DNA from: Pseudomonas extremaustralis
GTDB lineage: Bacteria; Pseudomonadota; Gammaproteobacteria; Pseudomonadales; Pseudomonadaceae
Assembly (NCBI RefSeq): GCF_900102035.1
Contig: NZ_LT629689.1
Coordinates: forward strand, 2,170,001-2,234,000
Direction: 5' to 3'
DNA: 64,000 nt
Position 1 is the stretch's first letter. Every line of letters starts with the position of its first letter. Positions 1 through 64,000 of the stretch are shown here, one piece after another. A program made the position numbers and the translations under genes. Under the pieces are notes generated by a model. It searched no databases. It was not told the origin of the DNA and saw only the letters and a list, made by a program, of their open reading frames with translations.

Positions 1-1392
1 CGCTTGCAACAGGCCCAACCAATGCCGGGTCATGCGCGCGGCCGTCGCGGCGTCGAACAGGTCAGTGGCATAGGTCAAGGAAGCCCACACACCGTCCAAG
101 GTTTCCTGGGTATCCAGGCTCAAGTCGAACTGAGCGGTGCGGGTCTCCCACTCCAGATTGGCCACACGCAGCCCTGGCAGTTGCTGCACCGGCGTCTGGG
201 CCTTCGCCTGGTGGTTGAACATCACCTGGAACAGCGGGTTATGGCTGAGGCTGCGCTCGGGCTGCAGCGCTTCCACCAGGTGTTCGAAGGGCAAATCCTG
301 ATGGGCCTGGGCTTGCAGCGCCCGCTGCTTGGTGTGCTGCAGCAACTCGGCAAAGGACATTTGCCCGTCGATATCGGCCTTGAGGACCTGGGTGTTGACG
401 AAGAAGCCGATCAGCGACTCGGTCTCGACGCGATTGCGATTGGCAATCGGCACCCCGACACGGATGTCTTGCTGGCCGCTGTAGCGATACAGAAATAGCT
501 GGAACGATGCCAGCAACAGCATGAACAGGGTGACGCCTTCGCGTTGCGCCAAGGCTTTGAGTTGCGCGACCAGTGCCGGCTCCAGGGCGATATCCTGGCG
601 TGCGCCGAGGAAACGCTGCTGCGCCGGGCGCGGATGATCGAGCGGCAACGCCAATACCGGTTGCGTACCACCGAGCAACGCTTGCCAGTACGCCAGTTGA
701 CGCGTCTTCTCCCCCGCTTCCATCCAGCGGCGCTGCCACAGTGCGTAGTCGGCGTACTGGATCGGCAGTGGTGCCAAGGTGCATGCCTGGTCCTGGCTAT
801 AGGCGCTGTACAGTTGCATCAGCTCTTGCACCATGACGCCCATGGACCAACCGTCGGAAACGATATGGTGCTGCACCAACACCAACACATGCTCTTCTTC
901 GCTGAGGGCCATGAGGCTGACCCGCAATAATGGACCTTGCTGCAAATCGAACGGCCGGGCGATTTCAGCCTCGACCCGCGCCTTGAGCCGGGCTTCGTCA
1001 ACCGCGCTTTCGGCGATCTCAATCACACCGTGGGCGAGCAGGTGTTGGGAGCGCTGCTCTTCCTGCAGATCTAAGCGCGTGCGCAGGCTTTCGTGGCGCG
1101 CCACCAGCGTGTCGAAGCTGCGTTGCAGGGCAGCCTTGTCCAGCCGCCCGCTCAGACGCAGGGCACCGGGCACGTGATAGGCCGCACTCTCCGGGTCCAA
1201 CTGCCACAGAAACCACTGGCGCTCCTGAGCGTAGGACAGCGGCAGCGCTTGGCCGTCCTCGCGGATCGAGGCGATCGGCAGTTGGGCGAAGCTCATGCCG
1301 CGGCTTTGCAGGCGTTGGTAAAACTGCTGGCGCTGTTCCAGGGGCAGGCGAAGAAAGCGCGAAACCAAGTCGATATTAGGGTTGGAAAGCAT
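1..1392 (-). CDS. Pyoverdine-type non-ribosomal peptide synthetase, N-terminal part (cut by window edge)
   Basis: This is the 5' end of a second NRPS; only about 464 residues lie in the window. It starts at an ATG three bases after the stop of the large NRPS upstream, so the two are surely co-transcribed. The N-terminus (MLSNPNIDLVSRFLRLPLEQ) is the usual leader of pyoverdine NRPSs. It is followed by one condensation domain with the catalytic HHIVSDGW motif (about residue 175) and the motifs RYSGQ, VPIANRN and GFFVNTQ. It is of the LCL type, joining an L-residue donor to the next amino acid. The upstream protein ends in a carrier domain without thioesterase, so this protein should take over the growing chain. 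By position it would be pvdJ- or pvdD-like, but no adenylation domain is visible, so its substrate cannot be read. Confidence 0.9.
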   Translation of the reverse strand, partial: MLSNPNIDLVSRFLRLPLEQRQQFYQRLQSRGMSFAQLPIASIREDGQALPLSYAQERQWFLWQLDPESAAYHVPGALRLSGRLDKAALQRSFDTLVARHESLRTRLDLQEEQRSQHLLAHGVIEIAESAVDEARLKARVEAEIARPFDLQQGPLLRVSLMALSEEEHVLVLVQHHIVSDGWSMGVMVQELMQLYSAYSQDQACTLAPLPIQYADYALWQRRWMEAGEKTRQLAYWQALLGGTQPVLALPLDHPRPAQQRFLGARQDIALEPALVAQLKALAQREGVTLFMLLLASFQLFLYRYSGQQDIRVGVPIANRNRVETESLIGFFVNTQVLKADIDGQMSFAELLQHTKQRALQAQAHQDLPFEHLVEALQPERSLSHNPLFQVMFNHQAKAQTPVQQLPGLRVANLEWETRTAQFDLSLDTQETLDGVWASLTYATDLFDAATAARMTRHWLGLLQA

Positions 1393-1395
1393 GGG

Positions 1396-15425
<14,030 letters not shown>

Positions 15426-15480
15426 TTCTTGGAGTCCGGAGCAGTAGGCGGGAAGCACAAAGGCACGTCGTCCCTATGAA

Positions 15481-15505
15481 ACGAACCGGAGAGGGAAAAA
15501 TTAGC
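15481..15505 (-). promoter_or_regulatory. Candidate PvdS iron-starvation promoter of the NRPS
   Basis: On the minus strand GCTAATT is followed after 15 bases by CGT. This is close to the PvdS sigma-factor consensus (G/C)CTAAAT-N16/17-CGT, with one mismatch and a spacer one base short. It ends 56 bases before the ATG at 15425, a normal distance. A run of nine G (C on the coding strand) abuts its upstream edge at 15506-15514. Expression under iron limitation is inferred. Confidence 0.55.
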
Positions 15506-15575
15506 GGGGGGGGGATGGGAGGCTGTTGACTGCGAGGAATGCGGGCTGCCGGGAAATGCCCTACACGAAACCCGT

Positions 15576-15743
15576 ATGCAATTGATATTTCTTAAAGCGC
15601 TTCGGGCCCAGGTTAAACGGCGCCAGGTCCTCGACCCACTGGTCAGTTATGAAGGGCAAACCGAAGAGGAGCTGGAGGCCGCCTTTCGCCAGGCGGTGGA
15701 TGACCTCGTCAGCGGTGAGTACAGCGCTCATCCATCACCCTAA
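15576..15743 (+). pseudogene. HicB-like antitoxin remnant (55 aa)
   Basis: This short open frame reads MQLIFLKALRAQVKRRQV and then DPLVSYEGQTEEELEAAFRQ and AVDDLV. The second part matches the core of HicB-family antitoxins (typically LVSYEG-x-S-x-EEL-x-x-x-F-x-x-AVDDYL). The N-terminal beta strands and the C-terminal DNA-binding part of a normal protein of about 110 residues are missing, and no hicA toxin is nearby. The last nine bases overlap the end of the convergent MFS gene. I take it as a leftover of a toxin-antitoxin module; a short functional protein cannot be excluded. Confidence 0.55.
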
Positions 15744-16907
15744 CCGCCGATACCCCAACACCGCCGACCCCATCACCACCGCCCCCGCCGCCAGCGCCAC
15801 CCAGAACCCGCTGGCGTCGCCGAAGTGGTCGATCATCCAGCCGGAGCTGGCGGCGCCGATGGCCACGCCGATGCTCAGGCCGGTGATCAGCCAGGTCATG
15901 CCTTCGGTCAGGCGGCTGGGGGGGACGATGCGCTCCACCAGGCCCATGGACACGATCAGGGTCGGGGCGAAGAACAGCCCGGAGATGAAGATCGCCACGG
16001 CCAGGCCGGGGATGTTGGTGACCAGCAGCAACGGCAAGGTGGTCAGCGCGGTAGCGACCCCGCAGCACAGGAGCTGCCGGGGCAACGGTGCCGTGAGTTT
16101 GAACGTACCGAACGCCAACCCCGCCAGGCACGAACCGATGGCGTACACCGACAGCACGATGCTCGCCGCCGCCGGCTGGCCCTGATGCTGGGCGAAGGCC
16201 ACGCTGACCACCTCCACCACGCCGACGATCACGCCCATGGCCAGCAGCAGAATCATCAGGATCAGCACCGAGGACGAGGCGATCAGCCAGCGGCCGTGGT
16301 GATCGTGATGTGCATGCACTGGCGGCTCGGTTTCGCGTTGCAGCACAAAGGTGGTCACCCCCACCGCCAGCAACAGCGCCGCGACCAACGGCCCGGCCTC
16401 CGGAAACAGCACCACGCTCAAGCCCACCGAGATCGGCGGGCCGATGATAAAGCACACTTCATCGAGCACCGATTCGAGGGCAAATGCGGTTTGCAGCCTG
16501 GGCTCGCCGCGCAGCAACTCGGTCCAGCGTGCGCGCACCATGGCCGACATGTTCGGCATGCACCCGGCCAGGGCGGCGAACAGGAACAACGTCCAGTTCG
16601 GCGCCTGCAAACGGGTGCACAGCAATAACAGCAGTAATGCGCCGCCGCCGATCAGCGCGGCAATCGGCAGCACCCGGCCCTGGCTGTAGCGGTCCACCCA
16701 GCGTGACACCTGGGGCGCGCAAAACGCCGTGGCCAGGGCGAACACCGCCGCCACCGAACCGGCCAGGCCGTAGCCGCCATGTACCTGCGAGAGCATGGTG
16801 ATCAGGCCGATGCCGGTCATCGACACCGGCATGCGCGCGAGCATACCCGCCAATACAAAGGCCCGGGCGCCAGGGACCTGGAACAACGCGGCGTAAGGGT
16901 TCGCCAT
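15735..16907 (-). CDS. MFS transporter
   Basis: This 390-residue inner-membrane protein has about 12 hydrophobic segments and the typical two-bundle layout of the major facilitator superfamily. A histidine-rich stretch (HAHHDHHGR, about residues 198-206) sits in the central cytoplasmic loop, and GPP (about 157-159) lies in the fifth helix region. It most resembles drug/sugar efflux permeases of the YbfB/Bcr kind, but the substrate cannot be told. The MATE exporter gene lies 40 bases upstream on the same strand, so the two may form an operon. It is separated from the NRPS by the PvdS-type promoter and the HicB remnant, so a siderophore role is only a guess from position. Confidence 0.85.
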   Translation of the reverse strand: MANPYAALFQVPGARAFVLAGMLARMPVSMTGIGLITMLSQVHGGYGLAGSVAAVFALATAFCAPQVSRWVDRYSQGRVLPIAALIGGGALLLLLLCTRLQAPNWTLFLFAALAGCMPNMSAMVRARWTELLRGEPRLQTAFALESVLDEVCFIIGPPISVGLSVVLFPEAGPLVAALLLAVGVTTFVLQRETEPPVHAHHDHHGRWLIASSSVLILMILLLAMGVIVGVVEVVSVAFAQHQGQPAAASIVLSVYAIGSCLAGLAFGTFKLTAPLPRQLLCCGVATALTTLPLLLVTNIPGLAVAIFISGLFFAPTLIVSMGLVERIVPPSRLTEGMTWLITGLSIGVAIGAASSGWMIDHFGDASGFWVALAAGAVVMGSAVLGYRRLG

Positions 16908-16947
16908 GACTTAACTGCCTTGCACGCTTGAATTGTGCATCCTTTTA

Positions 16948-18303
16948 TCACACCAACCGCGTGATCTGTTTATGCCGCCACACCAGCCGGTAATACGCGA
17001 TCTGCAAGCCGAGCATCGTCAGGTACGTCACCGGAAAGGCCATCCAGACGCCTTCCAGGCCGAAGTGGACGTTGAACAGATACGCCATCGGCAACTCGAC
17101 GCACAGCACACAAAAGATCGTAATGATCACCGGCATCAGCACCACGCCGCTGGCGCGCATGATCCCGCCGAACACCGCCTGGAAACCGAACACCAGAAGG
17201 CTCCAGAGCATGATGTGCAGCAGGTGCTCGGCATTCGCCCGCGCCACGTCGTCGGTGATGAACAGCCCAAGCAGCCAGTGGGACGAGCCATAACCCAGCA
17301 GGATCAGCGCACCGGTCAGGCACAGATTGATCAACAGGCCAGTGCGCAGGATCGGGCCGATGCGCTCCAGACGCTCGGCACCAATCGCCTGGGCCCCGAG
17401 GATCGAGGCGGTGATGGCAATGGACAGCGCCGGAAACTGCACGTAGTTGACGATCTGCGTCACCGCGCCATAGGCCGCCGTGGCTTGGGAGCCGTGGCTG
17501 TTGACCAGGGCGAGGATGACCAATTCCGACAGCGACAGCACCACCATCTGCAGGCCGGTAGGCAGGCCGATGCGCAGGACTTTGGCCAGGATCACGCGAT
17601 CCAGGCGCAACGCCGCCAGCAGTTCCCGATCCGGCGCCATCACATGCTGCTTATGGCGTAGACGCAGGACCAGAAACAGCATGGCCGCCGCGTTCCCCGC
17701 CAGCCCTGCATACGCCGCGCTCTGGATGCCCATGGGCGGCAGGCCGATCCAGCCGCGGATCAGCGCCGGGGTCAGCAGCAGGCCGACCAGCGTGGACACG
17801 ATCAGCGCCAGCAACGGCGAAACCGTGTCACTGACCCCACGCAGCAACTGGGTATACAGGATGAACACCAGCAGCAGCGGCATGATCAGCATCATCATCT
17901 GGGCATAACCCACCGCCTCGTCGAGCACATCCAAGGGCGTCCCCAGGACCTGCAACGCCGGGCGCGCGAACAGGCTGCCCAACACGGCCGCGATCAACCC
18001 CACCAGCGCCCCGAGGGTCAGGGTCGCGCCGGTAATCGCCTTGACCATCGCGGTTTCGCGGGCGCCCCAGGCCTGGCCGATCAACACCGAGGCGCCCGCC
18101 CCCAGGCCGATCACCAGGGCGATGAAGAAAAACACGATAGGAAACATGCCCGACACCGCCGCCAGCGCGTGGGTCCCGAGCATCTGTCCGATGTAGATGC
18201 CGTTGAGGGTGCCGGAAAAGCCTTGCAGGAAGTTGGACAGCACCATGGGTGCCAGAAAGATCAGGTAAACCTGCCACAGAGGACGTTGCACAGGGCTTTG
18301 CAT
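16948..18303 (-). CDS. MATE family efflux transporter (NorM/DinF type)
   Basis: This 451-residue inner-membrane protein has about 12 transmembrane segments. Motifs such as GFSGTLNGIYIGQMLG near the N-terminus and the pseudo-repeat GLPTGLQMVVLSLSELVI in the second half are typical of the multidrug and toxin extrusion family, which exports cationic compounds using a Na+ or H+ gradient. The longer open frame begins at 18522, but I chose the ATG at 18303 (MQSPVQRPLWQVYLIFLAP), because hydrophobic MATE sequence starts there and the extension is arginine/tryptophan-rich without membrane character. It is followed after 40 bases by the MFS gene. Its substrate is unknown. Confidence 0.88.
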   Translation of the reverse strand: MQSPVQRPLWQVYLIFLAPMVLSNFLQGFSGTLNGIYIGQMLGTHALAAVSGMFPIVFFFIALVIGLGAGASVLIGQAWGARETAMVKAITGATLTLGALVGLIAAVLGSLFARPALQVLGTPLDVLDEAVGYAQMMMLIMPLLLVFILYTQLLRGVSDTVSPLLALIVSTLVGLLLTPALIRGWIGLPPMGIQSAAYAGLAGNAAAMLFLVLRLRHKQHVMAPDRELLAALRLDRVILAKVLRIGLPTGLQMVVLSLSELVILALVNSHGSQATAAYGAVTQIVNYVQFPALSIAITASILGAQAIGAERLERIGPILRTGLLINLCLTGALILLGYGSSHWLLGLFITDDVARANAEHLLHIMLWSLLVFGFQAVFGGIMRASGVVLMPVIITIFCVLCVELPMAYLFNVHFGLEGVWMAFPVTYLTMLGLQIAYYRLVWRHKQITRLV

Positions 18304-18373
18304 GAAAAACGGGGCCTCGAAGACTAGACGCGTCCGAGGGTTATACCGTAATTGGATCCTATCTTCCCGTGCT

Positions 18374-19333
18374 TTAACCGCCCAACGCCTCCACCACCAG
18401 GCCAGCGCCCCGGACCGTCGCCAGCAGACGCCGGGCATCGGCCTGCAGGACACACTCGGCAATCGCCGGTTCCAACTCGACCCGCAGACGCCGCCCCAAG
18501 GCCCGCGCACCAAACCGCGCATCGTGGTGACGGCACAACCACGCCCGCGCCTGCGCGTCCACCGCCAAAGAGCGCTGCTGCGCCGCCAAACGCTGATTGA
18601 GCTTGCCCAGTTCGACGTCCAGCAACGCCTGCAACCACTGGGCGTCGATGGGTTCGAACATCAGGATGCGGTCGATACGGTTAAGAAACTCCGGCTCGAA
18701 ATGCCCGTGCAAAGCGTCCTCCAGCACTGCCGCTTCGTCCCGCACAAAACCACGCAGCAAGCGTCGCCAGCCGTGGGCAAAGCGCTGGCGATGGCGACGC
18801 GCCTGGTGCGCGCCGATGTTGCTGGTCATGAAGATCAGGCTGTTGCGAAAGTCCAGGGTGCGCGTACCGCCGGCCAGGGTCAGTTGGCCGTTTTCGAGGA
18901 TGCCCAACAGGCTGCGCACCACTTCCTGGCTGGCTTTTTCCAGCTCATCGAACAACACGATCCCCGGCCGGCTGTAAGTGCCTTGGATCAATTCGCTGTC
19001 GAACAGGCTGATGCCCTCCTTGCTGCCCACGTAGCCAGGGGGTGCGCCGGTGAGCGCGGCGGCGTAATGCTCCTGGGCCAGGGTGTGCATGTCGATGCGG
19101 CAGAAAGCGTCGGCGCGACCATGCAGCGCCTGGGCCAGCAGGCGCACGATTTCAGTCTTGCCGACACCGGTGGGGCCCATGAACAGGTTGACGCTCAAGG
19201 GCCGGTCACGCTCGCCGATATCGGCCTTGACCACCTTGAGCAAACCTTCCACCTGGGCCAACGCCGCCACCTGGCCGACGATACGACTGCGCAGCAACGC
19301 CATCACCTGCGCCGGTTCGAAGGTAAAACGCAT
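18374..19333 (-). CDS. amiB: AAA+ ATPase of the ClpA/B second-domain type (AmiB-like)
   Basis: This 319-residue protein consists of only one AAA+ module like the D2 domain of ClpA/ClpB. It has a Walker A motif GPTGVGKT (residues 53-60), Walker B IVLFDE (125-130), a pore-loop-like GYVGSKEG (100-107), a sensor stretch TSN, the arginine-finger region EPEFLNRID, and a small C-terminal ClpB-D2-like lobe (ARFGARALGRRL). It lacks the N-domain and D1 of full Clp proteins. It starts three bases after amiE, as does AmiB in the P. aeruginosa amiEBCRS operon, where it is described as Clp-like. The role there is not settled; amidase assembly or transport energisation have been suggested. The symbol is given by homology of position and domain. 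Confidence 0.75.
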   Translation of the reverse strand: MRFTFEPAQVMALLRSRIVGQVAALAQVEGLLKVVKADIGERDRPLSVNLFMGPTGVGKTEIVRLLAQALHGRADAFCRIDMHTLAQEHYAAALTGAPPGYVGSKEGISLFDSELIQGTYSRPGIVLFDELEKASQEVVRSLLGILENGQLTLAGGTRTLDFRNSLIFMTSNIGAHQARRHRQRFAHGWRRLLRGFVRDEAAVLEDALHGHFEPEFLNRIDRILMFEPIDAQWLQALLDVELGKLNQRLAAQQRSLAVDAQARAWLCRHHDARFGARALGRRLRVELEPAIAECVLQADARRLLATVRGAGLVVEALGG

Positions 19334-19336
19334 GCA

Positions 19337-20380
19337 CTACCCCGCGGTTTTTTCATGGCCGCCATGGGGCAATTGCCCCACCGGGCATTCGGCGACACCC
19401 ACGGTGCTGCGGGTGATTTTTTCCACGTTTTCCTGGGCTTTCTGCGCATCCAGCACCCAGGTGCGGTAGAACTCGAACGGGCAATCGGCCACGCCCTTGT
19501 CGCCGTCGCCCGAGGCGTGCATGCCGGTGTAGCCGCGGTGCAGCAGCTTGAACAGGTGGTTCTGCGACTGGTCGTTGGCCCGCGCATCGCGGATCTGCGA
19601 CACCGACAGTTGGGCGTACTGGATGCCCATTTCCTCTTCACCGCATTCGCCCAGGGTGCGCCCATCGAAGCCGATGATCGCCGAGTGGCCGAAGTAGGAA
19701 TACACCCCATCGAAGCCCGCCGCGTTGGCCACCGCCACGTAGCAGTTATTCGCCCAGGCCATGCTCTTGGACATCAGCACCTGTTGCTCCTTGGCCGGGT
19801 ACATGTAGCCCTGGCAGCGCACGATCAACTCCGCGCCCTTCATCGCACAATCGCGCCAGATTTCCGGGTAGTTGCCGTCGTCGCAGATGATCAGGCTGAT
19901 CTTCATGCCCTTGGGGCCGTCGCACACGTAAGTGCGATCACCGGGATACCAGCCTTCGATGGGGCACCAGGGGATGCACTTGCGATAGCGCTGCACGATC
20001 TCGCCGAGGTTGTTGATCAGCACCAGAGTGTTGTAGGGCGCCTTGTGGGGATGCTCTTCGTGACGTTCGCCGGTCAGGGAAAACACGCCCCAGGTGTTGG
20101 CCTGGCGACACGCGGCGGAAAAGATCGCGGTCTCCTCGCCGGGGATGCTTGCGGCGGTGGCCATCATTTCGTCGTGGTCGTACATGATGCCCATGGTGCT
20201 GTATTCCGGGAACACCACCAGGTCCATGCCGGGCAGGCCCTGTTTCATGCCGACAATGATGTCGGCGATCTTCTTCGCGTTGTCGATGACCTCGGCCTTG
20301 CTGTGCAGGCGCGGCATCTTGTAGTTCACCACCGCGATACCGACGGTGTCCGGGCTGCTGGAAATATCGCCATGACGCAT
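19337..20380 (-). CDS. amiE: Aliphatic amidase (acylamide amidohydrolase)
   Basis: This cytoplasmic enzyme hydrolyses short aliphatic amides such as acetamide and propionamide to the acid and ammonia (EC 3.5.1.4). The 347 residues match the family length. The nitrilase-superfamily catalytic triad is present at the canonical positions: Glu59 ([10 protein letters not shown]), Lys134 ([10 protein letters not shown]) and Cys166 ([11 protein letters not shown]). The N-terminus [20 protein letters not shown] is the standard AmiE start. It lies in the amide operon between fmdB (gap 15 bases) and the AmiB-like ATPase (gap 3 bases). No amiC or amiR sensor/antiterminator genes occur nearby, so regulation differs from the classical P. 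aeruginosa locus. Confidence 0.97.
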
Positions 20381-20395
20381 TGCAACGCTCCTGGT

Positions 20396-20743
20396 CTAGT
20401 GACTGATCATCCACGGACGTGGACCGGTCTTGGTCTTGAGGCCCAGCGGGTTGGCCTTGCTCGGCAGCACCTGTTTGCTGGTGCCGCAGCAACTGCACCC
20501 GGCCGGATGGCGGCGATTTTCCTGGTACTCGCCGACGGTCTGCGGCGCGTGGGCGCTGCGCTCGTTGCCGGCGATAGCCTTGCGCTGGTTGGTCGACAGC
20601 AACTGCAAGGCCGGGGCCGACACCTGCAACGGCCCTCCCGGCCCTGCACAGTACGGGCACTGGCTGGGTTCGTTGCGCTGGGCGATCGGCCGCAACATCG
20701 TGAACGTGCCGCACGCCTCGCAGGCGTATTCGTAGGTCGGCAT
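20396..20743 (-). CDS. fmdB: FmdB-family zinc ribbon protein
   Basis: This small cytoplasmic protein (115 aa) has the FmdB/putative regulatory zinc-ribbon signature: MPTYEYACEACG with Cys8-x2-Cys11 and Cys29-x2-Cys32 (CPYC). A further C-terminal CSCC cluster lies near residue 85. FmdB was first described as a putative regulator of formamidase expression in Methylophilus; its molecular role is not firmly known. The start lies two bases after the fmdA stop, which indicates translational coupling. A longer open frame runs upstream through fmdA, but the ATG at 20743 gives the family's conserved N-terminus. Confidence 0.92.
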   Translation of the reverse strand: MPTYEYACEACGTFTMLRPIAQRNEPSQCPYCAGPGGPLQVSAPALQLLSTNQRKAIAGNERSAHAPQTVGEYQENRRHPAGCSCCGTSKQVLPSKANPLGLKTKTGPRPWMISH

Positions 20744-20745
20744 GG

Positions 20746-21975
20746 CTACAGGTCCGGTGCAATGGGCAGGTCGATGCTGCCGTCGAGGAACTTGGTGGGG
20801 CCGTTGGCGTTGGGGTTGATATCGAACTCGAAGATTTCGGTGGGCAACCACAACGTCGCGCAGGCATTCGGGATATCCACCACGCCGCTGATATGCCCTT
20901 GCACCGGCGCCGAGCCGAGCAGCGCATAGCCCTGGGCCGGCGAGTAGCCGAACTTGGTCAGGTAGTTGATCGCATTCAGGCAGGCCTGGCGGTAGGCGAT
21001 GTTGACGTCCAGGTAGTGCTGCTGGCCCTGCTCGTCCACCGAGATGCCTTCGAAGATCAGGTAGTTCTTGTAGTTCGGCGTGATCGGGCTTGGCTTGAAC
21101 ACCGGGTTCTTGATCCCGTACTTGGCCATGCCGCCCTTGATCAGCTCGACCTTCATGTGCACCCAGCCGGCCATTTCGATGGCGCCGCAAAAGGTGATTT
21201 CGCCGTCACCCTGGCTGAAGTGCAAGTCGCCCACCGACAGCCCGGCGCCCTTGACGTACACCGGGAAAAAGATCTTCGAGCCACGGGACAGATCCTTGAT
21301 GTCGCAGTTGCCGCCATGCTCGCGCGGCGGCACGGTGCGCGCACCGGTGGCGGCGGCATCGTCGCGGGCCTGGCCCTTGAGTTTGCCCATGTGCGCGGTG
21401 GCGGCCAGCGGGGCGTTGGCCAGCGGCGGTACGCGGGTGGGGTTGGTGTCGATCAGTTCCTGCTCGCGGCGGTTCCAGTCGGCGAGCATCACCGGGTCCG
21501 GCAGGCAGCCGATCAGGCCGGGGTGGATCAGGCCGGCGAAGTTCACCCCTGGGATGTGCCGCGAGCTGGTGAACATGCCCTTGAAGTCCCAGATGGCTTT
21601 TTGTGCGCTGGGGAAGTGATCGGTGAGGAAGCCCCCACCGTTCTGCCGCGAGAAAAAGCCGTTGAAGCCCCACTGGGAATCGGCCTTGGCGCCGATATCG
21701 AGCAGGTCCACCACCAGCAGATCGCCCGGCTCGGCCCCGTGCACGCCCACCGGGCCCGACAGGTAATGCACGGTGGACAGGTCCACATCGCGCACGTCGC
21801 TGGCATCGTCGTTGTTCTTGATCGCGCCGGCGGTCCAGTCGTAGGTTTCAAGGATGAAGTCATCGCCCGGCTTGACCCAGCACGCCATCGGAATATCCGG
21901 GTGCCAACGGTTATGGATCTGCTCGTTCTCGGTGACGGGTTGGTTGAGGTCGACTTTGATCAGCGTTTCGGTCAT
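20746..21975 (-). CDS. fmdA: Formamidase (FmdA/AmdA acetamidase-formamidase family)
   Basis: This cytoplasmic enzyme hydrolyses formamide to formate and ammonia (EC 3.5.1.49). The 409 residues match the family. Typical segments are the start MTETLIKVDLNQPV, the Asp/Glu-rich core SGPVGVHGAEPGDLLVVD, HPGLIGCLPDP, REHGGNCDIKDLSRGS and SQGDGEITFCGAIE. The ATG at 21975 is preceded by a good AGGAG ribosome site. The gene leads the fmdAB-amiE-amiB part of the cluster and has its own 229-base upstream gap, which carries a REPIN and a copy of the ATACG-N8-CGTAT element found before urtA. It may therefore have its own promoter while also being read through from urtABCDE. Confidence 0.96.
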   Translation of the reverse strand: MTETLIKVDLNQPVTENEQIHNRWHPDIPMACWVKPGDDFILETYDWTAGAIKNNDDASDVRDVDLSTVHYLSGPVGVHGAEPGDLLVVDLLDIGAKADSQWGFNGFFSRQNGGGFLTDHFPSAQKAIWDFKGMFTSSRHIPGVNFAGLIHPGLIGCLPDPVMLADWNRREQELIDTNPTRVPPLANAPLAATAHMGKLKGQARDDAAATGARTVPPREHGGNCDIKDLSRGSKIFFPVYVKGAGLSVGDLHFSQGDGEITFCGAIEMAGWVHMKVELIKGGMAKYGIKNPVFKPSPITPNYKNYLIFEGISVDEQGQQHYLDVNIAYRQACLNAINYLTKFGYSPAQGYALLGSAPVQGHISGVVDIPNACATLWLPTEIFEFDINPNANGPTKFLDGSIDLPIAPDL

Positions 21976-22042
21976 GGACTGGCTCCTGGACGGATGGTTT
22001 GGTGCGTTGAAACCAGTCTCGTGGAGCGGGGTAAAACGGGAA

Positions 22043-22060
22043 ATACGTTGGATGACGTAT
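22043..22060 (-). promoter_or_regulatory. Candidate operator upstream of fmdA (ATACG-N8-CGTAT)
   Basis: This 18-base inverted repeat has arms ATACG and CGTAT around eight bases and ends 67 bases before the fmdA ATG. The same element occurs twice in tandem upstream of urtA at 27177-27194 and 27199-27216. All copies share TGACGTA on the plus strand. Downstream bases are also similar in both promoters (CCCG, then CCCGCT, then CTGG at 27-30 bases past the element). It is a likely binding site for the neighbouring LuxR-type response regulator, by inference. Confidence 0.5.
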
Positions 22061-22080
22061 AAACAAAAGCACCTGAACAT

Positions 22081-22167
22081 GTGGAAGGGGGCTTGCTCCC
22101 GATAGCGGTGTGTCAGTCATGAATGTATTGACTGACACACCGCTATCGGGAGCAAGCCCCCTCCCAC
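22081..22167. repeat. REPIN (two inverted REP hairpins, 87 bp)
   Basis: Two copies of the fluorescent-pseudomonad REP core (GGGGGCTTGCTCCCGATAGC) lie head to head. Their long arms continue as GGTGTGTCAGTCA and the inverse, around a short loop. It lies between urtE and fmdA. It is the same length as the copy at 25802-25888. Confidence 0.9.
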
Positions 22168-22204
22168 AATTGACTGCATTTCAAGGTTGGATTGGCGGTG
22201 TTGT

Positions 22205-22894
22205 TTAGACGGACAGGTAGCGGCTGATGGTTGCTTCGTCCACCCGGTCCCGGGTCTCTTCGATGACGAAGCGGCCCTTTTCGATCACCAGGAAACGGTC
22301 GGCGATTTCCAGGGTGAACGACAACACCTGCTCGGACACCACGATGGTCAGGTCCCTTAGGTTGCGAATCTCCTTCAGCGTGCGTGCGATGTCCTTGATG
22401 ATCGACGGCTGGATGCCCTCCGTCGGTTCATCCAGCAGCAGCACCTTGGGGTTGGTCGCCAGCGCCCGGGCAATCGCCAGTTGCTGTTGCTGGCCACCGG
22501 AGAGGTTGCCGCCCTTGCGCGACTGCATGTCGTAGAGCACCGGGAACAGCGCATACAAATCCTCCGGCACCTTGCCCCGCGCCGAGGCCGGCAGGCCGGT
22601 CTGGATGTTTTCCAATACGGTCATGCTCGGGAAAATCATGCGCCCCTGGGGCACATAGGCGATCCCGCGCGCGACCCGCTCATGGGTTTCCAGCGCCGAC
22701 ACATCGTGGCCGTCCACGCTGACTTGGCCCTTCCACTGCGGCAGGATGCCCATCAGGCTCTTGAACAAGGTGGTCTTGCCCATGCCGTTGCGGCCCATCA
22801 CCGCGACGATCTCGCGCTTGGCCACGTTGAGATCCAGGTCGTGGAGGATCTGGCTCTGCCCGTAGCCGCAGGACAATTGGTCGATCTTGAACAT
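22205..22894 (-). CDS. urtE: Urea/short-chain amide ABC transporter, ATP-binding subunit UrtE
   Basis: This 229-residue cytoplasmic ATPase belongs to a branched-chain-amino-acid/urea-type importer (LivF class). Walker A is GRNGMGKTT (about 34-42), the signature is NLSGGQQQQLAIARAL (about 134-149), and Walker B is VLLLDEPTEGIQPS (about 155-168), all complete. The pair UrtD/UrtE powers the permeases UrtB and UrtC. The start lies ten bases after urtD. The importer is linked to formamidase and amidase genes and no urease genes are present, so short amides are at least as likely a substrate as urea; the closest named analogue by context is the fmdDEF system. Confidence 0.93.
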   Translation of the reverse strand: MFKIDQLSCGYGQSQILHDLDLNVAKREIVAVMGRNGMGKTTLFKSLMGILPQWKGQVSVDGHDVSALETHERVARGIAYVPQGRMIFPSMTVLENIQTGLPASARGKVPEDLYALFPVLYDMQSRKGGNLSGGQQQQLAIARALATNPKVLLLDEPTEGIQPSIIKDIARTLKEIRNLRDLTIVVSEQVLSFTLEIADRFLVIEKGRFVIEETRDRVDEATISRYLSV

Positions 22895-22904
22895 GCCTGC
22901 TTCC

Positions 22905-23663
22905 TCAGTGGCCCAAATACACTTCGATGACTTTAGGGTTGCTTTGCACCGACTCCATGCTGCCCTCGGCCAGCACCTTGCCCTGGTGCAGCACCGTGAC
23001 CTTATGGGCGATGCTTTTGACGAATTCCATGTCGTGCTCGATCACCAGTACCGAACGGCCCTGGCTGATGCGGTTGAGCAGCTCGGCGGTTTGCGCGCGT
23101 TCGTTGACGCTCATGCCGGCCACCGGTTCGTCGAGCATCAGCAACTCGGGGTCCTGCATCAACAGCATGCCGATCTCCAGCCACTGCTTTTGCCCGTGGG
23201 ACAGCAGGTCCGCCTGTTGTTGCAGCAAGTCGCCGAGGAAGATCTCCCGCGCGACTTCCTCCACCCGCGCGATCACCTGGGCACTGCGCTTGAAAAACAG
23301 CGCACCCCAAACCTTGCGCCCGGCCGGGTAAGACATCTCGAGGTTCTCGAACACCGTGAGGTTCTCGTAGATCGACGGGTTCTGGAACTTGCGCCCGACC
23401 CCGGCGCGCACGATGTTGTACTCGCGCATCTTGGTCAGTTCCTGGCCGTCGAACTGGATGCTGCCGCTGGTGGCGCGGGTCTTGCCGCAGATCAAGTCGA
23501 GCACCGTGGTCTTGCCCGCACCGTTGGGGCCGATGACCACGCGCACTTCATTGCGGTCGATATACAGGTTGAGGTTGTCGACCGCCTTGAAGCCGTCGAA
23601 GGACACGGTGAGGCCTTCGATGGCCAGCACCGGTTTGTTCATTTCAAAGCCGACGGCGGTCAT
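22905..23663 (-). CDS. urtD: Urea/short-chain amide ABC transporter, ATP-binding subunit UrtD
   Basis: This is the second ATPase of the importer (252 aa, LivG class). Walker A is GPNGAGKTT, and Walker B lies in ELLMLDEPVAGMSVNER. The signature is SHGQKQWLEIGMLL, in which SHGQ replaces the usual SGGQ; this substitution is typical of UrtD proteins. The ATG overlaps the urtC stop by four bases, which indicates translational coupling. An in-frame internal ATG at residue 8 (MNKPVLAIEG) is an alternative start. Confidence 0.93.
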   Translation of the reverse strand: MTAVGFEMNKPVLAIEGLTVSFDGFKAVDNLNLYIDRNEVRVVIGPNGAGKTTVLDLICGKTRATSGSIQFDGQELTKMREYNIVRAGVGRKFQNPSIYENLTVFENLEMSYPAGRKVWGALFFKRSAQVIARVEEVAREIFLGDLLQQQADLLSHGQKQWLEIGMLLMQDPELLMLDEPVAGMSVNERAQTAELLNRISQGRSVLVIEHDMEFVKSIAHKVTVLHQGKVLAEGSMESVQSNPKVIEVYLGH

Positions 23664-24814
23664 GGCTGGGTCTCCAGGATTTTGGTTTTGGCCTTGGCTT
23701 TAACCGGGGCTTTCGCCACGGGCGGTGTGCGCCGCAGCAGTTTCGCCAACGCCTGGCGCCCATGACTGTCCCACAAGCCGGCCAGGCCATTGGGGAAGTA
23801 CATGACCACGGCGATGAACAGCCCGCCCATCAGGTACAGCCACAACTCGGGAAAGGATTCGGAAAAGTAGGTCTTGCCGTAGTTCACCAGCAGCGCGCCA
23901 TACACCGCGCCAAGCAGCGACATGCGCCCGCCCACCGCCGCGAAGATCACCATCTCGATCGACGGCACGATGCCCACGAACGACGGCGACATGAAGCCCA
24001 CCTGCAAGGCGAACATCGCCCCGCCAATCGCCGAGAACGCCGCCGCCACGCAGAACACGAAGATCTTGAAGCTGGCCACGTCATACCCGGAGAAACGCAC
24101 GCGCTCCTCCTTGTCGCGCATGGCCATCAACAGCCGGCCGAGCTTGGAGGCAAGGATGAAACGCCCGATGAAGATGCAGCCGAACAGCAACCCGGCGTTG
24201 ATGAAGTACAGGATCAGCTTCGCGCTGTCGGTGCGCAGCTCCCAGCCGAGCAGGGTCTTGAGGTCGGTGATGCCGTTGACGCCGCCGGTCAGGCCTTGCT
24301 GGCCAACGATCAGCACGGTGAGGATCAGCGCAATCGCCTGGGTCACGATGGAGAAATACACATCGCCCACGCGCCGCTTGAACAGGGCCATGCCGATGAT
24401 GAACGCGAGCAGCACCGGCACCGCGATCACCGCCACCAGGGTGAAACTGAAACTGTGGAACGGTTGCCACAACAGCGGCAGTTCGGTGATCTGGTTCCAG
24501 TCCATAAAGTCCGGGATGCCCGGCGTGGACTGGATCTTGGTGCTTTCAGGGTCGGACGCCTCCAGCTTGAGGAACATCGCCATGCAGTAGCCGCCGACGC
24601 CAAAGAACACGCCCTGCCCCAGGCTGAGAATGCCGCCATAGCCCCAGCACAACACCAGGCCCACGGCGACGAATGCGTAGGTCAGGTACTTGCCGACCAT
24701 GTTCAGCCGGAACGCATCCAACGTCAGGGGGAACACCACGAGAATCAGCAGCGCCAGCAACACGATGCCGATCAGGTTTTGCTGGCCGCCCAGCAGCTTG
24801 TCTAAAGCCTTCAT
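23660..24814 (-). CDS. urtC: Urea/short-chain amide ABC transporter, permease subunit UrtC
   Basis: This inner-membrane permease (384 aa, LivM class) has about ten hydrophobic segments. The family stretches GYGGILSLGQGVFFGVGGYCMAM and LLMAMRDKEERVRFSGYDV (the loop contacting the ATPase) are present, as is GRMSLLGAVYGALLVNYGK. It forms the translocation path with UrtB. The C-terminus is a short lysine/alanine-rich cytoplasmic tail (KAPVKAKAKTK). It lies ten bases after urtB and overlaps urtD by four bases. Confidence 0.94.
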   Translation of the reverse strand: MKALDKLLGGQQNLIGIVLLALLILVVFPLTLDAFRLNMVGKYLTYAFVAVGLVLCWGYGGILSLGQGVFFGVGGYCMAMFLKLEASDPESTKIQSTPGIPDFMDWNQITELPLLWQPFHSFSFTLVAVIAVPVLLAFIIGMALFKRRVGDVYFSIVTQAIALILTVLIVGQQGLTGGVNGITDLKTLLGWELRTDSAKLILYFINAGLLFGCIFIGRFILASKLGRLLMAMRDKEERVRFSGYDVASFKIFVFCVAAAFSAIGGAMFALQVGFMSPSFVGIVPSIEMVIFAAVGGRMSLLGAVYGALLVNYGKTYFSESFPELWLYLMGGLFIAVVMYFPNGLAGLWDSHGRQALAKLLRRTPPVAKAPVKAKAKTKILETQP

Positions 24815-24824
24815 CTGCTCGCCT

Positions 24825-25742
24825 CTACTTGCGCACTTTGATGGAGAACAACCCTTGCGGGCGCAGCATCAGGATCAGGATCACCGAGGACAAGGTCAGC
24901 ACCTTGGCCATCGAGCCACTGAGGAAAAACTCCGACAGCGATTGGGTCTGGGCGATCACGAACGCCGAGGCGATGGTGCCGAACAGGCTTTGCGCGCCGC
25001 CGAACACCACGACCAAAAAGGTGTCGACGATGTACTGCGAGCCCGCCGTCGGCCCGGTGGAGCCGATGGTGGTGAACGCCGCGCCCGCCACGCCGGCCAC
25101 GCCGCAGCCGAGGGCGAAGGTCATGCGGTCGACCTTGCGCGTATTGATGCCCACCGCGCGGCTCATCAAGCGGTTCTGCACGGTGGCACGCACCTGCAGG
25201 CCCCAGCGCGAGCGGTAGAGCATCAGGAAGATCGCCGCCGTCAGCAGCACGGTCAGGGCCATCATGAACAGGCCGTTGCGCGGGATCTCGATGGCATCGG
25301 TGAAGTTCACCGAGCCCATCAGCCAGGCTGGCGGTTCGGCGCTGACTTCACGGGCACCGAACACCGAGCGGAAGGTTTGCTGCATCACCAGGGACAGGCC
25401 CCAGGTGGCGAGCAAGGTGTCCAGCGGGCGCTTGTACAAGCGGCTGATCATCGCCCACTCCACCAGCCAGCCGACGGCGCCGGCAACGAGGAATGACAGG
25501 GCGATGGCGAAGAAGAAGTAATAGGGTTGGAAGCTTGGCGCAAAGTGCGCGGTGAGGCTGGAACACACGTAGGTGGTGTAGGCGCCGATGGTCAGGAACT
25601 CACCGTGGGCCATGTTGATCACCCCCATCTGGCCGAAGATGATCGCCAACCCCAATGCCATCAGCAGCAGCACGCAGAACACGGACAAGCCGTTGAACCC
25701 CTGCATTGCCGCGATGGCCCCAAATTCCGATAGCCATTCCAT
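24825..25742 (-). CDS. urtB: Urea/short-chain amide ABC transporter, permease subunit UrtB
   Basis: This inner-membrane permease (305 aa, LivH class) starts MEWLSEFGAIAAMQGFNGLS. The open frame extends further upstream, but that extension encodes the REPIN repeat, and the ATG at 25742 has an AGGAG ribosome site. Family motifs are GQMGVINMAHGEFLTIGAY, GAREVSAEPPAW and VRATVQNRLMSRAVGINT. It dimerises with UrtC. The gene is separated from urtA by 169 bases holding a REPIN, which could tune the ratio of binding protein to permease mRNA. Confidence 0.93.
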   Translation of the reverse strand: MEWLSEFGAIAAMQGFNGLSVFCVLLLMALGLAIIFGQMGVINMAHGEFLTIGAYTTYVCSSLTAHFAPSFQPYYFFFAIALSFLVAGAVGWLVEWAMISRLYKRPLDTLLATWGLSLVMQQTFRSVFGAREVSAEPPAWLMGSVNFTDAIEIPRNGLFMMALTVLLTAAIFLMLYRSRWGLQVRATVQNRLMSRAVGINTRKVDRMTFALGCGVAGVAGAAFTTIGSTGPTAGSQYIVDTFLVVVFGGAQSLFGTIASAFVIAQTQSLSEFFLSGSMAKVLTLSSVILILMLRPQGLFSIKVRK

Positions 25743-25801
25743 GATGATGGTCTCCTGAGAGCGGGAGGTGATAGTTGGAATGCGATGTGCTTTTGCTCTA
25801 T

Positions 25802-25888
25802 GTGGGAGGGGGCTTGCCCCCGATAGCGGTGGCTCAGTTATAGAGATGTCGACTGACACTCCGCCATCGGGGGCAAGCCCCCTCCCAC
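25802..25888. repeat. REPIN between urtA and urtB (87 bp)
   Basis: Two inverted copies of GTGGGAGGGGGCTTGCCCCC flank a spacer that is itself imperfectly inverted (GATAGCGGTGGCTCAG versus CTGACACTCCGCCATC). It follows the urtA stop by 23 bases. REP hairpins in such positions often protect the upstream transcript, so higher urtA than urtB mRNA is expected. Confidence 0.9.
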
Positions 25889-25911
25889 ATTTGAATCGGT
25901 GTGCTTGAAGG

Positions 25912-27120
25912 TTATTGGTAACCCTTTGGAAACGGATTTGGCTCGATCAGATCCGACTCGTAGATCACCTTGAACTGGCCGTTCGGCTGCACTTCACCGA
26001 TGCGCGACTTGCTCCACAGGTGATGGTTCTCGTGGATCTTCACGTAGCCTTCCGGCGCGGTTTTCAGCTCGATGCCAGGGGATGCGGCGACGACTTTGTC
26101 CACGTCGAAACTGCCGGCCTTCTCCACTGCCGCTTTCCATAGCCATGGGCCGAGGTAGGCGGCCTGGGTCACGTCGCCGATCACCGCATCCTTGCCGTAC
26201 TTGGCCTTGAAGGCTTCGACGAAGGCTTTGTTGTTGGGGTTGTCCAGGCTCTGGAAGTACTTCATCGAGGCATAGAAGCCGGCCATGTTTTCGCCGCCGA
26301 TGCCGAGCAATTCGTCTTCGGTCACCGACAGGGTCAGCAGGGTCTGCTTGGAGGCGTTCACGCCCGCCGCGTTGAGTTGTTTGTAGAACGCCACGTTGGA
26401 GCCACCCACCACGGCGGCGAACACCACGTCAGGCTTTTTCAGCTTGACCTTGTTGATCAGCGAACCGAACTGGGTGTTGCCCAGCGGGTAGTAGTCTTCG
26501 CCCACCACGGTGCCGTGCAGCACGTTCTCGATGTGCTTGCGCGCGATCTTCATCGAGGTGCGCGGCCAGATGTAGTCGGAGCCGACCAGGTAGAAGGTTT
26601 TCGCGCCCTTGGTCTTGGCGATCCAGTCGAGGCTGGCGAGGATTTGCTGGGTCGCTTCCTGGCCGGTGTAGATCACGTTTTTCGACTGTTCCAGGCCTTC
26701 GTAGAAGGTCGGGTAGTAGAGCAGGCCGTTTTCTTTCTCGAAGATCGGCAGCACGGCTTTACGCGACGCCGAGGTCCAGCAGCCGAACACGGCGGCGACC
26801 TTGTCGTTGACCAGCAGTTTCTTGGCCTTTTCGGCGAAGGTCGGCCAGTCGGACGCGCCGTCTTCCTGGATCACCTTGATCTGCCGTCCCAGAATCCCGC
26901 CCGAGGCGTTGATCTGCTCGATAGCCAGGCGTTCGGCCTGGATCGAACCGGTCTCGGAAATGGCCATGGTGCCGGTGGCCGAGTGCAACTGGCCGACGGT
27001 GACTTCGGTCGGGGTGACGGCGAGGCCTTCGTTATCGGCCAGCACGCCCTGGCTGAACAGTGCGGCCGCCAGTAATGACAGGGCCAACAGCGGTTTGGAG
27101 CGGATCAATCGTTGTGCCAT
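25912..27120 (-). CDS. urtA: Urea/short-chain amide ABC transporter, substrate-binding protein UrtA
   Basis: This periplasmic binding protein (402 aa) has a clear signal peptide: MAQRLIRSK, a hydrophobic core LLALSLLAAALFSQG, then cleavage after VLA before DNEGL. The mature part carries the UrtA/AmiC-like type I fold with GQLHSATGTMAISETG, AVFGCWTSASRKAVLP and YYPTFYEGLEQS. I chose the ATG at 27120 (AGGAG nine bases upstream) over an in-frame ATG 33 bases earlier, because the signal peptide begins there. It is the first gene of the urtABCDE-fmdAB-amiE-amiB run. The upstream gap holds two ATACG-N8-CGTA-type sites. It fits the amide-binding role of FmdD/UrtA; the exact ligand is unknown. Confidence 0.95.
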   Translation of the reverse strand: MAQRLIRSKPLLALSLLAAALFSQGVLADNEGLAVTPTEVTVGQLHSATGTMAISETGSIQAERLAIEQINASGGILGRQIKVIQEDGASDWPTFAEKAKKLLVNDKVAAVFGCWTSASRKAVLPIFEKENGLLYYPTFYEGLEQSKNVIYTGQEATQQILASLDWIAKTKGAKTFYLVGSDYIWPRTSMKIARKHIENVLHGTVVGEDYYPLGNTQFGSLINKVKLKKPDVVFAAVVGGSNVAFYKQLNAAGVNASKQTLLTLSVTEDELLGIGGENMAGFYASMKYFQSLDNPNNKAFVEAFKAKYGKDAVIGDVTQAAYLGPWLWKAAVEKAGSFDVDKVVAASPGIELKTAPEGYVKIHENHHLWSKSRIGEVQPNGQFKVIYESDLIEPNPFPKGYQ

Positions 27121-27176
27121 GGGGCGACTCCTCTGCAATGAGGGGTCCAGCATGGCGGCAGCGGGTCAGCGCGGGT

Positions 27177-27219
27177 ATACGCAGCCTGACGTAACGGCAT
27201 ACGTCATTTGACGTATGCC
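27177..27219 (-). promoter_or_regulatory. Tandem operators upstream of urtA (two ATACG-N8-CGTA sites, 22 bp apart)
   Basis: Site 1 (27177-27194) is ATACG-N8-CGTAA; site 2 (27199-27216) is ATACG-N8-CGTAT inside a larger perfect inverted repeat with 11-base arms (27196-27206 and 27209-27219). Their centres are 22 bases apart, two helical turns, so a regulator could bind the same face of the DNA. The sites lie 57 and 79 bases before the urtA ATG. A single matching site precedes fmdA. The nearest candidate regulator is the divergent LuxR-type response regulator. Confidence 0.6.
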
Positions 27220-27272
27220 GCTGCGCACCAATGCAGGGCAGGATCGCGCTCGCCCAGCCGCCACTGACCAAT

Positions 27273-27294
27273 GTGGAAGGGGGCTTGCTCCCAC
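27273..27294. repeat. Single REP element
   Basis: This single short palindrome of the same REP family (GTGGAAGGGGGCTTGC followed by TCCCAC) lies in the divergent gap between urtA and the sensor kinase gene. Confidence 0.8.
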
Positions 27295-27367
27295 ATTCGC
27301 CGCCCAGCGCATTTGAGGGCATGGAACTTGCTCACTCCCTTCGTCCACTCTGCGGAGCCTCCCCACC

Positions 27368-30300
27368 GTGCAATCCCCACCCGGCACCCAGCGCATCGTC
27401 AAGATCCGCCGCGACTACAACTCCTGGGTCGCCGACGAGACCATGGAAGACTACGCCCTGCGCTACACCCCCAAGTCGTTTCGCAAATGGTCGGAGCTGC
27501 GTATCGCCAACACCGCCCTGGGCGCGGTGTCATTCCTGGCGCTGGAGGCCATCGGCGGGGTATTGGCCCTCAGTTACGGCTTCACCAACACCTTCTGGGC
27601 GATCCTCACTATCAGCCTGGTGATCTTCCTCACCGGCCTGCCCATCAGCTATTACGCCGCGCGCTATGGCGTGGACATGGACCTGCTGACTCGCGGCGCC
27701 GGCTTCGGTTATATCGGCTCCACCATCACTTCGCTGATCTACGCCAGCTTCACCTTTCTGTTCTTCGCCCTGGAAGCGGCGATCATGGCCCTGGCGCTGG
27801 AGCTGTATTTCCATATCCCGCTGGCCTTCGCCTATGTGATCTGCTCGCTGCTGGTGATCCCGCTGGTGGCCTATGGCGTGACCCTGATCAGCCGCCTGCA
27901 ACTGTGGACTCAACCGCTGTGGCTGTTCTTGCTGGTATTGCCCTACGGCTTCGTGTGGTGGAAAAACCCCGACGCCTTCAGCGACTGGACCAGTTTTGTC
28001 GGGCGCAGCGGCGATGGCGGTGGCTTCAACCTGCTGGCGTTCTGCGCCGCCTGCACCGTGGCGCTGTCGCTGGTGACGCAGATCGGTGAGCAAGTGGACT
28101 ACCTGCGCTTCCTGCCGGAAAAGACCGCTGCCAATCGCAAGCGCTGGTGGGCCGCCCTGCTCTGCGCCGGCCCCGGCTGGATCATCCCCGGCGCCTTGAA
28201 GATGTTCGCCGGCGCGTTCCTGGCGTTCCTGGCCCTGCAACATGAAATCCCCATGGAGCGCGCCGCCGAGCCGACGCAGATGTACCTGGTCGCCTTCCGC
28301 TATGTGTTCAGTTCGCCGGAATGGGCGCTCGGCGCCATGGTGCTGTTCGTGTTCATCTCGCAGATGAAGATCAACCTGACCAACGCCTACGCCGGCTCCC
28401 TGGCCTGGTCGAACTTCTTCGCCCGCGTCACCCACAGCCACCCTGGGCGCGTGGTGTGGCTGGTGTTCAACGTGGCGATTGCGCTGATGCTGATGGAGCT
28501 GGGGGTGTTCGATGTGATCGACCAGGTGCTGGGCCTCTACGCCAATATCGCCATCGCCTGGATCGGCACGCTGGTGGCGGACCTGGTGATCAACAAGCCC
28601 TTGGGCCTGTCGCCGGCACACATCGAATTCAAGCGCGCGCACCTCTACGACATCAACCCGGTGGGCGTCGGCTCGATGTTGATTGCCTCGTTGCTGTCGA
28701 TCCTCGCCCACTTCGGCCTGTTCGGCGCCCTGGCCCAGGCGGCGCCGCCCTTCGTGGCGCTGGGCACGGCCTTGATCATGGCGCCGCTGCTGGCCTGGCT
28801 GACCAAGGGCAAGTACTACATCGCGCGCACCAGCGACGCCCAGTTGATTCACCCGGTGGCGCCCGCCACCCACGCGGTGTGCGGGCTGTGCAGCAACCCG
28901 TTCGAGACCGCCGACATGGCGTTCTGCCCGGCCTACAGCACGCCGATCTGTTCGCTGTGCTGTTCGCTGGATGCGCGCTGCGGCGACCGTTGCAAACCTC
29001 ACGCCCGCCTGGTCAGCCAGTTCGAAGGTGCGTTGCGCTGGTTGCTGCCCAACACCCTGATGCCACGCCTGCATACGCGCCTGGCCCATTACCTGGGGCT
29101 GCTGTTGGTGTTGGTGCTGCTGCTCGCTGGCGCCCTGGCCTTGATCTACGTACAGGCGGCCCAGGGCTTGCCCCATTCCGAGACGTTGTACCAGGCGTTC
29201 TTCAAAGCCTTCCTGACCCTCTCGGTGCTGGCCGCCGTGCTCGCCTGGTGGGTGGTGCTGACCCGCGAAAGCCGGCGCGTCGCCCAGGAAGAATCCGACC
29301 GCCAGACCCTGCTGTTGATGCAGGAGATCGACGCCCACAGCCTCACCGACCAGGCCCTGCAACAAGCCAAGGAGGCTTCGGAAGCGGCGAATGCCGCCAA
29401 GAGCCGCTACGTCACCGGGCTGTCCCACGAACTGCGCACGCCGCTGAACAGCATCCTCGGTTTCACCCAGATTCTGCAGCGCGACAGCGCCATGCCCGAA
29501 CAGCATCAGGACGCGCTGGCGACCATCCTGCGCAGCGGCTCGCACCTGCTGTCGCTGATCGACGGCCTGCTCGACGTGGCCAAGATCGAGGCCGGCAAGC
29601 TGCGCCTGGAACTCACCGAAATCCCCTTCCCCGAATTGATCCGCGACTTGGAACAGATGTTCACCCCGCAAGCCCAGGACAAGGGCCTGCGCTTTCGCCT
29701 GGACTGCGTGGGCAAGATCCCGGCGGTGGTGCGCGGCGATGAGAAACGCGTGCGCCAGATCCTGATCAACCTGCTGGGCAACGCAGTGAACTTCACCGAC
29801 AGCGGCGAGGTGTGCCTGCGGGTCAGCTACATGCGCGAAACCGCCAACTTCGAAATCATCGACACCGGTATCGGCATTGATCCGGGGCAACTGGAGCGGA
29901 TCTTCCAGCCGTTCGAACGCGGCGACCTGATGCGCCAGGACAAGGGCGTGGGCCTGGGGCTGACCATCACGCGCATGCTCACCTCGCTGATGGGCGGTGA
30001 GTTGCGCGTCACCAGCGAACTGGACAAGGGCACCTGCTTCCAGGTACGGCTGTTCCTGTCACAAGTACGTGCACCCCAGGCGGTGGTGCATGTGGAGCAC
30101 GACATCATCGGCTACCACGGCGAGCGCCGACGCATCCTGGTGGTGGACGACCATGTTGACCACCGCAAGGTGCTCAGCGGCATGCTCACGCCATTGGGTT
30201 TTGAAGTGGTCCAGGCCAGCAATGGCCAGGATGCGATCCGCCAGGTGGCGCTGCTGGCGCCGGACCTGATCCTGATGGACCTGTCGATGCCGACCCTGGA

Positions 30301-30751
30301 CGGTTACGAAACCAGCCGGCTGATCCGCCGCAATGCGCTGTCCACCGCGCCGATCATTGTGATCTCGGCCAACGCCTTCACCGACGACCGCGAACGCAGC
30401 ATCGCCGCAGCCTGCAACGACTACCTGGCCAAGCCGGTGCGCACCCCGGAACTGCTCGGCCGCCTGCAACAGCACCTGGGCCTGCAGTGGCTGCGCCGCA
30501 CCAAGACCTTCGTCGCGCCGCCGCCACCGGGCGTGCTGCCGAGCCCCGAAGACCTCGCCGCGCTCGCCGAACTCAGCGCCATCGGCTATGTGCGCGGGCT
30601 GCACGAAAAACTCGACACGATCCTTGAATACCGACCCGACACCGAACCTTTCATCAGCAAGGTGCGCGGGCTGCTCAAGGGTTTCCGCCTGGATGAACTG
30701 AACCGAACCCTCAAGGAGGCCGAAGATGAATGCACTCACCCACAGCACTGA
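27368..30751 (+). CDS. NCS1-type permease fused to a hybrid sensor histidine kinase
   Basis: This 1,127-residue membrane sensor starts at a GTG. Residues about 10-490 are a complete cytosine/purine-permease-like (NCS1) domain (RDYNSWVADETMEDYALRYT and about 12 membrane segments). A cysteine-rich linker follows (about 503-548; CxxC, CxxCC and several single Cys), then two more membrane helices (about 573-640), HisKA with SHELRTPLNS (His about 686), a HATPase with complete N and G boxes (NLLGNAVNF, DTGIGIDPG, GVGLGL), a receiver domain with Asp in LILMDLSMP (about 971), and a helical tail. The layout recalls CbrA, where a transporter domain feeds a kinase. The divergent amide operon suggests it senses an amide or related compound; this is inference. 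Its stop overlaps the next gene by 26 bases. Confidence 0.9.
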   Translation: MQSPPGTQRIVKIRRDYNSWVADETMEDYALRYTPKSFRKWSELRIANTALGAVSFLALEAIGGVLALSYGFTNTFWAILTISLVIFLTGLPISYYAARYGVDMDLLTRGAGFGYIGSTITSLIYASFTFLFFALEAAIMALALELYFHIPLAFAYVICSLLVIPLVAYGVTLISRLQLWTQPLWLFLLVLPYGFVWWKNPDAFSDWTSFVGRSGDGGGFNLLAFCAACTVALSLVTQIGEQVDYLRFLPEKTAANRKRWWAALLCAGPGWIIPGALKMFAGAFLAFLALQHEIPMERAAEPTQMYLVAFRYVFSSPEWALGAMVLFVFISQMKINLTNAYAGSLAWSNFFARVTHSHPGRVVWLVFNVAIALMLMELGVFDVIDQVLGLYANIAIAWIGTLVADLVINKPLGLSPAHIEFKRAHLYDINPVGVGSMLIASLLSILAHFGLFGALAQAAPPFVALGTALIMAPLLAWLTKGKYYIARTSDAQLIHPVAPATHAVCGLCSNPFETADMAFCPAYSTPICSLCCSLDARCGDRCKPHARLVSQFEGALRWLLPNTLMPRLHTRLAHYLGLLLVLVLLLAGALALIYVQAAQGLPHSETLYQAFFKAFLTLSVLAAVLAWWVVLTRESRRVAQEESDRQTLLLMQEIDAHSLTDQALQQAKEASEAANAAKSRYVTGLSHELRTPLNSILGFTQILQRDSAMPEQHQDALATILRSGSHLLSLIDGLLDVAKIEAGKLRLELTEIPFPELIRDLEQMFTPQAQDKGLRFRLDCVGKIPAVVRGDEKRVRQILINLLGNAVNFTDSGEVCLRVSYMRETANFEIIDTGIGIDPGQLERIFQPFERGDLMRQDKGVGLGLTITRMLTSLMGGELRVTSELDKGTCFQVRLFLSQVRAPQAVVHVEHDIIGYHGERRRILVVDDHVDHRKVLSGMLTPLGFEVVQASNGQDAIRQVALLAPDLILMDLSMPTLDGYETSRLIRRNALSTAPIIVISANAFTDDRERSIAAACNDYLAKPVRTPELLGRLQQHLGLQWLRRTKTFVAPPPPGVLPSPEDLAALAELSAIGYVRGLHEKLDTILEYRPDTEPFISKVRGLLKGFRLDELNRTLKEAEDECTHPQH

Positions 30752-31391
30752 ACCTGGCGTCGTGCTGATCGTCGACGACACCCCGGACAACCTGGCCATG
30801 CTCTCCGACGCCCTCGACGACGCCGGCTACATGGTGCTAGTGGCCCTCGACGGTCTCAGCGCGCTGAACCGCGTGCAGCGCCGGCGCCCGGACCTGATCC
30901 TGCTGGACGCGATGATGCCCGGCCTGGACGGTTTCGAAACCTGTCGCCGGCTCAAGGCGATGCCGGCCAGCGCGGACATCCCGGTGGTGTTCATGACCGG
31001 GCTGACCGACAGCAAGCATGTGGTGCAGGGCTTTGAGGTGGGCGGCAGCGACTATGTGACCAAGCCGATCCAGACCGATGAAGTGCTGGCGCGGGTCGCG
31101 GCCCATCTGCGCACCTCGCGCATTCTGATGTCGGCGCGGGCGGCCATCCAGCCGAGTGCCTTGACGCTGGAGGATGAATCGGCGCACCGGCTGCTGTCGG
31201 CCCGGTTCCAATTGACCGAACGCGAGGTGGAAGTGTTGCGTTGGGTGGCCTGCGGGAAAACCAATCGGGACATCGGCGACATCCTCGGGTTGAGCCCAAG
31301 GACGGTGAACAAGCACCTGGAGCATGTGTATGTGAAGCTGGGCGTCGAAACCCGCACGGCGGCTACGTCAGTCGCCCTGGCCGCGATCTGA
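30726..31391 (+). CDS. LuxR/NarL-family response regulator
   Basis: This 221-residue DNA-binding protein has an N-terminal receiver with the acidic pocket Asp17-Asp18, phospho-acceptor Asp61 (LILLDAMMPGLDGFE), a Thr at the switch position (VFMTGL) and Lys in YVTKPIQ. The C-terminal LuxR helix-turn-helix is LTEREVEVLRWVACGKTN, then IGDILGLSPRTVNKHLEHVY. It has a perfect AAGGAGG ribosome site inside the end of the sensor gene and overlaps it by 26 bases, so the two are translated together as a pair. It probably activates the divergent urt-fmd-ami genes by binding the ATACG-N8-CGTAT elements; this is inferred from position and site symmetry. Confidence 0.92.
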   Translation: MNALTHSTEPGVVLIVDDTPDNLAMLSDALDDAGYMVLVALDGLSALNRVQRRRPDLILLDAMMPGLDGFETCRRLKAMPASADIPVVFMTGLTDSKHVVQGFEVGGSDYVTKPIQTDEVLARVAAHLRTSRILMSARAAIQPSALTLEDESAHRLLSARFQLTEREVEVLRWVACGKTNRDIGDILGLSPRTVNKHLEHVYVKLGVETRTAATSVALAAI

Positions 31392-31427
31392 TTGACGCTG
31401 CGCAAGCCAGGGAAGGCGCAATAGGGC

Positions 31428-32993
31428 CTAACTGTTGAAACGCGTCACCAAGGTGTTGAGTGCATGGGCGGTCTCTTGCAACTCGTCTCCCACATTCGAG
31501 GAGTGCTGCGCGATATCGGCGTTCTGATCGGAGACCTGGGCGATCCGGGTGATCTGTTGGGAGATCTCTTCCGCCACGCTGGCTTGTTCTTCCGACGCGG
31601 TCGCCATTTGTTGCGCCATTTGATGAATGCGCTCCACCGCGCCATTGATCCCGTCCAAGGCGTCTTGGGTGCTGATCACCTGAGCCACCCCGGACAGCGC
31701 TTCCACGCTGCCCTGTTTGGCGACGTCCACCGCCTGGTTCGCCACTTCCTGCAGCGTCAGGATGATCCGCTGAATGCTCATGGTCGACTCTTGCGTCTTG
31801 GACGCCAGGGCACGCACCTCGTCGGCAACCACGGCAAAACCGCGCCCCTGCTCGCCGGCACGGGCGGCTTCGATGGCGGCGTTCAAGGCCAGCAGGTTGG
31901 TCTGGTCGGCGATGGACCGGATGATGTTCGCCGCCTGTTGGATCGACTGGGTTTCCTCGGCCAACCCCACCACCGAACGACTGATGGCCTCGACGGTATC
32001 AGCGAGTTTTTCGATCACCTGGCGGGTTTTCTGGGCTTCCTGGGAGCCGGTATGGGTCAAGGTGTTGACCTCGTCAGCGGCGGTGGCGGTATCACTGATG
32101 TGCACCGCCACTTCGGAAATGGACGCCGCCATCTGATTCATCGCCGTGGCGGCCATATCGGCTTCGTCGCGCTGCTGGCCGAGCGCCAACTCCGATTGCT
32201 TGGAGAGAGACTGACTCTGGCTGGCCAACGTCGCGGCCTGATGGGCGTAGTCACCCAGGCGGCTCAGGGCGGTCCTGATCTTCGCGTTTTCACTGATCAG
32301 CACCATTTGCAACTGAGCGGCCTGCCCGGTCTCGTCGGAATAGGTGCGGGCGATCAATTCGCTGTCGAAACACCCTTGCGCCACCGCGACGACACGCTTG
32401 AGCGTATTGCGCGACTGGACAACGCCAATCCCTTGCAGCGCAAAGAGCCCGGCCACGGCGACCAGCGCACTTATGCCGGGCCCCGCCCACTGGAACGCGG
32501 CGACGCAGGCGATTGCAATCGCGCCCGGCGCGAACAAAAAGCGTGCCGCCGACATCAGGCGGCGCTTGAACGTCCCGGTGGCGTTTTCTCCGCGCATCCC
32601 CGCGTAAAGCGCCGACGCCCGCTCGACTTGCCGCCGATCTGGCTTGACCCGCACCGACTCGTAGCCGGTGAGCTGTCCCTGCACGAAAATGGGCGTGACA
32701 TAGGCATCGACCCAGTAGAAATCGCCGTTGCTGCATCGATTCTTCACGATGCCCATCCAACTTTTACCGTCCTTGAGATAGGACCACATATGCGCAAATA
32801 CCGCTTCGGGCATATCGGGATGACGGACGATATTATGCGGCTGCCCAATCAACTGTTCACGACTGAAACCGCTGATCGCCACAAACTCATCATTGCAATA
32901 AGTGATATTGCCCTGCCTGTCGGTGGCGGAAATCAAACGCTGACTGTCGGAAAACACCAGTTCCTTTTGCGAGACCGGAAGATTATTTCTCAC
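31428..32993 (-). CDS. aer: Aer-type aerotaxis receptor (PAS-containing methyl-accepting chemotaxis protein)
   Basis: This 521-residue inner-membrane chemoreceptor senses redox state through FAD bound by its N-terminal PAS domain. PAS residues at the positions important in E. coli Aer are present: Asn34 (YCNDEF), Arg57-His58-Pro-Asp60, Trp70, Trp79 and Asn85. A hydrophobic hairpin (about 150-192) anchors it without a periplasmic domain. A HAMP-like linker and a long signalling coiled coil follow, with the conserved hairpin tip [20 protein letters not shown] and DEVRALA. No C-terminal CheR-binding pentapeptide is seen. It is monocistronic, its stop faces the response regulator gene across 36 bases, and it likely uses promoters in the AT-rich gap upstream. 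Confidence 0.9.
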
Positions 32994-33353
32994 TGCAAGA
33001 CCTCACGCACCAGACAATAACAATTGCCCTTGCTCGACTGTATAAAACTTTAATTATAGGAAAATCAAACAATCGTTCGGCACGTGACACACTGCATTTC
33101 GGATGTTTAACCTGAAGAAATGTTTGCACACACAAAAAACGCCGTCAACACTAAAAGCAGTGAACGGATACTTCCTTAGTCTTAAATTAGTTAGTCGAAG
33201 GCGAATAACCACACTAATTTTATTGATAAATAATTTCATCAGAACTTTGGGAATTACTTACATTCCCCGCACTGTTTTTTCACACTTTTTTCACGCCACA
33301 TATTATTCAGGCGTTATAACTTCGGCGCCCCCTCCTTTTTTGCCATACGCGAC
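32994..33353. other. AT-rich intergenic region
   Basis: These 360 bases are clearly richer in A/T than the surroundings (for example 33040-33070 and 33180-33250). They hold the aer promoter region and the downstream end of the HD-GYP gene. Short open frames on both strands (33103-33405 plus; 33054-33239 minus) lack ribosome sites and protein-like composition, and I do not accept them. No clear hairpin terminator or RNA gene was seen. Confidence 0.6.
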
Positions 33354-34457
33354 TCAGGCCGCCGGGTCTGCGCGAAGATTATCGCGAGCCCGCGCGGCAC
33401 GATGAGCGGCATCTTCTTCGATAAGTCGCTCTATCGCGGCAAAACAACGGCTCATGATGGTGACCAGCGTCGGATCGAAATGCCGGCCCGACTGCTCCAG
33501 GATATAAGCCTGCGCACGCTCGGGGCTCCAGGCACTTTTGTAAGGGCGATCCATGCGCAATGCATCATAGACATCGCACAACGCGACGATCCGCGCAGAG
33601 AGTGGAATCGCCTCGCCCGACAAGCCTCTGGGATAGCCGCCGCCCTCCCACTTTTCATGATGGTTATAAGCAATTTCCGCCGCCATATCGGTGAGGTCGG
33701 TGGAGTGTTCGTCCTTCAGGATGGCGTGCCCTATGCTCGGGTGCTCCATCATTTGTTGGCGCTCCTCGGGCGTTAATGTGCCTTCTTTGAGCAGAATGCG
33801 ATCAGGAATGCCGATTTTTCCCAAGTCATGCATGGGGGCCGCCATGAGAATCAGGTCACACCATTGCTGGGGCATACCGATCGCCTCCGCCATCAGGCAG
33901 GCGGTCTTGCCGATACGCAGCACATGGTCGCCGGTTTCGTCATCGCGATAGCAGGCGGCGCGACTCAGGGCCCTGATCATGGCGCAAAAACTGTCTTGCA
34001 ACTGAAGGGTGCGCTCAAGCACCCGTTGTTCAAGCTCTTTGTTCAGGTCCTGCAGTTGCCCGGTCGCATGGGACAGGCGCAGGGCATTGCGCATCCTGAG
34101 GATCAGCTCGGGCAAATCCAGGGGTTTGGTCAGGTAGTCATTGGCGCCCAGTTCCAGGCCCAGGCGACGACTCTGCGGCTCGCTCAATGCCGTCAGGATG
34201 ATCACCGGCGAGCGCGAGCGATCGCGTCCGCTGAGCTGGCGCAAAATCTCAAAACCATCGGGTGCAGGCATATCCAGATCCAACAGCAGCAAATCCCATG
34301 GCTGTTCTTTCAGCCAGGCCAGGCCGGTGGCTGAGTCGGCAAAACTCTTGACCTCGCGCAACCCGAAGGCTTTCAGGCTTGACTCGAGCAAGCGCAGATT
34401 GGCGGCGACATCGTCGATGATCACAATCCTGACATCAGCGGGAATATCTCTAAACAT
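33354..34457 (-). CDS. Response regulator with HD-GYP phosphodiesterase output
   Basis: This 367-residue cytoplasmic protein has a receiver domain with Asp60 (LLLLDLDMPAPDGFE) and Lys in YLTKPLD, then a short coiled coil (about 135-155), then an HD-GYP domain with His210-Asp211 (MHDLGKIGIPD) and HHEKWEGGGYP (266-276), where GGGYP stands for the GYP motif. Such RpfG-like proteins hydrolyse cyclic di-GMP when phosphorylated and so favour motility over biofilm. The ATG overlaps the stop of the sensor kinase gene by eight bases, so the pair is coupled. All catalytic metal ligands I could check are present, so it should be active. Confidence 0.92.
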   Translation of the reverse strand: MFRDIPADVRIVIIDDVAANLRLLESSLKAFGLREVKSFADSATGLAWLKEQPWDLLLLDLDMPAPDGFEILRQLSGRDRSRSPVIILTALSEPQSRRLGLELGANDYLTKPLDLPELILRMRNALRLSHATGQLQDLNKELEQRVLERTLQLQDSFCAMIRALSRAACYRDDETGDHVLRIGKTACLMAEAIGMPQQWCDLILMAAPMHDLGKIGIPDRILLKEGTLTPEERQQMMEHPSIGHAILKDEHSTDLTDMAAEIAYNHHEKWEGGGYPRGLSGEAIPLSARIVALCDVYDALRMDRPYKSAWSPERAQAYILEQSGRHFDPTLVTIMSRCFAAIERLIEEDAAHRAARARDNLRADPAA

Positions 34458-37311
34458 TCGGCTTCTCCACTTGCAACATCGCGTGAATCAGTTCGCGCAG
34501 CTCATTGGGCTCCAACGGTTGCTTGAGCACCGCTTGAAACTCGCACCCCAGCGTCGCGATCATCCTGGGGGACGTGCACAGCAGAATCAGCGGGATCTGA
34601 TCGCCTCCCGCCACGCGCCGTAGCGCGTATAACGCATCGACCAAGTCATCGCCCAGGGCATCGCAATCAATCAACATGATGTCCGGGGCGGTGTCGCTCT
34701 GTAGCTGCGCCAGGCAGTGCGAAAGCAGCCCGTGACTCAGTTGCACCAGGCCCGCCAAGCTGTGTTCGAGGCAGCGCAGGGTGGCTTCGTCATTGCCCAC
34801 GAAGCACAGGGATAACAAGCGCTTGCGAACGGCTGGCGCGGAATTGCCTTCGGGGAGATCGACCCAGAAGCGGCTGCCGACCCCCGACTCACTGACCAGG
34901 CCCATGCTGCCGTTCATCAACGTCGCAAGCTCGCGGCACAAGGCAAGACCGATACCGGTGCCCTGGATGGCGGTGTTCTCCTGGCCCAGCCGCTGGAACG
35001 GCTCGAACAAGGCGCCCTGCAACTCGGCGGATATACCCGCCCCGCCGTCCTCGACAAACAGTTCGACGCGCCCCTCGCCCCCCAGTACCGCGCCCATGAG
35101 CAGCCTGCCGTGGGGACGGTTGTACTTGATGGCGTTGGACAGCAGATTCAACAGAATCTGGCGCAGGCGTCGAGCGTCGGCCAGCACGCTCAGGGCCGGC
35201 GAAGTGATCTGCAATTGAAGATCCAGGCCCGCCGCTTCGGCTTGGGAACGGACCATTTCGGCACATTCGCGCATCAGCCCGTTGACCTCCAGGACACGCA
35301 TCTGCAAGCGCGGGGTCTCGGCCTGCAAACTCGACCAGTCCAGCAAGTCATCGACCAAATGGGCCAGGTGCTGGCTGGCCGCGAGGATTTCATCCAGGGA
35401 CTTGGCGTCCTCCTGATCATCGGTCGTTTGCAAACGCAGCAGTTGGGCAAACCCGTGAATGGAGTTCAGCGGTGTGCGCAATTCGTGGCTCATGCTGGAG
35501 ATGAAGCGCGACTTGGCCTTGCTGACGCCTTGCGCCTCCAGGGTGCGCCGGCGTAAATCCTCTTCGACCTGTTTGAGCGTGTCGATATCGACAAAGGTAC
35601 CGGCAGCCAGGCTCACCTTTTGGTCGGGGGCATCGATCAAGCGCCCTCGACACAGAAACCAGATAGAGGAGCCGTCGGGCCGCAATAACCGTAGCTCCAA
35701 ATCGATAACCGACGCGCTGCCGGATCGCAGCGCCTCCAGGGCCAGGTCCAGTGCCGAAACATCCTCCCTGTCGACATGCTCATAAAAGCGTGGACGCTCC
35801 AGCAGGGTGGCCGGTACGCCAAAACGCTTGCAGAACTCTTCGCTCAACGACAGGCAGTCCGTATCGAGGCGGTACTCCCAAAGCCCGGCCGTCACACTTT
35901 CAACCACCAGGTTCAAACGGCTCTGAGCGTTGTTGCGGCGTATCTCACTGAACGACAGTTGAGCGCCCATGGCGAGCACACTGCCCGCCATTTCATCCAG
36001 CTCGTGGATAGTGGATCGGGCGCGCACGGGGAACCACTGGCCATTACCGATCTCCCCCAGCATCGCACCGATATCGCGGATGGGCCGCCGCAGGCTATGG
36101 CTCAATTTGCGTGCCCGCACCCACATGTAGGTGAAAAAGGCCAGGTAAAACATCACCAGGCCGGCAATCATCAGATAGCCGATATTGCGGTAATGGCTGG
36201 CCAAACTGTTCGTGGCCGCCATGACGTCTTCCTCATCAGCGACAGCCAACAGTCGCCAGCCCGCAGGTTGCACCTCGGCCCAGGAAATCAGATGGGTTCG
36301 CCCCCTGAGGACGATTTCGCTGCTGCCGCGAGGGTGCTGTGCGAGCGCCGCGGCCAACTCGCGGGTGTCACGTGCCTTCTTGAGGTCCAGCCCTTCGGCC
36401 TTGACCTCGCCGCCGCTCGACAGGTTCGAGGTGGCGGGAAGGCTCAACGCGTGCACGTCGAAATCGTGTTCGGCTTCGGGCGATAACACCATGATTTTCA
36501 TATCATCACTGACCAGAATCAGATAACCGCCCCAAGGCACCTTGAGCGTGGAGATATCTTTCAGCAGGTCACCGACGGTGATATCCACCCCCACCACACC
36601 TTCGAGAAAGTCCTGGCGATAAACGGGTGCGATAGCCGACATCATCCAGCCATGCCCCGCCGGATCAAGATAAACATCGGTCCAGCGCACCCCGCGCGTG
36701 GGGTTATGCTCGGCATCGGCCAGGTAATAAAAGTTATAACTGGGTATCGCTATATTCGACGGATACTGCGCGTTGGTCTGAATCCACGGGTAAATCCGGT
36801 TGTAGCTGTCCCAACTGTTGAAATAAACACTGGCGATCATCGGCTCACGCTCTTTGAGCCCACGCATCAAGGGATCGAGGGTTGATAACTTCCCGACTTT
36901 AACCAGGTCGCGTTTATCGGCGGGGGTGATCGAAGAATAAAAAGAGGCCGCCCCGCCGGTGTCTTTTTCACTAAAAAGCGCGCCTTCGGGGGTAGAACGC
37001 AATGTTTCGTCGGAGGAAGCCGCCGCGCCGAGAAGTGCATGGGCGGTCATGTCAGCGAACAGTTGGGTGACACCGGCAATATGGGTTAACTGATCCCGAA
37101 TGATCCGGCTGTTCTGCTCGGCGGTTGCTGCCAGGCTGTCAACGGCACTGCGTTCCAGATAATCGACTTGGGATTCGCGAATGGCTTGATTGGTCAGTAA
37201 GTAGCAAGCTATCAGTATTGTCTCTACCAGCACCAACGGGATTAATGCACTTTGCATAAACCCACGCCAGATCCACTGACGCAGTCCTATTTGAGAAGGG
37301 CTTTCATTCAA
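34450..37311 (-). CDS. dCACHE-HAMP-PAS sensor histidine kinase with C-terminal receiver-like domain
   Basis: This 953-residue inner-membrane sensor has an N-terminal helix (about 20-40), a large periplasmic region (about 41-375) with dCACHE features (WMMSAIAPVYR, GVVGVDITVGDLL), a second helix (about 377-398), HAMP, PAS (about 465-575), HisKA with SHELRTPLNSIHGF (His about 607) and a complete HATPase (NLLSNAIKYN, EDGGAGIS, GTGIGLAL). The C-terminal 130 residues look like a receiver (PDIMLIDCDAL, Asp about 877) but have lost several acidic-pocket and switch residues, so this domain may be degenerate. It is coupled by overlap to the HD-GYP regulator, its likely partner. The ligand is unknown; dCACHE domains often bind amino acids or other small metabolites. 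Confidence 0.9.
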   Translation of the reverse strand: MNESPSQIGLRQWIWRGFMQSALIPLVLVETILIACYLLTNQAIRESQVDYLERSAVDSLAATAEQNSRIIRDQLTHIAGVTQLFADMTAHALLGAAASSDETLRSTPEGALFSEKDTGGAASFYSSITPADKRDLVKVGKLSTLDPLMRGLKEREPMIASVYFNSWDSYNRIYPWIQTNAQYPSNIAIPSYNFYYLADAEHNPTRGVRWTDVYLDPAGHGWMMSAIAPVYRQDFLEGVVGVDITVGDLLKDISTLKVPWGGYLILVSDDMKIMVLSPEAEHDFDVHALSLPATSNLSSGGEVKAEGLDLKKARDTRELAAALAQHPRGSSEIVLRGRTHLISWAEVQPAGWRLLAVADEEDVMAATNSLASHYRNIGYLMIAGLVMFYLAFFTYMWVRARKLSHSLRRPIRDIGAMLGEIGNGQWFPVRARSTIHELDEMAGSVLAMGAQLSFSEIRRNNAQSRLNLVVESVTAGLWEYRLDTDCLSLSEEFCKRFGVPATLLERPRFYEHVDREDVSALDLALEALRSGSASVIDLELRLLRPDGSSIWFLCRGRLIDAPDQKVSLAAGTFVDIDTLKQVEEDLRRRTLEAQGVSKAKSRFISSMSHELRTPLNSIHGFAQLLRLQTTDDQEDAKSLDEILAASQHLAHLVDDLLDWSSLQAETPRLQMRVLEVNGLMRECAEMVRSQAEAAGLDLQLQITSPALSVLADARRLRQILLNLLSNAIKYNRPHGRLLMGAVLGGEGRVELFVEDGGAGISAELQGALFEPFQRLGQENTAIQGTGIGLALCRELATLMNGSMGLVSESGVGSRFWVDLPEGNSAPAVRKRLLSLCFVGNDEATLRCLEHSLAGLVQLSHGLLSHCLAQLQSDTAPDIMLIDCDALGDDLVDALYALRRVAGGDQIPLILLCTSPRMIATLGCEFQAVLKQPLEPNELRELIHAMLQVEKPNV

Positions 37312-37617
37312 GTTAATGCTCCCGCGAATGGCACCCGCTGTTTTTTGAATAATGGCAAAGTGACTGCAAAAAACGATAGCTTATCCAACAAGCGCTTTCC
37401 ATACGTTTTATGCAGCCCACATCAACGAAAGTATTCAAAGAATCGCAGACCCTTGTTTTAGGGCGCTCGGTGCCGAAAACACTGTTGCATTCGACTAAAG
37501 TCCAGAAGAAATAACTTGCTAATTCGCGGTCGCTATCCAGCAAATAAAGTTGCAATAACAAGCACATTGAAAACAGTAAGTTAGTTGGCCTGTGCCATTG
37601 AAGAGTGCCACTCCGCC
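37312..37617. other. Intergenic region upstream of the dCACHE kinase
   Basis: These 306 bases hold the likely promoter of the kinase/HD-GYP pair. The composition is AT-richer than coding DNA. An 84-residue minus-strand open frame (37313-37567) is cysteine-rich, has no ribosome site, and I regard it as chance. I see no convincing operator or RNA structure. Confidence 0.5.
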
Positions 37618-37663
37618 AAAATTCCCTCGTCGCCTCAGGAGGACTGGTCCAGGGCGACGAAGG
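37618..37663 (-). terminator. Candidate intrinsic terminator after the oxidoreductase gene
   Basis: On the minus strand, an 11-base stem (CCTTCGTCGCC with GGCGACGAGGG, one wobble pair) and an 18-base loop are followed by AATTTT. It begins 25 bases after the stop of the oxidoreductase gene. The T-run is short, so efficiency is uncertain. Confidence 0.5.
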
Positions 37664-37687
37664 AGAAGCTGATGCTGATCGCGGGGA

Positions 37688-38647
37688 TCAAGGCAGGAAG
37701 ATGATCTTGTCCGCAGTGCCTTGATTCACCTCTTCATAACACTGCAAGCCCTCGGCCAGCGCCACTTCGCGCAGGCCGGTGGGCAGCGGCAGCGAGCCCT
37801 CATCGAAGAAGCGTCCGAACTGTTCCAGCATCACCGCGCATTGCTCGCAGTTGTAGAGCAACGAGTTGATCCCCACCACCGAACCGCCCTTGCGGTACAG
37901 GGCCAGGGCCGGCAGTTGGACGTGGCCGTCCGCCGGGGCGGCGATGATTGCGATGCGACCGAACGGCGCCAGGCCTGCCACCGCCGCCGGCAGCCAGAAG
38001 CCGGTGGTGTCGAAGATCACGTCGGCGCCGCCCTTGAACACGGCATTGACCTGCGCCCCCAGCTCTTGCGGCGTGCCCAGGGCTATCGCGTCGATACCCT
38101 GAGCCCGCAACACTTCAACCTGATCAGCCCTGCGCACCGCCGCCAACACCTGGGCGCCGCGGATTTTCGCCAAGGCCAAGGCCGCGCTGCCGACCGCACC
38201 ATTGGCGCCAATCACCAGCAACCGCGTGCCTTGCCCCACACCGCTGCGCTCCAGCGCGTCCCAGGCGGTGGTGTACGGCACGCCGAGGCTGGCGGCCTGG
38301 GCGAAACTCAGCAGAGCCGGTTTAGGCGCTACGCCCTTGGCCGACACGCTGAGGTACTGGGCGTGGGAACCGTCGGCGAAAAAGCCCAGGTCGCGACCGG
38401 TGCCCCAGACGGCCTGGCCCACCAACGCCTGCGGGCCCTCCACGACGACGCCGGCGAAGTCGCGGCCGGGAATGCGCGGCAAGGTGGTGTAGGGAAAACG
38501 GCCGAGGACGTTCTTCACGTCGCTGGGGTTCAAACCCGCTGCCTTGATCTGTACCAGCACCTCACCGGCGGCCGGCACCGGGGTGGCGACGTCGACGAAG
38601 CTCAGGGCGGCGAGATCGCCGGTGGCGGAAAATTGCAGTGCTTTCAT
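37688..38647 (-). CDS. Zinc-independent medium-chain dehydrogenase/quinone oxidoreductase family
   Basis: This 319-residue cytoplasmic oxidoreductase belongs to the MDR superfamily. The N-terminal GroES-like fold has NPSDVKNVLGRFPYTTLPRIPGRDFAG. The Rossmann NADPH site is VIGANGAVGSAAL, a G-x-x-G-x-x-G pattern of the quinone-reductase type. The structural and catalytic Cys of zinc alcohol dehydrogenases are absent. A TTG six bases earlier would add two residues; I chose the ATG. It follows the XapX gene by 30 bases on the same strand, downstream of an AraC regulator. It may reduce quinones or enones; the substrate is unknown. Confidence 0.88.
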   Translation of the reverse strand: MKALQFSATGDLAALSFVDVATPVPAAGEVLVQIKAAGLNPSDVKNVLGRFPYTTLPRIPGRDFAGVVVEGPQALVGQAVWGTGRDLGFFADGSHAQYLSVSAKGVAPKPALLSFAQAASLGVPYTTAWDALERSGVGQGTRLLVIGANGAVGSAALALAKIRGAQVLAAVRRADQVEVLRAQGIDAIALGTPQELGAQVNAVFKGGADVIFDTTGFWLPAAVAGLAPFGRIAIIAAPADGHVQLPALALYRKGGSVVGINSLLYNCEQCAVMLEQFGRFFDEGSLPLPTGLREVALAEGLQCYEEVNQGTADKIIFLP

Positions 38648-38677
38648 AGCCAATATCCATCGGAGGGAAATAAGGGA

Positions 38678-38851
38678 TCAGGACAACCAACCACTGACCA
38701 GCTGCCGCCCCATGGGCCAGAGCTTTTCGCCGAGCAGCATGCCCATCAGGCCGACCAGGGCGATGGCCGGCGGGGCGGGCGAGCGGAAGTCCAAGGCGCC
38801 GTAGATCACGCCGACAAACAGACCGATAGCCAGGGAAATCAGATAATTCAT
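38678..38851 (-). CDS. XapX domain (DUF1427) small membrane protein
   Basis: This 57-residue protein consists of two hydrophobic helices: MNYLISLAIGLFVGVIYGAL, then RSPAPPAIALVGLMGMLLGE. The R-SPAPPA turn and GLMGMLLGE are typical of the XapX family, small membrane proteins of unknown function often next to oxidoreductase or AraC genes. A GTG 12 bases upstream is an alternative start. It lies between the AraC regulator (gap 90) and the oxidoreductase (gap 30) and is probably co-transcribed with the latter. Confidence 0.85.
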   Translation of the reverse strand: MNYLISLAIGLFVGVIYGALDFRSPAPPAIALVGLMGMLLGEKLWPMGRQLVSGWLS

Positions 38852-38941
38852 GGGAGTGGGCACCTGATGGGTCGATGGGCCAAGTGTAGAGAGCCCCTTC
38901 CCACGGCATCGGCCAAGTGCTTCAGGATTTCGGCCAACCCC

Positions 38942-39718
38942 TCAACCGCTGTATTGCGAGGGCGCCACGCCCAGCTCACGGCGGAACATATCGCTGAAGC
39001 TGCTGGGCGAATACCCGAGGGCGCGGGCAATACCGCTGACGGACTGGCCCTGGATCAACGCCGCCACCGCCGTGGCCAATTGCACCTGCCGGCGCCATTC
39101 GGCGAAACCCATGCCCAGGTTGTTCTGGAACAGCCGCGCCAGGGTGCGCACGCTGGCCCCCGCAGCTTCGGCATGTTGCTCGAAAGGAATCGCCAGGGAC
39201 GGCGCGGCCATGACCGCCTGGCACGCGCTGGTCAGTCGGCGGTCGGCGTCCACCGGCATGGCGATGCGGATCTGCGAGCGGCGCGCCCGTTGCAACTCCA
39301 GCAACGCCAGGCCGACCACCGCGTCGTAATACCCCGCGTCAGCGCCGTCGCCCTGCTCCACCAGCGTGACGATCAGCTCGCGCAGCAACCCACCGACGTC
39401 GATCACTTGCACCTGGCTGTCCAAGGTCGCGGCCAAGGCCGGGCGCAGGTAGATGTTGCGCATCTGCAAATCCGACACCACACGAATCCCATGTTCCACC
39501 CCCGGCGGCAGCCACACGGCCCGTTGGGGTGGCACCACCAGGGCTTCCCGGGGCGTTTCGACCCACATGACCCCGCTCATGGCGTAGAGCAATTGGCCCC
39601 AGTCGTGGCTGTGGGGTTCGACATACCAACCGCGCGGGTACGTGCGCGCCAAGGGTTGCACGGGGACGGCGTGATCACTGAGGTCGGGGGGCGCAGCCAG
39701 GGCCATGGGGGTGTACAT
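38942..39718 (-). CDS. AraC-family transcriptional regulator with cupin sensor domain
   Basis: This 258-residue DNA-binding protein has an N-terminal cupin (about 20-110; YVEPHSHDWGQLLYAMSGVM and VWLPPGVEHGIRVV) and a C-terminal AraC double helix-turn-helix (about 165-258; ASVRTLARLFQNNLGMGFAE and VSGIARALGYSPSSFSDMFR). The histidines in HSHDW and EHG could bind metal or ligand. It is probably a regulator of the XapX-oxidoreductase pair downstream on the same strand, or of other genes; the inducer is unknown. Confidence 0.92.
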   Translation of the reverse strand: MYTPMALAAPPDLSDHAVPVQPLARTYPRGWYVEPHSHDWGQLLYAMSGVMWVETPREALVVPPQRAVWLPPGVEHGIRVVSDLQMRNIYLRPALAATLDSQVQVIDVGGLLRELIVTLVEQGDGADAGYYDAVVGLALLELQRARRSQIRIAMPVDADRRLTSACQAVMAAPSLAIPFEQHAEAAGASVRTLARLFQNNLGMGFAEWRRQVQLATAVAALIQGQSVSGIARALGYSPSSFSDMFRRELGVAPSQYSG

Positions 39719-39812
39719 CAGTCAAGGACGGGTCGCCATGGTAATCAGCGCGGCGCGACAATCCGAGTGATTTTTCAGCAGCCGCAGCGATCACTGGCCG
39801 AGGTTCAAACCG

Positions 39813-40265
39813 TCAGTCGGCGCGTGTATTGCTGCGGTACATGAACACCAGCGCCAGGGCCAGACAGGCCATCGCCACGATACGGCTGCCCGACAGTTCG
39901 ATCGCCGGGTTGCCCAGCCAGCCGAAGTTGTCGATCAGCATGCCCATGCCCAATTGCCCGACGATCACCGCCACGGTGGCGACCGCCGTACCGACCACCG
40001 GCACCGCGCCAACCATCACCAGCATGTACACCACGCCGAACAAGGCGCCGGTCAACTGCCATTTGGGCACGTCCAGCAGGCTCACGGCCTGGGCCGGTTC
40101 AAAGAAGAAAATCAGCAATGCCGTGACGAGCGCGCCCACCGCAAAGGTCAGCAAGCTGCTGCGCAATACGCCCACCGTCTGGCCCAAACGCCCGTTGATG
40201 GCTGCCTGCACACTCAAGACCGCACCTGCGGCGATCACTAAACCCAACAACATCATCACATTCAT
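39813..40265 (-). CDS. DMT-family transporter (DUF606/YdcZ-like), second of a tandem pair
   Basis: This 150-residue inner-membrane protein has five hydrophobic helices. Family motifs are VQAAINGRLGQTVG, and VIVGQLGMGMLIDNFGWLG near the end. Proteins of this size make half of a drug/metabolite-type transporter and often act as pairs. The start lies four bases after the stop of the paralogous upstream gene; an in-frame start 18 bases earlier would overlap it. The substrate is unknown. Confidence 0.85.
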   Translation of the reverse strand: MNVMMLLGLVIAAGAVLSVQAAINGRLGQTVGVLRSSLLTFAVGALVTALLIFFFEPAQAVSLLDVPKWQLTGALFGVVYMLVMVGAVPVVGTAVATVAVIVGQLGMGMLIDNFGWLGNPAIELSGSRIVAMACLALALVFMYRSNTRAD

Positions 40266-40269
40266 CGTC

Positions 40270-40758
40270 TTAACCCCGCGCAATCAGAACAAGTGCCGCC
40301 ACAATCAACGCCAGTGCAATCCAGCGCTCGCCATTCACGCGTTTGCGCGCCGTGCCGAACCAGCCGAAATGGTCGATCAGCACGCTCTTGCCCACCTGCC
40401 CGGACAAGATCGCGATCATCGTCATGGCAATGCCGATATGCGGCGTGGCCAAGGTCAGCACCACCACGTACATCGGCCCCAGGAACCCACCGATCAACTG
40501 CCAGCGCGGCAGGTCGGTCAGCGCCGGGCCTTTTTGCGGGCCGCTGAACAGCAGCAGCAGAACCAGAATCGCCGTACCGACGCCAAAGATGCTCAACGTC
40601 GCCCATAAATGCCCCACCTGCACACCCAGCGGCCCGAGCAGACCGGCCTCCACCGACAGGCCCATGCCGGCCAGGATCACCAGCGGCAACAACAGCAGCC
40701 GGAGCAGGTTTTTTTTCGGCGTAGCCTGGGCTACACCCGCGATAGAACTGGCCTGCAT
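40270..40758 (-). CDS. DMT-family transporter (DUF606/YdcZ-like), first of a tandem pair
   Basis: This 162-residue membrane protein has five helices and the family ending ILSGQVGKSVLIDHFGWFG, which is related to its neighbour. The N-terminal VQAAINGRLG of the second copy is replaced here by SVEAGLLGPLG, so the two halves have diverged, as expected of a heterodimer. It is divergent from a LysR gene (118-base gap), which probably controls it. Confidence 0.85.
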   Translation of the reverse strand: MQASSIAGVAQATPKKNLLRLLLLPLVILAGMGLSVEAGLLGPLGVQVGHLWATLSIFGVGTAILVLLLLFSGPQKGPALTDLPRWQLIGGFLGPMYVVVLTLATPHIGIAMTMIAILSGQVGKSVLIDHFGWFGTARKRVNGERWIALALIVAALVLIARG

Positions 40759-40876
40759 ACATCACCTGCGCGTCAATAAAGGATTGAATGGCGCGCATTA
40801 TCCGGTGGCCGCGCTGTGCGATAAATGGGAGCATGCGGACAACACTTTTGCGCATTACGCACAGCCTGGAGACCGC

Positions 40877-41809
40877 ATGCAGGGTTTGAATGAATTGAGC
40901 TTCAAGGCGCTGCGCCTGTTCGTCGCCGTGCTGGACCTGGGCAGTTTCTCCGAAGTGGCGCGTCGTGAAGGCCTGGCGCCCTCCTCGATCTCGCGACAAA
41001 TCCAGCTGATGGAACAGGCCCTCGGCCAGCAATTGCTCTATCGCCACACCCGTGCGGTCAGCCCCACCGAAGCCGGGCGCCTGCTGGGGCGGCACGCACG
41101 GGTGATGCTGGAACAACTGGAAGCCGCTGGCCAGGCCCTGCAGGAACAGGAAAGCGAACCCAGCGGCCTGGTGCGCATCAACGCGCCGATGGTGTTCGGC
41201 CAGCGTCACCTGTCGCCGTGGCTGGGCGAGTTGTGCCGGCGGTACCCGAAGCTGCAATTGGATATCCAGCAGACCGACACCTACGTCGACCCGCTGCAAG
41301 ACGGCACCGACCTGCTGTTCCGCATCGGCGTGCTCAACGACTCCAGCATGCAGGCACGTATCTTCGCGCCCCAGCGCTTTCGCCTCGCCGCCAGCCCCGC
41401 CTACCTGGCCCGACACGGCACGCCCCGCCACCCTGAAGAACTGCTCCAGCATCAGTGCCTGGCCTACAAGGGCATCACCGGCCAACAGCGCTGGTTCTTC
41501 CGCAAAGGCCAGGGCGAGTGGACACCCTACAGCGTCAAGGGCCCGATCACCGGCAACCACGCCGACACCCTGACCGACGCCGCCGAACAAGGCCTGGGGT
41601 TCGTGGTATTCCCGTCCTGGTTGATCGGCGAAAGCCTGCGCGCGGGCACCTTGCAGGCGGTGCTGAGCGACTATGAGGTGGCGACCACGCTCGAACCGCA
41701 GCAGATCGCGGCGTTGTGGCCGGGCAGCCGCCGGTTGTCACTGAAGGTGCGCACGGTGATCGACTACTTCGTGGCGTGTTTCGGGGAGGTGCCGTATTGG
41801 GATCGATGA
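40877..41809 (+). CDS. LysR-family transcriptional regulator
   Basis: This 310-residue regulator has an N-terminal winged helix-turn-helix (about 8-67; LRLFVAVLDLGSFSEVARRE, then PSSISRQIQLMEQALGQQLL) and a substrate-binding domain (about 92-300) of the kind found in the CrgA/DsdC-like LysR branch. I chose the ATG at 40877 (GGAG ten bases upstream); the open frame extends far upstream over the transporter gene on the other strand. Divergent from the DUF606 pair, it is their likely regulator. Confidence 0.92.
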   Translation: MQGLNELSFKALRLFVAVLDLGSFSEVARREGLAPSSISRQIQLMEQALGQQLLYRHTRAVSPTEAGRLLGRHARVMLEQLEAAGQALQEQESEPSGLVRINAPMVFGQRHLSPWLGELCRRYPKLQLDIQQTDTYVDPLQDGTDLLFRIGVLNDSSMQARIFAPQRFRLAASPAYLARHGTPRHPEELLQHQCLAYKGITGQQRWFFRKGQGEWTPYSVKGPITGNHADTLTDAAEQGLGFVVFPSWLIGESLRAGTLQAVLSDYEVATTLEPQQIAALWPGSRRLSLKVRTVIDYFVACFGEVPYWDR

Positions 41810-41971
41810 GCGACGCAGCGCCGGGGCGAGGGAAAATTCCTTATTGAAAAACGTAGGGCCGTTCTGATGTTACGGGCCAGTATTTGCGGGCACGGCAGGC
41901 TGCGGCAGACTCCGACGCACTCTTTTTTTGGAGAAATGCCATGGAAGTCACGTACCCCAAAAATCCCGCGA

Positions 41972-42308
41972 TTGACGGACGACCCCAGGCCATCGAGCAA
42001 AGCCCGGAAGCTGATTGAACAGGCCGCGGATATTTACATCAGCGCTGCAACATTCTGGGAGATGGCGATCAAGGTCAGCCTGGGGAAATTCACGGTCGAC
42101 CTGGATGAAATTCGTGAGTCCTGCCTGGAAAGCGGATTTGTCGAACGGCCCATCACCTCGGAACATGCCATTGCGGTAAAGGATCTCGAGCACCATCACA
42201 AGGCCCCGTTCGATCGGCTCATCGTGGCGACGGCCATGAGCGAACCAATGAAACTGTTGACGGCCGATCCACAGCTCGCGCACTCCCCCCCTGGCGATCC
42301 TGGTTTAG
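41972..42308 (+). pseudogene. Broken VapC-like PIN-domain toxin
   Basis: The frame from LTDDPRPSSKARKLIEQ to LLTADPQLA is a clear PIN-domain toxin. It keeps SAATFWEMAIK (Glu), APFDRLIVATA (Asp) and TADPQLA (Asp). The first 14 or so residues that normally read M-x-x-LLDTH-x-x-LWW, including the first catalytic Asp, are replaced by unrelated sequence. Near the 3' end a run of seven C at 42274-42280 shifts the frame; removing one C would give the natural-looking end SPLAILV-stop at 42308. A good ribosome site and ATG at 41941 upstream open a different frame (MEVTYPKNPAIDG) that stops after 25 residues. No antitoxin remains. It is probably inactive. Confidence 0.75.
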
Positions 42309-42333
42309 CGCCCCCGCAATCACACGCCTTGGG

Positions 42334-43653
42334 TCAAAACACCCACTGCCCGATCAGCCACGCATTCGCGCCACTGATCAGCGCAAACAGAAACCACGCC
42401 AACACTTGCGTATGCAGCCGGTTGACGAATGGCCCCATCAGTTGCTTGTCGCCGGTCATGCGGATCAGCGGGTACAGCGCAAACGGCAACTGCAGGCTGA
42501 GCACGACCTGGCTGAGGACCAGCAGCTTGCCGATGGCGGCATCGCCCATCAGCCACACCCCCATGAACGCCGGGATCAGCGCCAGCCCGCGGGTGATCAG
42601 GCGCCGTTGCCAACAGGGAATGCGCAGGTCCAGGTAGCCCTCCATGATCACTTGTCCGGCGATGGTGCCGGTGAAGGTCGAGCTTTGCCCGGACGCCAGC
42701 AAAGCGACGCCGAACAGGATGCTGGCAAACGCGCCGCCCACCAGCGGGTCGAGCAGGTGGTAGGCGTCCTGGATATCGACCACATCGCTGTGGCCGGTGT
42801 TGTGGAAGGCGGCGGCGGCAAGTATCAGGATCGCAGCGTTGACCAGCAGCGCCAGGGCCAGGGAGCCGATGGTGTCGATACGGGCCAGCTTGACCGCGTC
42901 CTGCTTGCTGGCGAGGTCCTTGCCGATCAGCCGGGTTTGCACGATCGAGCTGTGCAGGTAAAGGTTATGGGGCATCACCGTCGCGCCAAGGATGCCGATG
43001 GCCAGGTACAGCGGTGCGGCATCGCTGATGGCCGACAGCGACGGCGTGAAGCCGCTGAATACGTCCGGCCAGTAAGGTTTGATCAGCACCAGTTCGATGA
43101 AGAAACACACGCCGATGGTTGCCACCAGCGCCAGCATGATCGCTTCAAGACGCCGGAAACCCCGGTTTTGCAGGGCCAGCACCAACAGGGTATCGAAGGC
43201 GGTGATGACAATGCCGGTGGTCAGCGAGACCCCCAGCAGCAAATGAAACGCCAGGGCGCAACCGAGCACTTCGGCCAGGTCAGTGGCAATGATGGAGATT
43301 TCCGCCAGTGCCCACTGGGTACGTGCGGAGCGCAGGCTGTAGCGCTCGCGACACAGTTGCGCCAAGTCCTTGCCGGTGGCGATGCCCAGCCGCGAGCACA
43401 GGCACTGCACCACCATCCCCGCCAGACTGGCCAGCAACACCACGAACAACAAGCTGTAGCCGTAGCGTGACCCGGCCTCAATGGCCGTGGCCCAGTTGCC
43501 GGGGTCCATGTAGCCGATGGAAATCAGCAGGCCGGGGCCGGCGAACATCAGAATGCGTTTGAAGAACGACGCCTTGGGATCAACGACGACGGAACCGGCC
43601 ACTTCCGGCGGGCAAAATGGAGCGGTAGGAATTTTTGGCAGGCTGAATTTCAC
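42334..43653 (-). CDS. mntH: NRAMP-family divalent metal transporter (Mn2+/H+ symporter)
   Basis: This 439-residue inner-membrane protein with 11 helices belongs to the Nramp family. The metal-binding motifs are DPGN in helix 1 (ISIGYMDPGNWATAIEAG) and MPHN in helix 6 (GATVMPHNLYLHSSIVQTR). The family transport signature GVALLASGQSSTFTGTIAGQ is complete. The start is a GTG (MKFSLPKIPTAPFCPP after translation); another in-frame GTG lies 24 bases upstream. Only 41 bases separate it from the DUF726 gene upstream, so no room exists for a manganese riboswitch, and it may be co-transcribed with that gene. Confidence 0.92.
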   Translation of the reverse strand: MKFSLPKIPTAPFCPPEVAGSVVVDPKASFFKRILMFAGPGLLISIGYMDPGNWATAIEAGSRYGYSLLFVVLLASLAGMVVQCLCSRLGIATGKDLAQLCRERYSLRSARTQWALAEISIIATDLAEVLGCALAFHLLLGVSLTTGIVITAFDTLLVLALQNRGFRRLEAIMLALVATIGVCFFIELVLIKPYWPDVFSGFTPSLSAISDAAPLYLAIGILGATVMPHNLYLHSSIVQTRLIGKDLASKQDAVKLARIDTIGSLALALLVNAAILILAAAAFHNTGHSDVVDIQDAYHLLDPLVGGAFASILFGVALLASGQSSTFTGTIAGQVIMEGYLDLRIPCWQRRLITRGLALIPAFMGVWLMGDAAIGKLLVLSQVVLSLQLPFALYPLIRMTGDKQLMGPFVNRLHTQVLAWFLFALISGANAWLIGQWVF

Positions 43654-43694
43654 GCGGGATACCAGGCAAACACACAAGACAGGCCCGCAGCTTA

Positions 43695-45248
43695 TCAGTC
43701 GGACGCGACCGTGCGCATCACCGTGTCCCGAGGCAGGTCAAACGCTTGCGCTACTTGCACCACCAGGTCCATCTCCTGGTTCTGGGCTTCGCGTTCCATG
43801 CGCTGGCGAATCAGCCCGACCACCAACACCGCCAGCGTAGTGATCGAGTATGCCGGCCCGGAAAACGCCCGCACCCCGGTCACCAACAGCATTGCGGCGG
43901 CCAACGCCTGGCCGACCACCGGAATCGCCGTGGCCGCGCCACGGCGCAGGACAAACCCGGTCAACCCCGCCAGCGCGGTGCCGCTCAGCGCAGCCGTGGC
44001 GGATCGGCCGACATCGAAGCGACTGAGCACACGTTGCTCTTTTTGCGCGGCCGCCTTGAGTTCAGCATCGAATACCTGGCGATCGGCGCAACTGAGCTTG
44101 TCCTTGTACTGCTCGATGAGTTTTTCCGCGACCTGGGTTTCAAGCTCGGCCAGCGCCACGTCTTCAAGGGGCTGGTCAAACTTGATCCCTAGCCGCTGCG
44201 CCACCTCTTCGGCGATCTGGCGATAACTCACGCCGTGCCCACGGGCCAGGTTCATGAAGCTGTCGCCGCCCATGCGCTGCAACTCGATGGCCAGCTTGAG
44301 CGGCTCGCGCACCGTGGCGTCAATCGAGGCACTGCGCTTTTGCGCCATCAATTCGGCAAGGAACTTCAACTCCTCGGGTCGCGCCTGCACCAGGGCCGGG
44401 AACAGGTCCGCGTCGTCTTCGGCAAAGCGCACCTCGCTGCTGCGCTGGTCGGCGCGGATCATGCCGCGCCGCTCGTGCAACAGGTCGGTGTACTGCACCA
44501 CCGTCTGCAACTGCGGCCAATAGGCGGCGTGATCGAAGGTGGCCAGGTGCACATTGCTGACCTTGGCCTTGAGCGCCGGCGTCACCGGGATCGCATACCG
44601 GCCGATGCAACGCTCGGTGTCCGGCTTCAGGGCCAGGGCCCAGTCCTTGCTCGAGTGGCAGTTGATCACCCGCCCCTTGAGCGGCGCCGACACCTCATCC
44701 CACGGGCTCGACGTACAGATCGCGCCGCCCATCAACAGCAGGTTGTCCAACGGCAGCTCGCGAGCGGTCTCGGGGCTGGCCAGCAAGCTCTTGACCAGAA
44801 TCCGCGCGCCCAGGGAGTGCCCGATCAGGTTGATACGCCGTACCTCAAGGGACTCACCGCGCAGGTAGCCGGCCAGTTCCGGCAGCAGGCTCTTGGCGAC
44901 CTCGTCCACCCGCGCCTCGACGCTTTTGTAGTGATCGAGGAAATAGGCGATCGCCTTGCCCACCCCCACGGTCGCCGCACCGAGGCCACCACCGCCGAGC
45001 ATCGACGCGATGACATCCTTGAACGGCGCAAACAGGTTTTCCAGGAAGTGCCCCGCCGGCCAGAACAGCATCAGGTTGGTCGAGCCTTCGATAGCGGCCA
45101 ACTGTTGCTTGAAGTTGCCCAGTTGCTGCCGGTTAAAGAACGCCGAATAACCGTGCACATAGAGATTGAGCACATCGCCCTGGGGCTCGCCGCACAGTAT
45201 GAACGTGGGCTTGCGGGTGCGGTGCATTTCATCCCACTGGTGCTGCAT
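43695..45248 (-). CDS. DUF726-like alpha/beta hydrolase with C-terminal hydrophobic region
   Basis: This 517-residue protein has a serine-hydrolase nucleophile elbow GHSLG (RRINLIGHSLGARILVKSLL), preceded by the strand/HG motif LNLYVHGYSAFF. This resembles the DUF726/TMCO4 lipase-like family. Two hydrophobic stretches (about 430-490) contain several small residues and may insert into a membrane. No signal peptide is evident. The ATG at 45248 has an AGGAG site; the open frame upstream of it has no such site. It may be co-transcribed with mntH. The substrate is unknown. Confidence 0.7.
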   Translation of the reverse strand: MQHQWDEMHRTRKPTFILCGEPQGDVLNLYVHGYSAFFNRQQLGNFKQQLAAIEGSTNLMLFWPAGHFLENLFAPFKDVIASMLGGGGLGAATVGVGKAIAYFLDHYKSVEARVDEVAKSLLPELAGYLRGESLEVRRINLIGHSLGARILVKSLLASPETARELPLDNLLLMGGAICTSSPWDEVSAPLKGRVINCHSSKDWALALKPDTERCIGRYAIPVTPALKAKVSNVHLATFDHAAYWPQLQTVVQYTDLLHERRGMIRADQRSSEVRFAEDDADLFPALVQARPEELKFLAELMAQKRSASIDATVREPLKLAIELQRMGGDSFMNLARGHGVSYRQIAEEVAQRLGIKFDQPLEDVALAELETQVAEKLIEQYKDKLSCADRQVFDAELKAAAQKEQRVLSRFDVGRSATAALSGTALAGLTGFVLRRGAATAIPVVGQALAAAMLLVTGVRAFSGPAYSITTLAVLVVGLIRQRMEREAQNQEMDLVVQVAQAFDLPRDTVMRTVASD

Positions 45249-45391
45249 GGGGCGGTGACTCCTAGTGACGAGGGACGGCGATAGTAACAAAGGGTGAGCG
45301 ACAGGAAGGTGAATCCTGACCGGCGTGGCGGGTGCGAAGGTCGCCCAGGCAGAAAAACGCCCGGCAACCAGGCCGAGCGCGGGCAAACCCC

Positions 45392-45697
45392 TCAAACAGC
45401 GAAATTGTCGATCTTGACCTGGCCATCGGGAAACGTCGCGATGATTTCCAGCTCGCCCCCCATTGCACGGATGTAGTCGCGCAACGTGCTGATGTACATG
45501 TCGGTGCGCCGCTCCATCTTGGAGACCGCCGCCTGGTTGATATTCAACCGTTTGGCCAGATTCTCCTGGCTCAGTTGCTGCGCCTTGCGCAGCTCATGCA
45601 GCGGCATTTCCTTCAGGTGTTGCTGGAGCAACTGCCCGGCTTCGGCGCGCGCCTTTGGTGTCATGCGCGCTTGAAGTTCAGCGAATTTCTTAGCCAT
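45392..45697 (-). CDS. HigA-like XRE-family antitoxin
   Basis: This 101-residue DNA-binding protein has a helix-turn-helix (about 38-90; LRKAQQLSQENLAKRLNINQ, AAVSKMERRTDMYISTLRDY) and ends in a beta strand GGELEIIATFPDG. This is the usual form of antitoxins paired with Gp49/HigB toxins. The ATG lies inside the end of the toxin gene (eight-base overlap), the toxin-first order of higBA. It should neutralise the toxin and repress the operon. No symbol is given because several related families share this layout. Confidence 0.85.
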   Translation of the reverse strand: MAKKFAELQARMTPKARAEAGQLLQQHLKEMPLHELRKAQQLSQENLAKRLNINQAAVSKMERRTDMYISTLRDYIRAMGGELEIIATFPDGQVKIDNFAV

Positions 45698-46055
45698 GGG
45701 TACGGCCCTCTTTACGCAATGTCTGCAAATGTATGTCGTATAGTTTTTCTGCCACTGGCACATATTCCTCATACCATCGGCGCTGTCCGGTTTTATCAGC
45801 ACCGATCAGCAATAACGCGCATCGTCGTGGATCAAATGCATACAGCACCCGGAAAGGACGCCCCGCGTGCTGTATGCGCAGTTCCCTCAGTTGACCGTGC
45901 CGCGCGCCCTTGATGTCACTGGTGTGGGGAAAGCGCAGGCCCGGCCCGAAAAGGCCCAGGAGATCAACACTGGCAGACACCGAAACCTGCTCATTTTCGT
46001 CCAATTGCTCCCACCAGGCGCCGAATTCATCCGTGTACTCAATTTCCCAATTCAT
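45690..46055 (-). CDS. HigB/RelE-family toxin (Gp49-like)
   Basis: This 121-residue protein starts MNWEIEYTDEFGAWWEQLDE and has the Gp49/HigB-type core RHGQLRELRIQHAGRPFRVL, YAFDPRRCALLLIGADKTGQ and the C-terminal helix WYEEYVPVAEKLYDIHL. Related toxins cleave mRNA at the ribosome using basic residues in this region. The ATG at 46055 was chosen by comparison with such toxins; the longer frame upstream lacks their features. It is the first gene of the toxin-antitoxin operon and looks intact. Confidence 0.87.
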   Translation of the reverse strand: MNWEIEYTDEFGAWWEQLDENEQVSVSASVDLLGLFGPGLRFPHTSDIKGARHGQLRELRIQHAGRPFRVLYAFDPRRCALLLIGADKTGQRRWYEEYVPVAEKLYDIHLQTLRKEGRTHG

Positions 46056-46302
46056 GCAAATATGCCATCCGTGGAATATAAACTCAAGAGCATAAAACCT
46101 AGCTGACGGAGGTCGTGATCTGCCACCTGCCACCGCCGGAAAATTGTTTGCTCATCCTTCCACCAGCACCGCAAAAACCTGTAGCCCGTAACAGGCAATG
46201 CCCTTCACGCGTGAACCACGCTGCAAAAACACAATTATCGACCGGTAAAAAGCGCTCTAATACCCGCCTGTTGATTGGCTTTAAAGATTCTGGAGTTCGC
46301 AA

Positions 46303-48111
46303 ATGCCCCATGAAGGCAACTTGTTACAAGCAGCCGTGGTGTTCCTGCTCGCCGCGGTGTTGACCGTGCCCCTGGCCAAGCGCCTGCAATTGGGCGCGGT
46401 GCTCGGCTATCTGTTCGCCGGCGTGATCATCGGCCCGTCGGTATTGGGCCTGATCGGTAATCCGCAAAGCGTGGCGCAGTTCTCCGAGCTGGGCGTGGTG
46501 CTGCTGCTGTTCATCATCGGCCTGGAGCTGTCGCCCAAACGTTTATGGGTGATGCGCAAGGCAGTATTTGGCGTCGGCCTGGCCCAGGTGCTGCTCACCG
46601 GGTTGATCATCGGCGTGGTGGCGCTATGGCTGTTTGGCCAGTCGTGGAACAGTGCCATCGTGTTGGGCCTGGGCCTGGCGCTGTCGTCCACCGCGTTTGG
46701 CCTGCAAAGCCTGGCCGAGCGCAAGGAGCTGAACCAGCCCCACGGGCGCCTGGCGTTTGCGATCCTGCTGTTCCAGGACATCGCGGCGATCCCGCTGATT
46801 GCCATGGTGCCGTTGCTGGCCGGCAGCGATCACCCCACCAATGAAGCCCAGGGCCTGCAGCATGTGTTGCAGATCCTCGGCAGCATCGCCGTGGTGATCA
46901 TCGGCGGGCGCTACATGTTGCGGCCGGTGTTTCGTGTGGTCGCCAAGACCGGCCTGCGCGAAGTGTCCACCGCCACCGCCTTGCTGGTGGTGATCGGCAC
47001 CGCCTGGCTGATGGAGCTGGTGGGCGTGTCCATGGCCCTCGGCGCGTTCCTCGCCGGCCTGCTGCTGGCGGACTCGGAGTACCGCCACGAACTGGAATCC
47101 CAGATCGAGCCGTTCAAGGGCCTGTTGCTGGGGCTGTTTTTCATCAGCGTGGGCATGGGCGCCAACCTCGGCCTGCTGCTCAGCTCGCCGCTGATCGTGA
47201 TCGGCCTGACCCTGCTGTTGATCGGCTTGAAGCTGCCGTTGCTGTACGCGGTCGGTCGATGGGTGAGTGACCTCAATCGCGAAAGCGCCCTGCGCCTGGG
47301 CGTGGTACTGGCGGCCGGCGGTGAGTTCGCGTTTGTAGTGTTCAAGATCGGCCGCGATCAGGGCCTGTTCGAACCCCATCTCTATGATGTGCTGGTGCTG
47401 ACCATCACCCTGTCCATGGCCCTCACCCCGCTGCTGCTGTTGGTGTGCCCGAAGCTGTTCAAGCCAAAGGTCAAAACCGTGGAAGTGCCGGAGGAATACC
47501 GCACCTTCGAGAGCGATGCACCGCGCGTGGTGATCGCCGGCATGGGCCGTATGGGCCAGATCGTGGCGCGGATCCTGCGCGCGCAAAACATCTCGTTCAT
47601 CGCCCTGGACACCTCGGTGGAAACCATCGAACTGACCCGTAGCTTCGGCGGCATGCCGGTGTTCTACGGCGACCCGCAACGTCCGGAGATCCTCCACGCG
47701 GCCAAGGTCGACCGGGCGGAATTCTTCGTCATCGCCATGGACGACCCGGAGATCAACATCAAGACCGCCGAGTTGGTGCGCAACCTCTACCCGCATATGC
47801 AGATCATCGCCCGCGCGCGCAACCGCCAGCACGTACACCGCCTGGTGGACCTGGATGCCTCACCGGTTCGCGAAACCTTCTACTCCAGCCTGGAAATGAG
47901 CCGCCGCACCCTGGTGGGCCTGGGGTTGAGCCAGGCCCAGGCCGACGCCCGCATCACCCGCTTCAAGAACCACGACCTACAACTGCTCGCCGCCCAACAC
48001 GCGGTGTACGACGACGCGGCCAAGGTCATGCAGACCGCCCAGGAAGCCCGTGCGGAATTGGCACGGCTGTTTGAGATGGATCGACTTGAGGAAGAGTCCG
48101 ACAAGGTGTAA
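46303..48111 (+). CDS. Kef-type K+/H+ antiporter (KefB/KefC family)
   Basis: This 602-residue inner-membrane protein has about 12 helices of the CPA2 exchanger fold (residues 1-390), with the ion-path motif FQDIAAIPLI (Gln-Asp) and GLELSPKRLW. A cytoplasmic RCK/TrkA-N nucleotide-binding domain follows (about 405-525), whose Rossmann loop reads GMGRMGQ instead of the usual GFGRFGQ. A helical C-terminal tail completes it. It exports potassium and acidifies the cytoplasm, for example during electrophile stress. No KefF/KefG ancillary gene is adjacent. The start has GGAG eight bases upstream. Confidence 0.9.
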   Translation: MPHEGNLLQAAVVFLLAAVLTVPLAKRLQLGAVLGYLFAGVIIGPSVLGLIGNPQSVAQFSELGVVLLLFIIGLELSPKRLWVMRKAVFGVGLAQVLLTGLIIGVVALWLFGQSWNSAIVLGLGLALSSTAFGLQSLAERKELNQPHGRLAFAILLFQDIAAIPLIAMVPLLAGSDHPTNEAQGLQHVLQILGSIAVVIIGGRYMLRPVFRVVAKTGLREVSTATALLVVIGTAWLMELVGVSMALGAFLAGLLLADSEYRHELESQIEPFKGLLLGLFFISVGMGANLGLLLSSPLIVIGLTLLLIGLKLPLLYAVGRWVSDLNRESALRLGVVLAAGGEFAFVVFKIGRDQGLFEPHLYDVLVLTITLSMALTPLLLLVCPKLFKPKVKTVEVPEEYRTFESDAPRVVIAGMGRMGQIVARILRAQNISFIALDTSVETIELTRSFGGMPVFYGDPQRPEILHAAKVDRAEFFVIAMDDPEINIKTAELVRNLYPHMQIIARARNRQHVHRLVDLDASPVRETFYSSLEMSRRTLVGLGLSQAQADARITRFKNHDLQLLAAQHAVYDDAAKVMQTAQEARAELARLFEMDRLEEESDKV

Positions 48112-48183
48112 TGCCGTGGATGAACGATATTGCGATTTTTCTGACAGAATACGCCGCAATTTCGTTCATCCCTGGAGCGCTTC

Positions 48184-48738
48184 ATGGCCACTTTCACCAA
48201 GACCGCAGTCCTGTTGGCCCTTGCGCTCGCCGCCGGCAGCGTGTTCGCCGCCGCCAAGCCGAGCACGCAAACCATCTCCACCTTGGGCGGCAAGTTCACC
48301 TTCAGTCTGCCCAAGGCCTACACCGCCGACACCTTGCCAGCAGGCAAGGCTGAAGATGGCACCGCCGACACCCAAGGCACGATGTATGCGAACCAGACCA
48401 CGAAAAGTGTGGTGATCGTCGCCGAAACCGTGCGTAACGACGGGGTCACGATCAAGGACAACGACGCACAGTTCCTCGATGGCGCCGTGGCCGGTTTCAT
48501 CAAGGACCAGAGCGCCGCCCTGCCCGACTTCAAAAAACAGGGCGAGAAAAAACTGACGTTCAAGGGACTGGGCCTGCGCCAAGTAGACAGCACCGCCACC
48601 CAGGGCGGAGGCAAGACGCTGAACTCCACCTTCCTCGGCGGCTCGGGCAATCACCTGCTGGTGATCCAGGCGATCTCGCGGGCCGATGATGTGAAGGGGC
48701 ATGCCGAGCTGGTCAAGCAGATTACCGGCGGCCAATAA
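48184..48738 (+). CDS. Secreted/periplasmic protein of unknown function
   Basis: This 184-residue protein has a clear signal peptide (MATFTKTAVLLALALAAGSV then FAAA). The mature part is rich in Gly, Thr and Lys, with predicted beta strands (GGKFTFSLPKAYTADTLPAG, KSVVIVAETV) and a helical insertion, somewhat like DcrB/PsbP-fold proteins, but I do not recognise the family. It follows the Kef gene by 72 bases with its own ribosome site (TGGAG) and may share its transcript. Confidence 0.8.
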   Translation: MATFTKTAVLLALALAAGSVFAAAKPSTQTISTLGGKFTFSLPKAYTADTLPAGKAEDGTADTQGTMYANQTTKSVVIVAETVRNDGVTIKDNDAQFLDGAVAGFIKDQSAALPDFKKQGEKKLTFKGLGLRQVDSTATQGGGKTLNSTFLGGSGNHLLVIQAISRADDVKGHAELVKQITGGQ

Positions 48739-48780
48739 CCCGGTTCATTGATGAGCGGGTGAGTTGGCTGAATTACCGTT

Positions 48781-48803
48781 ATCGGGAGCAAGCCCCCTCC
48801 CAC
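48781..48803. repeat. Single REP element
   Basis: ATCGGGAGCAAGCCCCCTCC plus CAC is one inverted REP copy of the family seen at 22081 and 25802. It lies between two convergent genes. Confidence 0.8.
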
Positions 48804-48817
48804 ATGGGCATGGGGGG

Positions 48818-49537
48818 TTATCTCAGATGGGTTTGCAGCCAGGTGTTGAGGTCTCGTATTTCCAGTTCGCTGATGGTGTGGGTCATGCCTGGATAGGTAT
48901 GAAACGTCGGCTTCAATCCCAACCCCACGAGCACCTCGTTCGCCTGCGTCGCCGAGGCATACGGCAGCGCTTGGTCGAGGGTGCCGTGGCCGATAAAAAT
49001 CGCCAGCTTGTCCAGGCGCGGGTCCGGTTTTAGCTCGGCCTTGAGCACCGGCAACACGCTGCCACTCAACGCGGCAATCCCCCGCACCAATTGCGGCTGA
49101 CGCAGCGCCACTTCGTAGGACATGATCGCGCCCTGGCTGAACCCCACCAGGAACACCCGGTCGCTACGGGTGTGGTACTTGGCGGTGGCCTGGGTCACGA
49201 AGTCTTCGATCAACCTCGCGCTGCTCTGCAAATCGGCGCTCACCCCGTCGTAATCACCGTCGCCGGGGGTCTTGGTAAACCAGCGATAACCCTGGGAGTC
49301 CACCGCCATCGGCGCGCGGGCCGACAGGTACGTCCAGTTGGAGGGCAGCGCGTCCTTGATGCCGAACAGGTCTTGCTCATTGCTGCCAAACCCGTGCAGG
49401 AAAATCACCAGCGGCTGGTTGCGCGCATCGCCCTGGGTCTGTTCCAGGTACGACAACGGCAAGTCAGTGTGCAAGGTGGCATCGGCCTGGGCCGCGCCGG
49501 CCACCAGGGTCAGCATCAGGGCAAACAGTTTGAGCAT
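48818..49537 (-). CDS. Secreted carboxylesterase/phospholipase-type alpha/beta hydrolase
   Basis: This 239-residue protein has a signal peptide (MLKLFALMLTLVAGAAQA then DATL). The hydrolase 2 family core shows FLHGFGSNEQDLFGI (oxyanion region), nucleophile GFSQG (VFLVGFSQGAIMSYEVAL), Asp in GHGTLDQALPY and the catalytic His in YPGMTHTI. It probably cleaves small esters or lysophospholipids in the periplasm. It ends near the REP element and lies 11 bases after cobF, so it may be the last gene of the cobF unit. Confidence 0.88.
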   Translation of the reverse strand: MLKLFALMLTLVAGAAQADATLHTDLPLSYLEQTQGDARNQPLVIFLHGFGSNEQDLFGIKDALPSNWTYLSARAPMAVDSQGYRWFTKTPGDGDYDGVSADLQSSARLIEDFVTQATAKYHTRSDRVFLVGFSQGAIMSYEVALRQPQLVRGIAALSGSVLPVLKAELKPDPRLDKLAIFIGHGTLDQALPYASATQANEVLVGLGLKPTFHTYPGMTHTISELEIRDLNTWLQTHLR

Positions 49538-49548
49538 GGGACGTGACC

Positions 49549-50304
49549 TCAAGGTTTGCGCAATAAATAGGTGTCCATGATCCAGCCATTCTCCAGGCGC
49601 GCGGCCTTGCGCACCCGTTCGATCTGTTCGGCCACCTCGCTGACCTTGCCGCTGATGAGGATTTCATCCGGCGTGCCCAGGTAGGCCCCCCAGTAAATAT
49701 CCAGATCCCGGTCGGCCACATTGCGGTAGGAATCTTCGGCGTCGAGCATCACCACCAGGGTATCGGCATCACTCGCCTGCCCCGCCGCCAGGCGGCGTCC
49801 GGTGGTGATTTCGATGGACTTGCCGATACGGTTCAGCGCCACCTTATGCTGGGCCGCCAGGGCCTGCACGCTGGTGATGCCGGGGATTACCTCGAACTCG
49901 AAGACGCAGCGGCCACTGGCCAGGATCGCCTGCAGGATACGAATGGTGCTGTCATACAGCGCAGGGTCGCCCCAGGCCAGGAAAGCGCCCACTTCACCGT
50001 CGGCCATTTCCTCGTTGATCATGCGCTCGAAGGTCTGCTGCTTGTCGCGGTTGAGGTCTTGCACCGCAGTGGTGTAGTCGATATCGCCGCGCACGCGCTC
50101 AGGGCAATCGGCCTCGACGAAGCGATAACCGGGCTCGGTGATGTAGGTTTCGCAGATCTGGCGGCGCAGGTCGATCAGCTTGTCCTTGCTCTGGCCCTTG
50201 TCCATCAGGAAAAACACGTCGGTGCGGTTCAGCGCTTTCACGGCCTGCATCGTGATGTAGTCAGGGTTGCCGGCGCCAATGCCGATGATCAGGATGCGTT
50301 TCAT
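49549..50304 (-). CDS. cobF: Precorrin-6A synthase (deacetylating)
   Basis: CobF is a cytoplasmic methyltransferase of the aerobic cobalamin pathway that methylates C-1 of precorrin-5 with loss of acetate (EC 2.1.1.152). The 251 residues start MKRILIIGIGAGNPDYITMQ, the S-adenosylmethionine-binding strand. They contain GEVGAFLAWGDPALYDSTIR and EVIPGITSVQALAAQHKVAL, typical of the tetrapyrrole methylase family. It lies 45 bases after a histidine-phosphatase-like gene and is not with other cob genes in this window. No cobalamin riboswitch is evident upstream. Confidence 0.95.
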   Translation of the reverse strand: MKRILIIGIGAGNPDYITMQAVKALNRTDVFFLMDKGQSKDKLIDLRRQICETYITEPGYRFVEADCPERVRGDIDYTTAVQDLNRDKQQTFERMINEEMADGEVGAFLAWGDPALYDSTIRILQAILASGRCVFEFEVIPGITSVQALAAQHKVALNRIGKSIEITTGRRLAAGQASDADTLVVMLDAEDSYRNVADRDLDIYWGAYLGTPDEILISGKVSEVAEQIERVRKAARLENGWIMDTYLLRKP

Positions 50305-50349
50305 GGGGTGCTCTCATTGCGGGGCGTGGATTTTGCCATGTTCGGGCGC

Positions 50350-50904
50350 TCAGGCGTGAGTTTCCAGGCGCAGGCGCCATACGCGGTTGAAGCGCAGCTC
50401 GGTGGCGGACAGGGGCTCGACGTCGATGCGGTAGAACATCGAGAGCGGGAACTGCATGACGTACAGCAACGCAGCGCGAATCACAAAGGGGTGGGTGATG
50501 GCCACGATGTGCCCCGGTTGGGTCTCGAGGGTTTTCATCCACTGCGCCACCCGCGCGCACATCTGGTCGACCGACTCGCCGCCGTGGGGCGCACTGGCGC
50601 TATCCGTGAGCCAGGTATGCAACTCATCGCTATCGAGGCGACCGATGTCCACGCCTTTCCAATGCCCGAAATCGCCGTCGCGCAGGGCCTCTTCAATTTC
50701 CGCTTCCCCCGCGTACAAAGCCGCCGTCTGCCGCGCCCGCGCCTCCGGCGCGCACAACAGACGCGGCTGTTTCGGGTAGCGATCGGCCAGGGATAACGCC
50801 GCGTTTTGCCAGTCCATGGCCACCGATTCGTCATCGGGAAAACGCCCCTGTTTTTGCAGGGGCGTAACGGCATGGCAGATAAGGGTCAAACGGGTGGCTT
50901 GCAT
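50350..50904 (-). CDS. Histidine phosphatase family protein with altered RHG motif
   Basis: This 184-residue protein has the phosphoglycerate-mutase-like fold. The first histidine sits in LICHAVTP, where the usual RHGET has become CHAVT, so the Arg that binds phosphate is missing. The second catalytic His (IVAITHPFVIRAAL), the Glu in HGGESVDQM and the Arg in CAPEARARQTA are present. The changed phosphate pocket means it may act weakly or not as a phosphatase. It lies just upstream of cobF on the same strand; a CobC-like role is suggested only by this position. Confidence 0.8.
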   Translation of the reverse strand: MQATRLTLICHAVTPLQKQGRFPDDESVAMDWQNAALSLADRYPKQPRLLCAPEARARQTAALYAGEAEIEEALRDGDFGHWKGVDIGRLDSDELHTWLTDSASAPHGGESVDQMCARVAQWMKTLETQPGHIVAITHPFVIRAALLYVMQFPLSMFYRIDVEPLSATELRFNRVWRLRLETHA

Positions 50905-51001
50905 CGTGGGTCGCAGCTACGCAGAGGTCGAGGCCACCAAGACTGGCGCAGTTGGCCTCATGACGCAACGCCCTCGCCCATCCGGCGAGCACGCGGGCGT
51001 A

Positions 51002-51979
51002 TCAATCAAACCACTCCCGCCGCTCCTCGAACGTACCGACGATCAGCTCGACAATCATCTGCACCGCGTCGGCATGCTCGACCTGGGCATTGACCGCCAG
51101 CCAGACCTGGCGCTGCATGCTGTCGGCCAGCAATCCCGGCAAGGCCACCAAGCCTCGGTCGAAGCTGCTCATGTAGTGCGGCAGCAGGCCGATGCAGGCG
51201 CCGCAGCGGATCATCTCCAGCATCAGCGAATAGGCCTGCACCTGCACCACTGCGGCCAGGCGTTGTTCCACGACCCGGTTCCAGGGCTGCAAGGCGTTGA
51301 CCTGGGCGTCGGGTTGCCATTGCACCAACATGTAGTCATCCAGGTCGTCCACGCTGTCCGGGCGGGTGGTCAGCCGCGAATAGCGCTTGGCGATGTGTGG
51401 CAAGTAGCACAGGCGGGCCAGGGGGCGCGGGGCTTCGGTGATAAAGCTCGGTCCGGGCGTGGGGCCTTCGGCGTCCGACAGCCACAGCACCACATCGACG
51501 TCCACCGCTTGCAGGGACAGCTGGCCGTCGAGGGAAATGATCTCCAGGCGCACGCTGGCGTTGCGACGCAGCAAGGCGATCAGGTCGCGGCCGAGGATGT
51601 CATGCAAGATCGGCTCGGCCACGGCCAGGCGGATCAGCGGTTGTTCCAATACGGGCAGGCGCCGCTCATGGGCCAGGGCGATCAGTTGGGCCTGCAAGTG
51701 CTGGCCGTCGCGACTGAGCACCAAGCCGCTGCCCTGGTAACTGAACAGCACATGGCGCACTTGCTGCTCCAACTGCGCCAGGCGCTTGCGCAGCAAGGTC
51801 GCCTTGATATTCAGGCTGCGCGCGGCCTGCATGAAACAGCCGCAGCGCGCACTCACGAGGAAATAGTGCGCCACCTCCGGGTCGATCTCATGGGCCAGGG
51901 CCGACCATGAACGGCGCGACTCGGAAGGTGCGCGGTAGGCAGCGGGGCCCTGTGGGCCGGACGGTTCCAGTAATGCCAT
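51002..51979 (-). CDS. LysR-family transcriptional regulator at the end of the pdt-like locus
   Basis: This 325-residue regulator has an unusual N-terminal extension of about 30 residues, then a helix-turn-helix (about 35-95; VAHYFLVSARCGCFMQAARS, NIKATLLRKRLAQLEQQV) and a substrate-binding domain. The ATG at 51979 has a GGGAG site. It follows the PpiC gene by 51 bases on the same strand. As I recall, the P. aeruginosa pdt region also ends near a LysR gene (PA0701). Its targets are unknown. Confidence 0.87.
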   Translation of the reverse strand: MALLEPSGPQGPAAYRAPSESRRSWSALAHEIDPEVAHYFLVSARCGCFMQAARSLNIKATLLRKRLAQLEQQVRHVLFSYQGSGLVLSRDGQHLQAQLIALAHERRLPVLEQPLIRLAVAEPILHDILGRDLIALLRRNASVRLEIISLDGQLSLQAVDVDVVLWLSDAEGPTPGPSFITEAPRPLARLCYLPHIAKRYSRLTTRPDSVDDLDDYMLVQWQPDAQVNALQPWNRVVEQRLAAVVQVQAYSLMLEMIRCGACIGLLPHYMSSFDRGLVALPGLLADSMQRQVWLAVNAQVEHADAVQMIVELIVGTFEERREWFD

Positions 51980-52030
51980 GTGGGACTCCCTGTCTTATCG
52001 TTGTGTGCATCCAATGCGGTTCGGCGCGTA

Positions 52031-52978
52031 TCACTCCAGCACTTTGTTCAGCTCCGCGCCGTCGATGCTCAAGGTCGCGGTGTTGAGCATGCCTTCCAGA
52101 TAGGCCTTGGCGATCTGCTCCTGACGCTGGGCGCGCAGGGCCTGGGTCAAGCGTTCGCGCAGTTCGTCGAGGGTGGCGGTACGCGCCGGTTGCTGGGCGG
52201 TGAGCTTGAGCACATGGAAGCCGGCCGCGCTTTGCACCGCGTCCGAGACCGCGCCGACCTTGAGCCGAGAAACCGCGCCGCGCACCTCCGGCACCAGTTG
52301 CTGCAACGGCTGCAACCCCGAATCGCCACCTCGGGCGGCGGTGTCCGGGTCCTGGGAAAACTGCGTGGCCAACGCGGCGAAATCCCCCGGCGCGGCCTGG
52401 GCCCGACGACTCAGGTCCTGGGCCTGGCGACGCACCGCGTCGAGGTTTTGCGGGTCATTGACCGCGAGGAAAATCTGGCTGACCCGGTACAGCGGCGGCG
52501 TCACCCATTGCGCCTTGCCACTGTCGTAGGCCTGTTGCAGTTCGGCGGCGCTGGGGTAATCGGCCGGCACCTGGCTGACCGACAGCATGTAGTCGCGAAA
52601 CACGATCTGCTCAGCGGCGGCGCGGGTCTGTTGCTCCACTTCCGGGCGTTGCCGCCAGCCCTGGGCGTCGGCCTGTTCGAGCACGGCCTTTTGCGCCAGG
52701 CGCGAGCGCAGCCAGGTTTCCAGGGCGCCACGGTTGGCGCGCAGTTGTTCGCGGGATTCGGCCGGCAGGCTGGCCAGCACGCTTTTCAGCTCCGCCAGGT
52801 CGATCTGTTGATTGCCCAGGCGCGCCACCGCCGGGCCGGCAGACGCGGGTGCGGGAGGCGGCATCGGTGTCGGTTGCTGGGCCGCGACCGGGTCGCTGCC
52901 GGGGCGCAGGCTCAGCGCCACGGCCACGACCAGCACGGCCAGTGCACCCGCGCCGAGCATCAGGGTTGGCTTCTTCAC
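52031..52978 (-). CDS. Membrane-anchored PpiC-type peptidyl-prolyl isomerase
   Basis: This 315-residue protein has an N-terminal membrane anchor or signal (MKKPTLMLGAGALAVLVVAV then ALSL), a proline-rich linker (PTPMPPPAP), a SurA-like helical region and a parvulin domain (about 160-265; YRVSQIFLA, FAALATQFSQDPDTAARGGD, GFHVLKLTAQQP). It faces the periplasm and may help fold the large secreted TpsA or the outer-membrane proteins of the locus; this is inference from the operon. Its start overlaps the YbjN gene by four bases. Confidence 0.88.
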   Translation of the reverse strand: MKKPTLMLGAGALAVLVVAVALSLRPGSDPVAAQQPTPMPPPAPASAGPAVARLGNQQIDLAELKSVLASLPAESREQLRANRGALETWLRSRLAQKAVLEQADAQGWRQRPEVEQQTRAAAEQIVFRDYMLSVSQVPADYPSAAELQQAYDSGKAQWVTPPLYRVSQIFLAVNDPQNLDAVRRQAQDLSRRAQAAPGDFAALATQFSQDPDTAARGGDSGLQPLQQLVPEVRGAVSRLKVGAVSDAVQSAAGFHVLKLTAQQPARTATLDELRERLTQALRAQRQEQIAKAYLEGMLNTATLSIDGAELNKVLE

Positions 52979-53445
52979 AGGACCGGCGCCTCTTCGTCAA
53001 CCGCAGCGGCGGCCTGGGCCTGCAATTGCGCGGCCTGCTGGCTGTACTCACGCAGGTAGACGATGAATTCCTGCAGCAAACGGTCCCACAATTCCAGCTG
53101 GCTGCGCAGGTGCGAGGCGCCGACACCGGCCACCACCACGTCCATTTCCATCAGCAAGAACTCGCCCTGCTGCGACAACCGGGCAAAGCGGCGCGACGCA
53201 TTCCACACCTGGGTCAAGCCTTCGGGCAATTGGCCCTGGACCCGCAGCGCACAGCTGTAGGTGAAATCTACATAGCCGTCCTGCTCGGGGGACGGGTTGC
53301 CGAAGCGCACGGCAAAGCCAATGCCCTGGCTGGCACTGAGCAATTGCACGATGCCGTTCTGTTCGCTCGGGTTGACCCGGTAGCCGGCGTCTTGCAGCAA
53401 GTCGGTGAGGCTCTGGACAGTCACGCGGGTGATCAATTCGTTCAT
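52975..53445 (-). CDS. YbjN-domain protein
   Basis: This 156-residue cytoplasmic protein starts MNELITRVTVQSLTDLLQDA, with the YbjN/T3SS-chaperone-like alpha-beta fold (GIGFAVRFGNPSPEQDGYVD, FTYSCALRVQG, WNASRRFARLSQQGEFLLME). Such domains act as chaperones or stress-linked proteins; the precise role is unknown. A 75-residue open extension upstream overlaps the preceding gene and lacks a ribosome site. The gene overlaps PpiC by four bases, which suggests that they work together. Confidence 0.85.
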   Translation of the reverse strand: MNELITRVTVQSLTDLLQDAGYRVNPSEQNGIVQLLSASQGIGFAVRFGNPSPEQDGYVDFTYSCALRVQGQLPEGLTQVWNASRRFARLSQQGEFLLMEMDVVVAGVGASHLRSQLELWDRLLQEFIVYLREYSQQAAQLQAQAAAAVDEEAPVL

Positions 53446-53465
53446 GGTCTGTGCTTCCTTGTCGA

Positions 53466-54092
53466 TCAATGGTTGGCGCCCGCCTGGGGCGCATCGAAAC
53501 GGGTCTTGTACAAATCGTCGCCAAAGCCTTGGGCCAGTTCCTCGAACTTGACCCGCGCACCGCTGGCGAAGGGCTGGCGAATACTCATCACCTCGGCCAC
53601 GTCGATTTTTTCGTAGGCCGCGAGCAACTGCTGGGCCACGCCGTACATCTGTTGATTCTTGGCTGAACATTGCTGCACTTGTGTGTCACGTTCGCTCAGT
53701 TGCGCCTGCAAACGGGCACGCTCGGCTTCTTTGGCCTTGGCCAGCACCAGCAACTCCTCATAGGCCTTCTTGAACTTGCCGATCTGCTCGTTGCTCGCCG
53801 CCACCTGGGCCTGCGCCTGGCTGTGCAGGCTCTGTTGCTGGCCGGCCAGTTGCTCGGCGGTGCCACGGGCTTTTTCCAGCTCGGCGCTCAACTGCTTGAT
53901 CTGGGCCTGGGCCTGCTTGGCCTGGGTTTCGGCGGCCAGGCGTGCAGCGCTGGCCTGGGCCTGTTCGCTTTGCAGGGCCTGCAATTGCTGGGTGGTGCTG
54001 CGCAGTTGCGTGCGCAGGCGTTCCTCCATGCCTTCGGCCGATGCGCCGCTGGCTACCAGCAGCAGTAACAGCCCGCAGATTCGCGTGTTCAT
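53466..54092 (-). CDS. Periplasmic coiled-coil protein
   Basis: This 208-residue protein has a signal peptide (MNTRICGLLLLLVASGASA then EGME). It is mostly a heptad-rich, Ala/Gln-rich coiled coil (about 22-140), followed by a globular C-terminus containing QQCSAKNQQMYGVAQQLLAA. It is found between the porin (gap 18) and the YbjN gene (gap 20). It could bridge envelope components; no catalytic motif was seen. Confidence 0.85.
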   Translation of the reverse strand: MNTRICGLLLLLVASGASAEGMEERLRTQLRSTTQQLQALQSEQAQASAARLAAETQAKQAQAQIKQLSAELEKARGTAEQLAGQQQSLHSQAQAQVAASNEQIGKFKKAYEELLVLAKAKEAERARLQAQLSERDTQVQQCSAKNQQMYGVAQQLLAAYEKIDVAEVMSIRQPFASGARVKFEELAQGFGDDLYKTRFDAPQAGANH

Positions 54093-54110
54093 GTGGCATC
54101 CCCCTGCGCA

Positions 54111-55811
54111 TCAAAAGCGCGTGTTCAGTTCCAGTTGCATCACATCGACTTCGAACGGCTGGCCATACACTTCGGACGCGCTCAACCAACGCGCACTGGC
54201 GTAGATGTTCTTGTCGATGCCGTAGTTGCCGCCAATGAAGTAGCCCTTGGCGTTGGTGCCGCCCAAGTGATACGAGGAGTCGTTGAAGCCATCGGGCAAG
54301 GCGTCGGGCTGGATGTACTTGTAGCCAGCCAACACGTTCCAGTCGCCGCGCTTGTGCATCTCCAGCGCGCTGCCGAGGGTGAAGGACACCATCATTGCGT
54401 TGCCGCCACTTTCAAACTCGCCCTGGCTGTTGATGTTGGTGACGATCTGGCCTTCGCTGCGCCGGAGCATCTCGCCCTTGTCGTAGGCCAGGTTGCGGAT
54501 GAAGTTGGCGTGGCTGCGCAGCTTGAGGTCGCTTGGCAGTTCGGTGTCCCAGACCAGGTTGAGGTCCAGCACATCGAACTTGGACGCCAGGCCCACGAAC
54601 TGCGGGTCGGGTGTCTTGGTAGGATCTTTCGGGTCGGTGGTGTTGTTGCGCAGGTTGAACACGGTGTTGCCTTTTTGCATGAAGGCCACGCGCGTGCCGT
54701 CGGTGTCGCAGCCGGCCTCGCCCTTCCAGGGCGAGCAAGGGCTGGAACGCTCGCCTTCGATGTCCTTGAACTGGTAGTAGGCGCCGGCGAGTTTGACGCG
54801 GTTGCTGCGATTGATAGTCCAGTCAGCCCCCACCTGCCCGCCAAACAGCCATTTGGTTTTGCTGTCTTCCTTGTCGATGCCATTGGTGGTGGCGGTGTCG
54901 GAGGTGTACTCGATCGGGAAGGCGCCGAGGGTACCGAACAGGCCCCACTCGTTGTTGAGGCGGTGGTTGAAGACCGCGGCCACGCCGTCGAAGTTGAGTT
55001 CTTTGGAATACATCATGTCGGTGGAATAGAACGGGTTGCCCATGCGCCCGCCGGTCAACGTCATGTAGTCGGTGGTTTTCCAGCTCAGGTAACCCTGGTC
55101 GAGCCAGATGTCCTTTTTGCCGAAGCCGCCGCCCAGGGTCTGGGTGGTGGACACCGGGTTGTTGTCGGAGCCGGTGGCGATGCGAACGCCAGCGGTCCAT
55201 TCCGGCGAGATCACCGCTTTCATGCCCAGGCGCGCCCGCAGGCGGAACAGGTTTTCGCGGTCCTCGCGGGTGTTGAGCAAGGGTGGAAACTGGCTGTTGG
55301 AGTTTTTGTTGACGTCGTACGGGCCGGTGCTATTGACCTTGGCAAAGTCCGTGATGTTGTTGCTGTTGTTGCCCGAAAAGTAGCGCGACTCGTCACGCAA
55401 GCGCAGATCGCCATCGAAGCTGATGCGCGAGATCCAGTCGGGAAAGGTATTGGGCTGCGCCCAGTTTTCCTTCTTCGCGGTGGACATCACCTCGGCTTTC
55501 ACCTGATCGCGGATCTGATCGCGCACCGCTTGCGGCACGTACTGCACGCGCACGTCGCCCGGCGCTGCGGTCGGGCCAGCGGCGACCGCCGGCGCGGCAT
55601 TGGCCTGGCGCGCCTGCTGGGCTTCTTTTTCCGCCTGGGCGATCAGCCCATTGGCGGTGTCCTGGGTCAGCACGCCTTGCTGCACCAACAGGCGGATCAG
55701 GTTGACGGTGACGTTTTCCGAGGGGGCGACCGGGGCTGCCGTCGCCTGGCCGACCAGGGTCGCGATGACCATGCCGACCGCCAGGGTCAGTCGATTCACG
55801 GGGGAAATCAT
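54111..55811 (-). CDS. Outer-membrane porin with N-terminal helical segment
   Basis: This 566-residue protein has a signal peptide (MISPVNRLTLAVGMVIATLV, then GQATA), a helical segment (about 30-120; LIRLLVQQGVLTQDTANGLI) and then a beta-barrel rich in alternating aromatic/polar strands, ending with LELNTRF, a C-terminal Phe as expected for BAM-inserted barrels. It fits the putative-porin family (Porin_5). The start at 55811 has AGGAG ten bases upstream. Its place right after exbB-exbD-tonB suggests that it may be the partner of that energy system, although it has no plug domain of a TonB-dependent receptor. Confidence 0.87.
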   Translation of the reverse strand: MISPVNRLTLAVGMVIATLVGQATAAPVAPSENVTVNLIRLLVQQGVLTQDTANGLIAQAEKEAQQARQANAAPAVAAGPTAAPGDVRVQYVPQAVRDQIRDQVKAEVMSTAKKENWAQPNTFPDWISRISFDGDLRLRDESRYFSGNNSNNITDFAKVNSTGPYDVNKNSNSQFPPLLNTREDRENLFRLRARLGMKAVISPEWTAGVRIATGSDNNPVSTTQTLGGGFGKKDIWLDQGYLSWKTTDYMTLTGGRMGNPFYSTDMMYSKELNFDGVAAVFNHRLNNEWGLFGTLGAFPIEYTSDTATTNGIDKEDSKTKWLFGGQVGADWTINRSNRVKLAGAYYQFKDIEGERSSPCSPWKGEAGCDTDGTRVAFMQKGNTVFNLRNNTTDPKDPTKTPDPQFVGLASKFDVLDLNLVWDTELPSDLKLRSHANFIRNLAYDKGEMLRRSEGQIVTNINSQGEFESGGNAMMVSFTLGSALEMHKRGDWNVLAGYKYIQPDALPDGFNDSSYHLGGTNAKGYFIGGNYGIDKNIYASARWLSASEVYGQPFEVDVMQLELNTRF

Positions 55812-55855
55812 GTGTACGCAACTCCTGTAAAAAAACTGCGAAAAATTAGGTGGGT

Positions 55856-56560
55856 TCATTCCGGGCGTCGGCCCTTGAGGGACAGGCGTACCGGCAGCGT
55901 CACGGAGGCCGGGACGCGTTGCGTGGCGTGGGGCATGCGCAAGGCCGCCAGCACTTGGGCGTCGGTCTCGGCGTCGCCGCTGGACTTGGCCAACTCCACA
56001 CGCGTGACCTGGCCTTCGGCGTTCAACCACACATCCGCCTGTACCGCGTAGGCCTTCTTGCGCAACTCCGGGTCGTCCCGCAAAAGGCGCTGAAACACGC
56101 CGGCCAGGTACTGCTTGTAAGTGCCGGCGCCGAGGCCGCCGCCGCCGGAACCGGCCATGCCGCCGCCCTTGCCCGCGCCGATGTTGAAACCGTCGTTACC
56201 GGACTGGGCATCGCCGTCGATCTGCATCGGGTTGGCCAGGTCGTCGGCCGGCGAAGGCGGTGCTTCTTCCGCCGGCTTGACCTCCTCGGGTTCGGGCGTG
56301 GGCACCGGCTCCGGGACTTTTTCCTCGACCTGGGGCTCGGGCTCCTTGGGTTTTTCCGGCGGCGGTGGCGGCGGTGGCGGCAACGGGATAATCGTCGGCA
56401 CTTTCGGCGCTTCGCGGCGTACACCACTCATGTCATTGGCCCATTGCCAGAGCAACCAGGCCGCCACGGCGCCCAGCAGCAGGCCGGCGCCCCACTTCAA
56501 CGGGCGCAACGGCGGTTTGTTTTTCACGGGCAACGGCGGCATCGGGATCTGTGCGGTCAT
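55856..56560 (-). CDS. TonB-family energy transducer
   Basis: This 234-residue protein has a cytoplasmic N-terminus, one membrane helix (about 22-42; GAGLLLGAVAAWLLWQW), a proline-rich periplasmic spacer (PLPPPPPPPPEKPKEPEPQV), a glycine-rich stretch (GKGGGMAGSGGGGLGAG) and a short C-terminal TonB domain (YKQYLAGVFQRLLRDD, ADVWLNAEGQVTRVELAKSS). The helix has few of the residues by which classic TonB contacts ExbB, so it belongs to a dedicated system. It starts three bases after exbD. It would transmit proton-motive force to an outer-membrane protein of this locus. Confidence 0.88.
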   Translation of the reverse strand: MTAQIPMPPLPVKNKPPLRPLKWGAGLLLGAVAAWLLWQWANDMSGVRREAPKVPTIIPLPPPPPPPPEKPKEPEPQVEEKVPEPVPTPEPEEVKPAEEAPPSPADDLANPMQIDGDAQSGNDGFNIGAGKGGGMAGSGGGGLGAGTYKQYLAGVFQRLLRDDPELRKKAYAVQADVWLNAEGQVTRVELAKSSGDAETDAQVLAALRMPHATQRVPASVTLPVRLSLKGRRPE

Positions 56561-56563
56561 GGC

Positions 56564-56989
56564 TCAACCCTGGCTCGGTTTGCCGGTGACCAGCCCGACC
56601 TGGGACAGCTCCAGCCGGCGCAACAGGTCGAGGACCTCGATCACCTTCTGGTACTGCACCATGGCGTCGCCGCGCACGATCACCGGAAAGTCCGGGTTCA
56701 GCGCTTTCTCGATGCGCAGGCGCTCTTCCAGCTCGCCGAGGGTCACCGGATAAGCGTCGAGGAACACCTGGCCGCCGTCATTCACGGAGATGGCCTTGGT
56801 CTTGGCCTGCGACAGCGACACCGAGGCGCTGGCCTTGGGCAAGTGAATCTGAATACCCGACACCTGGGCCGTGGCGGTGAGGATGAACATCACCAGCACC
56901 ACCATCAGCACGTCCACCAGGGGCGTGATGTTGATGCTGTCGACGGCGGCATCGTCGTCATCGTCGTGGGAGGCATTTACGGAAGCCAT
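56564..56989 (-). CDS. exbD: ExbD/TolR-family biopolymer transport protein
   Basis: This 141-residue membrane protein has one helix (about 23-43) containing the proton-carrying Asp in INITPLVDVLMVVLVMFILT, then a periplasmic domain (SGIQIHLPKASAS, VIVRGDAMVQYQKVIEVLDL). An acidic N-terminal stretch (HDDDDDAAVD) is unusual. It corresponds to ExbD2 of the P. aeruginosa pdt region. It is tightly packed between exbB (gap 11) and tonB (gap 3). Confidence 0.93.
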   Translation of the reverse strand: MASVNASHDDDDDAAVDSINITPLVDVLMVVLVMFILTATAQVSGIQIHLPKASASVSLSQAKTKAISVNDGGQVFLDAYPVTLGELEERLRIEKALNPDFPVIVRGDAMVQYQKVIEVLDLLRRLELSQVGLVTGKPSQG

Positions 56990-57000
56990 GGCGATTCTCC

Positions 57001-58800
57001 TCAGGCCGGCACAGAAGCGTGATGGTCGCGATGCAGCGCCGTTTCACTGGACCGGCCCTCGCCGTGCATCTCCGCCAGGCGGGTGATGAACTCGTCGACG
57101 AATACACGCATGTCGGCGCTGACTTCCTTGTTGCGCGTGATCAGGCGGTTGTAGCCGAACAGCGCGGGGATCGCGACGAACAGGCCCATGGCCGTGGCCA
57201 GCAAGGCCGCCGCCATGCCGGGGGCGATGGCGTTGATGTTGACGTCACCGGCCATGGCCGTGCCGAGGAACACCACCATGATCCCCAGCACCGTACCGAG
57301 CAGGCCGATGTAGGGGCCGCCGGCGATGGCGTTGGACAGGGTCGAGAGTTTGGAACCGAGCTGCTGGTTCTCGCGGGTGCGCACGCCGTCCATGGAGCAG
57401 CGGATCGCTTCGATGGTGGCCGCCGAGACCGACGAGGTGTCGGCGCCCTGGGCACGGCGGGTGCGGATCTCTTTGACCGCCACGCTGTACAGGCGCCACA
57501 GCGAAGAATGGGCCAGGCGCTCAGCCAGTTGCGCGTCGTCGGCATACATCTCCAGGCGCGTGCCGATCTGGGCGAAGTGCTCGCGGAAGATCTCATTGGC
57601 ACTGCTCACGCGGCTGACCTGACGGTTCTTGCGCAGCATGATGAACCACGACTGGAACATCATCGCCACCAGCACCAGAATGATCACCCAGGCGTCCACC
57701 GGTACGGCGTTGAGCAGAAAGCCCAGGCTGCCGAAGCCCATGCCCGACTGTTCTTCATCCACCCCATAGGCCACCAGTTTCGATTCGGCGCCCTGGGCAC
57801 TCGCGTCAGCCAGCAACAGCGCGGCCGGGCGCGCCACTTTGGACAGGCGCAGCTCATCCATGGCCCCCGCGAATGGCTGGTGCGTGCTGCCCGCATCCGG
57901 CAAATCGGCACCGATGGCGAGCTGGGTATTGAAGGCCGGCAACGCGACGGCGAGGGTGGAGGTTTCGCGGCCATTCACATACAGCGTGACTTTCTCGCCC
58001 TCGGCGGTGAATGCCAGGTGCTGCCATTGGCCGGGGTTCAGCGGCTGGGTCGAGACCGCGCGCTGGCCGTCGATCTCCACGAACGGCATGCCCTGGTTCA
58101 AGCCCAGCAGCAGGCTGTGGGGGCCGTCGCGCCGGGCCATGACGATTTGCTCGCCATTGGCCTGATCCAGGCGCAGCCAGGCACTGAAGGTGAACGCGCC
58201 GCCGGCGGCGTGTTGCAGCGACGGGCTGGCCGGCAACATCAACGGCTGGCCGCCGAACTGCAAGGCGCGACCGATCACACCGTCGATGCCAGCACCGGTG
58301 GCGTTCAACGCGGTGTTGGCGTAGGCCGTGGTGTCGCGGGCCGGTGTGCCATTGGCCCCGTCAAAGTGGTAGAGCGCGGTGTAGTTCGGGTCGAAGGTCA
58401 ACTGGCCGTTCGCCGTGGCCGCGGCCTTCTGGTTGCCGTAGTACATCCACAGGTCCTGGCGCTGGCCGCCTTCGACCTTGGGCACATCGACCCAGATCAG
58501 CGCCATGCCCATCAGCGGGTCGAAGCTTTCGATCTGGTGATTGAGCACGGTCTTGTCATCGGCACTGACGAAGCGCAGGTCGCTGCCGTCATCCTTGACC
58601 CCGTCAAAGGTGAAGTTGCCGGTGTGCAGGCGCACCAGCAGCGCGGTGCGGCCCAGGGCCTGGTTGATCGCGGCGCCTTGGGCGGTGGTGTCCACCGAAA
58701 TCTGTTTGCGGTAATGCCAGTCGTCCTGCCACCAGGCATGGGCGGTGGCCGGGAGCGCGAAGCCCAGGCAGATCAACAGGCTCAGGAATAGGCGTTGCAT
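57001..58800 (-). CDS. exbB: ExbB/TolQ/MotA proton channel fused to DUF2341 and LamG-like domains
   Basis: This 599-residue protein has a signal peptide (MQRLFLSLLICLGFALPATA), a DUF2341 domain (about 22-125; WWQDDWHYRKQISVDTTAQG, LWMYYGNQKA), a concanavalin/LamG-like domain (about 140-330; YTALYHFDGANGTPARDTTA, AFTFSAWLRLD) and then the ExbB part (about 365-590) with the conserved channel helices (GGPYIGLLGTVLGIMVVFLG, IAPGMAAALLATAMGLFVAI). An ordinary ExbB is about 240 residues and has no such periplasmic head. The added domains could bind glycans or a partner protein. It corresponds by position to exbB2 of the pdt locus. It lies 24 bases after tpsB. Confidence 0.92.
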   Translation of the reverse strand: MQRLFLSLLICLGFALPATAHAWWQDDWHYRKQISVDTTAQGAAINQALGRTALLVRLHTGNFTFDGVKDDGSDLRFVSADDKTVLNHQIESFDPLMGMALIWVDVPKVEGGQRQDLWMYYGNQKAAATANGQLTFDPNYTALYHFDGANGTPARDTTAYANTALNATGAGIDGVIGRALQFGGQPLMLPASPSLQHAAGGAFTFSAWLRLDQANGEQIVMARRDGPHSLLLGLNQGMPFVEIDGQRAVSTQPLNPGQWQHLAFTAEGEKVTLYVNGRETSTLAVALPAFNTQLAIGADLPDAGSTHQPFAGAMDELRLSKVARPAALLLADASAQGAESKLVAYGVDEEQSGMGFGSLGFLLNAVPVDAWVIILVLVAMMFQSWFIMLRKNRQVSRVSSANEIFREHFAQIGTRLEMYADDAQLAERLAHSSLWRLYSVAVKEIRTRRAQGADTSSVSAATIEAIRCSMDGVRTRENQQLGSKLSTLSNAIAGGPYIGLLGTVLGIMVVFLGTAMAGDVNINAIAPGMAAALLATAMGLFVAIPALFGYNRLITRNKEVSADMRVFVDEFITRLAEMHGEGRSSETALHRDHHASVPA

Positions 58801-58824
58801 GGGAAGAATCTCCGGGAAAAAAGG

Positions 58825-60411
58825 TCAGAAAGTCGCCTGCACACTGAAGTGCAGTCGCGAGTCCTGTTTCTGGGTGTTCGGTCCATCGAGCAGCGGGTAG
58901 CCCCAATCCAGGCTGCCGGACAACCATTTGCTCAAACTGGCGCGGGTGCCCAGGCCGACACTGGCCAGGCTGTATTCGTCTTCTTGCTCGGGCAGCGGGT
59001 CGTGCAGGCGCATGCGCGCGCCTTCGGCGAACGCATAGAAGCGCCATTCCTGCACATAACTGCCGAGGAACTTGGCCAGGGACGGCGTGCGCAACTCCTG
59101 GGACAGCAGGTAACCCTCGTCCCCGGTGCGCTCGGCCGCCAGATAGCCGCGCACCGAGGTGGCGCCGCCGGCCGAATACTGCTCGTTGGACACCAAGGGG
59201 CCCGAGGCCAGCTGGAAGCCGGCCTTGGACGCCGATTGCCAATCGTTGGCGAAGGTGTAGGTGTAATTCAGGTCGCCCTTGAGTACGGCGAAACTGGCAC
59301 TGGCCTTGTAGCGCTTGTAGTCGAATTCTTCGGCATCGCTGCCATAGCCAAGGAAGGCGCGTGTGCCGATGACCAGGTTCAAGCCCAGGCCCAGCTGGGA
59401 TTTTTCGCTGTAGCGATAGCCGTTGTAGCCCAGGGTGAACGGCGCGTACTTGAGCGGCACCTGGTCGTTGCTGGAACCGAACTTCATCTGCTCGTCGAAG
59501 TCCTTGAAGTCGACCCCGAACGAGAACGAATTGGCCCAGTTGCCCGTCACCGGCAAGTTGTAGATCGCGGACACCCCGTAGGAGTGGCCCTTGCCCAATA
59601 CGTTGCTGCCGCCGATGGTGGCGATGTTGCTGTCGGACTGGTAACCGGAGAACTGCAAGGTCCAGCGATCGTTCAGCGGGGCGCTGTAGGAACCTGACCA
59701 GACCTTGGCATTGTCGGTGTCTTCGGGCGCGGTGAAGTAGGTCAAGGAAATGCTGTGGCCCAGTTGCCACAGGTTGTCGTAGCCCAGGGTGGCGACCGAA
59801 CGCAGTTCCTTGGTGTCGGCGCTGTAGTCGTTGTTCAGACCGAGGCTGGCATGCCAGGGGTTCTGGTCCTCGACCTGCAAATCCACATCCATGGTGCCGG
59901 GCCGCTGGCCCTCGCGCACCAGTGGGGTGACCTGCCGACCGGCACTGCGGTTGAGCCCGGTCAGTTGGGTTTGCACCGCGGCGAAATCCGGTACCGCGCC
60001 CTCCTCCAGGCCTGGCACCTGCTCGCGGATTTCCACCGGCGAGTAATGCTTGGCGCCGACCACGCGTACACGGCCGACCTTGGTTTCACTGACGTGCAGA
60101 TAGACGATACCGTCATCGACCTTCTGCTCCGGCAGCTCCACGAACACCGACTGGTAGCCGCGCGCCTGGTAGATCTTCTGCAATGCGTCGCGGGCGCCTT
60201 CGATATCGCCCAGGGTCTTTTGCGGGCCGAGAAACGGGTACACCGCTTCTTCGATCGTCGCCGCATCGAGCACGGTATTGCCGCGCACGAAATACTCATT
60301 GACGTCCACCCGGCGCGCCGGGGCATCGCCCTCCTCGGCCAGCGCCGGCTGCACCAAAGTGCCCAGCGCCAGGCAACACAGCGCCAGCGTTGACTTGAAC
60401 AGATGCTCCAC
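58825..60411 (-). CDS. pdtB: Two-partner secretion outer-membrane transporter (TpsB/PdtB-like)
   Basis: This 528-residue protein has a signal peptide (EHLFKSTLALCCLALGTLVQ, then PALA), two POTRA domains (about 35-190; RRVDVNEYFVRGNTVLDAAT, VGRVRVVGAKHYSPVEIREQ) and a 16-strand barrel with the family signature VRGY (GATSVRGYLAAERTG), ending QATF. It threads the TpsA protein across the outer membrane without ATP. The start is a GTG preceded by AGGGGG; no nearby ATG fits the signal peptide. TpsA lies upstream on the same strand, separated by the phdA-like gene. The symbol follows the P. aeruginosa pdt locus. Confidence 0.92.
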   Translation of the reverse strand: MEHLFKSTLALCCLALGTLVQPALAEEGDAPARRVDVNEYFVRGNTVLDAATIEEAVYPFLGPQKTLGDIEGARDALQKIYQARGYQSVFVELPEQKVDDGIVYLHVSETKVGRVRVVGAKHYSPVEIREQVPGLEEGAVPDFAAVQTQLTGLNRSAGRQVTPLVREGQRPGTMDVDLQVEDQNPWHASLGLNNDYSADTKELRSVATLGYDNLWQLGHSISLTYFTAPEDTDNAKVWSGSYSAPLNDRWTLQFSGYQSDSNIATIGGSNVLGKGHSYGVSAIYNLPVTGNWANSFSFGVDFKDFDEQMKFGSSNDQVPLKYAPFTLGYNGYRYSEKSQLGLGLNLVIGTRAFLGYGSDAEEFDYKRYKASASFAVLKGDLNYTYTFANDWQSASKAGFQLASGPLVSNEQYSAGGATSVRGYLAAERTGDEGYLLSQELRTPSLAKFLGSYVQEWRFYAFAEGARMRLHDPLPEQEDEYSLASVGLGTRASLSKWLSGSLDWGYPLLDGPNTQKQDSRLHFSVQATF

Positions 60412-60470
60412 ACAGCCCCCTAAGTTTCTGAAATATTGCGCCGTCGCCGCATGCACGGCGTTTGGCCTGC

Positions 60471-61073
60471 TCAATTGCGAGTGGTCGGCACTTGGCTGTG
60501 CCGGGCCAGCCAGGTGTGCAGCAACGCGAAGTTCAGGGAGAACTCCGGCATGTGCAGCAAGGCGCCGCAAAACACTTCGCCGATGATGGTCTGGATCAAC
60601 TGCACCGCCCGTGGGTTGTCCAACAGAGTGGCGATGTCGTGCTGCAGGGCCTGGATGCCCCACACCTTCTGGTGCAGGTCGAGGCCGACGAACCAGCGGA
60701 ACAGCAGGTTGTAACTGAGCTGTTCGTGCAATTGCTGTTCGCTGGGTACGGCGTACAGCAGTTGCAACAACAGGATCTGCATCACTGTGCGCGGTGCGAT
60801 CAGCATCCCCGGCGCCGGCTGCAACAGGTCGGGGTGCCGGTCGAACACCGCGTCGATCTGCGGGCGCAACAGCACCAGCGAATGACCCGCCGGGATGTAG
60901 CTGGAAACTTCCTTCAAGGCGCCCTGCCAATCGTCCTGGGAGACGATCCACACCCAGGGCGCGCCGTAGCGGTACACCGAAACCGGCTTCTTGCGCGCGG
61001 CTTCGACGATCTTCGACAGGCGCTGATCGAGCTCCTGCATGCCGACTTTCGAGTAACGTTCCATAGTTCCCAT
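60471..61073 (-). CDS. phdA: PhdA-like chimera: Phd/YefM-type antitoxin domain plus transposase InsH-like domain
   Basis: In this 200-residue protein, residues about 4-55 (MERYSKVGMQELDQRLSKIV, VSVYRYGAPWVWIVSQDDW) look like a Phd/YefM antitoxin. Residues about 105-165 (LLLQLLYAVPSEQQLHEQLS, YNLLFRWFVGLDLHQKVW) match the N-terminal domain of IS5/InsH transposases (DUF772), but no DDE catalytic part follows. The same gene order (tpsA, phdA, tpsB) exists in P. aeruginosa (PA0690-PA0692), so it is a conserved, domesticated gene, not a broken insertion. The ATG at 61073 has AGGAG nine bases upstream. Its molecular role is unknown; it could be a DNA-binding regulator of the locus. Confidence 0.8.
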   Translation of the reverse strand: MGTMERYSKVGMQELDQRLSKIVEAARKKPVSVYRYGAPWVWIVSQDDWQGALKEVSSYIPAGHSLVLLRPQIDAVFDRHPDLLQPAPGMLIAPRTVMQILLLQLLYAVPSEQQLHEQLSYNLLFRWFVGLDLHQKVWGIQALQHDIATLLDNPRAVQLIQTIIGEVFCGALLHMPEFSLNFALLHTWLARHSQVPTTRN

Positions 61074-61106
61074 GTGCCCCACTCCTGGCGTCCTGCTGAC
61101 GGCTCG

Positions 61107-61129
61107 GGAGACAACTTGTGATTGTCTCC
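61107..61129. promoter_or_regulatory. Inverted repeat upstream of the phdA-like gene
   Basis: GGAGACAA and TTGTCTCC are eight-base perfect arms around seven bases, 34-56 bases before the ATG at 61073. The size and place fit an operator or a 5' leader hairpin. The ligand protein is unknown; autoregulation by the Phd-like domain is one option. Confidence 0.4.
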
Positions 61130-61229
61130 AGCGCGTTACATAGGCAAGACAGGCGTGGGCGGGAGCTACCGAACTTTTGTCATGAAAGCTTCATTTGGGA
61201 TTGAGTGAGGGGCAATTCTTGGGTGGCAG

Positions 61230-61271
61230 ATCCGCTCTTGTGTAGGAGCCGGCTCCTCCACAAGAGCGGAT
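61230..61271. repeat. 42-bp near-perfect palindrome (Pseudomonas intergenic repeat)
   Basis: ATCCGCTCTTGTG and its inverse frame a centre with TAGGAGCCGGCTCCT. It contains a variant of the common GGAGCCGGCT intergenic repeat of pseudomonads. It lies between the tpsA terminator and the phdA-like gene. Confidence 0.75.
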
Positions 61272-61277
61272 TCAGCG

Positions 61278-61305
61278 AAAAAAAAAGGGCGATCATTGAT
61301 CGCCC
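61278..61305 (-). terminator. Rho-independent terminator of the tpsA gene
   Basis: On the minus strand an eight-base perfect stem (GGGCGATC / GATCGCCC, three-base loop) is followed by nine T. It begins 34 bases after the tpsA stop and lies before phdA, so the secreted protein and the tpsB-exbBD-tonB genes probably have partly separate transcripts. Confidence 0.9.
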
Positions 61306-61338
61306 CAAACGGTACATCCAGAGGTCCCTGCCAAACCC

Positions 61339-64000
61339 TTACAACGTGATCTGCTTGCGCTCCTCATCCGTCAACCGCGCCCGCGCCTGTTCACTCAAAG
61401 GCCCCGCGCCCAGTACCTGCACCGGGCTGTTGGGGTTGTAGCCGGAGGTCTTCTGTTGCTCCTGCGGCTCGCGCTGCACCGGCTCGGAGCCGAAGCTCAG
61501 CACTTCCACGGTGACGATCGACGCCCGCCCCTGTCGGGACGCCGCCTGTTGGCTGCGCGCCGCGTCTTCCGCCGCCTGGGACGCCGCCGCCCCCGCCGCG
61601 CTGGCTGAACTCATGGCGCTCGTGTTGACGGCCGCCGTCACCGGCACCCCGGACGACTTGCCCTGGCTCTGGATGTTCGCCGCGTTCACCACCCGCAAGG
61701 CGGCGATGTTGACGTTACCCGAGACCCGAATCCCCGCCTCCCCCGCATCGATGGTGCCCAACGGCGCGATCAGGTCGATATCCCCCGCCGGCACTTCCGG
61801 GATCGGGTTGAGTGTGGCAATCCCCGCGCCGGTACTCGGCACCGACGGCGACAGGCTGACGTTGCCCCAGTTGTCATAGATGCGCTTGGGCGGCGTGTAC
61901 ACCACGGTGGTCTTGGAACCGCGACCGGCGTTGATATCGCCCTCGCTGGTCCAGGCCATGATCGAGCCGCCGAAGGTGGTCATGATGCGGCTCTGACCGA
62001 GCAGGATGCTGCCCAGGGAATACAGCTGGATATCCCCGAACCCTGGGTGATCACACCCGCGGTCGACGGCGGCGCCGCGCCTTCGATGCCGAAGGTCTGG
62101 CTGCCGCCGGGGGTGAGCATCTGGATCGAGCCGCCGGCATTGGTGTGTATGCCCGAACCGTTGAACAGTGTGATGTCGCCCTGGTAGGTGATCGGGTTGC
62201 CGGCCACGTCCTTGTCCGGGAACAGCGCCGCAATCGCCGCGCGACCACGCAGGTAACTGCCCTGGCGCACACCGCCATCCTGGTTGTACTCGCGGCCGGC
62301 GGCCTTGAGTTCGGCGAAGTACACATCGCGGGCGAAGATCCGTCGTTGCTCGGCGGGCAGTGCCGCGTAGTAGGCACGCGCCTGGTCGGTATCGCCGACA
62401 AAACCGAAGCGCTCGGCGAGCCAGGCGACCAGTTCGCGTTCGTAAGTCTTGGCGACCTTGCCCCCTGTAAGGACTCGCCTGCCTGGGCCTGGTTGACAGG
62501 GTTCAGGTAGCGCTCGACGAAGCGCTGGTAATCCGGCCCATTGGCGCCGACACCGGCCTGCATCACGATGCTCGCGCCGGGGCGGTTATCGCCTGGCAAC
62601 ACCCCACCGAGGCTGGTGACGCTGTACTCGCCCGCCGGCCCCGTCATCAGGATATTGCGGCCCGCCGACACGTCCAGCAGGCCAGGCCCGGCCACCTCGA
62701 AGTTGCTGTAGAGGATGTCGCGACCGGCCGACACGATGGAGATGTCGTTGGGGTTTTTGTGAAGGAACAGGTTATTGCTCGAAGGCGCAGTCCTGTCCGC
62801 ACCAAAACTACGTCCACTGCTGACGATATCCCGCCCGGCCATCATCCAGACCGCGCCATTGCCTTCATACCAGGTCTCACCTTCGTGCGATGATCCTGGG
62901 TCACTACTGAATGTGATTATCCGACCACTGCTCACCCCGACCAGGTCCCCGTCTATCGCATAAAAACGCGCCGGTTCAGCACTGCCAGCCGATGACGCGG
63001 CTGCCGTTCCGGAACCGAACGCCAACAGCGACTGGCTGACCAGGCTACCACTGGGCGACAGGTTGCTGACCACCACAGCATTGCCAATACGGGCCTGGTA
63101 CGCAGGGTTCCAGGGGGTTGCCATCGCACTCATTGCCGCCCCGGACTGGCTCACGGCCATGCCACCGGCGTAGATCGAGCCTTGGGCGAGGAACTGCAAC
63201 TGGCCGGCCGGTCCGGGAGCCAACATCAAGGGGTATGTGTAATTTAAGTCAAAGTTCTCCTGCGCCCGAGCCGCTTTACCGTAATACAGGCTGCCACCCG
63301 CCGCCGTCGCCCTGACGATTGACGGGTAGGCCACGGCCAGGTCAGCCGGCATGCTGGTTAGGTTGATGGGGGTCAGGTTACCGCCCAAGGAAAACAGATC
63401 AATGGCCGTGTCCTTGGTCCACAGGGTAAACCAGCTGGTGCCGGTGCCGAGGGTGGTGCCTTGGACAAAAGGCGAAGAATGGCTAGCCTGCACCCGGCCC
63501 GGATCTTCGACATTGGTCACCACCTGATCGCCCAGGGTCTGCACGTTGAACGTCGCGTCACCCGGCACCAGGGTCAACCCACCGCGCGCCGTGCCACGGG
63601 TCGACACCAGCGGGTCGAAGGCGCGAGTCTCGCCCGGGCTCTGTACTTCAGACGTTGCCCCGTACAGCAAATCGACGCTGCCCACGCTGGCGCTGCGCAA
63701 CTGCACATCACCGCGAAGATTGACCAGCATGCCGTCACGATGGTCCGCATTAGCAACGACAACACTGGCTGGGTTCATGTTGCCAGCGATGCGCACCCGC
63801 AGATCGCCCCCACCGGTCAATTGCAGGCTGCCATCGCTGGCGACCCTGCCCGTGCTGCCCACTGCCAGGACCAGGCCTTGGCTATGGGGGTTTACGGCAC
63901 CGTTGCTGAAGCCATAACCCAGCGTGTTCAAGACCCCTGCGTCGCCACCGACATTGACATCCAGATCGCCCCCGCCCAAGGTGCCGAAGCCGGTGAAACC
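61339..64000 (-). CDS. pdtA: Filamentous-hemagglutinin TpsA exoprotein, C-terminal part (PdtA-like; cut by window edge, two frameshifts)
   Basis: This is a large secreted adhesin; the N-terminal signal and TPS domain lie beyond the window. The visible part runs in three frames. The first (64000 to about 62463) holds beta-helix-like Gly/Ser/Asn-rich repeats (for example GFGTLGGGDLDVNVGGDAGV). The second (about 62463 to 62035) holds LVAWLAERFGFVGDTDQARA and DVYFAELKAAGREYNQDGG. The third (about 62035 to 61339) holds SRIMTTFGGSIMAWTSEGDI and NAGRGSKTT, typical of the DUF3739 C-terminal region of such proteins. Each junction needs one more base in a C run (62461-62465 and 62034-62037). The repaired product is continuous, so the gene may well be intact in the organism. 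Its partner is the TpsB downstream. A strong terminator follows. Confidence 0.9.
62034..62037 (-). other. Frameshift site in tpsA (C4 run, one base short)
   Basis: The minus-strand frame goes from AGVITQGSG to nonsense (ISSCIPWAASCSV). Adding one G on the coding strand gives GSGDIQLYSLGSILLGQSRI, then MTTFGG, the expected family sequence. Confidence 0.85.
62461..62465 (-). other. Frameshift site in tpsA (C5 run, one base short)
   Basis: The frame changes after GESLQG. One extra G on the coding strand gives GESLQGGKVAKTYERELVAW, which joins smoothly to the following frame. Confidence 0.85.

Follow-up and report, generated by a model that had tools for sequence, protein, structure and literature searches.

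The window, by which we mean the whole stretch of 64,000 nucleotides that was analysed, belongs to a 6.67-Mb single-contig Pseudomonas genome. We confirmed that genes for a sensor kinase and a LuxR-type regulator lie back to back with a urtABCDE-fmdAB-amiE gene set in this genome, and the features of the locus are given below in window coordinates.

18374..19333, reverse strand: ClpB-like AAA protein, the amiB of the sequence-only reading (ClpB/ClpA C-terminal match, below cut-off)
19337..20380, reverse strand: aliphatic amidase, amiE (NF009802, above cut-off)
20396..20740, reverse strand: fmdB-type zinc-ribbon protein (NF053663 and TIGR02605, above cut-off)
20746..21975, reverse strand: formamidase, fmdA, likeliest start at 21975 (NF045496, above cut-off)
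22044..22059, no strand: operator-like copy, 12/14, about 70 nt before the fmdA start (own-genome scan)
22205..22894, reverse strand: urtE (TIGR03410, above cut-off)
22905..23663, reverse strand: urtD (TIGR03411, above cut-off)
23660..24814, reverse strand: urtC (TIGR03408, above cut-off)
24825..25859, reverse strand: urtB (TIGR03409, above cut-off)
25912..27120, reverse strand: urtA, binding protein of a urea/amide ABC transporter, likeliest start at 27120 with AGGAG ahead (NCBIfam TIGR03407, above cut-off)
27178..27193, no strand: second, weaker dyad, 11/14, exactly 22 bp from the first
27195..27220, no strand: operator-like perfect palindrome CGGCATACGTCA-TT-TGACGTATGCCG (= CGGCATACGTCATTTGACGTATGCCG) in the divergent kinase-urtA gap, conserved in relatives
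27368..30751, forward strand: NCS1-headed hybrid sensor histidine kinase, 1127 aa, GTG start (open reading frame, domains, homologues)
27446..28807, forward strand: NCS1-type permease head, residues 27-480 (hhalign against own-genome NCS1 proteins, AF2 model, CodB/Mhp1 matches)
28880..28993, forward strand: Cys-rich linker, residues 505-542 (eight Cys invariant in a 33-row alignment, no Pfam match)
29396..30058, forward strand: HisKA and HATPase_c kinase core (Pfam)
30134..30466, forward strand: receiver domain of the hybrid kinase (Pfam)
30726..31391, forward strand: REC-GerE (LuxR/NarL-type) response regulator, its start overlapping the kinase stop (Pfam; helix-turn-helix compared with relatives)

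All five Urt proteins, FmdA, the zinc-ribbon protein and the amidase passed their NCBIfam cut-offs, and the AAA protein did not. The sequence-only reading had placed the two-component genes back to back with urtABCDE-fmdAB-amiE-amiB, which these matches bear out, with amiB becoming a ClpB-like AAA protein below cut-off. It had also noted that the classical amiC/amiR control genes are absent, which agrees with our search for an AmiR-type regulator: no ANTAR gene was found near the amide operon, and the single ANTAR match of the genome lies far away, at 97 kb. A GG-N10-GC stretch seen by eye ahead of urtA was dropped as a candidate sigma-54 promoter because it overlaps the ribosome-binding site. 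The closest loci, among the best 80 of at least 585, are from Pseudomonas and share 94-98% identity over the sensor head.

The sensor has the make-up of a hybrid histidine kinase, with HisKA, HATPase_c and receiver domains and an adjoining gene for a partner regulator. That these domains are joined to an NCS1-type transporter, as first proposed from the letters of the DNA, is upheld by fold, by hhalign profile and by the Pfam kinase domains. The predicted AF2 model of the head and its structure matches show the LeuT-type carrier fold of CodB and Mhp1 (further matches to Nramp, SLC7 and SLC5 folds reflect the common LeuT fold), and the head aligned with an NCS1 family profile of proteins from its own genome over 354 columns (hhalign probability 98.3, E 1.1e-14). 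The curated PF02133 cut-off was missed, with no match at E<=10 for the head or at E<=1 for a kinase-less sister permease; for the far relatives L183 and L184 the scores were 36.9 and 36.1 bits, against a cut-off of 23.5. Since fold and profile match without a Pfam cut-off match, we term the head and its sisters a divergent NCS1-related branch and not a Pfam member. The head is not of the SLC5 type, as no SSF family occurs among the Pfam matches of the kinase; the STAC family is likewise absent among them, and by sequence profiles the Cys-rich linker takes its place. This linker was found in 1293 proteins, the best 120 of which all carry kinase Pfam domains, and a shorter Cys tail is present in most sister permeases.

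The palindrome in the divergent gap has the core TACGTCA-NN-TGACGTA. Within 119 genomes of the genus the exact core occurs in 20, once in each, namely in 19 of the 23 sensor genomes and in G342; this last genome has no sensor, and its copy lies inside a large ORF and was taken as chance. In the window's own genome the exact core occurs once, and sites with two mismatches number five, among them the copy at 22044-22059 before fmdA; the reversed control gives 11, so that a genome-wide regulon is unsupported. Across 119 loci, 153 sites of at least 12/14 fall within the 100,549 bases of urtA, fmdA and kinase promoter regions and one falls in the other 2,302,790 bases, counts that include related sequences; the reversed pattern gave none in the promoter regions and one outside. 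The relaxed consensus TACGY-N6-RCGTA was found 234 times in promoter regions and once outside, with a promoter site in 107 of the 119 loci.

Twelve of the 119 loci had no relaxed site in the promoter regions scanned. Two of these still fit the strict site, L133 with 13 and L144 with 12 of the 14 positions, and in three others the relevant sequence falls outside the stretch examined (the gap in L077, the urtA start in L154 and L156). No site was seen in L091, L124 and L150, whose sensor genes diverge from ureA, or in the promoter regions scanned in L145, L148, L151 and L157. The recognition helix of the regulator, PRTVNKH, reads PATVKKH in L124 and L150 and is unchanged in L091.

In Pseudomonas and its close kin, 59 of 60 loci carry a site of at least 11/14 within 400 nt upstream of fmdA, a count in which L202 and L203 look like repeats of L097 and L075. 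The gene keeps this site when it lies kilobases away (L045, L197) or on another contig (L195); beyond this group fmdA mostly follows urtE and lacks a site of its own. Where urtA is displaced from the kinase (L110) the palindrome moves with it, and a site also precedes the urea-type urtA of L152, L153, L155 and L158. The recurrence of this core ahead of fmdA and of displaced urtA genes led us to reject the idea that the palindrome is a mere terminator. We infer that the LuxR-type regulator binds it.

Sensor and formamidase are found together well beyond this locus. The head was matched in 25 of 119 genus genomes, of which 23 were counted as sensors after two shorter proteins of about 30% identity (G348, G370) were dropped, and FmdA occurs in exactly the same 23 genomes. 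In a phylum-wide set of 299 genomes the head was matched in 41 and 38 were counted as sensor genomes, with G175 and G194 (28% and 27% identity) and a 55-residue fragment in G236 left out. FmdA is present in 31 of the 299, and 30 of these 31 also have the sensor, G114 being the exception. The co-occurrence with amide genes that had been put forward as a check on the sequence-only reading is therefore found at both ranks; as the genomes are related and genes of one locus are inherited together, p-values for it would overstate the case and the events are not independent. Eight of the 38 sensor genomes lack FmdA, and the seven that were retrieved have urease and/or urea-type urt genes; the eighth (G224) is a fragment outside the neighbourhoods examined.

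We examined the neighbourhoods of 80 loci, the best by identity of at least 585 and mostly from Pseudomonas, hence a biased set, together with 40 phylum-wide stretches of 11-20 kb, in which L120 duplicates L088 and the view is limited to the stretches. Among the close loci, 60 have FmdA and Urt, 17 have amide-type Urt without FmdA in the stretch, one has urease and two have neither, both of these being cut close by contig ends. The phylum-wide set comprises 29 loci with FmdA, ten with urease and/or urea-type Urt instead and one that ends at a contig edge; put differently, 10 of the 11 sensors without fmdA adjoin urease or urea-transporter genes, and the formamidase-less phylum-wide loci are thus urea loci. 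Urea-type Urt proteins are distinct from the amide type (UrtA and UrtB 37-45% identical), and in L124 the urease subunits and UreG were confirmed by NCBIfam. Formamidase and/or urt genes, or urease and/or urea-type transporter genes, lie near the sensor in 39 of the 40 loci, which is the opposite of what would have spoken against an amide connection, namely homologues that nowhere adjoin amide genes.

The same sensor family also stands at urease operons, and the system is therefore not specific to amides. The short-amide control circuit proposed from the sequence alone is supported by the linkage and by the operator-like palindrome at urtA and fmdA; its restriction to amides does not stand, given the urease operons. 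Three genomes (G158, G225, G246) each carry one amide-linked and one urea-linked sensor, and in the tree of heads the urea-linked sensors need five label changes, of which well-supported branches force at least three. The receiver is missing from two short-form sensors (L151, L157), each of which adjoins a different regulator; in L151, where it is of the OmpR type, the order is sensor, REC-kinase, OmpR-type regulator, fmdA, AmiS/UreI carrier and zinc-ribbon protein, and clustering gives L157 the same order.

The locus also travels on plasmids. The head is encoded in 523 of 72,556 records of a plasmid collection, 342 of the 523 being from Klebsiella. On the Klebsiella plasmid L237 the sensor and regulator are divergent from urtABCDE with a 13/14 site in the gap, and after urtABCDE a 335-aa nitrilase-type formamidase, unrelated to FmdA, replaces FmdA; a Burkholderia vietnamiensis plasmid carries the FmdA version of the locus, also with a 13/14 site. 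These arrangements bear on whether the kinase might respond to a general cue, such as ammonium, nitrogen status or a proton or sodium gradient, with the linkage due to operon packaging only. The target genes do vary between loci and the ligand is a predicted one, both of which would fit such a cue; yet the linkage survives amide/urease swaps (those forced changes in the tree) as well as the replacement of one enzyme family by another, and the site is nearly confined to these promoters within the loci, with one exact copy in the window's genome. We accordingly regard a general cue as improbable.

Kinase-less relatives of the head provide a further line of evidence. An Acinetobacter lwoffii plasmid encodes a 535-aa protein without a kinase that is 45% identical to the head and starts a urease operon. 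A search with this permease at E<=1e-150 recovered 17 records of the plasmid collection, some of them named allantoin or cytosine permease and some chromosome-sized (a 5.4-Mb Klebsiella record and three A. baumannii records of 3.7-4.1 Mb). Nine of the 15 sister permeases examined out of these 17 lie at urease, formamidase or amidase genes: a urease operon contains or adjoins six (four near-identical Acinetobacter and two Klebsiella), fmdA is close to two (divergent in Moraxella, two genes away in Tsukamurella), and one, from Arthrobacter, precedes an aliphatic amidase gene (amiE). Two more, from A. baumannii, are divergent from a full-length sensor and regulator with an 11/14 site in the gap, this sensor showing 48% identity over its length. 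The remaining four (two Streptomyces, two Arthrobacter) are near none of these genes. In a more distant group (L183, L184, L185) all three permease genes stand directly before a carbon-nitrogen hydrolase gene. The neighbourhoods of the sisters, with urease, formamidase and amidase, thus tie the permease branch itself to amide and urea breakdown.

In 293 genomes of the order the Acinetobacter permease matched only kinase-length frames, apart from a 599-residue frame in G426 that lies 226 bases from a contig start; since nearly all matching frames are of kinase length, kinase-less sisters are rare in this draw. The Acinetobacter permease falls outside the sensors in the tree, a placement that may reflect long-branch attraction.

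Aligned together, 57 sensors and 10 non-redundant sister permeases share 65 identical columns, including Glu136, Gln238, Glu241, Gln242, Asp244, Lys334, Asn336 and Asn339, which are the same in all 67 proteins. Glu136 aligns with the TM3 Gln of ordinary NCS1 proteins (Gln in four of eight), Gln238 falls at or within two columns of the NCS1 TM6 Trp, and Lys334 stands where those proteins have the TM8 Ser/Thr; for TM6 and TM8 the alignment could be off by one or two residues. In Mhp1 these three positions are substrate and sodium residues. The TM6 Trp is the stacking residue of NCS1 carriers, and it is not kept here.

These data also speak to a reading in which the head senses a nucleobase, hydantoin or allantoin, with induction of the amide and urea genes as a downstream step that scavenges nitrogen. 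Going by PDB titles, the NCS1 carriers whose structures have been solved bind cytosine and hydantoins, and the allantoin or cytosine names of some sisters point the same way. Against this, no purine, pyrimidine or allantoin catabolic genes were present in the annotated stretches around the sister permeases, whose surroundings are mostly urease, formamidase or amidase genes; an invariant Gln238 stands at or close to the place of the lost Trp; and an amidase, formamidase or urease gene occurs in 38 of the 40 phylum-wide loci. Nucleobase sensing is in our estimate quite unlikely, and we favour urea and short amides as the probable ligands.

Position 60 separates sensors from carriers, being Glu in 57 of 57 sensors and Phe in all ten sisters and both far relatives. 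In the AF2 model the first carrier helix is broken (helices 43-55 and 58-100), with Phe56 at the break and Glu60 just beyond it. Glu60 may thus help to convert a carrier into a receptor, and because it is absent from the sister permeases the head may be a carrier-derived receptor that no longer transports, which would differ from the inducer-importing transceptor considered in the sequence-only reading. This variant of the favoured explanation, a locked head that reports outside urea or amide in the manner of UhpC, is also in keeping with the separate ABC transporter near the sensor in most loci and with A. baumannii, where the sensor and a distinct permease of the head's family are encoded divergently. 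The other carrier pocket residues are retained, however, and histidine uptake through the SLC5 head has been reported for CbrA (preprint PMC13022988), so that we see a transporting and a locked head as evenly balanced.

Of 41 amide-linked sensors, 37 have Glu at position 301, where all ten members of four urea clades have Asp; exceptions are the urea-linked L091 (Glu) and the sister permeases (Glu in 14 of 15). About 500 columns were scanned, and a role of this position in amide/urea specificity is only a lead.

The explanation that we prefer, and hold to be probably correct, is that the sensory head of this two-component system arose from a carrier of urea and short amides and that the system activates the use of these compounds. 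Urea-like short-chain amides (formamide, acetamide, urea) would bind the NCS1 head from the periplasmic side, the resulting movement would pass through the Cys-rich linker to activate the kinase, and phosphate would be handed from the kinase to the LuxR-type regulator. Binding of the regulator to the tandem TACGTCA-NN-TGACGTA dyads upstream of urtA, and to the related site ahead of fmdA, would then activate the urt and fmd promoters, leading to amide uptake and hydrolysis. The head itself would descend from, and be sister to, the NCS1 carrier branch that serves urease, formamidase and amidase operons. The domain make-up, the NCS1 fold of the predicted model, the co-occurrence, the conserved palindrome and the kinase-less sisters with their neighbours are established at the level of sequence; we infer the ligand, the side from which it binds, activation as opposed to repression, and the order of phosphotransfer. 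The control-circuit interpretation of the sequence-only reading is in this respect supported.

A broader proposal, to which we give about an even chance, is that the branch annotated as 'cytosine' or 'allantoin' permeases consists of urea and short-amide carriers from Klebsiella and Acinetobacter to the Actinomycetota. In one lineage, fusion to a hybrid kinase and, as the key step, a Glu at position 60 of TM1 would have made a receptor out of the carrier; this receptor would then have become a widespread urea and amide sensor of the Pseudomonadota that swaps between amide and urease operons. Lying next to the unwound part of the substrate site, Glu60 might form a pair with Lys334, the invariant TM8 residue that stands where carriers have their sodium-site Ser/Thr.

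Urea and small amides are important nitrogen sources, and many bacteria appear to detect them by a carrier-headed sensor that would switch on the genes for their import and breakdown. In the literature found, every carrier-headed kinase (CbrA, CrbS, RpuS) is of the SLC5 type, and NCS1 heads would add a second kind of carrier. Fused sensors, kinase-less sisters, amide and urea paralogues in one genome and the residues that differ between sensors and carriers offer natural experiments, and a likely function is suggested for urease-adjacent 'cytosine' and 'allantoin' permeases, including one that ends a Klebsiella pneumoniae urease operon.

In Pseudomonas veronii Yu15 the same amiE-fmdB-fmdA-urtABCDE cluster has been described, with amiC and amiR missing and with formamide and acetamide used as sole nitrogen sources, according to the sections of the report consulted (PMC13209695). 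The terms 'histidine kinase' and 'two-component' are absent from the main text of that paper on the Yu15 operon. A review of formamidases lists regulation by substrate, nitrogen, iron or carbon source, and neither term occurs in the portion of its text consulted (PMC10781810). Among the matches listed in the open-licence literature for sensor and operon themes, which covers few subscription journals, none describes this sensor.

Several known systems invite comparison. AmiC-AmiR, a soluble amide receptor with an RNA-binding antiterminator, controls the aliphatic amidase operon of P. aeruginosa; it too is linked to aliphatic amidase genes, whereas the operon in the window has no ANTAR regulator nearby. 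CodB and Mhp1 have the fold and family of the head in common with it but differ at the TM3 Gln, TM6 Trp and TM8 Ser/Thr positions. In UhpC-UhpB-UhpA a separate MFS-type carrier homologue acts as the glucose-6-phosphate receptor through a kinase and a LuxR-type regulator, and the system controls a carrier related to its receptor (UhpC-UhpT). A likeness in gene order is seen in two A. baumannii records only, where the genes for the sensor and a related permease diverge from a gap with an 11/14 site; unlike in Uhp, the NCS1 head is fused to a hybrid kinase, and the neighbour in the window is an unrelated ABC transporter. CbrA, an SLC5-headed kinase with a structure preprint (PMC13022988), and CrbS and RpuS, described as further kinases of this kind, likewise use a membrane carrier as the sensory head of a histidine kinase for nutrient use. 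Compared with these SLC5-STAC kinases, the sensor described here has an NCS1 head of the CodB/Mhp1 type, an eight-Cys linker with no STAC or SSF Pfam match, a LuxR-type regulator with a local palindrome as its output, and urea and amides as its probable inputs.

In the gap between urtE and fmdA, a long and nearly perfect inverted repeat (window 22081-22167), which we read by eye as a REP-like hairpin, lies just upstream of the fmdA site, the operator-like palindrome copy that precedes fmdA. Given a repeat at that position, fmdA probably has a promoter of its own. In Pseudomonas fluorescens P5A, an MCP chemoreceptor gene is found between urtE and fmdA, about 6.8-8.5 kb from the kinase gene, and in the window a PAS-MCP gene (31428-32993) is located downstream of the regulator gene. 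MCP genes close to the amide operon raise the possibility of amide taxis.

Just past the chemoreceptor gene of the window, the interval 33354-37311 contains a gene for a REC-HD protein together with a further long ORF that resembles a hybrid kinase; the two appear to form a signalling unit of their own. Two very long ORFs occupy the window's left part (1396-15458), and by eye they read like non-ribosomal peptide synthetases.

At two urea-linked sensor loci (L152 and L153), the gene for a PAP2-phosphatase protein can be found between the sensor gene and the urea-type urt operon; that of L152 (L152:7914-9815) encodes a protein with a PATR-repeat match. Two Klebsiella pneumoniae genes annotated as 'cytosine permease' (L271:6956-8563 and L284:7956-9563), whose products are sisters of the sensor head, immediately follow ureG in the urease operon, and these permeases are candidate urea carriers. 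Three far NCS1 relatives (L183, L184 and L185) are each encoded immediately before a carbon-nitrogen hydrolase gene, and together with the hydrolase they likely represent another amide-type pairing of carrier and enzyme; the TM3 glutamate was checked in L183 and L184.
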